Under the pieces are notes generated by a model that was given only the letters and a program-made list of their open reading frames with translations, ran no database searches and was not told the origin of the DNA. Below, piece by piece: positions 1 to 64,000 of a DNA stretch of 64,000 bases (position 1 is the first letter of the stretch; the number at the start of each line of letters is the position of its first letter). Source of the stretch: an uncultured Algibacter sp. (lineage in GTDB: Bacteria; Bacteroidota; Bacteroidia; Flavobacteriales; Flavobacteriaceae); contig NZ_CANKXK010000007.1 in assembly GCF_947487605.1 (NCBI RefSeq), positions 124,001 through 188,000 on the forward strand, given 5' to 3'. Both the position numbers and the translations under genes were made by a program.

Positions 1-213
1 TTTGCTTTTAGAGACAAACCTTTAAAAGACATTATGAAGGTTATATCCAGATGGTATGATGTAGATATTGTTTTTGAAGATAAAACATTAGAAACGATAA
101 CCTTTAACGGTGTTTTAAGTAAAAAAATGCCACTTGAGGATATATTAACACCCATAAAAAAGCACACGGATTTAAATTATAAAGTATATGACAAAAAAAT
201 AGTTCTAGACTAA
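1..213 (+). CDS. FecR-family anti-sigma factor, C-terminal fragment
   Basis: Only the last 70 codons lie in the window, reading in frame from base 1 to a TAA. The visible part (start FAFRDKPLKDIMKVISRWYD, a central ITFNGVLSKKMPLEDIL, end VLD) has the STN-like fold typical of the C-terminal domain of FecR-type proteins (DUF4974 region). In Bacteroidetes such FecR proteins are inner-membrane anti-sigma factors that receive a signal from a TonB-dependent transducer and release an ECF sigma factor. The next gene is a SusC that carries the matching N-terminal STN domain, which fits this pairing. The ECF sigma gene itself would lie upstream of the window. Family assignment is confident; partner specificity is inferred. 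Confidence 0.85.
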   Translation, partial: FAFRDKPLKDIMKVISRWYDVDIVFEDKTLETITFNGVLSKKMPLEDILTPIKKHTDLNYKVYDKKIVLD

Positions 214-315
214 AAAAATATAAAAGCAAAGGGACAAAGGTTATACCGCTCAAAGTACTCTACTTCATCCCTGATTATGTATTAATTAAATGTTTAACTA
301 ACACCTTACAAATTT

Positions 316-3300
316 ATGAAAATTAACATTACTAAAGGGGTTTTCTTTTTAAGAAAGCAAACTCAAACTTTTATTATGAGAACAGCACTACTATTGTTTT
401 GTTCCACAGTTTTTAGTTTTTCCCCAATAGACATTCTTTCACAAAACACCAAGATTGTGATAGATGAGGATAAAACGGTAACTGTCGATCAAATTTTTGA
501 TATGATTCAAGTACAAACGGACTACACATTTATTTACCGGTCCAATATGTTTAAAGATTACCCTAAGGTACATCTTAAAAAAAGTGTTATAGAAGCTAAC
601 GCTTTGTTGGAATATGCTATTTCTGATAACGATTACAGTTTTGAATTACTAAAAAACAACACCATTGTTATAGAGAAGAAGTCTGAAGATTTAAAAGTAG
701 TCCAGCAAATAATAACAGGACGTGTTACAAATGAAAACAATACTCCATTAGCGGGTGCCACTATTATTATAAAAGGTACAACTAAAGGAGTTAGTTCAGA
801 TTTTGATGGTAATTATAATATTTCTGTATCCAATAGCAGTGCCGTTTTGGTGTTTTCAAGCTTAGGTTTTCATACACAAGAAATAACTGTGGGCAGTCAA
901 ACAGTTATAAATGTTATAATGAAAGAATCCGCAAGCGAATTAGATGAAGTTGTACTAATAGGTTATGGCAAGCAAAAAAAGAGGGATGTTATTGGTTCTA
1001 CAGCAAGAGCTACAGCCAAAGATATTGCGTTACAGCCAACCAATAATGTATTATCAGCACTACAAGGGGCAGTACCAGGCTTAGAAATCTTTAGCGATGC
1101 AGGAGGGCAACCTGGATCACCAATAAGTGTACGTATAAGGGGTATCAATACTACCGACAATAGTGTTCAACCACTTATTTTAATAGATAACGTTCAGGGT
1201 GATTTATCATTGGTAGCACCAGAAGATATTGAGTCTGTTGACGTTTTAAAAGATGCAGCAGCAACCTCAATTTATGGTTCTAGAGGTACACATGGGGTTA
1301 TATTAGTAACAACAAAACGTGGTAAAGACCAAAAAGGGAAACTTTCTTTCCAGGCCTATACTAGTTTTACGCAAGCTACAAAATTTATTGATGTATTAAA
1401 TAGAGAGCAATATATAGAACTAAGAGAAGAAGCCTTTGCAAATGAGGGAGAAATCCTAGATGAATTTAGCGCACCAGATTTGTTTTTACCCTATGATGCT
1501 AATGTAAATACCAATTGGGCAGAAAACATATTCAAAGATGCTGTTGTAAAAAATTATAACCTTAGTTTTTCGGGTGGCTCTAATGGTATTAATTACTTCA
1601 TCAGTGGTGGTTACCGAGATGAAGAATCTCATGCCATAGGTGATTTTGGGCTTGAACGATTCAATATGCGCGCCAATATAGATGCTAAAGTGTCTCAAAA
1701 ATTATCAGTTGGTGCAAGTTTAGCTTATACCTCTACCAACAACAGAATGTTTGACCAATTTTTAACACCGTCAGTATTTCAAGCCTTACCTATGATTCCA
1801 TTTAACGATGAATTTGGAAATACAAACTTAGATATCATACCAGATCGTATAGGCAATCCAAACCGTATAGCTACCCAATATACAGACATTAAAAGCACCC
1901 AGTTTTTAGGGAGTGTTTATATAGATTACAGTATTTTGGACAATCTTAACTTTCATACCGATATTAGTTTTAGTACAGGAAATACAAAGTCTGATAATAT
2001 TAGACCAACAACATCTGATCGTACTAGGAATGACAGAGCCTCTGCAAGCTTTAATTTTTCAGATGCCAATACCTTTAATATAGAGCCTAGATTAACCTAT
2101 ACTAAGCAAGTAAATAAAAACCTGTTTACAGCATTGTTGGGAGGCACCTACTTAAGTAATGATGCCTCTAATACAGGAATAAATATAATTAACACCGAAA
2201 ATCCTAACGATAATTTAAACACCATTTTAGAAGGCGAAGTTAATTTTAGAGATTATAATGAGTCGCCTTATCGTTTTAATTCTGTTTTCGGAAGACTTAA
2301 TTACGATTATAATAAAACCTATTTTCTACAAGCATCCATTAGACGCGATGGGTCTTCTAGATTTGGAGACAATAACAGGTTTGGTAATTTTTGGTCTGTA
2401 GGGGGTAGCTGGATTGTATCAGAAGAAGCCTTTGCCAAAGATTTGTTGGGAGAAAACACCTTTTTAAAGCTATATTCTAGCTACGGTACTACAGGTACAG
2501 ATGCCGTAGGTAATTTTAACTTTTTATCAACAAGCTCTTCGCCTTTTTTTGGTGGCTATAACGATGCCACCACCTTACAGGTAGATAGAATAGCCAACCC
2601 AGATTTAAAATGGGAAGAAACCAGTAAGTTTAATGTTGGGCTTACCCTTAACACTTGGCGTAATAGGCTAAATATAAATCTTGAGTACTACCGCTCTATC
2701 ACTACAGACATGCTTTTTAATTCACCCATAAGTAATGTGGCTGGTTTTTCAAGAGCACAAGTTAATTTAGATGGCGAAGTTGAGAATAAAGGTATAGAGC
2801 TATCTGTAACAGTAAAGCCTATACAAACCGATAACTTTTTATGGTCTAGTACATTTACCATAAGCACCATTAAAAATGAGTTGTTGAGCTTGCCCAATAT
2901 AGAATTTGCAAGAGGTTTTGTTCAAAACCGATTCAAAGTGGGCGAAACTTTAGAACGCATTGCTGGTTATAACTTCTTAGGGACAGACCCAGATACAGGA
3001 ATTCCTTCGTTTGAAGATTTAGGCGAGCCTGGTTTAATGAGGGATTCTGAAGATTATGTAACCATTGGTAAAACACTGCCTGATAATTATGGAAGCTGGT
3101 TAAATACCTTTACTTATAAAGGTCTAGATCTTACCGTACAAGCACAATTTGTTAACGGCGTAGATAAAACTTATGGACTTGATCTTATTGGTGGAGATAC
3201 TCGTAATACAAACACCTTGGTGCTAGACCGTTGGCAACAACCAGGTGATATTACAGATATTCCTAGAGCGTCATTACCTGGCTCTGAGGCATATACACAG

Positions 3301-3543
3301 ACTGTTAATTTATTGCGTAGCTCTTTTGCTTATGATGATGCCTCTTATATAAGAATAAAAAACATTACGTTGGGTTATACGTTGCCTAAGTTGTTGGGTG
3401 AGAAAATAGACAATCTTAGACTATATGCTACAGGATATAACCTGTTTACCATAACAGACTTTAAAGGTGGCGATCCTGAAACAGGAGGTACTTTTGCACC
3501 AATGGCTAAAAGCTTCACTTTAGGGTTAAATCTTTCTTTTTAA
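316..3543 (+). CDS. SusC-family TonB-dependent transducer with STN domain
   Basis: 1075-residue outer-membrane SusC-type TonB-dependent receptor that imports oligosaccharides with its SusD partner. Order seen: signal peptide (the hydrophobic run begins at Met21, so a start at 376 is an alternative), STN domain at about residues 45-125, carboxypeptidase-D-like regulatory domain at about 132-215 (ITGRVTNENNTPLAGATI), TonB-box-like DEVVLIGYG near 220, plug domain with SIYGSRGTHGVILVTTKRG, then a beta barrel ending in an aromatic residue. The extra STN domain marks it as a signal transducer that talks to a FecR anti-sigma factor, whose tail ends 103 bp upstream. It is followed after 27 bp by its SusD. 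The substrate cannot be read from sequence. Confidence 0.95.
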   Translation: MKINITKGVFFLRKQTQTFIMRTALLLFCSTVFSFSPIDILSQNTKIVIDEDKTVTVDQIFDMIQVQTDYTFIYRSNMFKDYPKVHLKKSVIEANALLEYAISDNDYSFELLKNNTIVIEKKSEDLKVVQQIITGRVTNENNTPLAGATIIIKGTTKGVSSDFDGNYNISVSNSSAVLVFSSLGFHTQEITVGSQTVINVIMKESASELDEVVLIGYGKQKKRDVIGSTARATAKDIALQPTNNVLSALQGAVPGLEIFSDAGGQPGSPISVRIRGINTTDNSVQPLILIDNVQGDLSLVAPEDIESVDVLKDAAATSIYGSRGTHGVILVTTKRGKDQKGKLSFQAYTSFTQATKFIDVLNREQYIELREEAFANEGEILDEFSAPDLFLPYDANVNTNWAENIFKDAVVKNYNLSFSGGSNGINYFISGGYRDEESHAIGDFGLERFNMRANIDAKVSQKLSVGASLAYTSTNNRMFDQFLTPSVFQALPMIPFNDEFGNTNLDIIPDRIGNPNRIATQYTDIKSTQFLGSVYIDYSILDNLNFHTDISFSTGNTKSDNIRPTTSDRTRNDRASASFNFSDANTFNIEPRLTYTKQVNKNLFTALLGGTYLSNDASNTGINIINTENPNDNLNTILEGEVNFRDYNESPYRFNSVFGRLNYDYNKTYFLQASIRRDGSSRFGDNNRFGNFWSVGGSWIVSEEAFAKDLLGENTFLKLYSSYGTTGTDAVGNFNFLSTSSSPFFGGYNDATTLQVDRIANPDLKWEETSKFNVGLTLNTWRNRLNINLEYYRSITTDMLFNSPISNVAGFSRAQVNLDGEVENKGIELSVTVKPIQTDNFLWSSTFTISTIKNELLSLPNIEFARGFVQNRFKVGETLERIAGYNFLGTDPDTGIPSFEDLGEPGLMRDSEDYVTIGKTLPDNYGSWLNTFTYKGLDLTVQAQFVNGVDKTYGLDLIGGDTRNTNTLVLDRWQQPGDITDIPRASLPGSEAYTQTVNLLRSSFAYDDASYIRIKNITLGYTLPKLLGEKIDNLRLYATGYNLFTITDFKGGDPETGGTFAPMAKSFTLGLNLSF

Positions 3544-3570
3544 TTATTAAAAATAAAAATATACAGAAAT

Positions 3571-4944
3571 ATGAATTTTCACAATAAAATACTAAAAACA
3601 GTTACAGCATTTGTAGGGCTATCTATGTTACTGTGCTCTTGTGAGAGCAGTCTTGATGTAGATCCGCCTGGAACAACCTTAATAGGAGATTTGGCGTATG
3701 CTGATGAAAGTACCATAGCTGCCTCTATGAATGGTATCTATTTTACTATGGCAAGTGAAGGAAACTTCTATAGCGGTGCTTTTAATGGTGATCTCTCTAG
3801 TCTATCAGATCAAGCCAAATTAGCAACAACTACTGATGCCAATATTATACAGATTGCAAAAAATAACGTATTAGCAGATAATCTTACAGTACAATCTATA
3901 TGGGAAAACAGCTATAGAACTATTTATCAGGCAAACGTTTTTTTAGAGAAAGTATCAGGTAGAACAGATATTGACATCACTCTTAGAGATCAATTTTTGG
4001 GAGAAGCTAAATTTTTACGTGCCTTATGTTATTTTCAGTTAGTGAATTATTATGGTGCAGTACCTTTAGCAACTACTTCTGATGCTATAACAAATGCCAA
4101 TTTATCAAGAACAGCCGATACTGAAGTTTGGGATTTTATTCAGTCTGAGCTAGAGGCTTCCATAGGATTACTACCAACCAGTATTGATGCTCATGATTCT
4201 AGTCGTTCTAGAGCTACTAGTGCAGCAGCACAAGGCTTGTTGGCAAGAGTGCATCTATATAGACAAAATTGGCAAGATGCCATAACTATGGCAACCGCTG
4301 TTATTAATAACCCAGAGTATAGTATAGATTTGCCTGTTCCTGGCGATTTTATTTCGTTATATGATGACGACGTTCCAGAAACCGTTTTCGAACTGTTTAT
4401 GGGGGAATTTGGAAATTTTGTTTCAGACATATTATTAGGTTCAGCATGGGATGATCCACAACTTTTTTTAAGAGATAAGTTTGTAAATAGTTTTGAGGCA
4501 GGTGATTTACGTGGCGATGCTTTTGTAGTTCCTGCAGCAGATGGTAATTTTGCTTATAATAAGTTTGACAATGACTCTGGTCTTAATGATGATCGCCAGA
4601 AAATTATTAGGCTTTCAGAAATGTATTTAATACGCGCAGAGGCAAGCTTGCAATTGCCATCTCCAGACCTTACTACTGCTACTGATGATATTAATGAAAT
4701 TAGAAATAGAGCTGGTTTAGCTGATACTGCTGCAACTACCAAACAAGATTTGTTAGATGCCGTTGCGCAAGAGCGTTATATAGAACTAGCTTTTGAAGGA
4801 CACCGTTGGTTCGATTTAATTCGTACTGGTAAGCTAGACGAAGTAATGTCTGCCGAAAAACCAGATGATTGGAATCTTGCAGATGATAGATACATGCCAA
4901 TTCCAGATGCTGAAATTGGTGTTAATCCTAATTTAGGAAATTAG
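3571..4944 (+). CDS. SusD/RagB-family surface glycan-binding lipoprotein
   Basis: 457 residues. The signal sequence ends in a lipobox (SMLLCSC) followed by ESSLDVDPP, an acidic stretch typical of Bacteroidetes surface-exported lipoproteins. SusD hallmarks are present: an N-terminal TPR-like region with AKFLRALCYFQLVNYYGAVP, and a C-terminal QERYIELAFEGHRWFDLIRT. It would form the lid over the preceding SusC and bind glycan at the cell surface. The 27-bp spacing to SusC indicates one transcript. It is shorter than the other two SusD proteins of the window (510 and 553 residues). Confidence 0.95.
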   Translation: MNFHNKILKTVTAFVGLSMLLCSCESSLDVDPPGTTLIGDLAYADESTIAASMNGIYFTMASEGNFYSGAFNGDLSSLSDQAKLATTTDANIIQIAKNNVLADNLTVQSIWENSYRTIYQANVFLEKVSGRTDIDITLRDQFLGEAKFLRALCYFQLVNYYGAVPLATTSDAITNANLSRTADTEVWDFIQSELEASIGLLPTSIDAHDSSRSRATSAAAQGLLARVHLYRQNWQDAITMATAVINNPEYSIDLPVPGDFISLYDDDVPETVFELFMGEFGNFVSDILLGSAWDDPQLFLRDKFVNSFEAGDLRGDAFVVPAADGNFAYNKFDNDSGLNDDRQKIIRLSEMYLIRAEASLQLPSPDLTTATDDINEIRNRAGLADTAATTKQDLLDAVAQERYIELAFEGHRWFDLIRTGKLDEVMSAEKPDDWNLADDRYMPIPDAEIGVNPNLGN

Positions 4945-4966
4945 ATTGCTATTATGTAGCCAATTT

Positions 4967-4999
4967 TTACCAGAAATGACCATTGGTGATTTCTGGTAA
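4967..4999 (+). terminator. long hairpin after the first SusD
   Basis: Twenty-two bases after the SusD stop an 11-bp perfect inverted repeat (TTACCAGAAAT / ATTTCTGGTAA) encloses a further short repeat ACCA-T-TGGT, giving one long stem with a single G-G mismatch. No strong T run follows, so it may stabilise the 3' end of the susCD messenger or act as a weak terminator rather than a classic intrinsic terminator. Confidence 0.5.
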
Positions 5000-5262
5000 T
5001 ATTGTGAGTTCCATAGTTTTTTAAAAATTGACGAAGTATTGTCAAGATCTTAAGGCTGTTTTATAAATATAGAGTAACCTCTCAAATATGGCCTGTCTTG
5101 AATCTGAACAAAAAAATGAGGGATTATTTTTATATAAACCTGAGTTGGATAAATATTGATTACTCGAACTGAGGTTATAAAGACAAATAACTGTCACAAT
5201 AAGATTGATGTTTTAAATAGAACATACAAATTAAATAAGGAAATAATTTGAGTTTAGAATTA

Positions 5263-5310
5263 TTTGAGTTAGTTAGTAAAACCACCCATTTATTTTATGG
5301 GTGGTTTTTT
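5263..5310 (+). terminator. intrinsic terminator preceded by a recurrent TTTGAGTTAGT motif
   Basis: ACCACCCAT (5281-5289) and ATGGGTGGT (5297-5305) form a 9-bp stem followed by TTTTTT, a clear rho-independent terminator. Just before it lies TTTGAGTTAGT (5263-5273), which recurs ahead of two other terminators in this window. No protein gene lies between the SusD stop and this site. It either ends a long susCD 3' UTR or a short RNA. I see no other feature between 5000 and 5260. Confidence 0.75.
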
Positions 5311-5429
5311 ATGTCCTGTCGCCTTCCTAAAAAGGTTGATATCCTTTAAATTGAATCAAAAAGGATAAGATGAGCTGTTGGCTTTTATTGATAAAAAAAG
5401 AATGAATGTCTTGTTAAATTTGTGAGTTT

Positions 5430-5512
5430 GAAATAAGTCTCACAAAACAAAACTCTTATAAATTACTGATAAATAGTGTTTTGTTATATCGATAAAGCAA
5501 AGTTGTAAGTCT
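5430..5512. repeat. dispersed intergenic repeat, copy 1
   Basis: About 83 bp that align with 26062-26144 (copy 2). Shared blocks include GTGAGTTYGAMATAA and AATAGTGTTTTGT, followed by ATATCGA. It sits directly upstream of the truncated regulator fragment at 5581. The downstream part (5513-5570) contains short inverted repeats (CTCAAG / CTTGAG and CCCCT / AGGGG) but no coding signal. Confidence 0.55.
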
Positions 5513-5580
5513 TTCAACTGTGCTCAAGATAAGCTTGCCCCTTGAGAGTGCTTTAGGGGTGTTTTGAATTAATTCATTAA

Positions 5581-5763
5581 AACTCCAAAAAAGCGGCACT
5601 TTTACTATCGCAAGAAGATTATAAAATTTATGAAGTAGCCGAAATGGTTAGCTATAATTCTAAATCTAGTTTTGGTAGAAATTTCCAAAAGCAATTTAAT
5701 ATGACTCCAACAGAGTATAAAAAGACATTAACAAATACCAGTACTACGAAATTGGATGCTTAG
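5581..5763 (+). pseudogene. remnant of a hybrid two-component regulator (AraC HTH end)
   Basis: An open frame with no start codon, bounded by a TAA at 5578, encodes about 60 residues ending at TAG 5761-5763. It matches the last residues of the intact regulator just downstream: both contain EDYKIYEVA and SFGRNFQKQFNMTPTEYK. This is the second helix-turn-helix of an AraC-type DNA-binding domain. All sensor, kinase and receiver domains are missing and nothing upstream restores them. It therefore looks like the leftover of a second regulator lost by deletion or recombination. From 5764 to 5954 I see no gene; this is the leader of the next gene. Confidence 0.85.
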
Positions 5764-5954
5764 TGTTTACTAAAAACTGATGGTTTTATAATATCTTAAC
5801 CCCAATACGTTTTGTTTCAGAAAAGCTGTATTTTCAAGTTATATTAATCGTAATTGAATATCCTTTTAAACATAAAGTGTTTTTGACCCGAATCGCTGAA
5901 ATATGAATTATTTTGTAGAACAAAAATTCTTATATTTCTTAAAATTTCCAAGAA

Positions 5955-8900
5955 TTGAGAAAATTAGCTATCATATTATGGTTTTGCTTATTAGTTCCCA
6001 GCATAACTATGGGTCAAGAATATTATTTCAAGCACTATAAAGTAGAAGATGGGCTTTCTCATAATACGGTAACCAGTTCTATACAAGATGAAAATGGCTT
6101 TATGTGGTTTGGCACTAAAGACGGCTTAAACCGATTTGATGGTTATTCGTTTAGGCTTTTCCAAAACGATCCCAAAAAACCAAAAAGTTTACAAGGCAAT
6201 TATATTGAATCCCTCCACGAATTTGATGGCACTATATGGGTAGGTACGCATAATGGACTATCTAGTTATAATGAAAAAAATGAAGAGTTTGAGATTTTAG
6301 AAGAAACCTATACAACTAATATTAAAGACATTGAAAACGACAACAATGGAAACTTATGGTATATAGCCTCTGGAAGCTTAAATAAATATAACACTAAAAC
6401 CAAAAAAAATCATGTTTACCCAAAAGAACAATACTTTCGGGCCACAGCAATTGTTAGAACTTCAGATAATCAAATTTGGGTAAGCTCTATTAACCAATTG
6501 TATCAATATATTGAAGCAACCAATTCATTTAAAATTTACCCCCTAAATGTTACGGAAGATGTAAAGTATCCATTCAGAATCCACTCGCTTTTCAATCTAA
6601 ACAAAGACACTATTCTTTTAGGAACACACAACCACGGCGTACTTTCTTTTAATTTAAAAGACACGCAAATTAAAAATATGTTTCCTAACTTAAAAAGCCC
6701 TATTTATGTAAAGGATATTGCCTTGAATGGAGAACATGAATTATGGATAGCCTCAGAATCGGGCATTCACATTTATAATTTAAAAACTCATAGTTATACC
6801 AACCTAATAAAAGATTACAACGATCCCTATGCGCTATCTGATAATGCTGTATATACCTTAACTTTTGATAAAGAAGGTGGCATTTGGGCGGGTACATATT
6901 TTGGTGGAATTAATTATCATACCATAGAATACTTACCTTTTAAAAAATTCTTTCCAAATGCCTCTAAAAACTCTATTAGTGGAAATGCTGTTAGACAAAT
7001 TTGTTCAGATAAATATGGAAATATATGGATTGGAACTGAAGATGCTGGCTTAAACAAATACAATCCCAAAACAGGGATGTTTACCAATTATAAATCGAAA
7101 AGCAAAGGTGGTATTTTATCGCACCATAATATTCATGGTGTTTTACCTGTAGATGATAAAATATGGATAGGTACTTTTAATAATGGCTTAGATATATTGG
7201 ATATAAAAAGTGGACAGCTAATTGGGCATTATGACAAAGGTGAATCGCATAATTTACTAGATAATTTTGGTTTTTCATTATATCAAACTCGAGCAAAAAA
7301 AACTATAGTAATTTCACCTTCAGCTATACAGTGGTACAACCCAGAAACTAAAAAGTTTTCCCACCTTAATGGGTTTCCAAAAAAAAATATTTACACCTGT
7401 TTATTAGAAGACAATGAAGGTGTAATATGGGTAGGTACAAATTTTAATGGATTGTATTATTACAACCCAAAAACAAATGAAAAAAGACACTTTAAACGTA
7501 CTAATAATGACACCTTAGCTATAAGTAACAATAATATTAATAACATATTTCAAGATAGTAGTAATAGAATATGGATTACTACTGAAAATGGATTAAACCT
7601 ATTTGATGATGATAAAAGAAAACTAAAAAAATACGGTGCAAAAGATGGTTTTCCAAGTAATGTATTTTATTCTATACTTGAAGAAGACACTAACAAACTT
7701 TGGATATCAACCTCTAATGGATTAGTTGCTTTTAATACAGAAACTGGCAACAAAAAGATTTACACAAAATCAAATGGCTTACTAACCAACCAATTTAATT
7801 ACAACTCCTCTTATAAAGCCCCTGATGGCACCATGTATTTTGGTAGCGTAAATGGTTTAATTAGTTTTAACCCTAAAAACTTTATAAAAAAGGATTTTAC
7901 ACCAAAAATATTCATAACAGGGCTTCAAATAAACAAGCAAGAAGTTATTGTTAATGACACTAATTCGCCTTTAAAAAAATCGATAACCTTTCTAAATAAG
8001 CTAGAATTGAAACCAAATGAATCTTCTTTTAGCTTAGGTTTTGCTTCGTTAAGTTTTAATGGCTCAGAAACAACAGAATATTGGTATAAAATGAAAGGCA
8101 TAAGTGATGCATGGATACCATTAAAGAATAACCATAGTGCTCATTTTACCGAATTACCAGCAGGCTCCTATAGTTTTAGCGTTAAATCTTTAAGCTATAA
8201 TGGGGTTTGGAGTCATGAATCACCTCCATTAAAAATTGAGGTTTTACCTGTTTTTTGGAAAAGCAACATAGCCTATGCGCTCTATTCTATACTCACTTTA
8301 CTTCTTGTTTTCTTTACTATGCATTACTATCATAAGAGAACTGAATCTATAAATCGTCAAAAAATAAAAGAATTTAGTAATAAAAAAGAAAAAGAAATTT
8401 ATCAATCTAAAATTGAGTTTTTCACTAATATTTCTCATGAAATTCGTACACCTTTAACATTAATTAAAATTCCTTTAGATAAGATTATAAAATATGCAAA
8501 TAACAACCCTGTTATAAAGGAAAACCTCTCCATAATGGAGAAAAACACATCACGTTTATTAGATCTAGTAAACCAATTATTAGATTTTAGAAAAACCGAA
8601 ATAGAAGGTATAAGCCTTACGTTTGTAGAAACAAATTTTACAGCCTTAATAAAGAACACACATCATAGATTTACCGAAGCTATAAAGGATAAAAATATCG
8701 ATTTTAAATTAAATTTTAAAGCTAAGGACATATATGCCTTTGTAGATGCTGAAGCTGTAAAAAAAATACTTAGTAACCTCATAGGAAATGCTATTAAATA
8801 TGCACAAAACCAAATTAATGTTACCTTATCTAGCACTGATGAATTTTTACAGTTAAAAATTCAGAATGATGGAGAACTTATTCCAGAGCATCTTCATAAA

Positions 8901-9926
8901 AAAATATTTGAACCCTTTTTTAGAGGAACAGAAGATGAAAATCTAACAGGAACTGGCATAGGTTTATCATTAGCATATACATTAACCGAACTTCACAATG
9001 GAAATTTAACCCTAAATATAGAAGGAGAAAAATGGAACACCTTTTTATTAAAACTACCTATTCATCAAGAAAACGAATTTAAACTACAGGGGCAGAATGA
9101 TATAAATGAAAGTGACTTTTTATTAAATATAAACGAGGACTCAGAAGAAAACCCTAATAAAGCAAAAATTTTGCTGGTAGAAGATAATATAGATCTATTA
9201 AATTTTGTTGCAAAAGACCTAGGTGAGCTTTATAACATTTACAAAGCAACCAATGGCTCTGAAGCTTTAAAAATTATAGAAGATAAGAACATTCAATTAA
9301 TAGTAAGCGATGTTATGATGCCAGTAATGAGTGGTTATGAGCTCTGTAAGGCTATAAAATCAACATTAGAAACCAGTCATATTCCAGTTATATTCCTTAC
9401 TGCTAAAAACACCTTAAATGCAAAAATAGAAGGACTCGAATTAGGTGCTGATGCCTATTTAGAAAAACCTTTTTCCATACCTCATTTAATAGTCCAAATA
9501 GATAATTTATTGGAAAACAGAAAAAATGTTTTATCACATTATACAAGTTCTCCTTTAGCACATCTTAAAAGTATTGCCCTTACGGAAACCGATGAAACTT
9601 TTATAAGCAAACTAGACAAAGTAATTTTGGATAACCTTTCAAATAGAGAATTAAATGTTGATACTTTAAGTGAGATTATGAACATGAGTCGTTCTACACT
9701 GTATAGAAAAATTAAGGAAATGTCTAATCTAAGTCCAAATGAACTTATTAATATTTCTAGATTAAAAAAAGCTGGTGAGTTATTAAAAAAAGAAGATTAT
9801 AAAATTTATGAAGTTGCAGATATGGTTGGATTTAACTCTCAAACTAGTTTTGGTAGAAATTTTCAAAAGCAATTTAATATGACGCCTACAGAGTATAAAA
9901 ATAATTTAAGTAAAAATCCTGTTTAG
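5955..9926 (+). CDS. hybrid two-component system sensor/regulator (HTCS)
   Basis: 1323-residue one-protein signalling system that senses a glycan in the periplasm and activates a utilisation locus. Order: signal peptide; Reg_prop beta-propeller repeats (many W-G-T-NGL motifs) to about residue 670; Y_Y_Y domain about 685-750; one membrane helix about 770-792; histidine kinase with H-box NISHEIRTP (His828), N-box NLIGNAIKYA near 940 and GTGIGLSLAY near 1000; receiver domain with SDVMMP (Asp1119) and the lysine of YLEKPF; AraC-type HTH at about 1210-1320. The start is TTG at 5955: the frame is closed by TAA at 5940, and the next Met (residue 19) would lose the signal peptide. It converges on the second SusC/SusD operon, whose upstream boxes are probable targets. 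Confidence 0.95.
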   Translation: MRKLAIILWFCLLVPSITMGQEYYFKHYKVEDGLSHNTVTSSIQDENGFMWFGTKDGLNRFDGYSFRLFQNDPKKPKSLQGNYIESLHEFDGTIWVGTHNGLSSYNEKNEEFEILEETYTTNIKDIENDNNGNLWYIASGSLNKYNTKTKKNHVYPKEQYFRATAIVRTSDNQIWVSSINQLYQYIEATNSFKIYPLNVTEDVKYPFRIHSLFNLNKDTILLGTHNHGVLSFNLKDTQIKNMFPNLKSPIYVKDIALNGEHELWIASESGIHIYNLKTHSYTNLIKDYNDPYALSDNAVYTLTFDKEGGIWAGTYFGGINYHTIEYLPFKKFFPNASKNSISGNAVRQICSDKYGNIWIGTEDAGLNKYNPKTGMFTNYKSKSKGGILSHHNIHGVLPVDDKIWIGTFNNGLDILDIKSGQLIGHYDKGESHNLLDNFGFSLYQTRAKKTIVISPSAIQWYNPETKKFSHLNGFPKKNIYTCLLEDNEGVIWVGTNFNGLYYYNPKTNEKRHFKRTNNDTLAISNNNINNIFQDSSNRIWITTENGLNLFDDDKRKLKKYGAKDGFPSNVFYSILEEDTNKLWISTSNGLVAFNTETGNKKIYTKSNGLLTNQFNYNSSYKAPDGTMYFGSVNGLISFNPKNFIKKDFTPKIFITGLQINKQEVIVNDTNSPLKKSITFLNKLELKPNESSFSLGFASLSFNGSETTEYWYKMKGISDAWIPLKNNHSAHFTELPAGSYSFSVKSLSYNGVWSHESPPLKIEVLPVFWKSNIAYALYSILTLLLVFFTMHYYHKRTESINRQKIKEFSNKKEKEIYQSKIEFFTNISHEIRTPLTLIKIPLDKIIKYANNNPVIKENLSIMEKNTSRLLDLVNQLLDFRKTEIEGISLTFVETNFTALIKNTHHRFTEAIKDKNIDFKLNFKAKDIYAFVDAEAVKKILSNLIGNAIKYAQNQINVTLSSTDEFLQLKIQNDGELIPEHLHKKIFEPFFRGTEDENLTGTGIGLSLAYTLTELHNGNLTLNIEGEKWNTFLLKLPIHQENEFKLQGQNDINESDFLLNINEDSEENPNKAKILLVEDNIDLLNFVAKDLGELYNIYKATNGSEALKIIEDKNIQLIVSDVMMPVMSGYELCKAIKSTLETSHIPVIFLTAKNTLNAKIEGLELGADAYLEKPFSIPHLIVQIDNLLENRKNVLSHYTSSPLAHLKSIALTETDETFISKLDKVILDNLSNRELNVDTLSEIMNMSRSTLYRKIKEMSNLSPNELINISRLKKAGELLKKEDYKIYEVADMVGFNSQTSFGRNFQKQFNMTPTEYKNNLSKNPV

Positions 9927-9993
9927 CAGTTTGGTTTTTTGGTAGAAAATTAACCGTTTACTTGTTAACTCTATTTTAGATCTCTAAAAAAAC

Positions 9994-10018
9994 AGCAGTA
10001 TCTAACTGCTACATTTTT
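9994..10018 (+). terminator. probable terminator of the HTCS gene
   Basis: AGCAGT (9994-9999) and ACTGCT (10005-10010) form a 6-bp stem with a 5-base loop, followed shortly by TTTTT, 68 bp after the regulator stop codon. The stem is short, so this is a moderate call. Confidence 0.5.
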
Positions 10019-10142
10019 GTAGATTGTTTTACCAACTAATTTCAACAAATTACTACACAAATAATTATACTATTTCTCGTTTAAAATGATCGAAATAAAA
10101 AGATCTTTTTATTTTACAGTACTTTCAATAATAAAATGGTAT

Positions 10143-10204
10143 AAAAAACCTCTGGTTAAAAAACCTCTGGTTAAAAAACCTCTGGTTAAAAAACCAGAGG
10201 TTTT
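10143..10204. terminator. bidirectional terminator with a triplicated arm
   Basis: Three perfect tandem copies of the 15-mer AAAAAACCTCTGGTT (10143-10157, 10158-10172, 10173-10187) are followed by one inverted arm CCAGAGGTTTT (10194-10204). The nearest hairpin is 10175-10204. Read on the minus strand the stem is followed by TTTTTT, so it ends the SusC/SusD operon coming from the right. On the plus strand it can stop readthrough from the regulator gene. The remaining gap 10205-10341 shows no gene. Confidence 0.85.
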
Positions 10205-10341
10205 AAACTAAACTAAATTACTACTCTACTAATAAAACTAATTCAAATAAAATTATTGTTTCTCTTTTTAAACGTTATTCTGATGTCTTTTCTGTTTAGA
10301 AATTAACATCTAGTACGTTTAGGTATTTAAAAACCTAGCTA

Positions 10342-11874
10342 TTATTGTATTTTAAATCCTTCAGGGTTTTGCTTTATTTTGCTCGTATTAATCGTTTCTT
10401 GAGGTATTGGAGCAATATAATTGGCTTCTGTTGGCTGTCTTACTAAAGCTATTTCCTCGGTTGGGTCTCTTCTTAATGTAACCTCTTGTACTTTTTCAGT
10501 TCTTACAAGATCGAACCATCTCTTGTACTCTCCTGCTAACTCCCATCCTTTTTCCGCAACGATTTCATCAGCGGTCATAGTCGCTACATCTACAGAGCCA
10601 TCTGGTACATTATAAGGCAATCCCATCGATCTTCTTTTTACTTGGTTAAACGCCTCAATAGCTTGGGCATTTGCTCCAGATGCTCTGGTCTGAGCCTCTG
10701 CATAAAGCAATAATACCTCGGCATACCTATATACTTCTACAGCCCTAAAACTAAAAAGTTTATTACCTAAATCTTTTCGCTCTGCAATATTAAATTTACG
10801 ATACATAGGGTGATTTCTTTGAGACTCTGGCCATGGTTTTGTTTCACCTGTTTCCGTCACTTGACCACCTCCACCTACTCTTTGGGGTATCTCGCTGTAA
10901 AAAGTAATATCTTTTCTAAAACCTTCGGGAAAATCAATAAAGAATTGCCTTTCTGGATAGGCATCTGACCAACCACCTGCAGAATGAAAATGAAAATTCT
11001 GAGGCCCTATATATCTAATATCCTCTGCTTCTGAAAACTGAACTGCAAATATTGATTCTAAGCTGTTCTGGTTTTCTTGCTTCCAAAGCTCATCAAAAGG
11101 AAGTAAGCTATAATAATTCATATCGATAACATCTTTTGATTTTTGAGCCGCCATAGCATACTTAGAAGCGTCTTTTACTGGCCAGCCACCCCATGTTAAG
11201 TATAAATCTGCCAATAATGTTTTAGCCCCTGCTAACGAAACTTTACCGACTGCTGTCACATTTTGTGGTGCAGGTAAGTTTGCCTCGGCAAATAACAAAT
11301 CTTGTTCTATTAATTGATAGTTTTCCAGTACTGTAGCACGTACTTCATCTCCAGTTGGAGCAACGCCATCAACAATTATTGGCATGTTGCCCCAAGATCT
11401 AACCAAATGAAAATAAGCAAGTGCTCGTAAAAAACGTGCTTCACCTTCAGCTGCTAGAACCAAATTTTCATCGGCAGTAGAGCTTTTTAACCCATCTATA
11501 ACTGTATTTGCAAAATAAATAGTTCCCCAGTACTGATCCCATGTATATTGTAACCATGGATGAGAAGAACTTTCTCCATTGCCATAATCAAACCTGTCAA
11601 ATATTCTAAAAATTTCTTTATTACCACCCCACCAAGTTGTAAGATCATCTGCTCCATAAGTTATACATCGTTGCCTATGTGATTCTCTATAGGCTTCCAT
11701 CATGCTTCTATAGGCTGGTGCCAAAGCGGCATCTATGTCAGATTGAGTATTTAATGACCCAATAGAAAATACACCACTTGTGTCTTCTTCTAAATCTAAT
11801 ACACAAGAACTTAAAAAGAAAGTCAATGTAAAAACCAGACCAGTCATCATTTTATATTTGTTCATTTTTTTCAT
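10342..11874 (-). CDS. SusD/RagB-family surface lipoprotein
   Basis: 510 residues. Lipobox FFLSSC is followed by VLDLEEDTSG, an acidic surface-export signal. SusD features: GEARFLRALAYFHLVRSWGNMP near residue 145 and AEKGWELAGEYKRWFDLVRT near the C-terminus. It starts 25 bp downstream of its SusC on the minus strand and is the distal gene of that operon, ending before the triplicated-arm terminator. It is presumed to be the glycan-capturing lid of the adjacent SusC. Confidence 0.95.
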   Translation of the reverse strand: MKKMNKYKMMTGLVFTLTFFLSSCVLDLEEDTSGVFSIGSLNTQSDIDAALAPAYRSMMEAYRESHRQRCITYGADDLTTWWGGNKEIFRIFDRFDYGNGESSSHPWLQYTWDQYWGTIYFANTVIDGLKSSTADENLVLAAEGEARFLRALAYFHLVRSWGNMPIIVDGVAPTGDEVRATVLENYQLIEQDLLFAEANLPAPQNVTAVGKVSLAGAKTLLADLYLTWGGWPVKDASKYAMAAQKSKDVIDMNYYSLLPFDELWKQENQNSLESIFAVQFSEAEDIRYIGPQNFHFHSAGGWSDAYPERQFFIDFPEGFRKDITFYSEIPQRVGGGGQVTETGETKPWPESQRNHPMYRKFNIAERKDLGNKLFSFRAVEVYRYAEVLLLYAEAQTRASGANAQAIEAFNQVKRRSMGLPYNVPDGSVDVATMTADEIVAEKGWELAGEYKRWFDLVRTEKVQEVTLRRDPTEEIALVRQPTEANYIAPIPQETINTSKIKQNPEGFKIQ

Positions 11875-11899
11875 AATATCACGTATGTTTTGAGTATTG

Positions 11900-14800
11900 T
11901 TAAAATGTTAATTGTAGTCCCGCTGAAAATGTTCTACTTATGGGGTATGTGTCTATATCAATTCCAATATCTAAATCTGCACTATAATCGCTTGAGCTTC
12001 CTGAAGCGGTTGATTCAGGGTCAAATCCAGAATAATCTGTAATTATAAACAAGTTTTCGGCACTTAACCTTAGATTAAGGCTTTTGAAAAATTTACTATT
12101 AGCAAGATCAAAATCATAACTTAAGGTTATATTCTTCATTGATATATATGATCCGTCTTCTAAAAATTGAGTTGAAAGCGTTTCGGTTCCACTTCTGGTT
12201 GCAGGAATACTATTGCTAGGGTTATCGACCGTCCAACGATCAAGATAATCTGCATGTGTAGCATGAAATTGTGCAGAGCCTAAAGCCAGCATTTTCATAC
12301 GGGTAAAATTATAAATGTCGTTTCCTTGAGACCCTGTAAGCAGAAAGTCTAAATTGAAATTTTTGTATGAAGCTGAAAAATTCCAACCAAATGTAAAATC
12401 GGGATTTCCATCACCAACAATGGTAATATCATCTGCTGAAATAACACCATCTGGAACGCCATTTGGACCACTGATATCTCTATATTTTGCTTGTCCTGGT
12501 ACACGTCCAAAATTTGCAGCTTCTGCTTCTTCTCCAAGTTGCCATATGCCATCAAAAATAAAGCCCCTGAATGAACTAATTGGTTGACCAACCTGAACTG
12601 CTGTAGGATTTGCAGGAAATGTGCCTGTAGGTCCTCCGAATCCAAGTTCTAAAAAGTCGTTTTCTCCATCCAGCGCAAGCACTTCATTTTTATTACTTGA
12701 CAACGTAAACGTGGAGCTTATGTTCCAATCATCATTCCTAAATAATGTGGCACCAAGAGTTATATCAATACCTTTATTTTCTACTTCTCCTACATTTTCA
12801 AAAACAGATGTTGGTCCTACAAAGGCAGGCAATGTTTTTAATACAAGTAAATCATCTGTTTTTTTATGATAAAAATCGACTGAAAGATTAACTTTTGAAT
12901 TCCATAAACCTAAATCAATAGCAAAGTTTCGTTGCGTAGTTGTTTCCCATGTTAAATTTGGATTTGCTAACCTATTTGGTGCTGCAACACCTACTGTAGC
13001 GCCATCTCCTCCAAACGGATAATTAACATTTGCTCCGATTATAGGTACTGGTATTGTAGCAAGTGGTTCAAGAGCTTGACTTCCAACTTGTCCGTAACTA
13101 AATCTAAGTTTTAAATTACTTATAGCACTAACGTCTTTAAAAAAGTCTTCATTAGAAACTTTCCAAGCTACCGAAGCAGAAGGAAAGTACCCCCATCTAT
13201 TATCTTTTATAAACTTACTCGACCCGTCTGCACGTAAAGAAGCGGTGAATAAATAACGGTCAGAAAATGAGTAATTTACTCGCCCTAAAAACGATTGAAT
13301 ACTTTGACTAAATGAATTGTTTTCAGTTCTTTGAATAGGTGCTAATGCAAGGTTACCAAACGTAGTTTGATCTGAAAAGAAACCGCTTCCAGAAGCTATA
13401 GTTATATCTGTTTGTGTTTGCTGTTGTTCGTGCACTAAATCAACCCTTAAATTATGTTTTTCCTTTTCAAGGGCATAGGTTAACCTATTTGTATTTTGGA
13501 GGCTAACATCTTTTCTGTTTTCTACCGAAGCCCGAGCATTATTGCTTATGATTATAGAAGTATATCTATTTCTAACTCTGTCAAGAGTATTTAAACCTCC
13601 TAAGATATTAAAAGTAAGATTTTTAGCTATTTTAAAATCTACGTCTCCATTAATGTTAAACCTATCATCAAAGAATTCTCTCACATTGTTTTCTGGAGCA
13701 AGCAATGGATTATTGCTAGCGTTTCCAACACCTGGTTTAATAGTTGCAAAAACATAATCTCCATTATCATCAAATGCGGGAGTTGTTGGGTCTCTACTCA
13801 AAGCGGCAAAAAGATCAGCACGCTCACCCACGGTTTCTTCACGACTGTAACTCGTATTTAAACTCAGTTTGATTTTTGGAGAAACTACGGCATTCATATT
13901 TCCTCTAAACGTGTATCGCTTATAATCTTGATTAATAACGGTACCATCTCTATCTAGGTAACTTCCAGAAACAAAATAATCAACATCGTTGTTTCCGCCA
14001 CTTACTGATAACTGTGTATTTGTAAAATAGCCTGTTTTAATAAGGCGGTCTTGCCAATTTTCACCTCCGTTGATTCTAAGATCTTCAATTTCACTAGCCG
14101 AATAGACGTCCATTCCTTCTGCAAAATTAACCCCTTCAGCAAACTGAGATGCGCTCATAAGAGGTAACTCTTGTATCAAATTTGAAATTCCTGAAACAGC
14201 AGTGAGTTCTATTTGAGCTTTACCTTTTTTACCCCTTTTTGTAGTTATAAGCACGACACCATTGGATCCTCTCGATCCATAAATTGCTGTTGCAGATGCA
14301 TCTTTAAGTATTTCCATCGATTTAATATCGCTCGAATTAATAGATGAAATGTTACTTAATACAACACCATCAACAACATATAAAGGAGAGTTGTCTCCAC
14401 TTATAGAATTTGATCCACGTACACGGATTTTAAATCCGCCTCCTGGTGCACCACTGGTTTGTACTACAGATACACCTGCAGCTCGACCTTGGAGGGCTTG
14501 ATCAATTCGTGTAATTGGTTGTTTCTCAAAATCCTTCGCAGATATTGACGAAACGGCTCCTGTAAGATCACTTTTCTTTACAGATCCATAACCAATTACC
14601 ACGACTTCATCTAGTGATTGGGTATCTTCTTCTAATACAATATTAATAGTGGTTTTCCCATTAACTTGTACTTCCTGTTTTATAAATCCAATATAGCTAA
14701 TAACCAAAGTAGCATTAGATGCTACATTATTGATGGTGTAATTACCATCAAAATCGGTTTGCGACCCGTTAGTAGTCCCTTTGACAATAACACTTGCCCC

Positions 14801-14944
14801 TGGTAAAGTTGCATTATCTACAGCCGAAGTTACTACACCGCTCACTGTAATATCTTGTGCTAGCAAAACAGTACTGGATGTAAACGATATGATTAGAATT
14901 AAAATTCTAATCAGCTTAGTGTGTTTGAGAAAGTTTTTTTTCAT
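11900..14944 (-). CDS. SusC-family TonB-dependent receptor
   Basis: 1014 residues. Signal peptide ending in VLLAQD, carboxypeptidase-D-like domain (VSGVVTSAVDNATLPGASV) at about residues 33-110, TonB-box-like DEVVVIGYG, plug domain with VRGSNSISGDNSPLYVVDG and IYGSRGSNGVVLITTKRGKK, then the beta barrel. It lacks the STN domain of the first SusC, so it is a plain importer. This fits control by the HTCS rather than by FecR. A promoter-like site and a conserved box lie 80-200 bp upstream. Confidence 0.95.
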   Translation of the reverse strand: MKKNFLKHTKLIRILILIISFTSSTVLLAQDITVSGVVTSAVDNATLPGASVIVKGTTNGSQTDFDGNYTINNVASNATLVISYIGFIKQEVQVNGKTTINIVLEEDTQSLDEVVVIGYGSVKKSDLTGAVSSISAKDFEKQPITRIDQALQGRAAGVSVVQTSGAPGGGFKIRVRGSNSISGDNSPLYVVDGVVLSNISSINSSDIKSMEILKDASATAIYGSRGSNGVVLITTKRGKKGKAQIELTAVSGISNLIQELPLMSASQFAEGVNFAEGMDVYSASEIEDLRINGGENWQDRLIKTGYFTNTQLSVSGGNNDVDYFVSGSYLDRDGTVINQDYKRYTFRGNMNAVVSPKIKLSLNTSYSREETVGERADLFAALSRDPTTPAFDDNGDYVFATIKPGVGNASNNPLLAPENNVREFFDDRFNINGDVDFKIAKNLTFNILGGLNTLDRVRNRYTSIIISNNARASVENRKDVSLQNTNRLTYALEKEKHNLRVDLVHEQQQTQTDITIASGSGFFSDQTTFGNLALAPIQRTENNSFSQSIQSFLGRVNYSFSDRYLFTASLRADGSSKFIKDNRWGYFPSASVAWKVSNEDFFKDVSAISNLKLRFSYGQVGSQALEPLATIPVPIIGANVNYPFGGDGATVGVAAPNRLANPNLTWETTTQRNFAIDLGLWNSKVNLSVDFYHKKTDDLLVLKTLPAFVGPTSVFENVGEVENKGIDITLGATLFRNDDWNISSTFTLSSNKNEVLALDGENDFLELGFGGPTGTFPANPTAVQVGQPISSFRGFIFDGIWQLGEEAEAANFGRVPGQAKYRDISGPNGVPDGVISADDITIVGDGNPDFTFGWNFSASYKNFNLDFLLTGSQGNDIYNFTRMKMLALGSAQFHATHADYLDRWTVDNPSNSIPATRSGTETLSTQFLEDGSYISMKNITLSYDFDLANSKFFKSLNLRLSAENLFIITDYSGFDPESTASGSSSDYSADLDIGIDIDTYPISRTFSAGLQLTF

Positions 14945-15027
14945 AATTTCAATGTTTGACTTAGTTAATTTGTTAGTTTTAATGGTTTTTAAGTTTTCAT
15001 TTTTTTAGAAGTAATAACCTTACATTA

Positions 15028-15056
15028 CAATCTAGCTTTTAAGTATTTCTACCAAA
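15028..15056 (-). promoter_or_regulatory. candidate promoter of the second susCD operon
   Basis: On the minus strand TTTG (15056-15053) is separated by 18 bp from TAGATTG (15034-15028). This resembles the Bacteroidetes vegetative promoter (-33 TTG, -7 TAnnTTTG) with one base missing in the -7 element. The inferred transcript start is near 15020, leaving a leader of about 75 bases. The conserved box at 15091-15139 lies about 35 bp upstream of the -33 element, a suitable place for an activator. Confidence 0.45.
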
Positions 15057-15090
15057 CAAAAAAATGATACAGCAATTAAATTAAAAACAA

Positions 15091-15139
15091 AATGATTCGT
15101 TCTACATATTGTGTCAATTTCTCATAAATACTAATCAAA
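15091..15139 (-). promoter_or_regulatory. conserved upstream box, copy 1 (probable HTCS site)
   Basis: This 49-bp segment matches 17051-17095 at 42 of 45 aligned bases with one 4-bp gap. The core is TACATATTGTGTCA, then TTTCTCATAA, then AATCAAA. Both copies lie in the same orientation upstream of minus-strand genes. The rest of the 702-bp gap (15140-15646) is AT-rich and I see no gene in it. Confidence 0.65.
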
Positions 15140-15646
15140 ATTTATGTATTTAATATATATAGTCAGTTTAGAGTGTGATATTCTAAATATTGTAGTAAAT
15201 GACCTAATTAAAAATCTTAGATTATTTGAATAAGGAACTTTATACGTCATTATATTAGCAGGTTGTTCTATTTGCCTATAAAAACTTTAACCAAAAAGAA
15301 TTACTTGATGCTTAGTGATAATGTCCCCGATGAATTTATCATTATTAATAATGCGGCAATCTAAATACTGAATATTGGTTTTTAACTAAAGTAAAATCTG
15401 TATTCAACTTTATCTGATGTAATACTATTTCTAAAATATTGAAATCGCCTTGACTTTTCCTTGCAACCGAAAGAAGAGAAAGTTTGTTTATACAGGATAC
15501 TCATTAAAAAGCATAGTATGGTTAGAGATAAAAAAAAGAAATAATTATCGAATTTTATACATTGTCTAGAAAATAGAAAAAAGCAAGATTAGTTAATCAC
15601 TATCTAAACTATAATTTAATAGAGTTTTGCTTTCTATATAACTTTC

Positions 15647-16837
15647 TTAATTAGAAATATCCCTGATTTTTTTAATCAATTCTACTTCGGTTTCATCATA
15701 GGGCGTACCGTCTTTTCTAAAAACATCATGAAACCATGGGTCTGGTTCTTCTGTAAATTTTTCTTTCCAAGAACTCCATGGGTAAATAGTTTGTGACTTC
15801 CCATCAAATAGCCCCCAATGTACAGCTCCTACCTTATTTTTATGTAATAAAGGCAGTGTATTTTGAAACGTAGATTTAGCAGAACGCGCCATATATTCTG
15901 TACAGAATATTGGTCGATTATATTTTTGTAAACCCGCAATCATTTTTGCAGTTTCTTCTGGTGCACTATAAGAATGAAATGAAATAACATCAGATTGTTC
16001 TATACTAAGTATTTCAATATCATCAGGCTGTTCTATCCAGTTAGGGTTACCCCAAACACCCGCTGTTAGTGGTTGTGAAGGGCTAATTTCCCTAGCCCAT
16101 TTAAACGTTTTCTCTAACAGCTCCCTAGTACGGAGCAGTTTCTCTTCTTTTGGTAAATCTGGAGCTTTACTTCCGCCTCCAAAATTACCAGCATTAGTAT
16201 TATCTGGTTCGTTAAATAAATCCCATACTAACACTCTAGAATCGTCCTTGTATCTTGAAATTACTGCTTGAACATACCCTTTTAATTCATCCTGTTTATT
16301 AGAATCTTCAAGAATTTCTCTACCTGGAGATTGCACCCACCCAGAGTTATGTACTCGTGGATTTGGCTCGGGTTGTTTACCTGCTTTTGGATACGGATTC
16401 CAAACACCATCAAAAATAACAAACATGGTATATATGTTATGTTTACTAGCTATTTCTAGGTATTTATCTACATTTTTTAAAAAGCCTTCAGCATCTTGTT
16501 TCCAAGCTAAATCGTGCAAAAACACACGCATTATGTTAAAACCATTTTGGGAAGCAATATTTAATTCAAAATCAATTCTTTCTGGATCAAACGTATCATT
16601 TTGCCACATTTCTAATTGATTAATTGCAGATGCAGGAACATAATTTCCCCCCATAGTATAAGGAATAGTATCATACCAAGTATTCGCCTTTTCTTCGGTC
16701 CATCTCGCTCCTAACTTTACAGGAGATTCCTCTACAGAAGATTCCGTTTTTACTGCTTTTTTACATGATGAAAAACTTAAAACAGCTATAATAAATACTG
16801 TTTTAAAAGTGTTTTTGGTAGTTAATCTGAAATTCAT
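15647..16837 (-). CDS. clan GH-A (GH5-like) glycoside hydrolase lipoprotein
   Basis: 396 residues. Lipoprotein signal with SFSSC followed by KKAVKTES. The remainder is one TIM-barrel glycosidase. The acid/base is Glu210 in DLFNEPDN and the nucleophile Glu314 in FCTEYMAR, 104 residues apart as expected for clan GH-A. Other conserved blocks are NYVPASAINQLEMWQ, MRVFLHDLAW, VIFDGVWNPYPKAG and HNSGWVQSPG. Relatives are usually annotated as cellulase-family or 1,4-beta-xylanase, but I cannot assign a GH5 subfamily or a substrate. It is transcribed separately from the SusC/SusD operon but shares the upstream box, so it is probably co-regulated and acts on the same glycan. Confidence 0.85.
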   Translation of the reverse strand: MNFRLTTKNTFKTVFIIAVLSFSSCKKAVKTESSVEESPVKLGARWTEEKANTWYDTIPYTMGGNYVPASAINQLEMWQNDTFDPERIDFELNIASQNGFNIMRVFLHDLAWKQDAEGFLKNVDKYLEIASKHNIYTMFVIFDGVWNPYPKAGKQPEPNPRVHNSGWVQSPGREILEDSNKQDELKGYVQAVISRYKDDSRVLVWDLFNEPDNTNAGNFGGGSKAPDLPKEEKLLRTRELLEKTFKWAREISPSQPLTAGVWGNPNWIEQPDDIEILSIEQSDVISFHSYSAPEETAKMIAGLQKYNRPIFCTEYMARSAKSTFQNTLPLLHKNKVGAVHWGLFDGKSQTIYPWSSWKEKFTEEPDPWFHDVFRKDGTPYDETEVELIKKIRDISN

Positions 16838-17050
16838 AATTGTTGTTTATTTTTTTGTTACAACCAAATTTTAGCTTTATGGAAAAATCTAGCAAAGCAT
16901 CTTTCATTTTTTAGCTTAAATTTTTTACGGATAGCATCTAACAAACTATTACTGTTTTATACAGCAAAAGAATATTGAAGTAACAATTACCTTTAAATGT
17001 TCAACTAAAATGAAAAATTAGGACGTACCAATTAAATGAAATTTTAAGAA

Positions 17051-17095
17051 AATGATTCTACATATTGTGTCATTTTCTCATAAGTACCAATCAAA
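17051..17095 (-). promoter_or_regulatory. conserved upstream box, copy 2 (probable HTCS site)
   Basis: This matches the box at 15091-15139, including TACATATTGTGTCA and TTTCTCATAA. It lies about 215 bp upstream of the glycosidase start at 16837. The other parts of the 367-bp gap 16838-17204 are AT-rich; I see no further gene or clear terminator there. Confidence 0.65.
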
Positions 17096-17204
17096 CTGGG
17101 GATATTTAATCCTTTTATAAGATTACATGAAAACTATGCAATCTATATTGTTAAATTCTTTTTGGACTAAACACAAGAAGCACAAACAAGTTCACTGCTA
17201 ATTA

Positions 17205-20200
17205 TTACTTCACAATAATTTTCCAGCTAGTACCTTTAGTTTTAAGAATGTAAATCCCCGTAGTAAGATTAGGGATTTCTAATTTGGTTGTTTCATAAGC
17301 TTCAATAAACGTTTGCTTTGTTGGGATGTACCTACCTTCTATACTAAACAGTTCAAAACTAGTATTAATAGAAGTATGCGTTATAGAAAGCTCAGATAAA
17401 CCCTGAATAGGATTGGGGTATAAGACCATACCGCTTTCTGTTACAGGCGTTTTTTGGAAATACCCAAGGGCTTTGTTAAAAGCATCAATGCCTATTTTTT
17501 CGCCAATGATTCTACCAGGGATATCGTCTGCAGGAGGATGTATCCCACCCCAAATTCTAGATAAACTACATTGGTCTGAAGCATCTCTATACGTTGCCCA
17601 TTGCAAGACCACATCTGTAGAAGGCCCTTGTTCAAATACTAAAAATTCATCTTTCTTCGCAACAAATTCTCCCATACCATTAGGGAAATATTCGCTTCCT
17701 GTTAATAGCGTCATAACCTCTGCTGCAGCTCTGGAATAGGTGGAGTGACCAGACACATAGCCTGCAAAAGGTGGTGTTACAAAACTTGGGCGTTGGTAAG
17801 GCCACCAGTTATCAGCCAAGATCCAACCAACACCAGCTTCATCTGTAGCAGTATTTCCTATAAAATCATGACCTTTCCATGCAAATAACTTTATTTTTCC
17901 TATATGTTCATTATTCCTTCCTGCCAATGGGTCTCCTTCTCCTACTACTTCAATATAATCATCAATTAGGGAGATACCATTTGCATTAAAATTGGGTAAG
18001 TTTTCATTGGTGCTTTGTCCTTGACTTGCCATGTATCGTATTGCAGAAATGGGTCTGATATAATCATACCAACCCTTTATACTCCATGCTGATATGGCTG
18101 CATCATGCATAGCACCTCCCAAAGTAAAATAGCTTTTTACATCCCACTCCAAAGGTGTTAATACTTCACCCAAACCCTGTAACTTTTTAGTTAAAGCCGG
18201 ATGATCGCTTACATAATTAAGAATGGTAAACCAGTGCCCAGGAGGGGTTTCTGAGTCTGGACCATCTGCCCAAAACTCTGCAAGTACCCTTGTATAATCT
18301 CCTCGGGGAACCATTTGGGTTTCATAAGGTGTATTGGTTATTGGATTGGTAGTATGTCCTGTACTAATATCACCACCATCAGTGAAATTGTAAAACTGGT
18401 CGAAACTCGCATAGCTAGACGGAAAATTTTCAATAGGAATGTTGCCAATAGATTTTGGTGAAATATCCCAAAGCACACCATCATACGGATTTAAATGCGC
18501 ACTCCATACCGATACCATTGAGAACCCCCATTTATAGGCTTCAGTTGATTCTGGATTGGAACTCGTGATGTAAGGAGGTGCTGAGGGGTCATTATAAACC
18601 AGATAATCATTCCCATCTCTATTATATGTTACTACTTGCTCATTAGTCATAGCAAAAGGCAAGACATTACCCCATTCGGGACTTAAAAAATCTATAGAGG
18701 ACCCTTCAATAAGGTTTCCGCTTTGATCTATATAGGTATCCAAACTTAAAGATTGCCATCTGTTAGGATCTGTAATGCTTGGGTTACCCGCCAATTCAGG
18801 AGCCAAAGTACTATTTACTGGTTGATAGTATGTATTCTCATATTGTGTTTGCTCATTTGATCCATCTGTTATACCATAAGTAATATAACTTTCGGCTATA
18901 AAATTCCCTAAGGCTGCGGCATCTCCAGTAGTGTAATCTGTAAGGCTTATATTTTTATCATAACCCAATTGGTTCATAAGTAAATCTAATTTAGCCAAGG
19001 TCGCTTCTGCGTTGGGGGAGTTTTTAAAACGATGGGACAATAATCTGTAAGCCGCATAACTAATGGCTTTATTTAAAACATCTTTTGAATTTTCATTAGA
19101 AGCTTCAAAGCCTGAAAATGTATTGTTAACGTTATTCAGTGTATTGCCAATAAGATAGGGTTTTGTATGGTTTACAATAGCCCAAGCATCATACATAGCA
19201 GCACTGATATGAAACAGGTTTCTGGCATGTACTGTAGGTCTTGCATAATCTCTACGAATGGCATAGAGTAACGCCTCGTTCCAAATTCTTGCAATAGAGG
19301 TGTTTTGATTCAGGTTTTCTAGTGATGATAGATTCACATTAAGCACTACATCTTCTGATGCACAACGACTGTTGCTAATAATGGCAGATACCGTACCTTG
19401 TACTGCTTCAAAGCCCCAGGTGACTTTAATACTATTGGTACCTTGTCCTGAAACGATGTCTCCGCCTTCTACATGCCAACTTATGCTATTGCCACTTGTT
19501 AACGGATAGGTATAAACTTCTGTATTTAAATAGGTCGTATTGCTAACTCCCGAAATGCTTGAATTCTGGTCTAAATACACGCAAGACCCATCATTTACTA
19601 TAGCATTAGGGTTGTAATTACAGGAGTTGGGGTCTGTACAGCCTTTTTCTTTTTGGGTATCAAAATTGAGTTCGGTATAGCCTTGTCCTTCTACTGCTTT
19701 GATATGTGAATTATTAGATACCCCTTGGTGGGATTCCTGTAAACCTGATGGCCATTGTATATCTAAAGACACCACATCAGCATCCTGAGGGAGTCCAAAA
19801 TGTACAGGCTTTAAACTCTGACCTAAAAAACCAACACCATTATAGTATCTTTTAATTTGACCGTTTGAGGTATGTAACGTTAAGATCGTGCCTATGGCAT
19901 CTTTATTAGACGCTGTGCCTTCTAAAGACACCTTAAACCACTTTAAGTTAGTATTATCAGGATCAATAATGGTTCTGTTTTCAAACAAAGTGGAAACACC
20001 ATGGGCGTTGGTAACAAAAACATCAAGGTCGCTATCGTTATCATAATCAAAATCTAAAGCTTCAACGCCTATTGTAAATTCTTCTAGACCGACTTCTTTT
20101 TCTGTAAAAGTGTTTTCTGCATCCGCGTAACGGTTTTCATAATATACATTAAATTCAGCATTTCTATTGGCAGTATCATAACCATTTACAACAAAAAGAT

Positions 20201-21242
20201 CCTCATCACCATCTAAATCAAAATCTGCAAATTTAGTACCCCAAGACCAGCCTGTATTAGCTATATTGTTTGCCGTTGCATTTTCAATATAATTATTAGA
20301 ACCTGTATTGGTTAGTAAAAAATTAAGGTCAATTGTGGTTATAAAAAAATCAAAATTTCCATCGTTATTATAGTCTCCTATGGTGATACCCATATCATCT
20401 CCTTTGGTATCTATACCATAATTTCTAGCATCATTACTAAATGTACCATCACCATTATTGATAAACAATTCGTTAGGCTTGTTAAAATCATTGAGCACAT
20501 ACAAATCCATCAGCTTGTCAGCATTAAAATCAAAAGGAAATGCGGTAAAACTAGGATATATTGTGTTTATATTTAAGTTAGATTGTATCGTAACATCTGT
20601 AAACGTACCATCTCCATTGTTTTTGTAAAGGGTATTGCCTTGGCAATCTTGTGGATTATTTACAGCGATATTGTCTAACCAGTTACTAATATAAAGATCC
20701 AAATAGCTGTCATTATCATAATCAAACCAAGTAGCACAGGTATTGCCACAGCCGTTATATTTATCAAGTCCCGCTTGATTGGTTACCTCAGTAAAGGTGC
20801 TATCGCCATTGTTTTTAAAGAGCTGTATTTTTCCGAAGTGCGTAAAGAACAAATCTGGAAAACCATCGTTGTTGTAATCGCCCCAAAACACGCCATATTT
20901 ATACCCTGATAAGCCTTCATAGTCATCATAATCGTTCAGTTCAGACGATGAAAACTGGTTGTTAAGGTTTGCCTCAAGAGTAACTTCTGTAAAGGTACCA
21001 TTACCGTTATTTCTAAATAAGCCTCCCCAAGTTTCAGGAAAATTATAATCGTCAAGCTCTTTGGTAACTACATATATATCCAAATCATTATCACCATCGT
21101 AATCGGCTACAGCTACACCATTATTATGACTGATTTGGGTGGAGAACACCTGATTAAAAACAGGTAAAAAATCTTGACTATGGCACAGACCATTACAGAT
21201 TAAAACAAAAATAATGAGATAAAAAGTCTGGTGCTTGCGCAT
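17205..21242 (-). CDS. secreted FG-GAP/ASPIC - vanadium-dependent haloperoxidase fusion with T9SS domain
   Basis: 1345 residues. Order: signal peptide; FG-GAP/VCBS propeller repeats with calcium-type motifs (DYDGDNDLDIYV, DYNNDGFPDLFF) to about 410; UnbV/ASPIC domain about 435-510; a cysteine-rich GCTDPNSCNYNPNA insert near 534; a PKD-like region to about 640; a vanadium haloperoxidase/PAP2 domain about 650-1270; a type IX secretion sorting domain (VLYPNPIQGLSELSI) at the end. Vanadate-site motifs are complete: KGWYDYIRP (Lys1056, Arg1063), VSGH (His1166) and SRIWGGIHPPADD (His1235). The protein would be exported and may oxidise halides with peroxide; a phosphatase-like role cannot be excluded. 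It lies inside the HTCS locus. Confidence 0.88.
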   Translation of the reverse strand: MRKHQTFYLIIFVLICNGLCHSQDFLPVFNQVFSTQISHNNGVAVADYDGDNDLDIYVVTKELDDYNFPETWGGLFRNNGNGTFTEVTLEANLNNQFSSSELNDYDDYEGLSGYKYGVFWGDYNNDGFPDLFFTHFGKIQLFKNNGDSTFTEVTNQAGLDKYNGCGNTCATWFDYDNDSYLDLYISNWLDNIAVNNPQDCQGNTLYKNNGDGTFTDVTIQSNLNINTIYPSFTAFPFDFNADKLMDLYVLNDFNKPNELFINNGDGTFSNDARNYGIDTKGDDMGITIGDYNNDGNFDFFITTIDLNFLLTNTGSNNYIENATANNIANTGWSWGTKFADFDLDGDEDLFVVNGYDTANRNAEFNVYYENRYADAENTFTEKEVGLEEFTIGVEALDFDYDNDSDLDVFVTNAHGVSTLFENRTIIDPDNTNLKWFKVSLEGTASNKDAIGTILTLHTSNGQIKRYYNGVGFLGQSLKPVHFGLPQDADVVSLDIQWPSGLQESHQGVSNNSHIKAVEGQGYTELNFDTQKEKGCTDPNSCNYNPNAIVNDGSCVYLDQNSSISGVSNTTYLNTEVYTYPLTSGNSISWHVEGGDIVSGQGTNSIKVTWGFEAVQGTVSAIISNSRCASEDVVLNVNLSSLENLNQNTSIARIWNEALLYAIRRDYARPTVHARNLFHISAAMYDAWAIVNHTKPYLIGNTLNNVNNTFSGFEASNENSKDVLNKAISYAAYRLLSHRFKNSPNAEATLAKLDLLMNQLGYDKNISLTDYTTGDAAALGNFIAESYITYGITDGSNEQTQYENTYYQPVNSTLAPELAGNPSITDPNRWQSLSLDTYIDQSGNLIEGSSIDFLSPEWGNVLPFAMTNEQVVTYNRDGNDYLVYNDPSAPPYITSSNPESTEAYKWGFSMVSVWSAHLNPYDGVLWDISPKSIGNIPIENFPSSYASFDQFYNFTDGGDISTGHTTNPITNTPYETQMVPRGDYTRVLAEFWADGPDSETPPGHWFTILNYVSDHPALTKKLQGLGEVLTPLEWDVKSYFTLGGAMHDAAISAWSIKGWYDYIRPISAIRYMASQGQSTNENLPNFNANGISLIDDYIEVVGEGDPLAGRNNEHIGKIKLFAWKGHDFIGNTATDEAGVGWILADNWWPYQRPSFVTPPFAGYVSGHSTYSRAAAEVMTLLTGSEYFPNGMGEFVAKKDEFLVFEQGPSTDVVLQWATYRDASDQCSLSRIWGGIHPPADDIPGRIIGEKIGIDAFNKALGYFQKTPVTESGMVLYPNPIQGLSELSITHTSINTSFELFSIEGRYIPTKQTFIEAYETTKLEIPNLTTGIYILKTKGTSWKIIVK

Positions 21243-21349
21243 ATTTTGGTAAAATATTATGTTTTATAACTTTAAAAAAATCAACATTTAGGTTTTCTGT
21301 TTGATTCTATACTAATTTTTATCAGTCTATATATTTAATACAATTTAAT

Positions 21350-21373
21350 TCTTGCCTGCCCGTTTACAGGCAA
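21350..21373. terminator. hairpin between the TlpA-like and haloperoxidase genes
   Basis: CTTGCCTG (21350-21357) and CAGGCAAG (21366-21373) form a GC-rich 8-bp stem with an 8-base loop, 25 bp past the stop of the TlpA-like gene on the minus strand. No long T run follows, so termination is plausible but weak. Confidence 0.5.
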
Positions 21374-21397
21374 GAAAATTTCTAAGTAAAATGGTTT

Positions 21398-22801
21398 TTA
21401 ATGTGTTGTTAGTAACTCATCAAACAATTTTGTAAGCACTTCTTTTTGAGAAGGGTATGGTGCCTTCCCATCTACAATATTGCCATTAGGGTCAATCAAT
21501 ATAAAACGAGGAATACCCGATATGTCATATTTTTGAATAAAGCTTGATTTCCAATCTTTATCTGCAAGCAGTTGAATGCCATCTAATGCCTTGTCTTTAA
21601 CTATTTTTCTCCATTTTGGGCGATCCTTTAATTTATCAATGCTCAAACCAACAAATACGATATTCTTGTCATGGTAAGTTTTTTCAATTTCCTTTAAATG
21701 TGGTATTTCAGCTTTACAAGGTCCACACCAACTTGCCCAAACATCAATGTAAACGTATTTTCCTTTTAAGTCGTCAAGAGACGTTGTGCCTCCTGCATAG
21801 TTTTCGTAATTGACGAATTTAGGAGAGGGTTGCCCTTTAGCGGTAACAATAACTTCATTGTATTTTTCTGTAATTTCTTTATTATAAGCTTCATTTGTGC
21901 AATTTTCCATATACATAGTGTATAAAGTCTTGAGATCATTTTTGGAAAATGGTCTAAATTCAAGTTCAGCAAATTTAAACAATAACACATTTTTGGCTTC
22001 TTGGTTGGGGTTAGCTAATATGGATTTTATGTAGGCTATATTGTAGTCTAGCGTATCATTTTTACTCATCTGCTCCTGAGCCATTTTTCTGCAATGCCTT
22101 CTGGCCATCCTTAAGTAAACTTCTGAGAATAATAAATCTTCAGCATTGGTATAATCCAACTTTTCTAAGTCCTTTAAAAATCCTTCCGAAACTTGGTAGT
22201 CTTTATCTTTGGCATAATAACGGTAGCTACTTTCATAAAGGCCTAAAGTGAACAGGTATTCATAATCAATACTTCTTTTTTCTTTGGTAACATAATCTTT
22301 AGGAATGTCTTTGTAAGACCCCAATAATGCCAGTTTATCTGCTTTTATTTTTGCAAGGTTTTCTTTATACTGGGTTTCATCTGATGAAAAGAACTTTTTG
22401 GGGTCTGAATGAATAGCTGTTCTTTCAATCGCTTTTTTATGAAATGTATAATTATTAATGGCCGATCCTTTTCCAGAAAAAGCCAAGGTGTTATTTACAT
22501 CCTTTTCATCGAAATTAAGCACAAGATTATAACCATTTTCTAAGTAAAGTGGGATCCTTGTTGGGTCTTCTAAGTTATATCTTCCCTTTTTCAATTTAAG
22601 GGTGTCTAAAAAAACACCATCTTCATCTACGTCAATGTTTAAACGAACCAACCTACCGTAGTTAGTTAATCTAAGCATATCCATGGTGTTATTAGTAATT
22701 TTTCCTGAAAGGATAACATAATCTACAGGTGTAGATTCTTTTTGATTACAGGACATTAACGTAATTGTAATTAGGCTAAATAAAATAAATATTTTTTTCA
22801 T
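21398..22801 (-). CDS. TlpA-like thioredoxin-domain lipoprotein
   Basis: 467 residues. Lipobox TLMSC then NQKESTPVD. The first ~300 residues are helical, preceded by a DUF4369-like beta region. The last ~140 residues are a TlpA/AhpC-type thioredoxin fold with VWASWCGPCKAEIPHLKEIE, the cis-proline segment YDISGIPRFILID and an intact CGPC redox pair. Periplasmic members reduce disulfides or act in cytochrome maturation, and many are found in Bacteroidetes polysaccharide loci without a known substrate. It is transcribed from the divergent region shared with the M16 peptidase. Confidence 0.88.
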   Translation of the reverse strand: MKKIFILFSLITITLMSCNQKESTPVDYVILSGKITNNTMDMLRLTNYGRLVRLNIDVDEDGVFLDTLKLKKGRYNLEDPTRIPLYLENGYNLVLNFDEKDVNNTLAFSGKGSAINNYTFHKKAIERTAIHSDPKKFFSSDETQYKENLAKIKADKLALLGSYKDIPKDYVTKEKRSIDYEYLFTLGLYESSYRYYAKDKDYQVSEGFLKDLEKLDYTNAEDLLFSEVYLRMARRHCRKMAQEQMSKNDTLDYNIAYIKSILANPNQEAKNVLLFKFAELEFRPFSKNDLKTLYTMYMENCTNEAYNKEITEKYNEVIVTAKGQPSPKFVNYENYAGGTTSLDDLKGKYVYIDVWASWCGPCKAEIPHLKEIEKTYHDKNIVFVGLSIDKLKDRPKWRKIVKDKALDGIQLLADKDWKSSFIQKYDISGIPRFILIDPNGNIVDGKAPYPSQKEVLTKLFDELLTTH

Positions 22802-22844
22802 TTTTATAGTTTAATGTTGCTGATATTACGCTGAAAAAAGTTTA

Positions 22845-22970
22845 TACCCTTAAAACAAAATTCATTTATTGGGTTCTTGTGTATTCCCTTTTATACCTAT
22901 TCTGTTTTTTTTGAAAACTTGAATGACTCAATTACATTAGTAAAACTTTAACATTTGTTTTATAAGGGTA
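22845..22970. promoter_or_regulatory. inverted repeat pair in the TlpA/M16 divergent region
   Basis: TACCCTTAAAACAAA (22845-22859) faces TTTGTTTTATAAGGGTA (22954-22970), identical on opposite strands except for a 2-bp insertion. They lie between the divergent TlpA-like and M16 genes. Possible paired operators; no regulator is recognised nearby. Confidence 0.35.
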
Positions 22971-23044
22971 ATTTCTTTTTCAACGTAAAAGAAACAAACG
23001 AAGTAGAATAACTGCTTTTGTATTGTTTGTCTTAATAATATTTA

Positions 23045-23112
23045 TTTGAGTTAGTCAGTCAATAAATAGGTATTAAAAATGATAAAGGGTTGTTTTTAAC
23101 AGCCCTTTTGCA
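23045..23112 (+). terminator. terminator-like hairpin upstream of the M16 gene with TTTGAGTTAGT motif
   Basis: AAAGGGTTGTT (23084-23094) pairs with AACAGCCCTTT (23098-23108), with one G-U pair and a 3-base loop, followed by a short T run. TTTGAGTTAGT lies at 23045-23055. The hairpin is 60 bp before the M16 start, so it is either a leader attenuator or the end of a short RNA. Confidence 0.6.
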
Positions 23113-23171
23113 ATATTTAGGTAAGAAGGCGTCGTTTATTTATGTAATCAAAAAAAATTAAACAAAAAAAC

Positions 23172-25988
23172 ATGATTAAAAACTTTTTTTTAGTACTCAT
23201 AGCAGTAACATTTAGTGTAACTGCTACCGCTCAGAAATTAGACTTAAAGGCTCCTTTGCCTTTAGATACAAGCATAAAAAAAGGCGTACTACCCAATGGT
23301 ATGACCTATTACTTATATAAAACAGATGTGGTAAAAGATGCAGCCAGCTACTACATCATTCAAAATGTGGGATCTATCTTAGAAAATGACAAGCAGTTAG
23401 GGCTTGCCCACTTTTTGGAACACATGGCCTTTAACGGTACCAAAGCTTTTCCTGGTAAGGCATTCCTAAACAAACTCCAGAAGAATGGTTTGGTGTTTGG
23501 TAAAGATATTAATGCCTACACCTCTTTTGATGAAACGGTGTATAATATTAATAATATGCCAACCACACCAGAACTTTCTGAAGTAGGTCTGCAAATATTG
23601 CACGACTGGGCAAATGACTTGCTATTGACTGAAGAAGAAATTGATGCAGAACGTGGCGTTGTTAAAGAAGAATGGCGTACCCGTAATAGTGCCTACATGC
23701 GTATTCTTAATGAAAAGCGAAACGCAACATTTGCCAATTCCAAATATGCAGATCGATTTCCTATTGGAGATATGGATATTGTAGAAAACTTTAAATATAA
23801 AGTGTTACGCGATTTTTATCACGATTGGTACCGAACAGACCTTCAGGCTATAGTGGTAATAGGAGATATTGATATTGATAAATTGGAAGACAGAATTAAA
23901 GCGAAGTTTTCGCCAATTCCAGCTGTTAAAAATCCACCCAAACGTTATACTGTTGAGATAGAAGATCATGAGGATATGAAATATGTGATGGCTAAGGACA
24001 AGGAAATTACATCTTCAGGATTGACATTAAATATTCGTTATAAGAAACCTCAGGATAATCAAAGTATTGGCTATTTCCGTGATGTTCTTTTAAACGGGTT
24101 GGTAACAGATATGCTAAATACGCGTTTTGACGCACTGTCCAATTCAACAGATTCACCATTTAATACTTCTTTCGCTCGTTATAGTAGTTTGGTAAGAAAC
24201 CACGATGTTTTTTATTTATACGTAGCTCCTAAACCAGACAAACAACAACAAGCTCTTACTCTTGCTATGAACGAATTGAACCGAGCGGTAAAGTTTGGGT
24301 TTGCTAATTCTGAAATAAAAACAGCGATTACTGAGGTGAGTAATAGCTATAAAGATATCGTTGCAGAATACAGCAACCGCAAACACAGTGAGATTATTAA
24401 TGGCATTAAGAGTAACTATTTAGAGAATGCCCACATGACTGATATTGAGCAGGAATATGAGATAGCTAAAAAACTCTTTAAGGAGTTCACCCAGACTGAT
24501 TTTCTTAATAAAATACAGGAATTATATACACAAAAGAACAGAGTATTTACTATAACAGGCGTAGAAGGTGAAGAAAATCTAACAGAAGCACAGGTGCTCC
24601 AAACAATTAAGGCTGCTGAAAATAATACTGATTTGAAACCTTATGAGGAAGAGAAGGAAGATACACGCCCTTTGATGAGTGGTGTAGATTTGGTGCCTGG
24701 GAAAATCGTATCTGAAACCAAAAATGACGCTTTAGGTTTTACTACTTATACGCTTAGCAATGGTATAAAAGTGCATCACAAATTTGTGGATAAAGAAAAA
24801 AATGAGGTAAGTTTTGAAGCGGTAAGCAAAGGTGGCGAGTCGTTGATACCTCGAGATGCTATACGCTCTGCCAGTATGTTAGCCGTTCTATCAAGAAACT
24901 CAGGCTTGGGTGTATTTTCCAGAGATGAGTTAAAGAAAAAACAAGCGGGAAAAAGCACAGGAAACTATTTTCGTATTCGTGATTATAATGAGTACATAAG
25001 CGGATACGCATCAACAGATGATGTAGAAACCCTGTTGCAATTAACCAACCTCAGGTTTACCAAACCTCGATTTACACAAGAGGCTTTTGAGCTTAGAAAA
25101 GAGTCATTAGTTGAATTTATTAAAACGTCCCAAAACTACCTACCTTATCTTGTTGAGGGGAAGATAGCTACGGAGTTATACGGCCCTGATAATCCCTATA
25201 AATCGCATTACCGAGTAAGTGACCTTGAGACTTTAGATTTGGAAAAAGCGAAAAAGGCGTACAGTGAACGGTTTGGAAACCCTGCAGATTTTGATTTCTT
25301 TATTGTAGGTGATGTAACGGCAGATGCGTTAAGACCTTTGCTAGAGAAGTATTATGCCAGTATGCCAACTACAGATGAAAGGGAAACCTTTAAGGAAATA
25401 GATGATCTTAACTGGCTTTCTAAAAAATATGATAAAGACATTTATCTGGAAATGGAAACGCCAAAAAGCAAGGTCAATTTCCGTTTAAAAAAGGAAATTC
25501 CTTATAGCTTGAAAAACGAGTTTTTGATGGAGACTCTTGGTGGAATTTTAACTTTACGCTATACAGAAACTCTAAGAGAAGACGAAGGTGGCACCTATGG
25601 AGCCAACACGCAGGCGTGGTTTAATAAAGAGCCCAAGGCTGAGGCTAATATATGGATACGATTTGATTGCAATCCTGAACTGGCAGATAAATTGGTAAGT
25701 GTGATGCATGCCGAAATGAAAAAAATTAGCAAAGGCGACATACAACAAAAAGATTTAGATAAAACGTTGGAGAGTTTCCTTAAGAAAAGAGAAGATAGTA
25801 AAAACTCTAGTAGCTATGATTTGGACGCAATAATGCATTACGTATTGGATGGCTATAATATGGATGCTCCAGAAAATTTTGAAGATATTATTAACAATAT
25901 CACCAAAAAAGATATTCAAGACTTGATGGCTAAATTATTAGAGGATAACCAGACAGCAGAATTTGTTATTAAGCCAAAAAAGGATTAG
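23172..25988 (+). CDS. M16-family zinc metallopeptidase (pitrilysin type)
   Basis: 938 residues, secreted (signal peptide ending SVTATAQ). The N-terminal M16 unit holds the inverted zinc motif HFLEH (His80, Glu83, His84) in GLAHFLEHMAFNGT, with the further glutamate in EEIDAERGVVKEEW. The second half repeats the M16 fold (YTLSNGIKVHHKFVDKE onward) without an HxxEH, as is usual for the non-catalytic half. Such periplasmic peptidases degrade short peptides. No functional link to the neighbouring sugar genes is visible. Confidence 0.93.
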   Translation: MIKNFFLVLIAVTFSVTATAQKLDLKAPLPLDTSIKKGVLPNGMTYYLYKTDVVKDAASYYIIQNVGSILENDKQLGLAHFLEHMAFNGTKAFPGKAFLNKLQKNGLVFGKDINAYTSFDETVYNINNMPTTPELSEVGLQILHDWANDLLLTEEEIDAERGVVKEEWRTRNSAYMRILNEKRNATFANSKYADRFPIGDMDIVENFKYKVLRDFYHDWYRTDLQAIVVIGDIDIDKLEDRIKAKFSPIPAVKNPPKRYTVEIEDHEDMKYVMAKDKEITSSGLTLNIRYKKPQDNQSIGYFRDVLLNGLVTDMLNTRFDALSNSTDSPFNTSFARYSSLVRNHDVFYLYVAPKPDKQQQALTLAMNELNRAVKFGFANSEIKTAITEVSNSYKDIVAEYSNRKHSEIINGIKSNYLENAHMTDIEQEYEIAKKLFKEFTQTDFLNKIQELYTQKNRVFTITGVEGEENLTEAQVLQTIKAAENNTDLKPYEEEKEDTRPLMSGVDLVPGKIVSETKNDALGFTTYTLSNGIKVHHKFVDKEKNEVSFEAVSKGGESLIPRDAIRSASMLAVLSRNSGLGVFSRDELKKKQAGKSTGNYFRIRDYNEYISGYASTDDVETLLQLTNLRFTKPRFTQEAFELRKESLVEFIKTSQNYLPYLVEGKIATELYGPDNPYKSHYRVSDLETLDLEKAKKAYSERFGNPADFDFFIVGDVTADALRPLLEKYYASMPTTDERETFKEIDDLNWLSKKYDKDIYLEMETPKSKVNFRLKKEIPYSLKNEFLMETLGGILTLRYTETLREDEGGTYGANTQAWFNKEPKAEANIWIRFDCNPELADKLVSVMHAEMKKISKGDIQQKDLDKTLESFLKKREDSKNSSSYDLDAIMHYVLDGYNMDAPENFEDIINNITKKDIQDLMAKLLEDNQTAEFVIKPKKD

Positions 25989-26013
25989 TAACACCTATTA
26001 AAATCGTTTGTTT

Positions 26014-26052
26014 AAAGGTCTTCTAAATCGCTATTTAGAAGACCTTTTTTTT
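26014..26052 (+). terminator. intrinsic terminator of the M16 gene
   Basis: AAAGGTCTTCTAAAT (26014-26028) and its exact complement at 26033-26047 form a 15-bp stem with loop CGCT, followed by a run of T. It lies 26 bp after the stop codon. A strong call. Confidence 0.9.
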
Positions 26053-26061
26053 ATGTTAACG

Positions 26062-26300
26062 TGAGTTCGACATAAATTTCATCAAATTAATTGCATTTAT
26101 AATTCTGAAAAATAGTGTTTTGTCATATCGACAGAGCGAAGAATGAGCGACGAGATATCTCAGTTTAATCAAAAAGAATTCCTCGACGCTCTGCGTCGGG
26201 GTTTCCATTGAAATTGTCATTCCCGTGAAATCGAAGATTCATGAATCCAATGATTTAAATATGAATTAATGAATAAAACGGGAATCTAAATATAAAATTT
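26062..26300. repeat. dispersed intergenic repeat, copy 2, with nested palindromes
   Basis: The first ~83 bp align with 5430-5512. The rest contains ordered inverted repeats: CGACGC-TCT-GCGTCG (26184-26198, extendable to 9 bp), ATTCCCGT (26219-26226) facing ACGGGAAT (26278-26285), and inside that a perfect 12-bp palindrome GATTCATGAATC (26236-26247). No open frame is supported. It fills the gap between the M16 terminator and the convergent gluconokinase/dehydrogenase gene. Confidence 0.65.
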
Positions 26301-26367
26301 CGATTTTTGACCATTAAAGTTCAAAATGAAACGAGCGAAATACCCCTGTTCCAAAAACCTTAGGTGG

Positions 26368-28248
26368 CTACCACTCCGTATGATGAAAACCACCAGAGGC
26401 ATCATCAGTCCTTTGATAAGTATGCGCTCCAAAATAATCCCGTTGCGCTTGAATGATACTTGCTGTGGAGTTAGCTACGCTATATCCATTAAAAAAGTTT
26501 ATAGACTCACTTAAACAAGATATAGGAATACTATTTAAAATACATACTGAAATTACTTTTGAAGCACTTGGTTTTAAATGATTAATATGATTCGCAATGG
26601 ACTTATTTGTTATTAAAGTATCGGTATCTTTTAAAATAGGAATTAGTTCCTCCATTAAGTCCGATTTTATAATACAACCATTCGTCCAAATACTGGCAAT
26701 AGTACTTAGATTTAAAGACCAATCATAAGTGTTTGAAGCCTGTGAAATTAATTTAAACCCTTGATGATGATTTATAATTCTTGCAAACTGATACGCATTC
26801 AAAATAGCATCTAATTCTAAATCGATTTCATTCTGAGTATCATTTTTAAAAAGCTTACTGGCTGCAACACGCTCTGCTTTATAAAAAGAGGTGTATCTGG
26901 CAAACAGAGAGGATGCAATCATGGTACTAGGCATACCTAATTCTGCAGTAGCAATAGTTGTCCAGTTTCCAGTTCCTTTATTACCTGCTTTATCAACAAT
27001 TTTATTGATGAGCCAATCGTTGTTTTCCTTTTTTCGTAAAATATCAATAGTAATCTCTAGTAAATAACTATTTGCGGAAGCTTTCCATGTTTCTAAAATA
27101 CTTGCAATCTCATCTGGATTATGCCCCATAGATTTTAGTATGCCAAACACTTCGGCTAATAATTGCATTTCTACATATTCAATCCCATTGTGCACCATTT
27201 TTACAAAATGACCGCTACCATCTTTTCCAATATAAGCACAACAAGGTAAATCGTTTTTATCCTTAGCCGCAATGGCTTCTAAAAAAGCTTGTACTTGTTT
27301 ATAGGCATCCATATTACCTCCTGGCATAATGGAAGGTCCTTTAAGTGCTCCTTCTTCTCCTCCAGAAACACCAACACCAATAAAGTTTATGCCTTTTGAT
27401 TTTAAATAATCGTGACGTGCTTTGGTTTTTTTATAATGTGAATTTCCGCCATCAATAATAACATCGCCTTCTGATAAAAAAGGAATAAGGTCTTCAATAA
27501 CAGCATCAACAATAGGGCCTGCATTTACCATGAGCATAATCTTTCGTGGTTGTTGCAAAGAATTTACAAAACTTTTAAGATTATCAAAAGGAAGGGCAGA
27601 AGCTAGTTCATTATGCTCATTTTTAAAATTAATAGCAACGTTTTCTTCTGTGCCTTCAACATGCCGGTTATACATAGATATTTTAAACCCATTTTGTGCC
27701 AGATTTCTACAGAGACTTTTCCCCATAACGCCTAATCCGAATAAGCCAAATTCTGATTTGTTTTTCAATGTATCCATGATTTTGCTAATTATTGTTTTTG
27801 GGGGTAATTGAATATTTAATTCTAAAGCCTCAAGAGGTGTTTCCAAAGTATCGAATTGCGATTTTAATAACGCAGGAGGCATAAAATGGTCTTTCCTGTT
27901 TTGTAATCGCTCTGAAATCAATTCAAAAGTTCCCGATAAATGAATCCACTTTACGTCCTTGGCAATGTCTTTGCTTAATATGTTTCTGTAGTCTTTTTTC
28001 AATGCAGAACACGCAATAATACAGCCTGTAGCATTTAGTTGTGTTTTTGCCAGTTGATTTAATGCTTGTAACCAACCCCATCTATCGTCATCGTTTAGCG
28101 GTTCGCCATCAGACATTTTTTTTACATTCGCTTCTGGGTGATAGTCATCGCCATCAAAAAATGGTATTTCAAGTGCTTTGGATAGTAGTTTACCTATGGT
28201 GCTTTTACCAACCCCAGAAACTCCCATAATATAAAATACATTTGCCAT
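26368..28248 (-). CDS. bifunctional gluconokinase / 6-phosphogluconate dehydrogenase
   Basis: 626-residue fusion of two consecutive enzymes. Residues 1-158 are a GntK-type gluconate kinase with P-loop GVSGVGKST (9-17) and DGDDYHP. Residues about 165-626 are a decarboxylating 6-phosphogluconate dehydrogenase with NADP-site GLFGLGVMG, DGGNSHYKKT, GVSGGEEGALKGPS and the catalytic KMVHNGIEY block, ending in a normal C-terminus. It would turn gluconate into ribulose 5-phosphate in one polypeptide. Both halves have near full family length and intact motifs, so it is not an assembly of broken genes. It lies 96 bp downstream of the GH20 gene. A GntP permease in the same window could supply gluconate. 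Confidence 0.93.
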   Translation of the reverse strand: MANVFYIMGVSGVGKSTIGKLLSKALEIPFFDGDDYHPEANVKKMSDGEPLNDDDRWGWLQALNQLAKTQLNATGCIIACSALKKDYRNILSKDIAKDVKWIHLSGTFELISERLQNRKDHFMPPALLKSQFDTLETPLEALELNIQLPPKTIISKIMDTLKNKSEFGLFGLGVMGKSLCRNLAQNGFKISMYNRHVEGTEENVAINFKNEHNELASALPFDNLKSFVNSLQQPRKIMLMVNAGPIVDAVIEDLIPFLSEGDVIIDGGNSHYKKTKARHDYLKSKGINFIGVGVSGGEEGALKGPSIMPGGNMDAYKQVQAFLEAIAAKDKNDLPCCAYIGKDGSGHFVKMVHNGIEYVEMQLLAEVFGILKSMGHNPDEIASILETWKASANSYLLEITIDILRKKENNDWLINKIVDKAGNKGTGNWTTIATAELGMPSTMIASSLFARYTSFYKAERVAASKLFKNDTQNEIDLELDAILNAYQFARIINHHQGFKLISQASNTYDWSLNLSTIASIWTNGCIIKSDLMEELIPILKDTDTLITNKSIANHINHLKPSASKVISVCILNSIPISCLSESINFFNGYSVANSTASIIQAQRDYFGAHTYQRTDDASGGFHHTEW

Positions 28249-28344
28249 TTTATAATTTAGCTTTAAATATTTTTATACATCGCTAATTTTCTAAGCGAAA
28301 AGGGAGGAAATATAACCTATTTTCAGGAATTAAAATGGTACTAT

Positions 28345-30381
28345 TTAGTCATTCTTGTTACTAAATTGTGATAGTTTTTCTAAGGATGTGATGATTACTA
28401 ATTCTACATCCATACAAGGTTCTTTTAAAGATTTGATTGAAGTATTAAGGTCTTTTCTGTCTTCATTTGAAAGCTCTTTAGTTTGCAAAGACTTCAATAA
28501 TAATCGACTTGCTTTTGATACATTTAATGACAAAGGTTTTAAGGCGTTAACCTTTGGATTGTTATTAATTTTTTCAAACTCTGCATAATTTGATGCCCAT
28601 TTTTTAAGGTATTCTACTATGGGTGTTAGGCTTTCATTACTTACATTTTCAGTAAGTTGATGAACGAGTTTGTTAAATACAAAAGCATCTTCTGCATCGG
28701 TTCCACAAGCGTCAGCAAATAGTGTAAAAGGGGAGTATGTTTTGTACTCGGTGCCTCCTTCATTTCTAGTGTATGTCTTTAAGGGTTCACAAATTTTAGA
28801 TAAATCTACCAATGCTGTAATATCTTGATTGTTGGTCATGCCTCTTAAAATTGCATCTTTATTTTTAATATGGGTAATGCCTAATTCTTCTAATTTATAA
28901 CTGATATCTTTTAACCGAAGTTTCATGTTTTCAACATCGTTCACTTCCTTTTTAGACCATAAACGTTCTGCAATAGCAGCGGTTCGAGGCCAAATACGAG
29001 AATCTATGGTACGTGGCGTTACTAACTCACTCCACATGGTGGCTTCTCCTCCTAAAATGCGAGCGCGTTCCTCGGTAGTTAATTGAATATCACCTATAGG
29101 TTCATTGTTATAATGATCTTCTACAGCATACATTAAATCAATATAAAACCCATTAGATAAAACGGTATTATAACCTGCTTTGGCTGCACTAATTAAAGCA
29201 CCACCTTTTGGTAAACCTTGACGCTCGCCTCTCCATGCATGTATTACTGCTGTTGTTGGCATGTTAGGCGTCATAATTTCATCCCAACCCATTAAGTTTT
29301 TTTCTGATTTTTTAAGAATTTTTTCAAGCTTAATGTTGAAATATGTTTGTAAATCGTGGTTGGTTTCTAAGTTGTTTGCTACCATGAAGGCTTGAATGTC
29401 TTCATTTTCATCCCAATGTTTTCCTTCGTTTTCATCGCCACCTATATGAAAATAAGCATCAGGAAATAATGCAGCCATTTCAGTAAATAGCTTATCTAAA
29501 AACACATAGGTGTCATCTATAGTGGGGTTTAATGTTGGATCGAAAATTCCAGAGTTTCTTTCAATAACGTATTGGGTGTCTTTTTTACTTCCCAATTCTG
29601 GATAAGCTGTTAAAAAAGCTGTAGCATGCCCAGGAACATCAAATTCTGGAATGACACGAATTCCTAAGTTAGCAGCATAATTTACGATGTCTTTAATTTG
29701 GTCTTGAGTATAAAACAAACCATCTGATGCCAATTCGTGTAACTTTGGATATACTTTAGATTCTGCTCTAAAACCTTGGTCGTCTGTTAAATGCCAGTGA
29801 AATACATTCATTTTTACAGATGCCATGGCTCTTAAATTTCTTTTTATGACATCAACTGGATGAAAATGTCTTGAAACGTCTATCATTAATCCTCTCCAAA
29901 CAAATCTGGGGGCATCTTTTATGGTTACCCCTGGGAAGTAGTATGCTGTAGCGTTATTGGAAGTAAGTTGCAATAAAGTTTCTAAACCCCTTAAAATACC
30001 AACATCAGTTTTGGCATGAAGCTGAATGTTTTTGTCGTTTACAGTTAATTCATAGGATTCATCGGTATTAATAGATAAGTCTGAAACACTATCAAATGAA
30101 ATAACAATAGTTCCATTAGTATTTGAAATAGGGAACCCTTCATCAATAAAAACACCTGTTCGGTCTGCAAGTCGTCTTAAAAAATTAACAGCTGCATTAC
30201 GAACCCGTCCTTGGTCATTCCCATGAATGGAAATCGTAACGCTGCTATTAATTAAGAAATTTGATGAATTTTGAGTAATGTCATTGGGCCATGGCATTAA
30301 ATTTAAAGTCTCATTTAGTTTATTTTGAGCATTTAATAACATACCGCTAATAAAGATTATGGTTACTATGGTGTTTTTCAT
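28345..30381 (-). CDS. GH20 beta-N-acetylhexosaminidase
   Basis: 678 residues, secreted (hydrophobic leader ending LLNAQ, no lipobox). The N-terminal GH20b-like domain (about 30-150) is followed by the catalytic barrel, with WRGLMIDVSRHFHP, HWHLTDDQGFR and the catalytic pair Asp316-Glu317 in FHIGGDENEG; a C-terminal helical region follows. It removes terminal beta-GlcNAc or GalNAc in the periplasm. It is 12 bp downstream of the NagB-PIG-L gene and is co-transcribed with it, linking hydrolysis to amino-sugar catabolism. Confidence 0.95.
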   Translation of the reverse strand: MKNTIVTIIFISGMLLNAQNKLNETLNLMPWPNDITQNSSNFLINSSVTISIHGNDQGRVRNAAVNFLRRLADRTGVFIDEGFPISNTNGTIVISFDSVSDLSINTDESYELTVNDKNIQLHAKTDVGILRGLETLLQLTSNNATAYYFPGVTIKDAPRFVWRGLMIDVSRHFHPVDVIKRNLRAMASVKMNVFHWHLTDDQGFRAESKVYPKLHELASDGLFYTQDQIKDIVNYAANLGIRVIPEFDVPGHATAFLTAYPELGSKKDTQYVIERNSGIFDPTLNPTIDDTYVFLDKLFTEMAALFPDAYFHIGGDENEGKHWDENEDIQAFMVANNLETNHDLQTYFNIKLEKILKKSEKNLMGWDEIMTPNMPTTAVIHAWRGERQGLPKGGALISAAKAGYNTVLSNGFYIDLMYAVEDHYNNEPIGDIQLTTEERARILGGEATMWSELVTPRTIDSRIWPRTAAIAERLWSKKEVNDVENMKLRLKDISYKLEELGITHIKNKDAILRGMTNNQDITALVDLSKICEPLKTYTRNEGGTEYKTYSPFTLFADACGTDAEDAFVFNKLVHQLTENVSNESLTPIVEYLKKWASNYAEFEKINNNPKVNALKPLSLNVSKASRLLLKSLQTKELSNEDRKDLNTSIKSLKEPCMDVELVIITSLEKLSQFSNKND

Positions 30382-30393
30382 TTTAAAATGATT

Positions 30394-32322
30394 TTAAAAA
30401 TGGTAGCGCTTAAAGGCTTCAATAGCAGCATAATCTGCTAGACCAAGGTCGTTATATTTTTTTGCTGTTAATCTGTTTCTGTCTTCAACACGTACCCAGA
30501 ATTCCCTAGAGTCATCACCCTGAAACATCACCCCATCTTTTTGCGATTGGTGGTAAAAAATAGCATGTCGTTTCTTAAGTACTTGGTCTGGACTCATTGG
30601 TACTGCCATTTCTATCTCGTATGATTCCCATTCGTGCCATGCACCGCGATATAACCATACCCAGCAATCGTTCATGTATGTATTATGCTTTAATGCTTTT
30701 AAGGCTTCAAACAAAGCATCAAGGCACACTTTATGTGTGCCGTGTGGGTCTGCGAGATCTCCAGCAGCATAGATTTGATGCGGTTTAATTTTGGCAATTA
30801 AATCACTCATGATATTAATATCCTCTTGTGATAGGTTGTTCTTTTTAATGGCACCTGTTTCGTAAAAAGGGAGGTCTAAAAAGTGAACGTTTTCATCGTT
30901 TAAGCCTAAATATCTGGTAGCAGCAAGCGATTCGCTTCGTCTAATAAATCCTTTTAGTTTTCGTACTTCTGGAGAATCTATGGCATTTGCCTTTTTTCGA
31001 TTTAAACAATCAATGATTACTTCAGATTCATTACAATCTGGTGATAGTGACTTAGATATTTCTGCAAATTTTAAAGCTTCTTCATCTGAAACTGCGATGT
31101 TTCCTGAGGTTTGATAAGCAATATGTACATCGTGCCCTTGTTCAACCAATCTATCAAAAGTACCGCCCATAGAAATTACATCATCATCTGGGTGTGGACT
31201 AAAAATAATGACTCGCTTTTTTGGGATGTTAGCACGCTCTGGTCGGTTAGAATCATCGGCATTTGGTTTCCCACCAGGCCATCCTGTAATGGTGTGTTGT
31301 AACTTATTGAACATTTTAATATTCAAATTATAAGCAGTGCCTTCTTCAGCCAAAAGCCCAGACATACCATTATCGTTATAATCTTTGTCGGTTAATTTTA
31401 AGAATGATTTATTTGTTAACTCACTTAACCAAACCACAGCTTTTAATTTTAGAGCCTCGTTCCAAACACAGGATGTTACAATCCAAGGTGTTTTAATTCT
31501 TGTTAATTCTGATGAGGCACCTATGTCTAACACAAAGGTGGTGTTATTATGTTCTTGTAAATAGGTTGCAGGCACGTGAGAAGTTATATTGCCTTCAATG
31601 GTTTTTTTAATAATTTCAGCTTTACTAATTCCCCAACCTAATAATACAATTCTTTTAGCACTTCTTACGGTACCCACTCCCATGGTGATGGCTTTTCTAG
31701 GTACATTGTCTATACCTAAAAAAGCTGGTGCAGCATCCACACGAGTAATATGGTCTAAGGTAATGCATCGGGTGCCAGAATTAAAGTGAGATCCAGGTTC
31801 GTTAAATCCTATATGTCCTGTTCTTCCTATGCCTAATAATTGAAAATCGAGTCCACCAAGTGCTTTAATCTTCATTTCATAATCAATGCAATATTGGTAT
31901 AAATCGTCGTTGCTTACAGTACCATTTGGGATATTAATATGTTCTGGTAATATATCCACATGATTAAAAAGGTGCTCATGCATAAAGTAGTGGTAACTTT
32001 GAATATTACTTTTATGCATAGGATAGTACTCGTCCAAATTAAAGGTGATAACATTGGCGAAGCTTAAGCCCTCCTCTTTGTGCATTCTTATAAGTTCTTC
32101 GTAAACTTTTATAGGAGAAGAGCCCGTGGCTAAGCCTAAAATACAATTTGAATTAGTCTTCTGTTTGTCTTTTATTAAGTTTGCTATTTCTTGGGCAACT
32201 ATTATAGATCCTTCGGCGGATGAGTTTACACAAACGTTATGAATTTTCTCAAAACGTGTTTCCTCAAACTTACCTGGTTCTGTGTATTTAATGTTGGGAT
32301 AGCTAGCAATATCTGCATTCAT
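30394..32322 (-). CDS. nagB: glucosamine-6-phosphate deaminase fused to a PIG-L deacetylase domain
   Basis: About 642 residues. Start chosen at 32322 (MNADIASYP): a longer frame to 32412 adds 30 residues unlike the family. The N-terminal NagB domain has NLDEYYPM and GIGRTGHIGFNEPGS and converts GlcN-6-P to fructose-6-P and ammonia. The C-terminal third is a PIG-L/LmbE-type zinc deacetylase-like domain with FSPHPDDDVISMGGT and a late DPHGTHKVC. This two-domain form is widespread in Bacteroidetes. The PIG-L part could deacetylate an amino sugar; its substrate is unproven. First gene of a minus-strand unit with GH20. Confidence 0.93.
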   Translation of the reverse strand: MNADIASYPNIKYTEPGKFEETRFEKIHNVCVNSSAEGSIIVAQEIANLIKDKQKTNSNCILGLATGSSPIKVYEELIRMHKEEGLSFANVITFNLDEYYPMHKSNIQSYHYFMHEHLFNHVDILPEHINIPNGTVSNDDLYQYCIDYEMKIKALGGLDFQLLGIGRTGHIGFNEPGSHFNSGTRCITLDHITRVDAAPAFLGIDNVPRKAITMGVGTVRSAKRIVLLGWGISKAEIIKKTIEGNITSHVPATYLQEHNNTTFVLDIGASSELTRIKTPWIVTSCVWNEALKLKAVVWLSELTNKSFLKLTDKDYNDNGMSGLLAEEGTAYNLNIKMFNKLQHTITGWPGGKPNADDSNRPERANIPKKRVIIFSPHPDDDVISMGGTFDRLVEQGHDVHIAYQTSGNIAVSDEEALKFAEISKSLSPDCNESEVIIDCLNRKKANAIDSPEVRKLKGFIRRSESLAATRYLGLNDENVHFLDLPFYETGAIKKNNLSQEDINIMSDLIAKIKPHQIYAAGDLADPHGTHKVCLDALFEALKALKHNTYMNDCWVWLYRGAWHEWESYEIEMAVPMSPDQVLKKRHAIFYHQSQKDGVMFQGDDSREFWVRVEDRNRLTAKKYNDLGLADYAAIEAFKRYHF

Positions 32323-32525
32323 AAACTTGATTTTTAATCTATTAACTATATCAAAATTACGGGTTAAAAAATTTGATGCGAAAAAAAATATATGAATAAC
32401 ATCATTTTGCATGCAGACAGCATATTACAACCGATAAGTGATTTTAACTTAATAAACTATTGCCATTTTAATTGTAAGTTACCCATTATATCACTAAAAT
32501 TGCTAGGGGTTAATACCCTAAAATA

Positions 32526-32722
32526 CTAACTTAACCCGTTGCGTATTTTGAGGAGAATTTGTCAAAACGAGTAAAATTAGCTCATTTTTATGAGTAAAAT
32601 TTGTATCGAGAATCCAAATTTTCCATTTTAAAACTTGTTCTCGATACGATTTTCTGTTGAAAATTACTCGAACTGACAATTTAGTTTAATAAAAAATAAA
32701 AATACCCAACGGGCTAACTTAA
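32526..32722. mobile_element. MITE-like element with 15-bp TIRs and 9-bp target duplication
   Basis: The element spans 32535-32713 (179 bp). CCCGTTGCGTATTTT at the left end and AAAATACCCAACGGG at the right end are inverted repeats with one mismatch. Directly outside both ends is the identical 9-mer CTAACTTAA (32526-32534 and 32714-32722), a perfect target-site duplication. Inside are nested inverted repeats: TTGTCA with CGAGTAA mirrored near the right end, and GTATCGAGAA (32603-32612) facing TTCTCGATAC (32638-32647). It encodes no protein, so a transposase would act in trans. It separates the nagB and LytS-kinase genes. The remaining bases 32323-32525 are AT-rich with no gene. Confidence 0.85.
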
Positions 32723-32816
32723 AAAGACTATTATTTCACTATTCAACAAAAATATAAGGCGCACTATACCACTTAAATATCATGTTTTATTTTGGCTTGG
32801 ATATTTTACGTTTAAT

Positions 32817-33779
32817 GTGGTTAGATGGGGAAGTTACTTTGATGACTATTGGTATTCGTTAAAATCTAATTTAGTTGAGTTCCCCATTCATATTATTGTT
32901 GTTTATATAAATGTGTATTACCTCATACCAAAATTCATTTTAAGAAAAAAGTACCTCACCTACATTGGGTATTTGGTACTGATGTTAATTTTAGTGTATT
33001 TGGTAAGAACTGGCTTTAATTACCTTTTAGTTTCAAAAGAGATATGGCCAGAAGCTGAGGAGGCTGGAAAATTTCTTGAAACTAACCATGTTATTGCGGT
33101 TGTTTTAGGAGAGCTTTATGTTTTAGGGTTTGTAACTGCCATTAAACTATTAATTGACTGGCCACTAGAATTAAGGCGGAACGAAGATTTAGCAAAGTTG
33201 CAATTAAGCACAGAATTGAAGTTTTTGCGTACCCAAATACAGCCACATTTCTTTTTTAACACATTAAATAATTTATATGCCTTAACTTTAAAAAAATCTG
33301 AGGATGCACCACGATTGGTTATTAAATTGTCCGATTTAATGCAATACGTTTTGTATGAAGTGAAGGGGTCTAAGGCAAGTTTGTTAGAAGAAATTAATCA
33401 TTTAAATAATTATATTGATATTGAGCATATTAGGTTTAAGGATAGGATTGAATTAGAAATGGATATTACTGGTGATATTGAAGATGTAGAAGTGCCACCA
33501 TTATTATTTTTAACCTTTGTTGAAAATTGTTTTAAACACGGTTTAAAGGATAACGATATTATAAAAATAAACATGAGTTTTGAGGTTGTTGCTAAGGCAT
33601 ATTTAGAATTTAAGCTCACTAATAATTTTAATCCTAATACAGATATAGAACTAAGAAAGGGTATAGGGATAAAGAACACAGAGCGTCGTTTAAAATTATT
33701 ATTTGCCAACAATTTTGTTTTAAAAAGTACTATTGAAGATAATTTATATAGCTTATTTTTAAAAATTCCAGTGCGATAA
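32817..33779 (+). CDS. LytS-type sensor histidine kinase (His_kinase family)
   Basis: 320 residues from GTG 32817. Membrane helices fill the first ~125 residues. The kinase follows with RTQIQPHFFFNTLNNL (phosphoacceptor His), LLEEINHLNNYIDIEHIRF and the ATPase block VENCFKHGLKDN, GIGIKNTERRL. The true start is uncertain: the frame is open back to 32718 and encodes family-like residues (HVLFWLGYFTFN) before the GTG, but contains no ATG, GTG or TTG there; ATT at 32730 or 32733 is possible. It forms a two-component pair with the next gene and probably controls the NagP/NagX genes after it. Confidence 0.85.
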   Translation: MVRWGSYFDDYWYSLKSNLVEFPIHIIVVYINVYYLIPKFILRKKYLTYIGYLVLMLILVYLVRTGFNYLLVSKEIWPEAEEAGKFLETNHVIAVVLGELYVLGFVTAIKLLIDWPLELRRNEDLAKLQLSTELKFLRTQIQPHFFFNTLNNLYALTLKKSEDAPRLVIKLSDLMQYVLYEVKGSKASLLEEINHLNNYIDIEHIRFKDRIELEMDITGDIEDVEVPPLLFLTFVENCFKHGLKDNDIIKINMSFEVVAKAYLEFKLTNNFNPNTDIELRKGIGIKNTERRLKLLFANNFVLKSTIEDNLYSLFLKIPVR

Positions 33780-33824
33780 ACACGGGATGTCGAATGAAAA
33801 TATTTAAAAAGTGATCATAATTAG

Positions 33825-34547
33825 ATGAAAATTAAATGCATAATTATAGATGATGAACCATTAGCCATTGAGGTTATAGAAAATCATTTAAAGAATTTTG
33901 ATCATGTTGAGGTTGTTGAAACATTCCATAACCCACTAAAAGCATATCGTGTTTTAGAGCAGGAAAAAATAGATGTCATTTTTTTAGATATTAATATGCC
34001 ACAAATGACGGGATTCACTTTTATTGAAAATCTAAACCAAAAACCTTTAATAGTAATTACCACAGCTTACAGAGAATATGCGGTTAAGAGTTTTGAATTA
34101 AATGTGTTAGATTATTTAGTTAAGCCCATACCATTTAATCGCTTTTTAAAAACCATGAATAAAATTTATCAGCAGGTGTATATTAATGCATCTATGGGTG
34201 ATACCAGTTTACAACAAGAGCCACATATTTTTTTAAAGGTGAATAAGAAATTGCTAAAAGTAAATCTTAATGATATTCTTTTTATAGAAAGCCTTAAAGA
34301 TTATATAAAGGTGATTACTAGGTTAGGCGATTATGTGGTGCACAAATCACTTACAGCGATTACCGAAGAATTACCCCAATCTAATTTTTTACGAATACAT
34401 AGGTCTTATACCATTTCAATAAATAAAATAGCTGCTATTGAAGGCAATACCATAGAGATTGCAAATAGAAGAATTCCTATAGGGAGAAACTATTTAAAGC
34501 AAACCAAAGAGCGAATATTAAACACCAATGATAATTCAGAAAAATAA
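33825..34547 (+). CDS. LytTR-family response regulator
   Basis: 240 residues. The receiver domain (1-120) has IIDDEPLA and the phosphoacceptor Asp in IFLDINMPQMTG; LDYLVKPIPF supplies the conserved Lys. The C-terminal LytTR DNA-binding domain (about 138-235) has LFIESLKDYIKV and FLRIHRSYTISI. It follows its kinase by 45 bp and precedes the transporter by 23 bp. It likely regulates the amino-sugar genes around it, which lack any other local regulator. Confidence 0.94.
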   Translation: MKIKCIIIDDEPLAIEVIENHLKNFDHVEVVETFHNPLKAYRVLEQEKIDVIFLDINMPQMTGFTFIENLNQKPLIVITTAYREYAVKSFELNVLDYLVKPIPFNRFLKTMNKIYQQVYINASMGDTSLQQEPHIFLKVNKKLLKVNLNDILFIESLKDYIKVITRLGDYVVHKSLTAITEELPQSNFLRIHRSYTISINKIAAIEGNTIEIANRRIPIGRNYLKQTKERILNTNDNSEK

Positions 34548-34570
34548 AACACTAAAACAAATTAATAATT

Positions 34571-35902
34571 ATGTCTAGCACAAATCAATCTTCATCACCA
34601 ACCAAAAACAGCACATTTGTTCCAATACTAATTATAGCTGGACTATTCTTTATTTTTGGATTTGTTACTTGGATTAACGGTGCGTTAATTCCGTTTATGA
34701 AAACCATTAACGAATTAACCGATGCGCAATCTTATTTAGTGGCCTCTGCATCCTATATTTCTTTTGTAGTTATGGCGTTGCCAGCATCCTATGTTATTAA
34801 TAAGATTGGTTATAAAAAAGGGATGTCTTTAGGTTTAGTTATTATGGGTTTAGGCGCGTTGGTTTTTATTCCTGCTGCCGAAGCAAGAACGTATTGGATG
34901 TTTTTAGCAGGTATTTTTATTCAAGGTGCAGGCATGACCTTGTTGCAAACCGCATCAAATCCGTACATCACTATTTTAGGGCCTATTGAAAGTGCTGCTA
35001 AACGTATTGCTATTATGGGAATAGCCAACAAAGTAGCGGGAGCCTTAGGGTCTGTTATTTTTGGCGCTATTTTATTATCTGGGATTGATGAAATAAAAGA
35101 AAAGCTAAGTACTGTTACTGATTCTGAAAAATCAGAGTTGCTAAATGTTATGGCAGATAGTGTTGTAACACCGTATATTGTTATGGCTATTGTGTTATTT
35201 ATTTTAGGTGTTTTAATTAGAAAAGCACCATTACCACATGTGGAGGCAGAACCTATTGAAGCATCAAAAGATGGGGAAACAGCCAAAACAAGTATTTTTC
35301 AATTTCCACATTTATGGTTGGGCGTACTCGCATTGTTTGTTTATGTTGGCGTTGAGGTTATTGCAGGAGATACCATTATTTCCTATGGGATATCGTTAGA
35401 TTTACCTGTGAGTCAAGCCAAATTTTTTACCTTATTTACCTTAATGGCTATGGTGGCTACATATTTTTTGGGAGTCCTTTTAATTCCAAAGTATATGTCA
35501 CAGGCATTTGCATTAAAAGCTAGTGCCATATTAGGTATTATATTATCGTTTTGTATTGTGTTTTCTACAGGATTTACATCTGTTTTGTTTGTGGCTGCAT
35601 TAGGAATAGCAAATGCTTTAGTGTGGCCAGCAATATGGCCATTAACTTTAAAAGGCTTAGGGAAATTTACCAAAACCGCATCAGCTTTATTGATAATGGC
35701 AATTTCAGGTGGTGCTATTATTCCACCTTTATATGGAAGACTTGTTGATACAAACAAAGCCGATTTATTGGCGCAGGGTATGGACGAAATTTCGGCATCT
35801 GCTGAAGCAGCAACAAACGGCTATTGGATTTTACTACCATGCTATATCATTATATTATACTATGCTTTTTGGGGGCATAAAGTAGGACTCAAAAAAGTGT
35901 AG
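34571..35902 (+). CDS. nagP: sugar:proton symporter of the FucP/NagP MFS family
   Basis: 443 residues, about 12 membrane helices. Family signatures near the N-terminus are FFIFGFVTWINGALIPF, then SYVINKIGYKKGM and QTASNPYITILGP. This family carries fucose, glucose/galactose or, in Bacteroidetes nag clusters, N-acetylglucosamine. The neighbours NagX, NagB and GH20 favour N-acetylglucosamine; the symbol rests on that context. Inner membrane. Translationally close to the next gene (10 bp). Confidence 0.85.
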   Translation: MSSTNQSSSPTKNSTFVPILIIAGLFFIFGFVTWINGALIPFMKTINELTDAQSYLVASASYISFVVMALPASYVINKIGYKKGMSLGLVIMGLGALVFIPAAEARTYWMFLAGIFIQGAGMTLLQTASNPYITILGPIESAAKRIAIMGIANKVAGALGSVIFGAILLSGIDEIKEKLSTVTDSEKSELLNVMADSVVTPYIVMAIVLFILGVLIRKAPLPHVEAEPIEASKDGETAKTSIFQFPHLWLGVLALFVYVGVEVIAGDTIISYGISLDLPVSQAKFFTLFTLMAMVATYFLGVLLIPKYMSQAFALKASAILGIILSFCIVFSTGFTSVLFVAALGIANALVWPAIWPLTLKGLGKFTKTASALLIMAISGGAIIPPLYGRLVDTNKADLLAQGMDEISASAEAATNGYWILLPCYIIILYYAFWGHKVGLKKV

Positions 35903-35912
35903 ATAATCTTTT

Positions 35913-36998
35913 ATGAAAAAAAGAATTGAAGCCGTTGATATTTTAAGAGGATTTACCATTGCAGCAATGATTTTGGTGAATACCCCAGGCACTTGGAATC
36001 ATGTTTACCCACCATTATTACACGCCCAATGGCATGGGTTAACACCAACCGATTTAATATTTCCGTTCTTTTTATTCATTGTTGGTATTTCTATTTACTT
36101 CGCTTATAAAAGCAAGCCTAATACAAAATCGACTTACAAAAAAATAATCATTAGAAGTTTAAAACTTATCGGTTTAGGATTGGTTTTGAACTTGTTTTTA
36201 CCCTACATCCCCTTTTTTGAAGATTTAGAAACTGTGAGACTTCCTGGAGTACTGCAACGTATTGGAGTGGTTTTTTTAGTTACTGCCATTCTGTATATGA
36301 ATTGTAATTGGAAAAAACTTATAGGGATTGGTGTAATTATATTATTAGTCTATTGGTTATTTTTAGGTTTTATACCGTTTGCAGATGGTACTGTGCCTAC
36401 GTTTGATAGAGCGCCAAATAATTGGGCAAATTATATAGATTTAAATGTGTTAGGAAAGCACACATGGCAACCAGATTATGACCCCGAAGGGATTATAAGT
36501 ACGCTCCCTGCAATTGTTAGCTGTATCTTAGGGGTTTTAATTGCTAAACTTTTAGATGGGTTTGCTCAAGTAAAATGGTTGTTTCTAGCTGCATTTTGGT
36601 TGTTAGTTTCGGGATATGGATTCCATGTACTATTTCCAATTAATAAAGCCATTTGGAGTAGTAGTTTTGTTTTGGTAACTAGTGGTTGGGGCACATTGAT
36701 TCTGGCAATTATTTATTGTTTTACAGATGTTTTACGTTTAAAGTTTGGCACTATATTTAAGTATGTAGGTATGAACGCTATTACTATTTATTTTCTATCC
36801 AGTTTTATATCTAAATGTTTTTATCTTACTAAGGTGGAAGAGAATCATAATATCCATTCTTATCTGTATGATTCACTTTTTGAGCATACATTTTTAACAA
36901 ATGAGATGTCGTCGCTCTTGTATGCGCTATCTGTAGTGTTTTTTTATATGATGCTTGGTTATTTTATGTATAAGAGAAAGGTTTTTATTAAGGTGTAA
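35913..36998 (+). CDS. nagX: NagX-like / HGSNAT-family membrane acyltransferase
   Basis: 361 residues, multi-spanning. The N-terminus IEAVDILRGFTIAAMILVN and HAQWHGLTPTDLIFPFFLF match the DUF5009/heparan-alpha-glucosaminide N-acetyltransferase family, called NagX in bacterial GlcNAc clusters. Human HGSNAT transfers acetyl from acetyl-CoA across the membrane to terminal glucosamine; the bacterial role is not settled but may be to acetylate periplasmic glucosamine before uptake. It ends the plus-strand lytS-lytTR-nagP-nagX unit. Confidence 0.88.
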   Translation: MKKRIEAVDILRGFTIAAMILVNTPGTWNHVYPPLLHAQWHGLTPTDLIFPFFLFIVGISIYFAYKSKPNTKSTYKKIIIRSLKLIGLGLVLNLFLPYIPFFEDLETVRLPGVLQRIGVVFLVTAILYMNCNWKKLIGIGVIILLVYWLFLGFIPFADGTVPTFDRAPNNWANYIDLNVLGKHTWQPDYDPEGIISTLPAIVSCILGVLIAKLLDGFAQVKWLFLAAFWLLVSGYGFHVLFPINKAIWSSSFVLVTSGWGTLILAIIYCFTDVLRLKFGTIFKYVGMNAITIYFLSSFISKCFYLTKVEENHNIHSYLYDSLFEHTFLTNEMSSLLYALSVVFFYMMLGYFMYKRKVFIKV

Positions 36999-37014
36999 AA
37001 TAGTTCTATTTTAC
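36995..37014. terminator. compact hairpin spanning two convergent stop codons
   Basis: GTAAAATAG (36995-37003) and CTATTTTAC (37006-37014) are a perfect 9-bp inverted repeat. It contains the nagX stop (TAA, 36996-36998) and the stop of the facing sulfatase (37006-37008). The genes are only 7 bp apart. It is AT-rich and lacks a long T run, so terminator strength is uncertain. Confidence 0.45.
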
Positions 37015-38898
37015 CCTATAAAGCTGTATCGCAATAAGCTGTCGCTCTTGATGTTCTTTATGTTGAATTTGTTGCGGGCTAACATATAAAAAGCTGTCCG
37101 ATTTGGTTAATTGTAGTACACCAATTTCAGATTTTATAATGTCCTTTTTAAAGGTTTCTGGTTTGTCAAAATCTTCCCAATAGGCGCTTTCACCTTCTAA
37201 AAGGGTTTCAAAATTTCTATGAGCACTATCTGTTAGTGTTGAGGTAATACTATTTTTTTCTGTTGAAACTGAAAATTGCACCTCATTAGGATTAGGCATT
37301 TTGTTTACCAAAAACACCTTGTACTTCCCTGGAGTATGTACTTTAATTTTATAAATAGCACTATCTGAAACTTTAGACCAACCTTGTAAATTATGATTTC
37401 TATTGATTAAACCGTTTGAAATATAACTAGGAGACGCTGCGTATATTTGGGTGAACGCTCTGTCCTTAAAACCAATTTGAAGCGTGGGCATATTAAACGA
37501 ATTGGCTTTAAGAATACCTTGATACCAAATACTTAATTCTTTTTCAAGCTCTGACGTTTTTGCAGGTAAACTATCTATTAAATTGTGAAATTCCTTAGGG
37601 TCGTTGATAACATTGTAAAGTCCTTGTCTAATACGCCCTTGATTTTGAATGTATTTGAAGTCTCCTTTACGAATTGCTAAGCCTTGGTTTTTAAAATGAA
37701 ATGTTGATTTAAAGTCTTTTGTTAGTGGTGAGCTGGCTGTAATCATAGCATCTTCGGTATTTTCAGTTGAAGAACCTTTAGGGCTATGATTAGCGAAGAA
37801 TATTGGGTTTTTAACAACGTTTTTTCCATCAAATATGGGTGAAAAATCAGTGCCATCCAATGTTAATGATTCTGGTAATTCTATATGACTCATACTAGCC
37901 AAAGAAGGTAATATGTCTTCAATTTTAGCTAAATGGTTTACTTTTTTTGGAAGTAATTGGTCTTTCCATTTTACAAAAAGTGTTGATTTTACGCCGTTTT
38001 GCCAGTTTTCGCCTTTGGTACCTCGTAATCCTGATGGATTTCGCATTTGCCATTCCTTTTCGGTTAATCCAAAACGGTAACTTCTGGTCCATGGTCCGTT
38101 ATCGCTCATAAAAACAATAATGGTATTTTCGGTTAAACCATTTTTATCCAAAGCATCGAGCAGTCTCCCAATATTATGGTCTAGATTATCTATCATTCCA
38201 TAAAGGGTAGCCATAGGTTTTGATAGCCCTTTATCTTCATACTTTTTTATATAGGATTCTGGAGCGCGCCAAGGGTTATGTGGTGCTAAATGAGACATGT
38301 AAGCAAAAAATGGTTTGCCTTCTCTTTCTTGCGTTACAAAATCGATGGCCATATCGGTAAGAGCATCGGTAGTAAAACCTTTAGTCTGTATCGGTTTTCC
38401 GTTTAAAAGCCCTGTGTTGTTCCAGTAATTGTATAGGCAGGCATAGTAAGCTTCGTCAAAACCTCTGTCCCAAGGGAAATAGCCATCCGTTTTCCCAGAA
38501 TGCCATTTGCCCCACATGCCTGTATTGTAACCATTCTTTTGAAATATTTCAGCTATCGTGGTTTCATCTAAATTCATAAAATCACGACCCGCATGAACCG
38601 ATGTTACCCCTGTTCTTAAATAGTTTCGTCCAGTCAGTAAAGCAGCTCTTGATGGCGCACAAACATTTTGTAAATAGAATTGTTCGAATTGAACAGACTC
38701 ATTTCCTAGTTTATCAAGATTTGGGGTTTCTAAATATGGATTTCCATGTAAGGATAAATCGTCGAATCCCATATCATCTGCTTGAATGATAAGGATGTTT
38801 GGTTGAGGCGTTTGCTTTTCTTCGGAAGTATCTTTACAGCTAACAAAAATAGTTGTTAAAATTATGATTCCTAGTCTGATAATATTTGCTTTTAACAT
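37006..38898 (-). CDS. formylglycine-dependent sulfatase (S1 family) lipoprotein
   Basis: 630 residues. Lipoprotein leader with IFVSC then KDTSEEK. Sulfatase core: IIQADDMGFDDLSLHGNP (metal-binding Asp pair), VCAPSRAALLTGRN in which Cys80 of C-x-P-x-R is the residue converted to formylglycine, MWGKWHSGK, and VFMSDNGPW. A C-terminal ~150 residues (from about 480) form a beta-rich extension beyond the catalytic fold. It removes sulfate esters from sugars in the periplasm or at the surface. I cannot assign the S1 subfamily. It lies downstream of gntP on the same strand (48 bp). Confidence 0.93.
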   Translation of the reverse strand: MLKANIIRLGIIILTTIFVSCKDTSEEKQTPQPNILIIQADDMGFDDLSLHGNPYLETPNLDKLGNESVQFEQFYLQNVCAPSRAALLTGRNYLRTGVTSVHAGRDFMNLDETTIAEIFQKNGYNTGMWGKWHSGKTDGYFPWDRGFDEAYYACLYNYWNNTGLLNGKPIQTKGFTTDALTDMAIDFVTQEREGKPFFAYMSHLAPHNPWRAPESYIKKYEDKGLSKPMATLYGMIDNLDHNIGRLLDALDKNGLTENTIIVFMSDNGPWTRSYRFGLTEKEWQMRNPSGLRGTKGENWQNGVKSTLFVKWKDQLLPKKVNHLAKIEDILPSLASMSHIELPESLTLDGTDFSPIFDGKNVVKNPIFFANHSPKGSSTENTEDAMITASSPLTKDFKSTFHFKNQGLAIRKGDFKYIQNQGRIRQGLYNVINDPKEFHNLIDSLPAKTSELEKELSIWYQGILKANSFNMPTLQIGFKDRAFTQIYAASPSYISNGLINRNHNLQGWSKVSDSAIYKIKVHTPGKYKVFLVNKMPNPNEVQFSVSTEKNSITSTLTDSAHRNFETLLEGESAYWEDFDKPETFKKDIIKSEIGVLQLTKSDSFLYVSPQQIQHKEHQERQLIAIQLYRVK

Positions 38899-38946
38899 GC
38901 CTTTAATAAATTTTGAAGCCTACTTCAAATGTCTAATTCTAATACT

Positions 38947-40260
38947 TTAAATAAATACATCTAATAATAATACCATCATTATACCAACAAGCCCAACAAT
39001 GGTTTCCATAACAGTCCACGATTTAAAAGTGTCTTTAAGACTTAAATTAAAATATTCCTTGTACATCCAAAAACCAGAATCGTTAACATGCGAAAACATT
39101 AAGCTTCCTGCACCAATAGCCAATACCATTAGGTTTGGATTAGCGCCAGTTACGGTAATTAATGGCGCTATAATGCCTGCGGTAGTTAAACCTGCAACGG
39201 TAGCAGAACCTAAGCATACTCTAATAATAGTAGCCATTATAAAGCCTAAAAGGAGTGGGTTAACATCCCATCCACCTAATAAGTTGGCAATATCGTTACT
39301 TACACCACTATCAATAAAAACTTGTTTAAGAGCACCTGCACCAGCAACAATTAAAAGAATCATGGCAATATCTTTTACAGCATCGGCATACCCATCCATA
39401 ATGGTCTTTATTTTCGTTTTTTGCTTTATACCAAGTGTATATGTCGCAATCAATAATGAAATAATCATCACAATAACAGGGTCTGCTAAAAACGTAAAAA
39501 GTCCTTCAAGAAACGTATTTCCAAACGATAAATAAGGTGCTAAAGAGGAGCCTGCCAATAAAAAAACAGGCAACAATGCTGTTAAGAAACAATTAATACC
39601 GCTTGGTAATTCTCTATTTAGATCGTCTTTAGGAATGAAAATATCTAAAGGTTTTGCTTCTATTTTTTTTAATGTTTTTGCAAAAAATGGACCTGCAATG
39701 ACCATACAAGGTATAGCAACTATAAACCCATATATAAGGGTTGTACTTAAATTGGCATCAAAAAGATTAACTAAAGCTGTAGGTGAGGGATGTGGAGGTA
39801 AAAACCCATGCGTTACGGATAAGGCTGCTAACATAGGAATACCAATATAAACAGCAGGTATTTTGTATTGATAGACAACCGAAAAAATTAACGGGACTAA
39901 AAGCACAAAACCAACATTGTAAAATAGTGGAATGCCCACAATAAAACCAGTTATCATTAATGCCCATTGGATGTATTTTTCGCCAAAAGCATTCATTAAA
40001 ACTTCTGTAATTTTTTTAGCGGCACCACTATCTGATATTAATTTACCAAACATGGCACCTAAACAAATAATAACAGCCAATGAACCTAACATACCACCTA
40101 TACCTACTTCGAGGGATTTGGAAATATTTCCTAACGGAATACCTAAAAGGATTCCCGCCAAAATGGATACAATAAGAAAGGCTAAAAATGGATTGATTTT
40201 ACCCCAAGTAATCAATAAGATAAGCACAAGTACACAGAAAACAACGGCTAAAATTGTCAT
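38947..40260 (-). CDS. gntP: gluconate permease (GntP family)
   Basis: 437 residues with about 12-14 membrane helices. The sequence runs from LLITWGKINPFLAFLIVS through GIPLFYNVGFVLLVPLIF to HGFLPPHPSPTALV, which are hallmarks of GntP-type gluconate:proton symporters. Gluconate or a related sugar acid is the likely substrate. A gluconokinase/6-phosphogluconate dehydrogenase fusion 11 kb away would process it. First gene of a unit with the sulfatase. Confidence 0.92.
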   Translation of the reverse strand: MTILAVVFCVLVLILLITWGKINPFLAFLIVSILAGILLGIPLGNISKSLEVGIGGMLGSLAVIICLGAMFGKLISDSGAAKKITEVLMNAFGEKYIQWALMITGFIVGIPLFYNVGFVLLVPLIFSVVYQYKIPAVYIGIPMLAALSVTHGFLPPHPSPTALVNLFDANLSTTLIYGFIVAIPCMVIAGPFFAKTLKKIEAKPLDIFIPKDDLNRELPSGINCFLTALLPVFLLAGSSLAPYLSFGNTFLEGLFTFLADPVIVMIISLLIATYTLGIKQKTKIKTIMDGYADAVKDIAMILLIVAGAGALKQVFIDSGVSNDIANLLGGWDVNPLLLGFIMATIIRVCLGSATVAGLTTAGIIAPLITVTGANPNLMVLAIGAGSLMFSHVNDSGFWMYKEYFNLSLKDTFKSWTVMETIVGLVGIMMVLLLDVFI

Positions 40261-40704
40261 AGTAAATACAGTTTAGTTGGTTTGTGTTAAGCATATAACT
40301 TTTAAAACTTACTAAATAAATGCACTTTGTATTACTGTTACTTTGGGTGAAAGCAAGAATATGCTAATTGAATTTTAAATTCAAGTAACTCTAGTATTTA
40401 AAAAGTAGTATGCTTTAGTTGTTGTAAAATTAGTTTTTTTAGCGGTTACTGTTTTGTACTATTTTGTCATTTAGTAGTTGTATAAAAATTAAAAGATGGT
40501 TTATTTACATAAATTGATTCTGTTTTAGTATGATATCTTGAGAAGTATTTATGTTTTGATATACTGTAATGAGGTGTCAGTTTAATAAACCCACATTACC
40601 CCATTCAATCCATTTTATACTTTTAGTTTAAAGCTTAATGGTCAAGAGTTAATTAGTATTACTAATCTATCAAGTTAGTAAAGATTACAGCTCTTAATGG
40701 TGAA
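40261..40704. other. 444-bp gap with a 15-bp palindrome
   Basis: No gene is supported. It must hold the gntP promoter (right to left) and the 3' end of the GH43-like gene. ATTAGTATTACTAAT at 40652-40666 is a perfect 15-bp palindrome, and CTTAATGGT occurs twice nearby (around 40634 and 40694). I see no strong promoter match. Confidence 0.4.
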
Positions 40705-41634
40705 TTAATTTTTTTGAGATAAAATATTATCAAGAACACTTTGCTTTACCTTAAAAACGGTTCCATGTCTGGTACCTTCTGGGAAATCAAGTGTTTCGGT
40801 GATATCAGTCCAGTTTTTTAAATCTGGTGATTTTACAGCACCCATTTTATGGTCTTCGTACATATCAAAATATACCACCCATTCACCATCTATTTTAATA
40901 CAAGTAGGACCTTCTGTCCAATGTGGGGTGATGGCTTCTGAAGGTTCAGAATAATTGCCCAAAAGTTCTTTACTTGTAGCAATATGAATATCTTTATGCA
41001 ATGTATCGTGGTTGACTTCATTCTTTAAAAACATGATATAGCGTTCACCATCTTTTTTAATATGAGAATCAATGACAGTAAACCCTTTGTCATATAATAG
41101 TTTTGCCTCAGTAAAGTCAATAAAATCTTTTGTAGTCGTATAATACATTCTGTGATTACGCCCTTTAGGGTGAAATGATTTTGGAAACCTGCCAGGAATC
41201 GTACTAGCCCAAAAAATAGCATATTGCTTGGTAGTTTCGTCATAAAATATTTCTGGAGCCCAACAATTCATAACATTTGGCTCATGAGCCATAACAGGAA
41301 TAAATTTCTGCTCAGACCAATGAATTAAATCTGTGGAATTTGCATAACCAATACCATTATCTGTCCAACCAGTTGTCCAGACCATATGAAATTTATCATC
41401 CTCTCCTTTAATTATGCATGGGTCGCGCATCAATTTATCTTCTCCTACCTCTGGAGTTAAGAAGGACTTATTATCATTAAGTGCAGACCATTTTAAACCA
41501 TCCATACTTGAGGCTAGATGTAGTCCATCTTGCCCATTATCTTTAAAGAAAGAAAAGAGATAGACCTCTTCTTCTTTTTGTGAACAGCCAATCAAAGTGA
41601 TTAGCATTAATACGATTAGTGATTTTTTATACAT
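40705..41634 (-). CDS. GH43-like five-bladed propeller glycosidase lipoprotein
   Basis: 309 residues. Lipobox TLIGC then SQKEEE. Motifs typical of GH43/GH32-like propellers occur in order: MRDPCIIKGEDDKFHMVW, WAPEIFYDETTKQYAIFW and WTEGPTCIKIDGEW, the last holding the probable acid glutamate. GH43 members remove arabinose or xylose and some have other substrates; this one is short and lacks an accessory domain. It lies 101 bp after uxaA and may be the last gene of, or closely follow, the uronate operon. Activity unassigned. Confidence 0.8.
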   Translation of the reverse strand: MYKKSLIVLMLITLIGCSQKEEEVYLFSFFKDNGQDGLHLASSMDGLKWSALNDNKSFLTPEVGEDKLMRDPCIIKGEDDKFHMVWTTGWTDNGIGYANSTDLIHWSEQKFIPVMAHEPNVMNCWAPEIFYDETTKQYAIFWASTIPGRFPKSFHPKGRNHRMYYTTTKDFIDFTEAKLLYDKGFTVIDSHIKKDGERYIMFLKNEVNHDTLHKDIHIATSKELLGNYSEPSEAITPHWTEGPTCIKIDGEWVVYFDMYEDHKMGAVKSPDLKNWTDITETLDFPEGTRHGTVFKVKQSVLDNILSQKN

Positions 41635-41735
41635 ATCTATCAGTTTTTATACAATGATTAATTCTAATTATTGGTGTTACATCTAACTATGATGTTTTTT
41701 AATTTTTGACTTAAACTATTTTATAAATGGTATAA

Positions 41736-43346
41736 TTAAAGGGATACACCTCGTTTCCAAGGAATAAAATCATCTTGATTCAATACCATTGCTTTTGTTT
41801 TAGTACCACTGGCAACTTCAATAATATAGTTTAATAATTCTTCTGCTTTGTCATCAATTGTTTTATCTCCTGTAATGATATCACCAGTATCAAAATCAAT
41901 AATATCATTCATTTTATTCGCTAAATCTGAATTTGATGATACTTTGATAACAGGTGTTATGGGGTTCCCAGTTGGTGTTCCTAGTCCTGTGGTAAATAAT
42001 ACTAAATTGGCACCAGACCCTACCATGGCTGTAGTGCTTTCAACGTCATTTCCAGGAGTACATAATAGATTTAAGCCGTTTTTTGAAATGTATTCGCCAT
42101 AATCTAAAACATCAACAACTCCTGAGGTACCACCTTTTTTTGCAGCCCCTGCAGATTTCATAGCATCGGTAATCAGGCCATCCTTAATGTTGCCAGGAGA
42201 CGGATTCATATCAAAACCAGAACCCGCATTAACGACAGAAGTTTCATAAGCTTTCATCAAACTTAAAAACCGCTCACCATCTGCATCGTTAAGGCATCTA
42301 TTTAATAATTCTTGTTCTACACCACATAATTCTGGAAATTCAGACAAAATGGCTGTACCTCCAAGAGCTACCAAATAATCGGACACCTTACCAAGAGTTG
42401 GGTTAGCAGAAATGCCTGAAAACCCATCAGAACCTCCACATTCTAAACCAATGGCTAATTTTGATAGTGGTGCCGGTTTACGTTGAATAGAGTTGGCTTC
42501 CTTTATACCTTCAAACGATTGTTTAATAACCTGCTGTAGCATGTTATCGATAGTACCCAATTTTTGTTGTTCAAAAATCAAAACAGGTTTTTTATTATTG
42601 GGGTTTATAGCATGCAAGGCATCTTCAAATATTTTGATTTGAAGGTTTTGGCAACCTAAGCTTAATACCGTAACACCTGCAACATTGGGGTTGTTTACAT
42701 AACCTGCCAATAGTTTTGCTAAACTTTCGGCGTCTTGCCTAATGCCACCACAGCCACTTTGATGCGTGATAAATTTTACGTCAACATTATCAAAAACATT
42801 TTGTGAAACCTCATGTGCATCGTTGTTATCATTACTATTAATTAATGATCGGAGCAACAGTCTATTTTTATCTTCTTTGGTTTTTAATAGTTCTTTTTCA
42901 AAAATGTCTTTTAATCTTTCAATATTTTTATTCTCACAAAATACTAACGGAAAAAACAACCAGGTATTAGTGGTTCCTACTTGCCCGTCAGCTCTATGAT
43001 AACCCATAAAGGTTTTATTCGCCCATTTTTCAACATTTGGTGGTGTCCAGCTAAATTTTTCGATTTTTCCAGATACTTTCCCACTTTGATGGATGACGTT
43101 TTCAGTTGTTAAAACATCCCCTTTAATAACCTGCGTATTCGCCTTTCCAACTAAAACACCATACATAAATATAGGGTCATTTTTTTGAAAAGTAACCAAT
43201 GCTATTTTATGCTTTTCTTTGGTTTTTGATTGAATTGTTATGGTCTCATTTTGAAATACAATTTGCTCATTTGCCTCTAAAGTTCTCATGGCTACGGCTA
43301 CATTATCTTTCTCATGTATTTTTATAAGTGGTGTATTTCTTTTCAT
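41736..43346 (-). CDS. uxaA: altronate dehydratase
   Basis: 536 residues, normal length for UxaA. N-terminal SAF-like domain (about 1-95), then the catalytic part with THQSGCGGIRQDAESLA and LECGGSDGFSGISANPT, and a C-terminal FTTGLGTPTGNPITPV. It dehydrates D-altronate to 2-keto-3-deoxygluconate, the last step of the galacturonate branch in this window. Its ATG overlaps the uxaB stop by 4 bp (ATGA), so translation is coupled. Confidence 0.96.
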   Translation of the reverse strand: MKRNTPLIKIHEKDNVAVAMRTLEANEQIVFQNETITIQSKTKEKHKIALVTFQKNDPIFMYGVLVGKANTQVIKGDVLTTENVIHQSGKVSGKIEKFSWTPPNVEKWANKTFMGYHRADGQVGTTNTWLFFPLVFCENKNIERLKDIFEKELLKTKEDKNRLLLRSLINSNDNNDAHEVSQNVFDNVDVKFITHQSGCGGIRQDAESLAKLLAGYVNNPNVAGVTVLSLGCQNLQIKIFEDALHAINPNNKKPVLIFEQQKLGTIDNMLQQVIKQSFEGIKEANSIQRKPAPLSKLAIGLECGGSDGFSGISANPTLGKVSDYLVALGGTAILSEFPELCGVEQELLNRCLNDADGERFLSLMKAYETSVVNAGSGFDMNPSPGNIKDGLITDAMKSAGAAKKGGTSGVVDVLDYGEYISKNGLNLLCTPGNDVESTTAMVGSGANLVLFTTGLGTPTGNPITPVIKVSSNSDLANKMNDIIDFDTGDIITGDKTIDDKAEELLNYIIEVASGTKTKAMVLNQDDFIPWKRGVSL

Positions 43347-44794
43347 GATTGGAAGCTTTTACGAAAATTATCATATCCTTTTTCAATTCCATTAGTATCA
43401 ATTTCTTTCAAAGCATGAGTGATACCATCTGTTAAGTTTACTATTTGATTCAAATCTGAACCCCAAAAGTCAGTATTGCTTAAAACGTTTTGGGCAATGG
43501 AATGATAATCTGGATCCTTCCAAACATCATTAAAAAAGGCAACAACATTTTCAGCATCGTTTATAGGTAAAGAATTGTCTTTCCAATCTCCTTTATAAAA
43601 ACGGATTAAACATGCTAAGGAAAACGTAAGATTTACAGGGAGTTTATTGAATTTTTCAACATAACCCAGTAAACTTGGTAATACACGTACTTTAAACTTT
43701 GAAACGGTATTTAAGGCTATACTTGCCAATAAGTGTTTTACAAATGGGTTTCTAAAACGGTCAAAAACGTCTTCGGCGAAAGCTTCAAGCTCGTTTTTAT
43801 CTAAATCTAAGGTTTCAATAATCTCTTTGAAAACGGTATCTTTTATAAAGCTACCAGTAAAATTATTATCTATAGATTCTTTAACCGTTGTATTTCCGTA
43901 AAGCATGGAAAAGGGAACAAGAGCTGTATGGGCACCATTTAATATTCTCACTTTTCTGCTTCTGTAGGGTTGCATATCTTCAACAATTTTTACCTGAAGT
44001 TTGGTTTTGTTAAATGGTAACTTTTTGCTTAACGTTTCATCGCCTTCAATAACCCAAAGGAAAAATGTTTCGGCAGATACAATAAGATTGTCTTGGTAAT
44101 CAAGTTGCTTGTTATAACTTTCAATATCATCTTTAGGATAACCAGGTACAATTCTATCAACTAAAGTATTATGGAAACTATTATGATTGATAATCCATTT
44201 ACTAAAATCAGCTTCTAAATTCCAAAGTTTGCAATATTTTAAAATAATCTCCTTTAATGTATCGGCGTTGTAATTGATGAGTTCGCAAGGGATGATGGTT
44301 AATCCTTTGGATGAGTTGCCTTTAAAATGTTTAAATCGTTTATATAGAAATACGGTTAGTTTAGCAGGAAAAGAACTTGGAGGTTCCATATTGAGCGTAT
44401 CGGTTTCAATGTACGAGATACCTGCTTCAGTGGTATTAGAAATTACAAATTCTAAAGTGTCTTCCTTTGCTAAATTGATATAGTCTTGAAAGTTTTTATA
44501 CGGATTGATGCCTTTAACAATATTAGTAATAACTTGTTTTTCTTGGATTTCTTCACCTTTTTCTACACCTTTTAAAAAAAGGGTATATAGTCCATCTTGG
44601 TTGTTAAGCATGTTCACCATACCATGTTCAATAGGCTGTACAACCGCTACACCTGCGTTAAAATTTTGGGTATCGTTTAATTCTTGAACAGCGTAATTTA
44701 CAAAGGCTCTTAAAAAATTACCTTCACCAAATTGCAATACTTTTATGGGAAGTTTTGTGTTAACGTTATAATTTGTTCTGTTTAATTTTTTCAT
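43343..44794 (-). CDS. uxaB: tagaturonate reductase (altronate oxidoreductase)
   Basis: 483 residues of the long-chain polyol/mannitol dehydrogenase family. KVLQFGEGNFLRAFVNY is the N-terminal nucleotide-binding segment; RKVRILNGAHTALVPF and FVKHLLASIALNTVSKFKVR are family signatures. It reduces D-tagaturonate to D-altronate for UxaA. Fructuronate reduction is covered by the SDR enzyme at the other end of the operon, which supports the tagaturonate assignment. 8 bp from dctM, 4-bp overlap with uxaA. Confidence 0.94.
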   Translation of the reverse strand: MKKLNRTNYNVNTKLPIKVLQFGEGNFLRAFVNYAVQELNDTQNFNAGVAVVQPIEHGMVNMLNNQDGLYTLFLKGVEKGEEIQEKQVITNIVKGINPYKNFQDYINLAKEDTLEFVISNTTEAGISYIETDTLNMEPPSSFPAKLTVFLYKRFKHFKGNSSKGLTIIPCELINYNADTLKEIILKYCKLWNLEADFSKWIINHNSFHNTLVDRIVPGYPKDDIESYNKQLDYQDNLIVSAETFFLWVIEGDETLSKKLPFNKTKLQVKIVEDMQPYRSRKVRILNGAHTALVPFSMLYGNTTVKESIDNNFTGSFIKDTVFKEIIETLDLDKNELEAFAEDVFDRFRNPFVKHLLASIALNTVSKFKVRVLPSLLGYVEKFNKLPVNLTFSLACLIRFYKGDWKDNSLPINDAENVVAFFNDVWKDPDYHSIAQNVLSNTDFWGSDLNQIVNLTDGITHALKEIDTNGIEKGYDNFRKSFQS

Positions 44795-44802
44795 ATTTAC
44801 TA

Positions 44803-46098
44803 TTATAAATCGAATAGGCTAGGGAGCCATAAAGATAATTGTGGAAAATAGGTTACTAAAAACAAGGAAACTACCATGGCTATAAACAAAGGTAAGAGCG
44901 GTTTTACCACTTTTTCTATGGTGGTGTTAGCAATACCAACACCTACAAAGAGCACCGAACCGACAGGAGGAGTACATAGTCCTATACAAAGATTAAGTAC
45001 CATGATGATGCCGAATTGAATAGGATCCATCCCTAGTTTTGTGATGATGGGTAAAAATATGGGTGTGAATATGAGTACTGCTGGTGTCATGTCCATAAAG
45101 ATACCTACAAAAAGTAGTAGCAAGTTGATAATTAATAGAATGACAATAGTATTATCGCTTAAACCCAATAATAGATTACTAATATCTTGAGGAATATTTT
45201 CATAACTCATTACCCAAGACATACTCATAGATGCTCCAATTAAAAGCATGACAATAGCCGTAGTACCACAAGAATCCAATAAGATTTGAGGTAAGTTTTT
45301 TACCGATATTTCTTTATACCAAAAGGCTAAAATAAGTGTATATAATACCGCAATGGCTGAAGCTTCGGTTGCAGTAAAAATACCAACCACAATACCGCCA
45401 ATAACTACAACTAGGAGCATTAAACTAGGAAAAGCATCAACAAAAGTTTTAAATATTTCTTTAAAAGAACTACGCTTACCAACTTTATAGTTTTTCTTTT
45501 TTGCCCAAACTGATGCAACAATCATCAAGAGTAAACCTGTTAAGATTCCTGGGATATAGCCTGCTAAAAATAAAGCGGCTATGGATACACCACCACTTGC
45601 CAAAGAATAGACAATTAAAATATTACTTGGAGGAATAATAAGCCCTGTAGTAGCAGAAGTAATATTAACGGCTGCCCCAAACTCTTTAGAATAACCTTCT
45701 TTTTCCATTTCTGGACCTAAGATGCTTCCCATAGCCGATGCCGATGCCATGGCAGACCCTGCAATAGCACCCATTAACATGGCAGCTATAACATTGATGA
45801 GCGCTAAACCTCCTGGTAAAGCGCCAACCAATGTTTTTGCAAATGCTATTAATCTATGAGCAATTCCTCCTTTATTCATAAGTTGCCCAGAGAGCACAAA
45901 AAAGGGTATGGCTAATAATGCAAAACTATCTAATCCTGTGCCTATTCTTTGAGAAACTGTAGTTAATGCTGGTAATGCTGGAATACTCGCCAGCATAGTT
46001 AATAATGATGAAATAGCGATACTCCATGCTACTGGAACACCAATTAATAACAATCCTAAAAAGCTAACTATAAGTACAATTATGGGTAAATATTCCAT
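44803..46098 (-). CDS. dctM: TRAP transporter large permease subunit
   Basis: 431 residues, 12 or more membrane helices, DctM family (LLLIGVPVAWSIAISSLL, MAGSAMAS-type glycine/alanine-rich segment, TPAVLIFTPIFLPI). It forms the proton/sodium-driven channel of a tripartite TRAP transporter with the two genes upstream. Its ATG overlaps the dctQ stop (TAATG). Context makes a uronate (galacturonate or glucuronate) the likely cargo. Confidence 0.95.
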   Translation of the reverse strand: MEYLPIIVLIVSFLGLLLIGVPVAWSIAISSLLTMLASIPALPALTTVSQRIGTGLDSFALLAIPFFVLSGQLMNKGGIAHRLIAFAKTLVGALPGGLALINVIAAMLMGAIAGSAMASASAMGSILGPEMEKEGYSKEFGAAVNITSATTGLIIPPSNILIVYSLASGGVSIAALFLAGYIPGILTGLLLMIVASVWAKKKNYKVGKRSSFKEIFKTFVDAFPSLMLLVVVIGGIVVGIFTATEASAIAVLYTLILAFWYKEISVKNLPQILLDSCGTTAIVMLLIGASMSMSWVMSYENIPQDISNLLLGLSDNTIVILLIINLLLLFVGIFMDMTPAVLIFTPIFLPIITKLGMDPIQFGIIMVLNLCIGLCTPPVGSVLFVGVGIANTTIEKVVKPLLPLFIAMVVSLFLVTYFPQLSLWLPSLFDL

Positions 46099-46580
46099 TA
46101 GATTTGTTTATTAATAATGTCCGAAATTTTATAAAAAATGATAAGTATTCCGCTTATGGGAATTACTAAATATACCGCTGCTAAAGGTATTTGAAGGGCA
46201 GGGGAGTACTGCTCTAAAGTATAGGTGATATACACTAGCCTAAATCCGCCAATAATAAAAGCGGCCAAACAAAATATAATGATAATAACGTTTACAAAAA
46301 CCTTTAGTTTGTGTTGTCCGTCCTTGTTTAATCGCATGGGTAGTAAGTCAATGGCAACATGCATACGTCTTCCAGAAATGTAGGCAGCTCCCAAAACACC
46401 CACCCAAATCATTAAAAATCGAGCTAATTCATCTGTAAAAGAACTGGGCGTTCCTACAACAAAGCGTGTAAACACCTGCCAAAGTACATTAAGCACCATG
46501 ATGGACATGATGACTACCAATGTGTTTCCTAAAATTTTATCAATTTTATGTCGTATTTCCATGGGTTTTTTAATTATCAA
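46098..46580 (-). CDS. dctQ: TRAP transporter small permease subunit
   Basis: 160 residues with four predicted membrane helices, DctQ family (VLWQVFTRFVVGTPSSFTDELARFLMIW split over the second helix; HVAIDLLP loop). A start at Met7 (46562) is equally possible. It connects the binding protein to the DctM channel. Confidence 0.92.
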   Translation of the reverse strand: MIIKKPMEIRHKIDKILGNTLVVIMSIMVLNVLWQVFTRFVVGTPSSFTDELARFLMIWVGVLGAAYISGRRMHVAIDLLPMRLNKDGQHKLKVFVNVIIIIFCLAAFIIGGFRLVYITYTLEQYSPALQIPLAAVYLVIPISGILIIFYKISDIINKQI

Positions 46581-46593
46581 TTAAAAACTTCAA

Positions 46594-47568
46594 CTAATTT
46601 GTAGCCTGTATTCTACTTATTAAATCGGCTAAAAGAGGATCTTCATTAAATATTTTATAACTATTTTCTACTCTATCTTTAAATTTAGATTTATCTGGTC
46701 TGCTAATCGTTACACCTGCTTTTTCTACTTCTTCCAAAGCTTCTTTCTCTGCAACCGCCCAAAGCTTCCTTTGGTGTTTTATAGAGGCATCAACAGAGGC
46801 TTGTAACCAGTGTTGCTGTTGTTTATTTAAACTATTCCATAAATACGTTCCCATTATTAAAACATCAGGAATGGTGGTGTGTTCATCTAAAGCATAGAAT
46901 TTACAAACCTCGTAATGCCTAGATAAATAAAAACTAGGGGGATTGTTTTCGGCACCATCAACAACACCTTGTTGTAAGGATGTATAGAGTTCTCCCCAAG
47001 AAATGGGAGTTGGTGAGCCACCTAAATTGCGTATCATATCCATAGCGGTTACGCTTTCCTGAACTCTTATTTTTAAACCTTTTAAATCTTCTGGAGATGT
47101 TATGGGTTGTTCTTTAGTATAAAAACTTCGGCTTCCAGAGTCGTAATAGCCCAAGCCTTTTAACCAATACTTTTTTCCACTATCTAATAATTCTTTACCG
47201 ATGTCTCCATCTAAAACTTGAAAAGTGTGTGCCTTATCTCTAAATAAGAAAGGTATTCCAAAAACTTTCATACTTGGTGAAAAATTTTCCATAACAGATG
47301 CCGAAACCTTCGTCATACCCAAGCTTCCTATTTGAAGCAGTTCTAAACATTGACGCTCTGTACCTAATTGTTGGCTTGGGTAAATTTCAATAGACATTGT
47401 TCCATTAGAGCGTTGTTTTAAATCATCAGCCATAAATACCATAGCTTTATGTACGGGGTGACTAATATCTAAACCATGTGCAAGCTTTATCGATGTTTTT
47501 TCACTTGCTGTATTGCAAGTATTTAATAAAACCGTTAGGCATAATATGAGTATTAAAGGCTTCTTCAT
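46594..47568 (-). CDS. dctP: TRAP transporter substrate-binding lipoprotein
   Basis: About 324 residues from ATG 47568; a longer frame to 47607 would overlap uxaC and hide the signal. Lipobox LLNTC then NTASEK, unusual for classic soluble DctP but common in Bacteroidetes. Family blocks include HGLDISHPVHKAM, IYPSQQLGTERQCLELLQ and LKGLKIRVQES, the last with the arginine that usually binds the substrate carboxylate. It delivers an acidic sugar to DctQM. Confidence 0.93.
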   Translation of the reverse strand: MKKPLILILCLTVLLNTCNTASEKTSIKLAHGLDISHPVHKAMVFMADDLKQRSNGTMSIEIYPSQQLGTERQCLELLQIGSLGMTKVSASVMENFSPSMKVFGIPFLFRDKAHTFQVLDGDIGKELLDSGKKYWLKGLGYYDSGSRSFYTKEQPITSPEDLKGLKIRVQESVTAMDMIRNLGGSPTPISWGELYTSLQQGVVDGAENNPPSFYLSRHYEVCKFYALDEHTTIPDVLIMGTYLWNSLNKQQQHWLQASVDASIKHQRKLWAVAEKEALEEVEKAGVTISRPDKSKFKDRVENSYKIFNEDPLLADLISRIQATN

Positions 47569-47575
47569 GGTGTGT

Positions 47576-48982
47576 TTATAGTTTAAAATCAAAATAAGAT
47601 TTAGCATTATTGTAACATATATCTGCTACCATATTCCCAATCCATTCCATATCATTTGGTAGTTCTCCACGTTTAATTTCATCGCCTAAAAGGTTACAAA
47701 GAATACGACGAAAATATTCATGTCTGGGAAACGATAAGAAGCTTCGGGAATCGGTAAGCATGCCAATAAAGCAGCTTATTAAACTCATGTTAGATAAGGC
47801 GTTAAGTTGTTTAATGATGCCGTCTTTTTGGTCTAGAAACCACCACCCAGAGCCAAATTGTACTTTGCCTTTAATTTTTCCATCGTTAAAATTACCAATC
47901 ATGGTTGCTAACACTTCATTATCGGCAGGATTCAAGTTATACAATATGGTTTTTGTTAACTTATCTTTACTATCTAATGCATTTAAAAAGTTTGATAACT
48001 TATGTGCTTGCGAATAATCACCAATAGAATCCCAACCCGTATCAGGTCCTAAGGCAGTTAGCATTCGCTTATTGTTATTGCGAAGTGCGCCTAAATGAAA
48101 CTGCTGAATCCAACCAAAATCATGATAGGTTTCGGCTAAAAATAGGAGGGTCGCACATTGAAACTTTTCAGCTTCAGTAGTACTAATGGTTTTGTTATTT
48201 CTTTTCTTCTGAAAAATCTGTTCAATTTCAGATGCTGTAAAGGATTCAAAAGACATTTGATTTAATCCGTGGTCTGATAATTTACAGCCATAGGCATTAA
48301 AATAGGCAATGCGTGCTTTTAAGGCATCACATAAATCTGTAAAAGAATTTATGTTGATATCAGCCGATTTCCCCAATGCATTTATATAGTCGTTGTAACC
48401 TTCATTAGCAATTAAAATGGCCTTATCTGGACGAAATGATGTGCTTACTTTAACACTAAAATCACTTTTTGCTATTGTTCTATGATGCTCTAAAGTATCG
48501 GTAGGGTCTTCTGTAGTACAAACCACTTCGGCATTTACTGTTTTTAATAAATTTTGACAGCTATATACTTTAGTGTTTAGTTTTTCTGAAGTTTCATTAT
48601 AGATGTTTTCTGCAGAAGCTTCATTGAGCATATCATAGATGTCAAAATAGCGCGCTAATTCTAAATGCGTCCAATGAAACAAGGGGTTTCGCATGGTATA
48701 AGGTACTGTTTTTGCCCAGTTTTTAAATTTGTCTTTATCTGAAGCTTGCCCTGTAATAAAATGTTCATCAATCCCTAAAGTTCGCATAGCGCGCCATTTG
48801 TAATGGTCGCCTTTAATCCAAACATCGGTGATGTTATTGAATTGTTTATCATCTGCAATTTCTTTCGGAGATAAATGATTATGATAATCTATGATAGGCT
48901 GGTGTTTAGCAAAGTCATGATAAAGTGTTTCTGCATAGTTGTTTTCTAATAAGAAATTATCATGTATAAATGCGTTTTTCAT
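47576..48982 (-). CDS. uxaC: glucuronate (uronate) isomerase
   Basis: 468 residues, usual length. Amidohydrolase-type fold with the N-terminal metal motif IDYHNHLSPKEIADD, WRAMRTLGID and a C-terminal TDSRSFLSFPRHEYFRR block. It isomerises glucuronate to fructuronate and galacturonate to tagaturonate, so it feeds both branches encoded around it and also receives glucuronate from the inositol oxygenase. Confidence 0.96.
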   Translation of the reverse strand: MKNAFIHDNFLLENNYAETLYHDFAKHQPIIDYHNHLSPKEIADDKQFNNITDVWIKGDHYKWRAMRTLGIDEHFITGQASDKDKFKNWAKTVPYTMRNPLFHWTHLELARYFDIYDMLNEASAENIYNETSEKLNTKVYSCQNLLKTVNAEVVCTTEDPTDTLEHHRTIAKSDFSVKVSTSFRPDKAILIANEGYNDYINALGKSADININSFTDLCDALKARIAYFNAYGCKLSDHGLNQMSFESFTASEIEQIFQKKRNNKTISTTEAEKFQCATLLFLAETYHDFGWIQQFHLGALRNNNKRMLTALGPDTGWDSIGDYSQAHKLSNFLNALDSKDKLTKTILYNLNPADNEVLATMIGNFNDGKIKGKVQFGSGWWFLDQKDGIIKQLNALSNMSLISCFIGMLTDSRSFLSFPRHEYFRRILCNLLGDEIKRGELPNDMEWIGNMVADICYNNAKSYFDFKL

Positions 48983-48994
48983 TTTGTTATATTT

Positions 48995-50569
48995 TTATGA
49001 TAGTAGTACGTATATCAATATGGTTAAAAATACCAGTATAAATCCTGAAACATTAACTTTTGACCATGATTTAATTTCTGTATCTTCTTTTTCTTCGGAG
49101 GTTTCAATTTCTGTGCTAGGATAAACTTTAGATACCAGGAACATAATGATGAAATTCAACACAAATTCTATACCCCATAAATGCACAAAGTGAATGTCTA
49201 AATCGAGGATAAATGTGGTTAAAATATAAAAGGTAAATCCAAAAAACAAACCTGCTTTAGCGCCTTTGGTATTAATCTGTTTGAAAAATATTCCAGCAAT
49301 TATGATTGATGAAATAGGTATGAAAAATATACCGTTCAACTCTTGTAGCAACATATATAAACCATCTGGCGCATAAGCAACCATGGGTGCAACAGCAATA
49401 GCAATTATGGCTAATACGACCGATGATAGTTTACCATATTTTACCAATTTGGCATCTGAGGCATTTTTATCGATTATTTTTTTATAAATATCTAAACAGA
49501 AAATGGTGCTGGCAGAATTTAAAACACTATTAAAAGTACTAAGTACTGCGCCTAGAATAACTGCCGCAAAAAATCCATATAAGTATGTTGGCAATACTTT
49601 TTTAACAAGCATGGGGTAGATTAAATCTGGTGTTTCGTAAAATTGATCTTGAAAATAGTAAAATGCAATAAGTCCTGGAAGTACTATGATTGCTGGTACA
49701 AACAGTTTTAAAACCCCTGTATAAATAAGTCCTTTTTGGGCTTCAACTAAATTTTTAGCACCAAAAGCACGTTGTATGATGGCTTGATTCATGCCCCAGA
49801 AGTATAATTGATTTATCATTAATCCAGTAAATAGCACCGAAAATGGAAGTACAGAATCTGGTTTTCCTATAATATCAAATTTGTCGGGGGCAAAATTATA
49901 TACGGTTGATAAGCCGCTAAACATATCGCCATCTCCAATTTGATACAGCGCAATGGCTGGAATTAATAGACCTCCAAGCATCAAGCCAATACCATTTAGA
50001 GAATCTGAATACGCCACAGCCTTTAGTCCTCCGAAAATAGCATATAATGAACCAATGACACCTATAACAAGTACCGTATAAATTAAGGATTGTTCTTTTG
50101 AAATGTTGAATAAATAAGAAAAGTCGAATACACTTTCAATATTAATAGCTCCAGAATATAAAACGATTGGTAATAGTGTGATTACAAAAGAAGACATTAA
50201 TAAAAAAGCAACTACAGAACGAATGGCTCCATCAAAGCGTTTTTCTAAAAACTCAGGGATAGTGGTTAATCCCATTTTAATAAATTTTGGGATAAAAAAT
50301 ATAGCTGCAATAACCAAGGCAATAGCAGAGGTAACTTCCCAAGCAATAACAATAATCCCATTTTTATAGGAGCTCCCATTCATCCCAATTAAATGTTCGG
50401 TAGAGATGTTGGTTAAAATCATAGACCCCGCAATAATAGGGCCTGTTAAACTTTTTCCAGCTAAAAAGTACCCTTTTGAGGTTGTGAATTTATCTTTTCG
50501 GAGTTTGTAAGTTGTATAGAATATTACAAATAATGTAAATCCGAAAAAGCCTAAATAAGTATATAACAT
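48995..50569 (-). CDS. sodium:solute symporter (SSS family)
   Basis: 524 residues, about 14 membrane helices. N-terminal FTTSKGYFLAGKSLTGPIIA and GMNGSSYKNG, central SIYAIFGGLKAVAYSD-type segment and QAIIQRAFGAKN are SSS (SLC5-like) signatures, resembling sugar and inositol symporters. It lies between uxaC and the inositol oxygenase gene. A role in myo-inositol or uronate import is inferred from context only. Confidence 0.92.
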   Translation of the reverse strand: MLYTYLGFFGFTLFVIFYTTYKLRKDKFTTSKGYFLAGKSLTGPIIAGSMILTNISTEHLIGMNGSSYKNGIIVIAWEVTSAIALVIAAIFFIPKFIKMGLTTIPEFLEKRFDGAIRSVVAFLLMSSFVITLLPIVLYSGAINIESVFDFSYLFNISKEQSLIYTVLVIGVIGSLYAIFGGLKAVAYSDSLNGIGLMLGGLLIPAIALYQIGDGDMFSGLSTVYNFAPDKFDIIGKPDSVLPFSVLFTGLMINQLYFWGMNQAIIQRAFGAKNLVEAQKGLIYTGVLKLFVPAIIVLPGLIAFYYFQDQFYETPDLIYPMLVKKVLPTYLYGFFAAVILGAVLSTFNSVLNSASTIFCLDIYKKIIDKNASDAKLVKYGKLSSVVLAIIAIAVAPMVAYAPDGLYMLLQELNGIFFIPISSIIIAGIFFKQINTKGAKAGLFFGFTFYILTTFILDLDIHFVHLWGIEFVLNFIIMFLVSKVYPSTEIETSEEKEDTEIKSWSKVNVSGFILVFLTILIYVLLS

Positions 50570-50605
50570 TGCAAAAGGTGGTTTGTTTAGTTGGTAATGG
50601 TTGGA

Positions 50606-51478
50606 TTAGAATTTTAATACATCTGGCAAATATTTTTTTACTAGTTTTTCGTAATACGGTTTTAGGGCTTTAACATCTGGTTTTACAGGTGCTTTGGTGT
50701 ATAAATCGTAAGGGTTGAATTTTTTTACCCATTCGAACATTTCTATGTCTTTTTCATTCATTAAATGTGTATAAGCTTCCTCTCGATGTTGTGCATAGAA
50801 TGAATGATATCTTATAATGTATAGAGCGGGTTCTGGTAAATAATCTTTTAAAATTTGATATAAATACTCATCATGACCCCAGCTCATTTTTACATGATCT
50901 AAACCACAATTTGGTGAATACACGCCATACTTTGTGTTGTATTTTGGGTTGGTATAATCTGCGTTTTCCTTAAAAAATTCAGGATACACGATGGTGTCTG
51001 AAAATTGACAACCCACAGGAAAGGTATCTCCAACAACAGCCCATTGTGGCTCGTCAAACAGACATAAAACTTTACCAATATCATGTAGAAATCCAGTAAG
51101 CACAAACCAATCTGGATGTCCGTCGGCACGAATAGCTTCAGAGGTTTGTAGTAAATGTTGTAACTGGTCTAAATCAATATCGGGGTCGCTATCATCAACT
51201 AAAGTGTTTAGGAAATCTACGGCTTCCCATAGTGACATTTCTTTTTTATCGAATTTTAAAAATTCTTTTTCCTTTTTACATACAAAATCATAAGTTTGAT
51301 TGATGTGATTGATTCTGTAAAATTCTCTAACCGTATCAACACGTTCAGAATCAACATAATTTCTAAAAGCTTCCTTTTCTTTTACTGGAGTATTCGGGTC
51401 AGGGTAACGCTGTTTTAAGTTATCTTCCCAATCGTCAATATCATGCATGGGGTTTTTATAGTTTGTATCATTTTTCAT
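50606..51478 (-). CDS. myo-inositol oxygenase
   Basis: 290 residues, the usual MIOX length. It cleaves the myo-inositol ring with oxygen to give D-glucuronate using a mixed-valent di-iron site. All six iron ligands known from the mouse enzyme have equivalents: His108 (HLLQTSE), His132-Asp133 (FLHDIGK), His202 (SWGHDEYLY), His225 (RYHSFYAQH) and Asp258 (PYDLYTK). The DGHPDWF and GHDEYLYQ blocks are near-identical to animal MIOX. It is flanked by uxuA (11 bp) and the symporter (36 bp) within the uronate operon, so its product enters via UxaC. A second Met at residue 11 is an alternative start. Confidence 0.95.
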
Positions 51479-51489
51479 AATTCAAAATT

Positions 51490-52677
51490 TTAAAGTGATA
51501 ATGATTTACTAATTCCTAGTTCTAATCCTCGTAATTCGGCTAAACCTCGTAATCTTCCAATACCCGAATAGCCTGGATTCGTTTTTTTATTTAAATCATC
51601 AAGCATTTGATGTCCATGGTCTGGTCGCATTGGGATATGGTAATCCAATCTGCCAGATTGTTGTCTTTTATGTTGTTCTACCAAAATTTCCTTTACAATA
51701 GAGTACATATCTACATCGCCTTCCAAATGATTAGCTTCATAAAAATTACCTTGGGCATCTCGCTTTGTACTTCTTAAATGAATAAAATGTACTCGGTCTG
51801 CAAAATGTTTAAAGATTTGTTCTAAATTATTTTCGGGAATTACGCCCAAACTTCCTGTACAAAATGTCATTCCGTTATTATTGCTCGGGACTTGATGAAA
51901 TAAATAGGCATAATCATGCTCCGTACTCACTACTCTTGGAAGTCCTAGTATTTGATAAGGTGGGTCGTCTGGATGAATACACATGAGTACTTTGTTCTCT
52001 TCGGCTGTTGGTATGATTTCTTTTAAAAAATAGACTAGATGTTCTTTTAGTTTATTGGCGTTAATTTGTGAATACGTATCTAAAATAGATTGGAACTGCT
52101 CAAGTGTATAACCTTCTTCAGCTCCTGGTAAACCAGCAATAATTGTATTAGTAAGTTTGGTTTTTTCATCGTTTGTTAATGCATCAAAATAAGCTTTGGC
52201 TTTGTTTCTTTGAGCTTGTGAATAACTAGCTTCTGCATTTGGTCTTTTTAAAAGATGCAGTTCAAAAGCAGCAAAAGCGGTTGTGTCAAAACGTAATGCT
52301 CTCGAACCATCTTCAACCTCATAATCTAAAGATGTTCTGGTCCAATCCAAAACAGGCATAAAGTTGTAGCAAACAATATGGATACCGCATGTGGCTAAAT
52401 TTTCTATACTCTTTTTATAGTTTTCTATATATAGTTTATAATTGCCTGTTTGTGTCTTAATATTTTCATGTACAGGGATGGATTCTACAACACTCCATAC
52501 CAAACCTGCATTTTCAATGGTTTGTTTGCGTGTATGGATTTCATCAATAGTCCATACTTCCCCGTTAGGGATATGATGTAACGCAGAAACAATGCCTGTA
52601 GCACCTGCTTGTTTTATATCTGATAGAGAAACAGGGTCATTTGGTCCGTACCATCGCCAAGTTTGTTGCATTTTCAT
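51490..52677 (-). CDS. uxuA: mannonate dehydratase
   Basis: 395 residues. TIM-barrel UxuA with [32 protein letters not shown], the metal-site blocks MCIHPDDPP and FCTGSLG, then [18 protein letters not shown] and DHGHQMLDD. It dehydrates D-mannonate to 2-keto-3-deoxygluconate, the end of the glucuronate branch here. 17 bp after the SDR reductase. Confidence 0.97.
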
Positions 52678-52694
52678 GAATTAAAATTTTATAA

Positions 52695-53507
52695 TTATAC
52701 GCCACTAAAGGCACTAAATCCGCCATCTATAGGAATTACCGTGCCTGTAATAAATTTTGCTGCATTACTGCATAAAAAGTGAATAGTACCGTTTAGCTCT
52801 TCGGTATCCCCAAAACGTCTCATTGGGGTGTTTCTAATAATGGTTTCACCTCGTTCAGTATAAGAACCATCTTCATTAGTTAATAACGCTCTGTTTTGAT
52901 TACCAATAAAAAAACCAGGTGCAATGGCGTTCACACGGATATTATTGCCAAATTTTGTTGCCATCTCTACAGCCATCCAACGTGTAAAATTTTCCATAGC
53001 TGCTTTTGAAGCTGAATACCCAACAACTCGAGTTAAAACACGATCTACAGACATTGAGGAATAGTTTATAATAACACCTTCTTTTTGTGCTGCCATAACT
53101 TCACCAAAAACAAGGGATGGTAATACGGTTCCGTTTAAGTTTAAATCGGTAACTTTTTGAAAATCGTCCATATTCAAATCAAAAATGGTTTGATGTTCTC
53201 CAATAGTAGCTCCAGGCATATTGCCTCCTGCTACGTTTAAAAGAATATCAATGCGCCCAAAATTAGATATTATTTGGTCTCTTGCATTTTGTAATGCTTC
53301 TTTATTTAAAACATTACAAACAATGCCTATAGCAGTTCCTCCCTTACTGCTTATAGATAATGCTTTTTTGTTAACAGCATCTGAATCTATTCCTAAAATA
53401 GCAATCTTGACTCCCGATTTTGATAAGCTATCAGCAATACTTCCTCCTAAAACACCAGTTCCTCCTGTAATTACAGCTACTTTATTTTCGATATTAAATA
53501 AATCCAT
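52695..53507 (-). CDS. SDR-family fructuronate reductase (D-mannonate oxidoreductase)
   Basis: 270 residues from ATG 53507 (MDLFNIENKVAVITGG); a longer frame to 53567 adds 20 residues unlike the family. Classical short-chain dehydrogenase: cofactor motif TGGTGVLGGSIA, NVAGGN, catalytic Ser in YSSMS, YSASKAA tyrosine-lysine pair, and a C-terminal TGTVIPIDGGFSAFSGV. Position before uxuA indicates reduction of fructuronate to mannonate, replacing the unrelated long-chain UxuB of enterobacteria. First gene of the ten-gene operon. Confidence 0.92.
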   Translation of the reverse strand: MDLFNIENKVAVITGGTGVLGGSIADSLSKSGVKIAILGIDSDAVNKKALSISSKGGTAIGIVCNVLNKEALQNARDQIISNFGRIDILLNVAGGNMPGATIGEHQTIFDLNMDDFQKVTDLNLNGTVLPSLVFGEVMAAQKEGVIINYSSMSVDRVLTRVVGYSASKAAMENFTRWMAVEMATKFGNNIRVNAIAPGFFIGNQNRALLTNEDGSYTERGETIIRNTPMRRFGDTEELNGTIHFLCSNAAKFITGTVIPIDGGFSAFSGV

Positions 53508-53595
53508 TAATGGTTTGTTTGGTTTAATATTAATGTCACGTTTTCTTAAAGAAAAGTGTTCTTTCAAAGATACTATTTGTACTGCTTCAACAAAA

Positions 53596-53748
53596 GGACA
53601 TTTTATTCAAAAGCATGGACATATTTTTCATTCAGCCTATTTATTCATCATGGTAAATGCTATTAATTTGAACACTTTTTTTAGAGTTATTAATATTCCT
53701 TTTTAAGCTAAAAAGATGTTCTTATCCATATTTTTGAATAAAATGTCC
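53596..53748. promoter_or_regulatory. paired inverted operators in the uronate/susC divergent region
   Basis: GGACATTTTATTCAAAA (53596-53612) and its exact complement TTTTGAATAAAATGTCC (53732-53748) form a perfect 17-bp inverted repeat. Each is followed inward by ATGGA-type bases, and on the left a second, looser GGACATATTTTTCA starts at 53617. They lie between the divergent uronate operon and third susC, about 90 bp from each start. This fits a shared regulator. The 322-bp gap holds no gene. Confidence 0.65.
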
Positions 53749-53829
53749 ATTCCAAGTTGAGGTGTTCGTACTAATTTTAACAAAACAAAAAGAACCAAAT
53801 TAAAACATTTATTAACTAAACAATTTAAA

Positions 53830-56800
53830 ATGAAAAAAACTAAACTATTATTTATAGCCTTATTATTTGGCTTTTCATTTATTTCTTGGGCACAGTCCAC
53901 AGAAGTGTCGGGTGTGGTTCTAGATGAACAAAGCATTCCGCTTCCTGGAGCAAATATTCAAGAAAAAGGAACTACCAACGGAACTGTTACAGATTTTGAC
54001 GGAAACTTTACTATATCAGTTTCTAGTGCAAATGCTGTTTTAATAATATCGTACGTTGGTTATACTACGCAAGAAGTTGCATTAAATGGATCTTCAACAT
54101 ATTCTATTCAATTAGAAGTTGACGCAGAAGGCTTAGACGAGATTGTAGTGATTGGGTATGGCGCAGTAAAGAAAAGTGATGCTACAGGGTCTGTAGTCTC
54201 TTTAGATTCTGAAAAATTAACAGAAATGAAAAAGACTGACGTGGCTGAAGCTATTCAAGGTAGAATGGCTGGTGTAGATGTACGTCGGGTTAATTCTAAA
54301 CCAGGAGCACCATTGTCTATTAAGATTCGTGGTAATACGGTTATTAGTAGTAGTCATGTTGGTAAGGATGGTGTTAGTGACAACCTTGGAGCTGACCCAA
54401 ATGGACCGTTGTATGTAGTTGACGGTATTTTTGTGGATGACCTTAGTTTTATTAATCCTTCTGATATTGAGAAACTAGATGTTTTAAAAGATGCGTCTGC
54501 TACGGCTATATACGGTTCTAGAGGAGCTAATGGTGTAGTAATAGTTACTTTAAAAGCTGGAGTAGAAGGAAAAATGCAAGTAACTTATGATGCTACATTT
54601 GGTGTTAATAGTGTAGTGAACGAACCAGACATGTATGATGGCGATCAGTATGTGAATTTTGTGAACGATGTATTACGAGGTGAACAATGGCTTGGCGTTG
54701 TAAATGGTAGTGGAGGTACAGTAACTCCAGCGGATTTTAGTAACATTGTTATTGATACGGATAATGCATTCGTTGATGACAATGAACGTAATAATGTAGC
54801 CAATAGAAATTACACCAATTGGAGAGAACTTTTACGTAAGAATAATCAATTACAAACGACGCATACTGTAGCAATGTCAGGTGGTGGAAGTGGATTAGTC
54901 TATAATACCTCTATAGGATATACTAGCGATAAAGGCTTGATGGGGATAGAAGGATTTGAGCGTTATAATATATCGGCAGCTTTAACCAATAAAATTAACG
55001 ACAAATTTACAGCGGGGGTAAAAGCTTACTTTTCCATGTCAGATAGAGAAGGTGGCTCTTTAGAGTTGTTTAGAAGCTCTATGCGTTTGGCACCAACAGT
55101 AAACCCTTACAATGCAGATGGGACTATAAAAGTATTACCTGATGCACAGGATGAACGCTTTATTAATCCTTTATATGAAGTAAATGGGTCTTGGACAACA
55201 CAAACAAGAACCACAAGTTTTATAGCCAATGCTTTTTTACAATATCAAGCTACGCCTTGGTTAAGGTTAAAAACTAATTTTGCGCCAGAATTCTCAAACA
55301 CAAGATACGGAGAGTATAGAGGATTATTAACAAAAGCCGCAAGGAATGACCCCTCAAGAACAAGGTCTATTTACAACACTTTTTATTCAAGAAAATATAA
55401 CTGGGATAATACAGCAGATTTTAATTTCGATATTAATGACGATAACAACTTAAAAGCGACATTAATTGCAGCGTTCTCTTATGAAGATAATGAAGGCTCT
55501 GATATTCAAACACGAAATGTAAGTTCAGACCTATTTGATTTTTATAATACTGGCGCAGGTTCAGATATTAGAGGTTTTAACTCTTTCTTTTCAAAAGAAA
55601 CAGTTGCTTCATTTGCAACACGTATAAACTATAGTTATAAAAATAAATATTTGTTAACCTTTACTGGACGTTATGATGGTGCTTCAAAATTGGCTAAAAA
55701 CCATAAATGGGCATTTTTTCCATCTGCTGCTTTAGCATGGAAAGTATCTGAAGAGAAGTTTTTACAAGATGTTAATTGGTTATCTAGCCTTAAATTAAGA
55801 GTAAGTTATGGAGAATCTGGAAATTATAATTCTGTAAGACCTTATGATTCGCAAGCAACTTTAAATCAGGTTGACTACTTATATGGTGGTGCTTATGCAC
55901 TTGGAAATACTATTGGTAACCTTGTTAATAACGAATTAACATGGGAACGTTCTAAAGAGTTCAATGTAGGTGTAAATGCAAGTTTATTTGGAGGTAGAGC
56001 AAGGTTAGAAGCAGAATTTTATAACAAGAAGACTATTGATGCTATTTTAGGAAGGCCCTTATTAGGATTAGTATCTTTTGATGCATCAATTGGTAATTAT
56101 GGTTCTGTACGTAATAAAGGTATTGAGCTAGCTTTAACAACAGTCAATATAGACAATGGTAATTTTAAATGGGAAACCAGTTTAAATTTTGCAAAAAACA
56201 CCAATGAACTTTTAGAGTTAGATGGTGATATAGATACCCAACCATATGTCAGACACGGTGTTAGAAAGATAGGAGAATCTTTAAATGCTATGTATAGCTA
56301 TGAGAAATTAGGTATCTGGCAGTTAGATGAAGTCGATGAAGCAGCAGATTACGGTGCAGTACCTGGGATGTATAAGTTTAAGGATCAAAATGGTGATGGA
56401 GAAATTAATGAGGAAAATGATAGAGTTGTTATTGGTTCTCATGATCCAGATTGGATTGGAGGTATGACAAACAACTTTAGCTACAAAAATTGGGACTTTA
56501 ATGTTATGGTATATACCAGACAAGGTGTTTTAGGACACTCAGAGTTTTATCAAAATTTTGCACCTCACCAAAATGACAAAGCTAAATTCAATAAGATTAA
56601 TTTAGACTATTGGACACCTACAAACACAGGTGCTAAATATCCATTACCAGGAGCTGCGCTCTCAAATGGAGATGCTAACGAGTGGTATTTTGAAGATATG
56701 TCTTTTGTTAAAGTAGGTAATATTGGTATGGCATATAGCTTTACACCTCAAGTACTAGAAAAATTAAACTTATCTACACTTAGGTTATCGTTAGATATAA

Positions 56801-56919
56801 AGAACCCTTTCATTTTTACAGATTATGAAGGACCAGATCCAGAAACAGGATTGCAAAATTCTTATGGAATGGCGTATTCAACAAAATCAGTAATATTTGG
56901 ATTAAAAGTTAAATTTTAA
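53830..56919 (+). CDS. SusC-family TonB-dependent receptor
   Basis: 1029 residues. Signal peptide ending FISWAQ, carboxypeptidase-D-like domain (VSGVVLDEQSIPLPGANIQ) about 25-100, TonB-box-like DEIVVIGYG, plug with AIYGSRGANGVVIVTLKAG, then beta barrel. No STN domain. The plug carries a longer loop (VGKDGVSDNLGADPN) before the GPLYVVDG motif than the SusC at 11900. Followed after 18 bp by its SusD. Divergent from the uronate operon with shared operators, so it probably imports a uronate-containing glycan. Confidence 0.95.
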   Translation: MKKTKLLFIALLFGFSFISWAQSTEVSGVVLDEQSIPLPGANIQEKGTTNGTVTDFDGNFTISVSSANAVLIISYVGYTTQEVALNGSSTYSIQLEVDAEGLDEIVVIGYGAVKKSDATGSVVSLDSEKLTEMKKTDVAEAIQGRMAGVDVRRVNSKPGAPLSIKIRGNTVISSSHVGKDGVSDNLGADPNGPLYVVDGIFVDDLSFINPSDIEKLDVLKDASATAIYGSRGANGVVIVTLKAGVEGKMQVTYDATFGVNSVVNEPDMYDGDQYVNFVNDVLRGEQWLGVVNGSGGTVTPADFSNIVIDTDNAFVDDNERNNVANRNYTNWRELLRKNNQLQTTHTVAMSGGGSGLVYNTSIGYTSDKGLMGIEGFERYNISAALTNKINDKFTAGVKAYFSMSDREGGSLELFRSSMRLAPTVNPYNADGTIKVLPDAQDERFINPLYEVNGSWTTQTRTTSFIANAFLQYQATPWLRLKTNFAPEFSNTRYGEYRGLLTKAARNDPSRTRSIYNTFYSRKYNWDNTADFNFDINDDNNLKATLIAAFSYEDNEGSDIQTRNVSSDLFDFYNTGAGSDIRGFNSFFSKETVASFATRINYSYKNKYLLTFTGRYDGASKLAKNHKWAFFPSAALAWKVSEEKFLQDVNWLSSLKLRVSYGESGNYNSVRPYDSQATLNQVDYLYGGAYALGNTIGNLVNNELTWERSKEFNVGVNASLFGGRARLEAEFYNKKTIDAILGRPLLGLVSFDASIGNYGSVRNKGIELALTTVNIDNGNFKWETSLNFAKNTNELLELDGDIDTQPYVRHGVRKIGESLNAMYSYEKLGIWQLDEVDEAADYGAVPGMYKFKDQNGDGEINEENDRVVIGSHDPDWIGGMTNNFSYKNWDFNVMVYTRQGVLGHSEFYQNFAPHQNDKAKFNKINLDYWTPTNTGAKYPLPGAALSNGDANEWYFEDMSFVKVGNIGMAYSFTPQVLEKLNLSTLRLSLDIKNPFIFTDYEGPDPETGLQNSYGMAYSTKSVIFGLKVKF

Positions 56920-56937
56920 AAATAAAATTTTAAGAAG

Positions 56938-58599
56938 ATGAAAATTCATAAAAAATTAAAATACATATTTGCAGCTATTGGCTTATCAATAAGTTTAGTA
57001 GCCTGTGACAGCTATCTTGAAGAAGAAAACAGGTCTAATGTTACTGCAGAAAACTATTATACCTCAGATAACGCTAATGAGTTGGTAACAGCTGTTTATC
57101 AATCTTTAAGAGAGGTTTATAATAACTATGATCAGGCATTTTACGGCACGGATATATTCACTCAACAAGGGCAATTATTTAACATTGATCCATTAAATGA
57201 GTACTCCAATATGTCTGGTACCGATGCCAACGACTCTTGGTACGACAATTATAAAGTAGTAAGTAGAGCTAATATTACTATTAATAGATACTTAAATCAA
57301 ATATCTTGGGCAGACGCTCTTATAGGACAACGCGATTTAGGCATTGCAGAAGCTAAAGCATTACGAGCTTTGGCTTATTACAACTTGGTACAGCAATATG
57401 GCGGTGTAGTTATCTATTTAAATGAAGTAGATGAAATACGATACGATTATGCGCGATCTAGTGAAGAAGATACATTTGCCCAAATTATAGCTGATTTGGA
57501 AGAGGCTATTCCTGTTCTAGAGACAAGTCCATCAAATTTTGGAAGCTTTTCAAAAAGAGCTGCACAGCATTTATTGGCAGATGTTTATTTAACTAAGGCC
57601 TATAAATCTTTTGGAACTAGTACCGATTATGATATGGCTGCTTCATTAGCAGAACAAGCTATAGGCGGGTATGACATAAGAAGCCAAACCTATGCACAGG
57701 TTTTTGATTTTGGCAATCAAGAGAATGCAGAAGTTTTATTTTCTGTTCAATACGGTTCTGAAGGGACTGATAATAGAAGTAATACTAAAAATGGAATTTT
57801 GATGAATGTTGCCTATAATTATTTAGGTATTGCTAGAACAAATAACCCTTACGGAGAAACTCAAGAAGATGTACCTTTTATTATGCCAACAGACTTCTTA
57901 TATAGCTTGTTTGCAGATAATGACACAAGGGATGCTGTGACTTTTCATCGTACTTTGTACGCTACTGAAGCATCCTTGGCTGCAGATAACGGATTAGAAG
58001 ATATAGCCGTTGGTGATATTGTAGCGTACTTCCCTAAAGTAGCACTTTCAGATGTAGATTTGGCCAATATGTTAAATGAGCATTACGTATTTCAACCAAC
58101 AGATTATGGTTTTGATGCGGCTGTAAATGTACCAGGAGCCTTATATCAATATTCGGCAAATTTAAATGATGTGAACTTTCCAATTTTTGCAAAGTTTGAT
58201 GAAGAAGCACAAGATGGCAATGGATATAGAGATTTATTTGTGTTTCGCGTAGCAGAAACTCATTTAATTGCGGCTGAAGCTTTCTTAGGAGCTGGAAATA
58301 CAACAAGTGCCTTATCTCATATAAATAGAGTTAGAGAAAGAGCGACAGGGGTTATGAACCATTATGCATCAATTACCATAGATGATATTTTAAATGAACG
58401 TGCGGTTGAATTGGCTGGCGAAGAAAATAGATGGAATGTATTAAAACGTACTGGTAAATTACAAGAACGTGTTGCCATGTATAACCCACATTTTCAAGAC
58501 CATGGATCTTTTAATGCAGCAACACATTTGGTAAGACCAATTCCTTCAAATGAATTGGAGCTATCAGATGGTTCATTAGTGCCAAATCCTGGATATTAA
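56938..58599 (+). CDS. SusD/RagB-family surface lipoprotein
   Basis: 553 residues. Lipobox SLVAC followed by DSYLEEENRS, an acidic surface-export signal. SusD blocks: AEAKALRALAYYNLVQQYGG near residue 140, RVAETHLIAAEAFLGAGN and NERAVELAGEENRWNVLKRT near the C-terminus. Partner of the preceding SusC for glycan capture. Confidence 0.95.
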   Translation: MKIHKKLKYIFAAIGLSISLVACDSYLEEENRSNVTAENYYTSDNANELVTAVYQSLREVYNNYDQAFYGTDIFTQQGQLFNIDPLNEYSNMSGTDANDSWYDNYKVVSRANITINRYLNQISWADALIGQRDLGIAEAKALRALAYYNLVQQYGGVVIYLNEVDEIRYDYARSSEEDTFAQIIADLEEAIPVLETSPSNFGSFSKRAAQHLLADVYLTKAYKSFGTSTDYDMAASLAEQAIGGYDIRSQTYAQVFDFGNQENAEVLFSVQYGSEGTDNRSNTKNGILMNVAYNYLGIARTNNPYGETQEDVPFIMPTDFLYSLFADNDTRDAVTFHRTLYATEASLAADNGLEDIAVGDIVAYFPKVALSDVDLANMLNEHYVFQPTDYGFDAAVNVPGALYQYSANLNDVNFPIFAKFDEEAQDGNGYRDLFVFRVAETHLIAAEAFLGAGNTTSALSHINRVRERATGVMNHYASITIDDILNERAVELAGEENRWNVLKRTGKLQERVAMYNPHFQDHGSFNAATHLVRPIPSNELELSDGSLVPNPGY

Positions 58600-58623
58600 T
58601 TTTCATAATTTGTTTATATAAAG

Positions 58624-58686
58624 TTTGAGTTAGTAGTTAGTTGAGTTGATATAGGCAGGCGAGATTTTGTCTGCCTATATTTTTTA
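58624..58686 (+). terminator. terminator/attenuator between susD and the first GH92
   Basis: ATATAGGCAG (58649-58658) and CTGCCTATAT (58671-58680) form a stem of 10 bp, extendable by C-G and G-U pairs, followed by TTTTTT. TTTGAGTTAGT at 58624-58634 precedes it, as at two other terminators here. It lies inside a probable operon, so it likely reduces expression of the enzymes relative to SusC/SusD. Confidence 0.85.
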
Positions 58687-58725
58687 AGTGTATTTAAGGG
58701 AAAAATTTAATGGTGCCTGTTCGAA

Positions 58726-60807
58726 ATGTTAAAATCATTTTTAAATATTATTTGCCTGTGTTTTGTAATTGTTGGTTGTAAACATAATAAAGAAAGCCTA
58801 GTAGTAAACAATCCAGAAAATGCAAGCTATATTAATCCGTTTATTTGTACAGCAAGTGATCACGGACAAACCGATGTGGCTGCAGGTGTGCCTTTTGGTA
58901 TGGTAAAACCATGTCCGGATACCAAGCCCATTGCGCATTCGGGGTATGATTATGATGCTAAAGAAATCGTTGGGTTTTCAAACACAAGGTTTTCAGGAGT
59001 AGGCTGCCGAGGCGTAGGTGGCAACATACGGATTTTACCTTTTTCAGTTTCAGAAAATGATACACTACCAAAATCATTAAGCTATTCAAAAGAAAGTGAA
59101 AAAGCATTAGCGGGCTATTATGCAGTGACTTTAAATAATGGTGTTAAAGCAGAATTAACAGCTTCAAGACAAGTAGCCTATCATAAATACACCTTTCCAG
59201 AATCAAAACATTCAGGATTAAGCATCGATTTATCAAGTTCTTTTTCAGGTCATATTTCCGAAGCACATAACATATTAGAAAAAGGTGTTATAAGTGGTAA
59301 GATTACGACGGTTAATATTTGTGGAAATGGACAATATTCATTGTATTACGCCATTCAAATAGATAAAGACATTAAGGCTATAGTTGATAAGGATTCTAAG
59401 ATGATCTTTAAATTTTCAACACAACAAAATGAAGAGGTATTGTTAAAATGCGCACTTTCGGTTGTTGATGAAAACAGCGCTATTAATAACTTAAAACACT
59501 CAGAGGGCAAATTATTTTCAGAAGTAAAAGAAAACGCTTTTAACAAATGGAACGACCTGATGCAGGTTGTAAATGTTGAAACCGAAAACGACACGTTAAA
59601 AGAATTATTTTATACCCATTTATACCACGCAACTCAATCGCCATTCGTTATAAATGACAATAATGGAACTTTTAGAGGAAGTGATGGAAAACAGTATAAA
59701 ACAGATAAGCGGTATTATCATGGTTGGTCTATTTGGGATACATTTAGAAGTAAATTACCATTGTTTTCATTATTTTATCCAGAACAATATTCAGAAATGA
59801 TGGAATCGTTACGATTACTTTATAAACAGGGAAAGGCAGATTGGACAACAAATACGGAGCCTTTTTTAACTATAAGAACAGAGCATGCTATTGTTATGCT
59901 ATTAGAAGCCTATAAAAAGGGTGTGTTACCATTTTCTTTGGCAAATGTATATACAGAATTAAAAAAAGAAGCTGAACACTTACCTTTTAAATCACCCGAT
60001 AATGTGTTAGAATCTAGTTTCGATTTATGGGCATTATCAGAAATAGCAACTATTTTAGGTCATCATGAAGATGCTAAACAGTATAAAGATATGGCGTTTG
60101 AGTACAAGGCTATATGGAAAGATAAGTTTTTAAACATGGATGAAAATTCAGATGTTATGCATGGTGATGGTTTGTATGAAGGCACTTTATGGCAATACCG
60201 CTGGTTTGTACCCTTTGATATTAAAGGCATTCAAGACTTGGTGGGAGGAAAGGATACTTTTGAAAAGCAGTTAGATTATTTTTTTGATAATGAGCTTTTT
60301 AATATGGGTAACCAACCCGATATACAAGTCCCATATTTATATGCCTATACCAATGCGCCATGGAAAACCCAGAAATTAGTTGATAAATTATTGAATAAAA
60401 AAACCAACAATTGGTACGGTACACACAAGAAATTTGAACGTCCTGTTGTTAAAAAAATATTTACTGCAACTCCAGAGGGGTACATAAAGGAAATGGATGA
60501 TGATGCGGGTACTATGTCATCATGGTATGTGTGGTCCACAATGGGTTTGTATCCTGTTTTTCCGGGGAGTACACAATTGGCATTAACCACACCTCAGTTT
60601 GATAAAATAACTATAGAAACATCTGATAAACCTTTGCAAATAATAGCAAACGGACTGTCTTCAGATAATATATTTATACAAAGTGTAACGTGGAATGGAG
60701 AAGTCATCAACGAGAGTATTATCGACTTCAATCTAATTTCCAAAGGTGGTAAATTACAATTTGAATTAGACAATATGCCCAATACTAATTGGGGTAAACA
60801 AAATTAA
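58726..60807 (+). CDS. GH92 glycosidase lipoprotein
   Basis: 693 residues. Lipobox FVIVGC then KHNKES. GH92 blocks: NPFICTASDHGQTDVAAGVPFGMVKP is read across the N-terminal beta domain; catalytic domain with HGWSIWDTFRSKLPLF, YEGTLWQYRWFVPFD (probable acid Glu) and DDDAGTMSSWYVWS (probable base Asp). GH92 enzymes are calcium-dependent exo-alpha-mannosidases. The usual GNEPxH segment reads GNQPDIQVPY, so residues thought to shape the +1 site differ from alpha-1,2-mannosidases. Specificity is open. Confidence 0.9.
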   Translation: MLKSFLNIICLCFVIVGCKHNKESLVVNNPENASYINPFICTASDHGQTDVAAGVPFGMVKPCPDTKPIAHSGYDYDAKEIVGFSNTRFSGVGCRGVGGNIRILPFSVSENDTLPKSLSYSKESEKALAGYYAVTLNNGVKAELTASRQVAYHKYTFPESKHSGLSIDLSSSFSGHISEAHNILEKGVISGKITTVNICGNGQYSLYYAIQIDKDIKAIVDKDSKMIFKFSTQQNEEVLLKCALSVVDENSAINNLKHSEGKLFSEVKENAFNKWNDLMQVVNVETENDTLKELFYTHLYHATQSPFVINDNNGTFRGSDGKQYKTDKRYYHGWSIWDTFRSKLPLFSLFYPEQYSEMMESLRLLYKQGKADWTTNTEPFLTIRTEHAIVMLLEAYKKGVLPFSLANVYTELKKEAEHLPFKSPDNVLESSFDLWALSEIATILGHHEDAKQYKDMAFEYKAIWKDKFLNMDENSDVMHGDGLYEGTLWQYRWFVPFDIKGIQDLVGGKDTFEKQLDYFFDNELFNMGNQPDIQVPYLYAYTNAPWKTQKLVDKLLNKKTNNWYGTHKKFERPVVKKIFTATPEGYIKEMDDDAGTMSSWYVWSTMGLYPVFPGSTQLALTTPQFDKITIETSDKPLQIIANGLSSDNIFIQSVTWNGEVINESIIDFNLISKGGKLQFELDNMPNTNWGKQN

Positions 60808-60810
60808 ATT

Positions 60811-62436
60811 ATGATATTAAAATCAAAACATTTTCACCTTCTTCTAATGGGGCTTTTATTGAGCTTGTTTTTTGTTTCCTGCAAAGAATCGCCTAAAGTA
60901 GTCATAAAAACCACTGAGATTGAGGCTGTAAAAGATTATATAAAGAAAACCAATGACAAGGAATATATGGTTACCAAATATGGTGTGGTTGGAGACGGAA
61001 CAACCCTAAACACCGAAGCCTTACAGAAACTGATTGATGATGTTGCTAGAAGTAATGGAGGTACCTTAGTTTTTCCAGAAGGTAAATACTTGTCGGGAGG
61101 ACTTCAAATGAAATCCAAAGTAAGTTTGTATTTAACCGAGAAAGCGGTGCTTTTAGGAAGCACTAACCCTTATGATTATGAGGATGTTCCTATGCCAGAT
61201 AGACCAGAATCACCCAAACGCGATGACTATTCTAATATGGCTTTTTTAGTAGCCTATAAAGCTAATAATTTTAAAATTTATGGTGAAGGTAAAATTGACG
61301 GACAAGGGCGTGCATTAGCCTTAAGTGTTGATAGTTTGCACCATACAGGACAACGAATAGACCCTAAATATAATTACCGTCGTATGCGCCCGAATGAAAC
61401 AGCAAGACCGAAGTTGTTTAGATTTTCAATGTGTAAAAATGTAGAAATTCTAGATTTAAACTTACACAATGGTTCTTGTTGGGGACTTTCATTTGAACTT
61501 TGTGAGAAGTTAAAACTTGATAACCTAAAGGTAGTAAATAGAGCCTATTGGAATAATGATGGTATGGATATTACCGATTGCAAAAATGTACAGGTTACCA
61601 ATTGTGATGTTGATGCCGCCGATGATGGGATTTGCTTAAAATCATATTTCCCAAAGTATTTTAATGATAGTATTTATGTGGCTAATTGCACCATTAGGTC
61701 TAGTGCAAGTGCCATAAAATTTGGTACAGCATCTTACGGTGGCTTTAAAAATGTAATCATTGAGAATATTAATGTGTTTGATACTTTTCGCTCTGTAATT
61801 GCCATACAAAGTGTAGATGGTGGAGTAATTGAAAATATAAAAGTCTCAAACATTACTGCAAAAAACACAGGAAATGCTATTTTTATCCGTTTAGGACATC
61901 GTGATGGAGAAAAACCAGGGTCTGTTAAGAATATTCATATTTCAGATATAAAAGTAGAAGTTCCTTTTGGAAGACCTGATATAAATTATGATTTAAGAGG
62001 GCCAGAAGTTAACTTTTTTCACAACCCATTTCCAGCTTCAATAGTTGGTATTCCAAACTATAATATTGAAAATGTACGTATTGAAAATATTGAAATCACC
62101 TACCCAGGAAGAGCGTCTAAAGGGATGGCGTATGTACCGCTAAGTAGATTAGATCAAGTGCCAGAAAAAATAACGGATTATCCTGAGTTTTCAATGTTCG
62201 GAGAGCTTCCATCTTGGGGCTTTTATGTAAGGCATGTAAATGGGATTTCATTTAAAAATATTAACCTGAAATTAGAAGCTGATGATTATCGTCCCGCTTT
62301 TATTTTCGATAGCGTAGAAAACATCGTTTTAGAAAACATCAAAGTTCCAGATGCGAATCATAAACAAATTGTTTTAAAAGATGTTAAGGAGGCTAACTTA
62401 GATTCAAAATTAACATTAGAAAAAGAAATACTATAG
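60811..62436 (+). CDS. GH28-like right-handed beta-helix glycosidase lipoprotein
   Basis: 541 residues. Lipobox FFVSC then KESPKV. Pectin-lyase-like beta helix with an N-terminal YGVVGDGTTLNTEALQKLI segment. GH28 acid residues are present: Asp250 in NNDGMDIT and Asp271-Asp272 in AADDGICLKS, spaced as in polygalacturonases. The histidine of the canonical G-H-G motif is missing: the matching segment reads KFGTASYGGFKN. Activity on galacturonan is therefore doubtful; a different uronic or deoxy-sugar linkage is possible. It begins 3 bp after the GH92 stop. Confidence 0.85.
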   Translation: MILKSKHFHLLLMGLLLSLFFVSCKESPKVVIKTTEIEAVKDYIKKTNDKEYMVTKYGVVGDGTTLNTEALQKLIDDVARSNGGTLVFPEGKYLSGGLQMKSKVSLYLTEKAVLLGSTNPYDYEDVPMPDRPESPKRDDYSNMAFLVAYKANNFKIYGEGKIDGQGRALALSVDSLHHTGQRIDPKYNYRRMRPNETARPKLFRFSMCKNVEILDLNLHNGSCWGLSFELCEKLKLDNLKVVNRAYWNNDGMDITDCKNVQVTNCDVDAADDGICLKSYFPKYFNDSIYVANCTIRSSASAIKFGTASYGGFKNVIIENINVFDTFRSVIAIQSVDGGVIENIKVSNITAKNTGNAIFIRLGHRDGEKPGSVKNIHISDIKVEVPFGRPDINYDLRGPEVNFFHNPFPASIVGIPNYNIENVRIENIEITYPGRASKGMAYVPLSRLDQVPEKITDYPEFSMFGELPSWGFYVRHVNGISFKNINLKLEADDYRPAFIFDSVENIVLENIKVPDANHKQIVLKDVKEANLDSKLTLEKEIL

Positions 62437-62447
62437 ATTTATACGAC

Positions 62448-64000
62448 ATGAAAAGTTTCCGTTTTTTAAAATACGTTGTTGTTACATTGCTATGTATTGC
62501 TTGTCATCAAAAAGAAAAGCAATTAAAAAATAGACCATATGTAAACTACGTAAACCCATTAATAGGTACAGCACCTTCTACAACTATTAGTGCTTTAAAA
62601 CACGGTCATGGTAAAGAAAACAACGCTCAGGTAGTCCCTTACGTAACTGTACCTTTTGGTATGACCAATTGGACACCGCAGACCAAGGCAACCGAAACCA
62701 AATGTCATGCACCTTATTATTATAAAGATTCTATTATTTCTGGTTTTAGAGGCAGTCATTGGCTAAGTGGTTCTTGCGTACAAGACTATGGTAGTATGAC
62801 AATTATGCCCATTTCTGGGGATTTAAAATGCCTTCCAGAAAAAAGAGGTTCAACCTATTCTCATACTTCAGAAAAGGCAACACCTTACGAATATCAAGTG
62901 TTGTTAAATGACTATAATATTGATGTAAGAATGACAGCAACTAAGCGTTGTGGACTGTTAAAATTTACATTTAATAACGAAGGCGAATCACATATTGTTA
63001 TTAATCCAAATAGTGATGAAGGTCAGGGATTTGTTAACATCGATACCCTTAGAAATGAAATTACTGGCTTTAACCCTGTACATAGAATTTATCAGGGATG
63101 GGGTGAAGAAGCAGGGTTTAGTGGCTATTTTGTAGCACGTTTGAGTAAGAAACCAAATAGTGTTGGCGTCTATCAAAATGAAACCATTTTTAAAGGCGAT
63201 ACAGAAATTTCAAATTTAGAAAACTTAGGAGCTTACGCATCTTTTAACTGTAAGAAAGGCGATATAATTTATGTAAGCATTGGCACCTCTTTTACAAGTA
63301 TAGCACAAGCTAGAAAAAATTTGGAAGCAGAAGTAACTATTAGTCATGAAACCGCTACCAACAATTTAAAATCAACTTGGGAACAGTTACTTTCAAAAGT
63401 AAAAGTAGAAGGTAAAAACGAAGATGATAAAGTGAAATTTTACACCGCTTTATATCACAGTTTTTTACAACCAAGAACATTTAACGATGCAGATGGTACT
63501 TATGTAAGTTTTGCAAATGGCAAAAAAGAGTTAAACGCAGGCAACGTTGATTATTTTGTAGATTTCTCTATGTGGGATACCTATAGAGCATCACATCCAT
63601 TGTTCAATTTAATCACACCAAAAGTTAGTGCAGACATGATGCATAGTCTGTTTTTAAAAGCAGAACAAGGGGAGTGGTTGCCCATTTTTCCGTGTTGGAA
63701 TAGCTATACGTCTGCCATGATTGGGGATCATGTTATTGCTACTGTTGCCGATGCCTATATGAAAGATATTATTAATATAGATGATAAACAATATGCCTAT
63801 TTGCTTAAAAATGCATTTCAAACACCATCAGATTTTAACGATTATAAAGATGGAAAGGGACGGCGAGCATTGAAATCATATTTAAAATATGGCTATATTC
63901 CTTTGGAAGATGAAGTAAAAGAATCGTTTCATACCAACGAGCAAGTATCACGAACATTAGAATATGCCTTTGATGATTTTACACTTAGTCAAGTAGCCAC
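62448..64000 (+). CDS. GH92 family protein, N-terminal part (cut by window end)
   Basis: The frame starts at ATG 62448, 11 bp after the GH28-like gene, and runs off the window after 517 codons. Lipoprotein leader TLLCIAC then HQKEKQ. GH92 blocks: YVNPLIGTAPSTTI, VVPYVTVPFGMTNWTPQT, GFRGSHWLSGSCVQDYG, VDFSMWDTYRASHPLF and LPIFPCWNSYTSAMIGDH. The segment with the catalytic residues lies partly beyond the edge. It is clearly distinct from the first GH92, suggesting two different mannosidase-type steps in one locus. Confidence 0.92.
   Translation, partial: MKSFRFLKYVVVTLLCIACHQKEKQLKNRPYVNYVNPLIGTAPSTTISALKHGHGKENNAQVVPYVTVPFGMTNWTPQTKATETKCHAPYYYKDSIISGFRGSHWLSGSCVQDYGSMTIMPISGDLKCLPEKRGSTYSHTSEKATPYEYQVLLNDYNIDVRMTATKRCGLLKFTFNNEGESHIVINPNSDEGQGFVNIDTLRNEITGFNPVHRIYQGWGEEAGFSGYFVARLSKKPNSVGVYQNETIFKGDTEISNLENLGAYASFNCKKGDIIYVSIGTSFTSIAQARKNLEAEVTISHETATNNLKSTWEQLLSKVKVEGKNEDDKVKFYTALYHSFLQPRTFNDADGTYVSFANGKKELNAGNVDYFVDFSMWDTYRASHPLFNLITPKVSADMMHSLFLKAEQGEWLPIFPCWNSYTSAMIGDHVIATVADAYMKDIINIDDKQYAYLLKNAFQTPSDFNDYKDGKGRRALKSYLKYGYIPLEDEVKESFHTNEQVSRTLEYAFDDFTLSQVA

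Follow-up and report, generated by a model that had tools for sequence, protein, structure and literature searches.

Vanadium-dependent haloperoxidases (VHPOs) are known chiefly from algae, fungi and a handful of bacteria, as enzymes that stand alone. A 64,000-nucleotide stretch of contig NZ_CANKXK010000007.1 from an uncultured Algibacter sp. (Flavobacteriaceae), here called the window, includes a gene in which a VHPO domain appears to be joined to an FG-GAP/ASPIC propeller, within a glycan locus. The question raised by this arrangement is whether the fusion is a genuine protein with an intact enzyme domain, and whether it is coupled to the glycan genes that surround it, as the original prediction from the sequence proposed. 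No paper pairing a vanadium-dependent haloperoxidase with FG-GAP was found in the literature searched.

The fused gene and its neighbours

An intact open reading frame was found to span exactly the interval predicted for the 1345-residue protein (Table 1), and frame 1 of the plus strand over the same interval is riddled with stops. As the same order of halves recurs in 28 other genomic places, the two-half architecture is more than chance, and recurrence in other genomes and loci rules out an artefact or a one-off event. The fused gene is genuine, its frame being intact and both of its halves being found again elsewhere. The assignment to the minus strand and the PKD-like stretch are additions to the original prediction, which had correctly placed the gene between a glycosidase and a TlpA protein in a locus with an HTCS regulator; SusC and SusD genes are also present. 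Promoter and terminator matches were near shuffle level, and two further relatives of the GH5-like protein are encoded elsewhere in the same genome.

Table 1 Features of the fused gene and its neighbours, with positions in the window.
Feature	Positions	Strand	Basis
Fused gene, 1345 aa: CRTAC1-like propeller, VHPO, T9SS tail	17205..21242	-	ORF, Pfam, motifs
Signal-peptide-like start, residues 1-22	21177..21242	-	Sequence reading; modelled as helix
FG-GAP propeller, residues about 23-430	19953..21176	-	Pfam, model, mouse CRTAC1 9etn match
ASPIC/UnbV domain, residues 449-513	19704..19898	-	Pfam E 2.9e-13
Cys-rich GCTD...GSC linker, residues 534-554	19581..19643	-	Sequence, alignment
PKD-like linker, residues 573-630	19353..19526	-	PKD_6 E 0.001, below Pfam cut-off; strands in model
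VHPO domain, residues 641-1262	17457..19322	-	Pfam, sequence and fold comparison
Vanadate motif 1, K1056-x6-R1063-P	18051..18077	-	Motif, alignment
Vanadate motif 2 with F1159, S1164-G1165-H1166	17745..17771	-	Motif, alignment
Vanadate motif 3, S-R1229-x5-H1235-P	17535..17561	-	Motif, alignment
T9SS type A sorting domain, residues 1274-1345	17208..17423	-	Pfam, NCBIfam
TlpA-like thioredoxin lipoprotein, upstream, 155-bp gap	21398..22801	-	Pfam, NCBIfam; candidate unit member
GH5-like lipoprotein, downstream, 367-bp gap	15647..16837	-	PF00150 E 6.4e-8
SusC, 702-bp gap from GH5	11900..14944	-	Pfam
SusD	10342..11874	-	Pfam
HTCS hybrid two-component regulator	5955..9926	+	Pfam

The haloperoxidase domain

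Pfam searches matched the C-terminal half to DUF6851 (residues 679-830, E 3e-8) and to VCPO_2nd (residues 1139-1235, E 2.7e-6), and the vanadate-site motifs noted in the first reading of the sequence are in place, three in number. A set of 132 VHPO rows with at least 500 aligned residues was reduced to 125 distinct domains (71 fused and 54 unfused; the fused rows L090 and L106 are truncated or split, and the unfused L096 ends at a contig end). The window protein and all 125 domains retain the vanadate-site residues K, R, S-G-H, R and H, and 71/71 fused and 54/54 unfused relatives agree at ten positions of the vanadate site and pocket. W1053 and F1159, which we take to correspond to pocket residues of the Curvularia enzyme, are invariant in the 125 rows.

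The model of the VHPO domain (pLDDT 87.3, pTM 0.92) was compared with solved folds by VIA Z scores, Foldseek also being run. The nearest folds were the bacterial VHPOs NapH1 (3w35, Z 28.6) and NapH3 (8cxl, Z 28.1), and XhnO11 (9l8x, Z 27.1), with the vanadium iodoperoxidase of Zobellia galactanivorans (4cit, 4usz; Z 24.7 for 4usz) and the fungal vanadium chloroperoxidase of Curvularia inaequalis (1vnc, 1vni; Z 20.6-21.3) following. The predicted helical fold thus extends beyond the PAP2 core, CPO/IPO-type VHPOs being matched at Z 21-29 across 385-436 residues and at 18-24% sequence identity (23% for the Zobellia enzyme, 18-20% for that of Curvularia). The vanadate motifs align with those of the Zobellia enzyme, and the layout of the Curvularia site with its pocket Trp and Phe is presumably matched as well. 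In contrast to the fused protein, the solved chains have no propeller (458-472 residues for NapH1, NapH3 and XhnO11, 574-576 for Curvularia), nor, in the 410-415 residues from Zobellia, a linker. Since the nearest folds include NapH3, the structure of which is titled as catalysing an alpha-hydroxyketone rearrangement, halogenation is not assured. RhobaVHPO of Rhodopirellula baltica, another bacterial VHPO, is placed outside the known chloroperoxidase cluster and reported as a chlorinase with bromine preference in PMC12871659.

At the C-terminus, Por_Secre_tail (residues 1274-1339, E 3.1e-8) and the NCBIfam T9SS type A tail (residues 1274-1345) were matched, in agreement with the T9SS signal noted originally. 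Motifs, domain matches and predicted fold support the description of the window protein as a secreted-type multidomain VHPO with a putatively intact vanadate site and a T9SS tail; loss of that site in the model, which had been named as grounds for abandoning the prediction, was not seen at the level of sequence or fold.

The propeller half and linker

Structure prediction of both halves, proposed at the outset as a check, gave the VHPO fold and a CRTAC1-like propeller fold. FG-GAP_3 was matched in five stretches (E 4.7e-35), and the predicted FG-GAP region and ASPIC domain were both recovered in this order by Pfam and in the model of this half (pLDDT 90.0). Its top fold match was mouse CRTAC1, a protein of animal cartilage (9etn; Z 41.0, next entry 30.3), with rmsd 2.4 over 454 residues (model residues 22-520). 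Mouse CRTAC1 and bacterial FG-GAP/ASPIC proteins have the propeller plus ASPIC fold in common with the fused protein, but have no enzyme attached (21% identity for mouse CRTAC1). The Cys-rich insert of the original description was located in the linker, where C535, C541 and C554 are invariant across 30 sequences, while the PKD_6 match that follows it reached 19.8 bits, below the cut-off of 25. The three other ASPIC genes of the same genome (L149-L151) were without a VHPO match in the surrounding stretches compared. Acidic loops of the D-x-D-x-D type, candidate sites for bound stabilising metal ions, were also noticed at the level of sequence.

Distribution and origin of the fusion

The fusion is present in 25 of 199 sampled Flavobacteriaceae genomes, in 29 places, and the propeller N half was found in all 28 places other than the window. 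It also occurs in 48 of 80 named loci, these being the best 80 of at least 575 confirmed relatives among at least 591 pattern hits and not independent of each other. The fused form is common in Flavobacteriaceae and seems to be undescribed.

In the VHPO tree most fusions belong to a well supported main clade, and two more, with a different junction, are placed among unfused VHPOs. Independent fusion is not proven, because an AU test did not reject one common origin for them (p 0.0592). In an initial quick tree L091 (Marinoscillum) stood apart and was read as an additional fusion; this claim was dropped because, with the long row left out, a mixture model put L091 in the main clade (support 99), and its linker agrees with that placement.

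The unfused loci L052, L124, L133 and L145 each have a propeller gene of their own in the same orientation as the VHPO gene and 19-81 bp away from it, and in the first three susC-susD directly precede the pair. No propeller gene directly adjoins the VHPO gene in 50/54 unfused rows, so most VHPOs of this kind manage without a neighbouring one. Six loci of a DUF6851 class of roughly 500 aa (L152-L157) gave a VHPO match and no propeller match at E 1e-5. Propeller and VHPO genes side by side, without Sus genes, were noted in a gammaproteobacterium.

Relation to glycan loci

Neither the GH5 nor the TlpA protein of the window had a match above 60 bits at any of the 28 other fused family loci, the neighbours of which include pyruvate-dehydrogenase-type proteins (7/28), M28 peptidases (6/28) and nucleotidyltransferases (5/28). 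In a second genome of the same genus, the one searched, the fused copy has a different setting with no GH5 match. A conserved TlpA-VHPO-GH5 operon is thereby ruled out.

Of the 69 fused loci, 6 have a SusD gene upstream in the same orientation and no more than 6 kb away, where about 1.3 would be expected (P 0.002) from a density measured in six genomes, most of them picked for holding such loci. As L020/L026 and L032/L075 are sister pairs, the six loci amount to about four lineages, and counted in this way the excess has P 0.04. SusC or SusD was found at eight of the 69 loci, one being a doubtful fragment, so that 63 loci have no SusD and 61 have neither gene in this stretch. The 6-kb stretch was present for 69/71 fused and 49/54 unfused rows, and a second L090 copy at a contig end was left out of the count though it has susC-susD upstream. 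The SusD model is weak (18 hits) and did not pick up the SusD-like protein that is encoded, as is SusC, upstream of the fusion in L040, the closest relative.

Glycan enzymes differ from locus to locus. Genes for RGL11, GH2, GH35, GH97, GH29, GH88 or GH127 occur near some Sus-linked fused loci, and L020, L026 and L032 have GH-rich neighbourhoods. In two of the 48 named fused loci (L077 and L099, among the best 80) the gene immediately after the fusion encodes a TlpA relative, and the unfused propeller/VHPO locus L060 has a GH5 protein 46% identical to that of the window. The SusD excess favours the proposed coupling to glycan attack, and the absence of the window's GH5 and TlpA from the other family loci speaks against it; the link of the fusion to glycan loci is weak and only occasional. 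GH20 genes near L052, L060, L132, L145 and L070 form an apparent, uncontrolled pattern.

Proposed function and alternatives

It seems fairly likely that the protein is a haloperoxidase which the T9SS exports and the propeller positions, and which has sometimes been recruited to PULs. The gene, its domain order, the conserved site, both modelled folds, the distribution and the neighbours form the basis from which we infer vanadate loading, halide choice, export, the role of the propeller and physiology. The protein would be exported by the T9SS and probably held at the surface, where its VHPO domain would bind vanadate and oxidise a halide with hydrogen peroxide, most likely bromide or iodide in seawater and possibly chloride, to hypohalous acid. 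The acid would be set free instead of being directed at a single bound substrate, and the propeller, which resembles CRTAC1, would form with the ASPIC domain a binding head that may bring the reaction to a surface, a glycan or a matrix. Adjacent genes for a propeller and a VHPO, of the kind still found after susC-susD at some loci, are the most likely source of the fusion. As an accessory gene it probably spread within Flavobacteriaceae and from time to time entered PULs, perhaps here.

A broader view, which we hold only tentatively, treats CRTAC1-like propellers and VHPOs as parts of a single surface module that recurs, either as neighbouring genes, after susC-susD in some Bacteroidota and without Sus genes in a gammaproteobacterium, or as fusions formed more than once. 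The propeller would then direct the hypohalous acid to a glycan or matrix, and the ASPIC/CRTAC1 family would gain an enzymatic partner. With a large multidomain, T9SS-tailed VHPO in this share of sampled family genomes, halogen chemistry at the surface would be a common trait of these bacteria and would matter for the cycling of halocarbons and iodine. Its recurrent association with a head resembling CRTAC1 offers a testable proposal for the function of FG-GAP/ASPIC proteins.

The enzyme might instead be dedicated to the PUL, induced with susC-susD, its hypohalous acid attacking or modifying the glycan or removing defence compounds of algae, with thiol repair left to TlpA. The SusD excess, the GH-rich surroundings of three loci, the susC-susD-propeller-VHPO order, the TlpA genes adjoining the fusion in the window, L077 and L099 and the GH5 relative at L060 speak for such a role, which is nonetheless unlikely: most fused loci have no SusD upstream and the excess shrinks when counted by lineage, the GH5 and TlpA genes are absent from the other family loci, two more GH5 relatives exist in the same genome, glycan enzymes vary among loci, the gaps measure 367 and 702 bp, and promoter and terminator matches are close to those of shuffled sequence.

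Two further readings concern the chemistry itself. PAP2-type phosphatases and VHPOs have the core site K-x6-RP, SGH, SR-x5-H in common, and a secreted, vanadate-inhibited acid phosphatase scavenging phosphate, a VHPO by ancestry only, would accord with this site, with a weak PAP2 match (E 0.065) and with phosphatase folds that align over about 198 residues. That match scored 13.4 bits against a curated cut-off of 27.2, acid phosphatases reached Z 11.5 at best whereas the 622-residue domain has Z 21-29 to CPO/IPO-type VHPOs, and W1053 and F1159 are invariant; this rather improbable reading was set aside because Pfam scores and fold coverage favour VHPOs. Less probable still, indeed very unlikely, is a substrate-selective VHPO of the NapH type that would modify a single bound compound while the propeller served for docking. 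NapH1, NapH3 and XhnO11 are the nearest folds and are also among the nearest solved sequences, but no natural-product biosynthesis gene was recognised among the Pfam-searched proteins (window positions 316-50569 and chosen neighbours), and the selective-site residues of NapH presumably differ from those of the window VHPO, F1159 and D993 standing where selective enzymes carry Ser and Lys. The Lys/Ser rule for selective VHPOs is given in PMC12871659.

Architecture of the fused gene for a predicted haloperoxidase

The gene at 17205-21242 on the minus strand of the window is an uninterrupted frame of 1345 residues. The original prediction had described a protein of this length with FG-GAP repeats, an ASPIC domain, a Cys-rich insert, the vanadate motifs of a vanadium haloperoxidase (VHPO) and a type IX secretion (T9SS) signal, and the frame, domain matches and motifs confirmed this arrangement, to which the strand and a PKD-like stretch are now added.

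Features of the 1345-residue fused protein
Feature	Position	Strand	Evidence
Signal-peptide-like start	N-terminus	minus	read from sequence
FG-GAP_3, five stretches	between signal-like start and ASPIC	minus	Pfam
ASPIC domain	449-513	minus	Pfam
Cys-rich insert GCTD...GSC	534-554	minus	sequence
PKD-like stretch	573-630	minus	Pfam match below cut-off
DUF6851 (VHPO match)	679-830	minus	Pfam
Vanadate motif 1	K1056-x6-R1063-P	minus	sequence pattern
VCPO_2nd (VHPO match)	1139-1235	minus	Pfam
Vanadate motif 2	S1164-G-H1166	minus	sequence pattern
Vanadate motif 3	S-R1229-x5-H1235	minus	sequence pattern
T9SS type A tail	1274-1345	minus	domain profile match

Structure prediction of the two halves, proposed earlier as a check, assigned the N-terminal half to a CRTAC1-like fold and the C-terminal half to VHPO folds. 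The model of residues 1-640 (input alignment of 30 sequences, pLDDT 90.0) matched mouse CRTAC1 (9etn) with Z 41.0 and rmsd 2.4 over 454 residues, the runner-up entry having Z 30.3, and CRTAC1 was also the first match by phmmer (E 4.1e-11). The AlphaFold2 model of residues 641-1262 (49 sequences, mean pLDDT 87.3, pTM 0.92) was compared with solved structures, also by Foldseek; the top match (VIA) was NapH1 (3w35; Z 28.6, rmsd 3.0, 429 residues), followed by NapH3 (Z 28.1), XhnO11 (Z 27.1), the bacterial iodoperoxidase 4usz (Z 24.7), Curvularia chloroperoxidase (Z 20.6-21.3), algal bromoperoxidases (Z about 11-12.6) and acid phosphatases (Z at most 11.5 over about 198 residues). Because of these structure matches and the phmmer result, the N-terminal half is read as a CRTAC1-like head and the C-terminal half as a VHPO.

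Across 125 distinct aligned VHPO domains, the seven vanadate positions together with D993, W1053 and F1159, which we take to be the counterparts of D292, W350 and F397 in the Curvularia enzyme, were identical in all 71 domains fused to a propeller and all 54 unfused ones. Since the solved iodoperoxidase has PPF..Y.SGH aligned with motif 2, the Phe alone cannot separate chloride from iodide enzymes. On the sequence and modelled-fold features tested, the fused protein belongs to the VHPO superfamily and is a putative haloperoxidase.

In enzymes of this family, vanadate held by the last His binds peroxide and then oxidises halide, so that HOX is set free. In the fused protein these steps would take place on vanadate bound to H1235, T9SS export would place halide oxidation outside the cell, and the propeller would be the part holding the enzyme on its target. 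Algae or other cells may supply the peroxide; Zobellia vIPO3 is reported to rise on Ascophyllum (PMC9296495).

Distribution and origin of the fusion

DUF6851 was matched in 67 of 199 Flavobacteriaceae genomes. Open frames of at least 1250 residues occurred at 29 places in 25 of the 199, the window's own genome included, and the propeller half was found at all 28 other places (blastp, 149-509 bits). The family genomes also hold a second VHPO class, mostly of 640-765 residues, with the propeller half in none of 21 loci examined; a third class (about 474-554 residues) has far higher DUF6851 scores and no propeller gene nearby in the six loci examined. Across a phylum-wide sample, the VHPO domain was present at 26 places in 22 of 395 genomes (E 1e-60), three places having frames of at least 1200 residues. 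Among the 80 best loci with organism names, drawn from at least 575 confirmed relatives, 48 were fused, including Winogradskyella, Maribacter, Bizionia, Polaribacter and Flavobacterium species and, outside the family, Marinoscillum furvescens. The nearest relative of the window's protein is at locus L040 (genome G019; 75-76% identity in the domain). A literature search covering few subscription papers found none on a fused propeller-VHPO architecture.

Some copies depart from the common form: Tamlana nanhaiensis (L107) has a tandem pair of fused copies at 8072 and 12099 (plus strand), a Winogradskyella MAG (L106, 8105-12133, plus) has its fused gene broken into frames of 161 and 1098 aa, and in L064 a typical copy of 729 aa is accompanied in its stretch by a divergent, long-branched VHPO (15106-17022, plus; 46% identity).

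In a mixture-model tree of 68 VHPO domains, 32 fused rows and the unfused L120 (Wenyingzhuangia) formed a clade with support 99. L120, its sole unfused row, has apparently lost the propeller; no propeller remnant was found in its stretch. Fused L022 and L027 were placed among unfused rows, and the starred branches force four changes. Both lack the Cys-rich/PKD linker, which is present in L091. More than one fusion event is likely, since L022 and L027 stand apart, yet short of proof, as constraining all fused rows to one group was not rejected (AU p 0.0592).

Separate FG-GAP/ASPIC genes lie on the same strand as the VHPO gene at 33 bp in L052, 27 bp in L124, 81 bp in L133 and 19 bp in L145 (Psychrosphaera, a gammaproteobacterium), one gene intervenes in L060, and Pfam domains were assigned for those of L052, L060 and L145. 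Such direct adjacency occurs in 4 of 54 unfused rows and not in the other 50. Given the ASPIC matches per genome (5 for L052, 15 for L124, 40 for L133, 2 for L145), the probability of chance adjacency should be small, least so in L133. The order susC-susD-propeller-VHPO is found in L052, L124 and L133. Elsewhere in the window's own genome (L149, 1369-9719, plus), a 1073-aa gene, judged SusC by position and size, is followed by SusD and a 1095-aa FG-GAP/ASPIC protein; no VHPO match was found in that stretch.

Association with glycan loci

On its minus strand the window reads TlpA, fusion, GH5, SusC, SusD, the first four being spaced by 155, 367 and 702 bp. Promoter-like matches (34, against 38.2 in shuffles) and terminator-like matches (7, against 4.7) are near shuffle level.

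The window's GH5 and TlpA had no match at 60 bits in any of the 28 other family loci. A GH5 46% identical to the window's accompanies the unfused VHPO of L060, but two further GH5 relatives occur in the window's own genome alone. Neighbours shared among the 28 loci, identified by Pfam from one representative per group, were pyruvate-dehydrogenase-type and SDR genes (7 loci), an M28 peptidase (6), and a nucleotidyltransferase with a SprT-like gene (5).

Within 6 kb upstream on the same strand, SusD was found in 6 of 69 fused loci and SusC or SusD in 8 (that of L045 being a 152-residue fragment); SusC or SusD lay upstream in 5 of 49 unfused loci. For six of the genomes the SusD density is 4.2 to 6.1 per Mb, which gives at most 1.26 of 69 expected; the excess has P 0.002 for the 6 loci and P 0.04 for the about 4 lineages that they represent, with L020/L026 and L032/L075 as sister pairs. 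Recruitment of the fusion to glycan loci thus seems to be above chance, yet the exception. PUL-like neighbours included RGL11, GH2 and GH35 in L020, GH88, GH97 and GH29 in L032, and GH127 in L026; upstream of the fusion in L040 lie SusC and a SusD-like_2 protein. Right after the fusion, L099 and L077 carry TlpA relatives (45% and 27%, respectively); in both loci two TlpA-like genes follow the fusion and a gene of 226-227 residues precedes it (L077 7332-8012; L099 6996-7679, with MORN repeats by Pfam).

Two other fused genes lie on the minus strand of the window: a small kinase, interpreted as gluconokinase-like from a match to SKI, joined to 6-phosphogluconate dehydrogenase (26368-28248), and glucosamine-6-phosphate isomerase joined to a PIG-L deacetylase (30394-32412), which adjoins GH20 and is 69% identical to a NagB/PIG-L fusion downstream of the VHPO fusion in L040. 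The minus-strand stretch 37006-50569, with a sulfatase, GntP permease, GH43, altronate dehydratase, mannitol dehydrogenase family protein, TRAP transporter and uronate isomerase, looks like a uronate breakdown locus.
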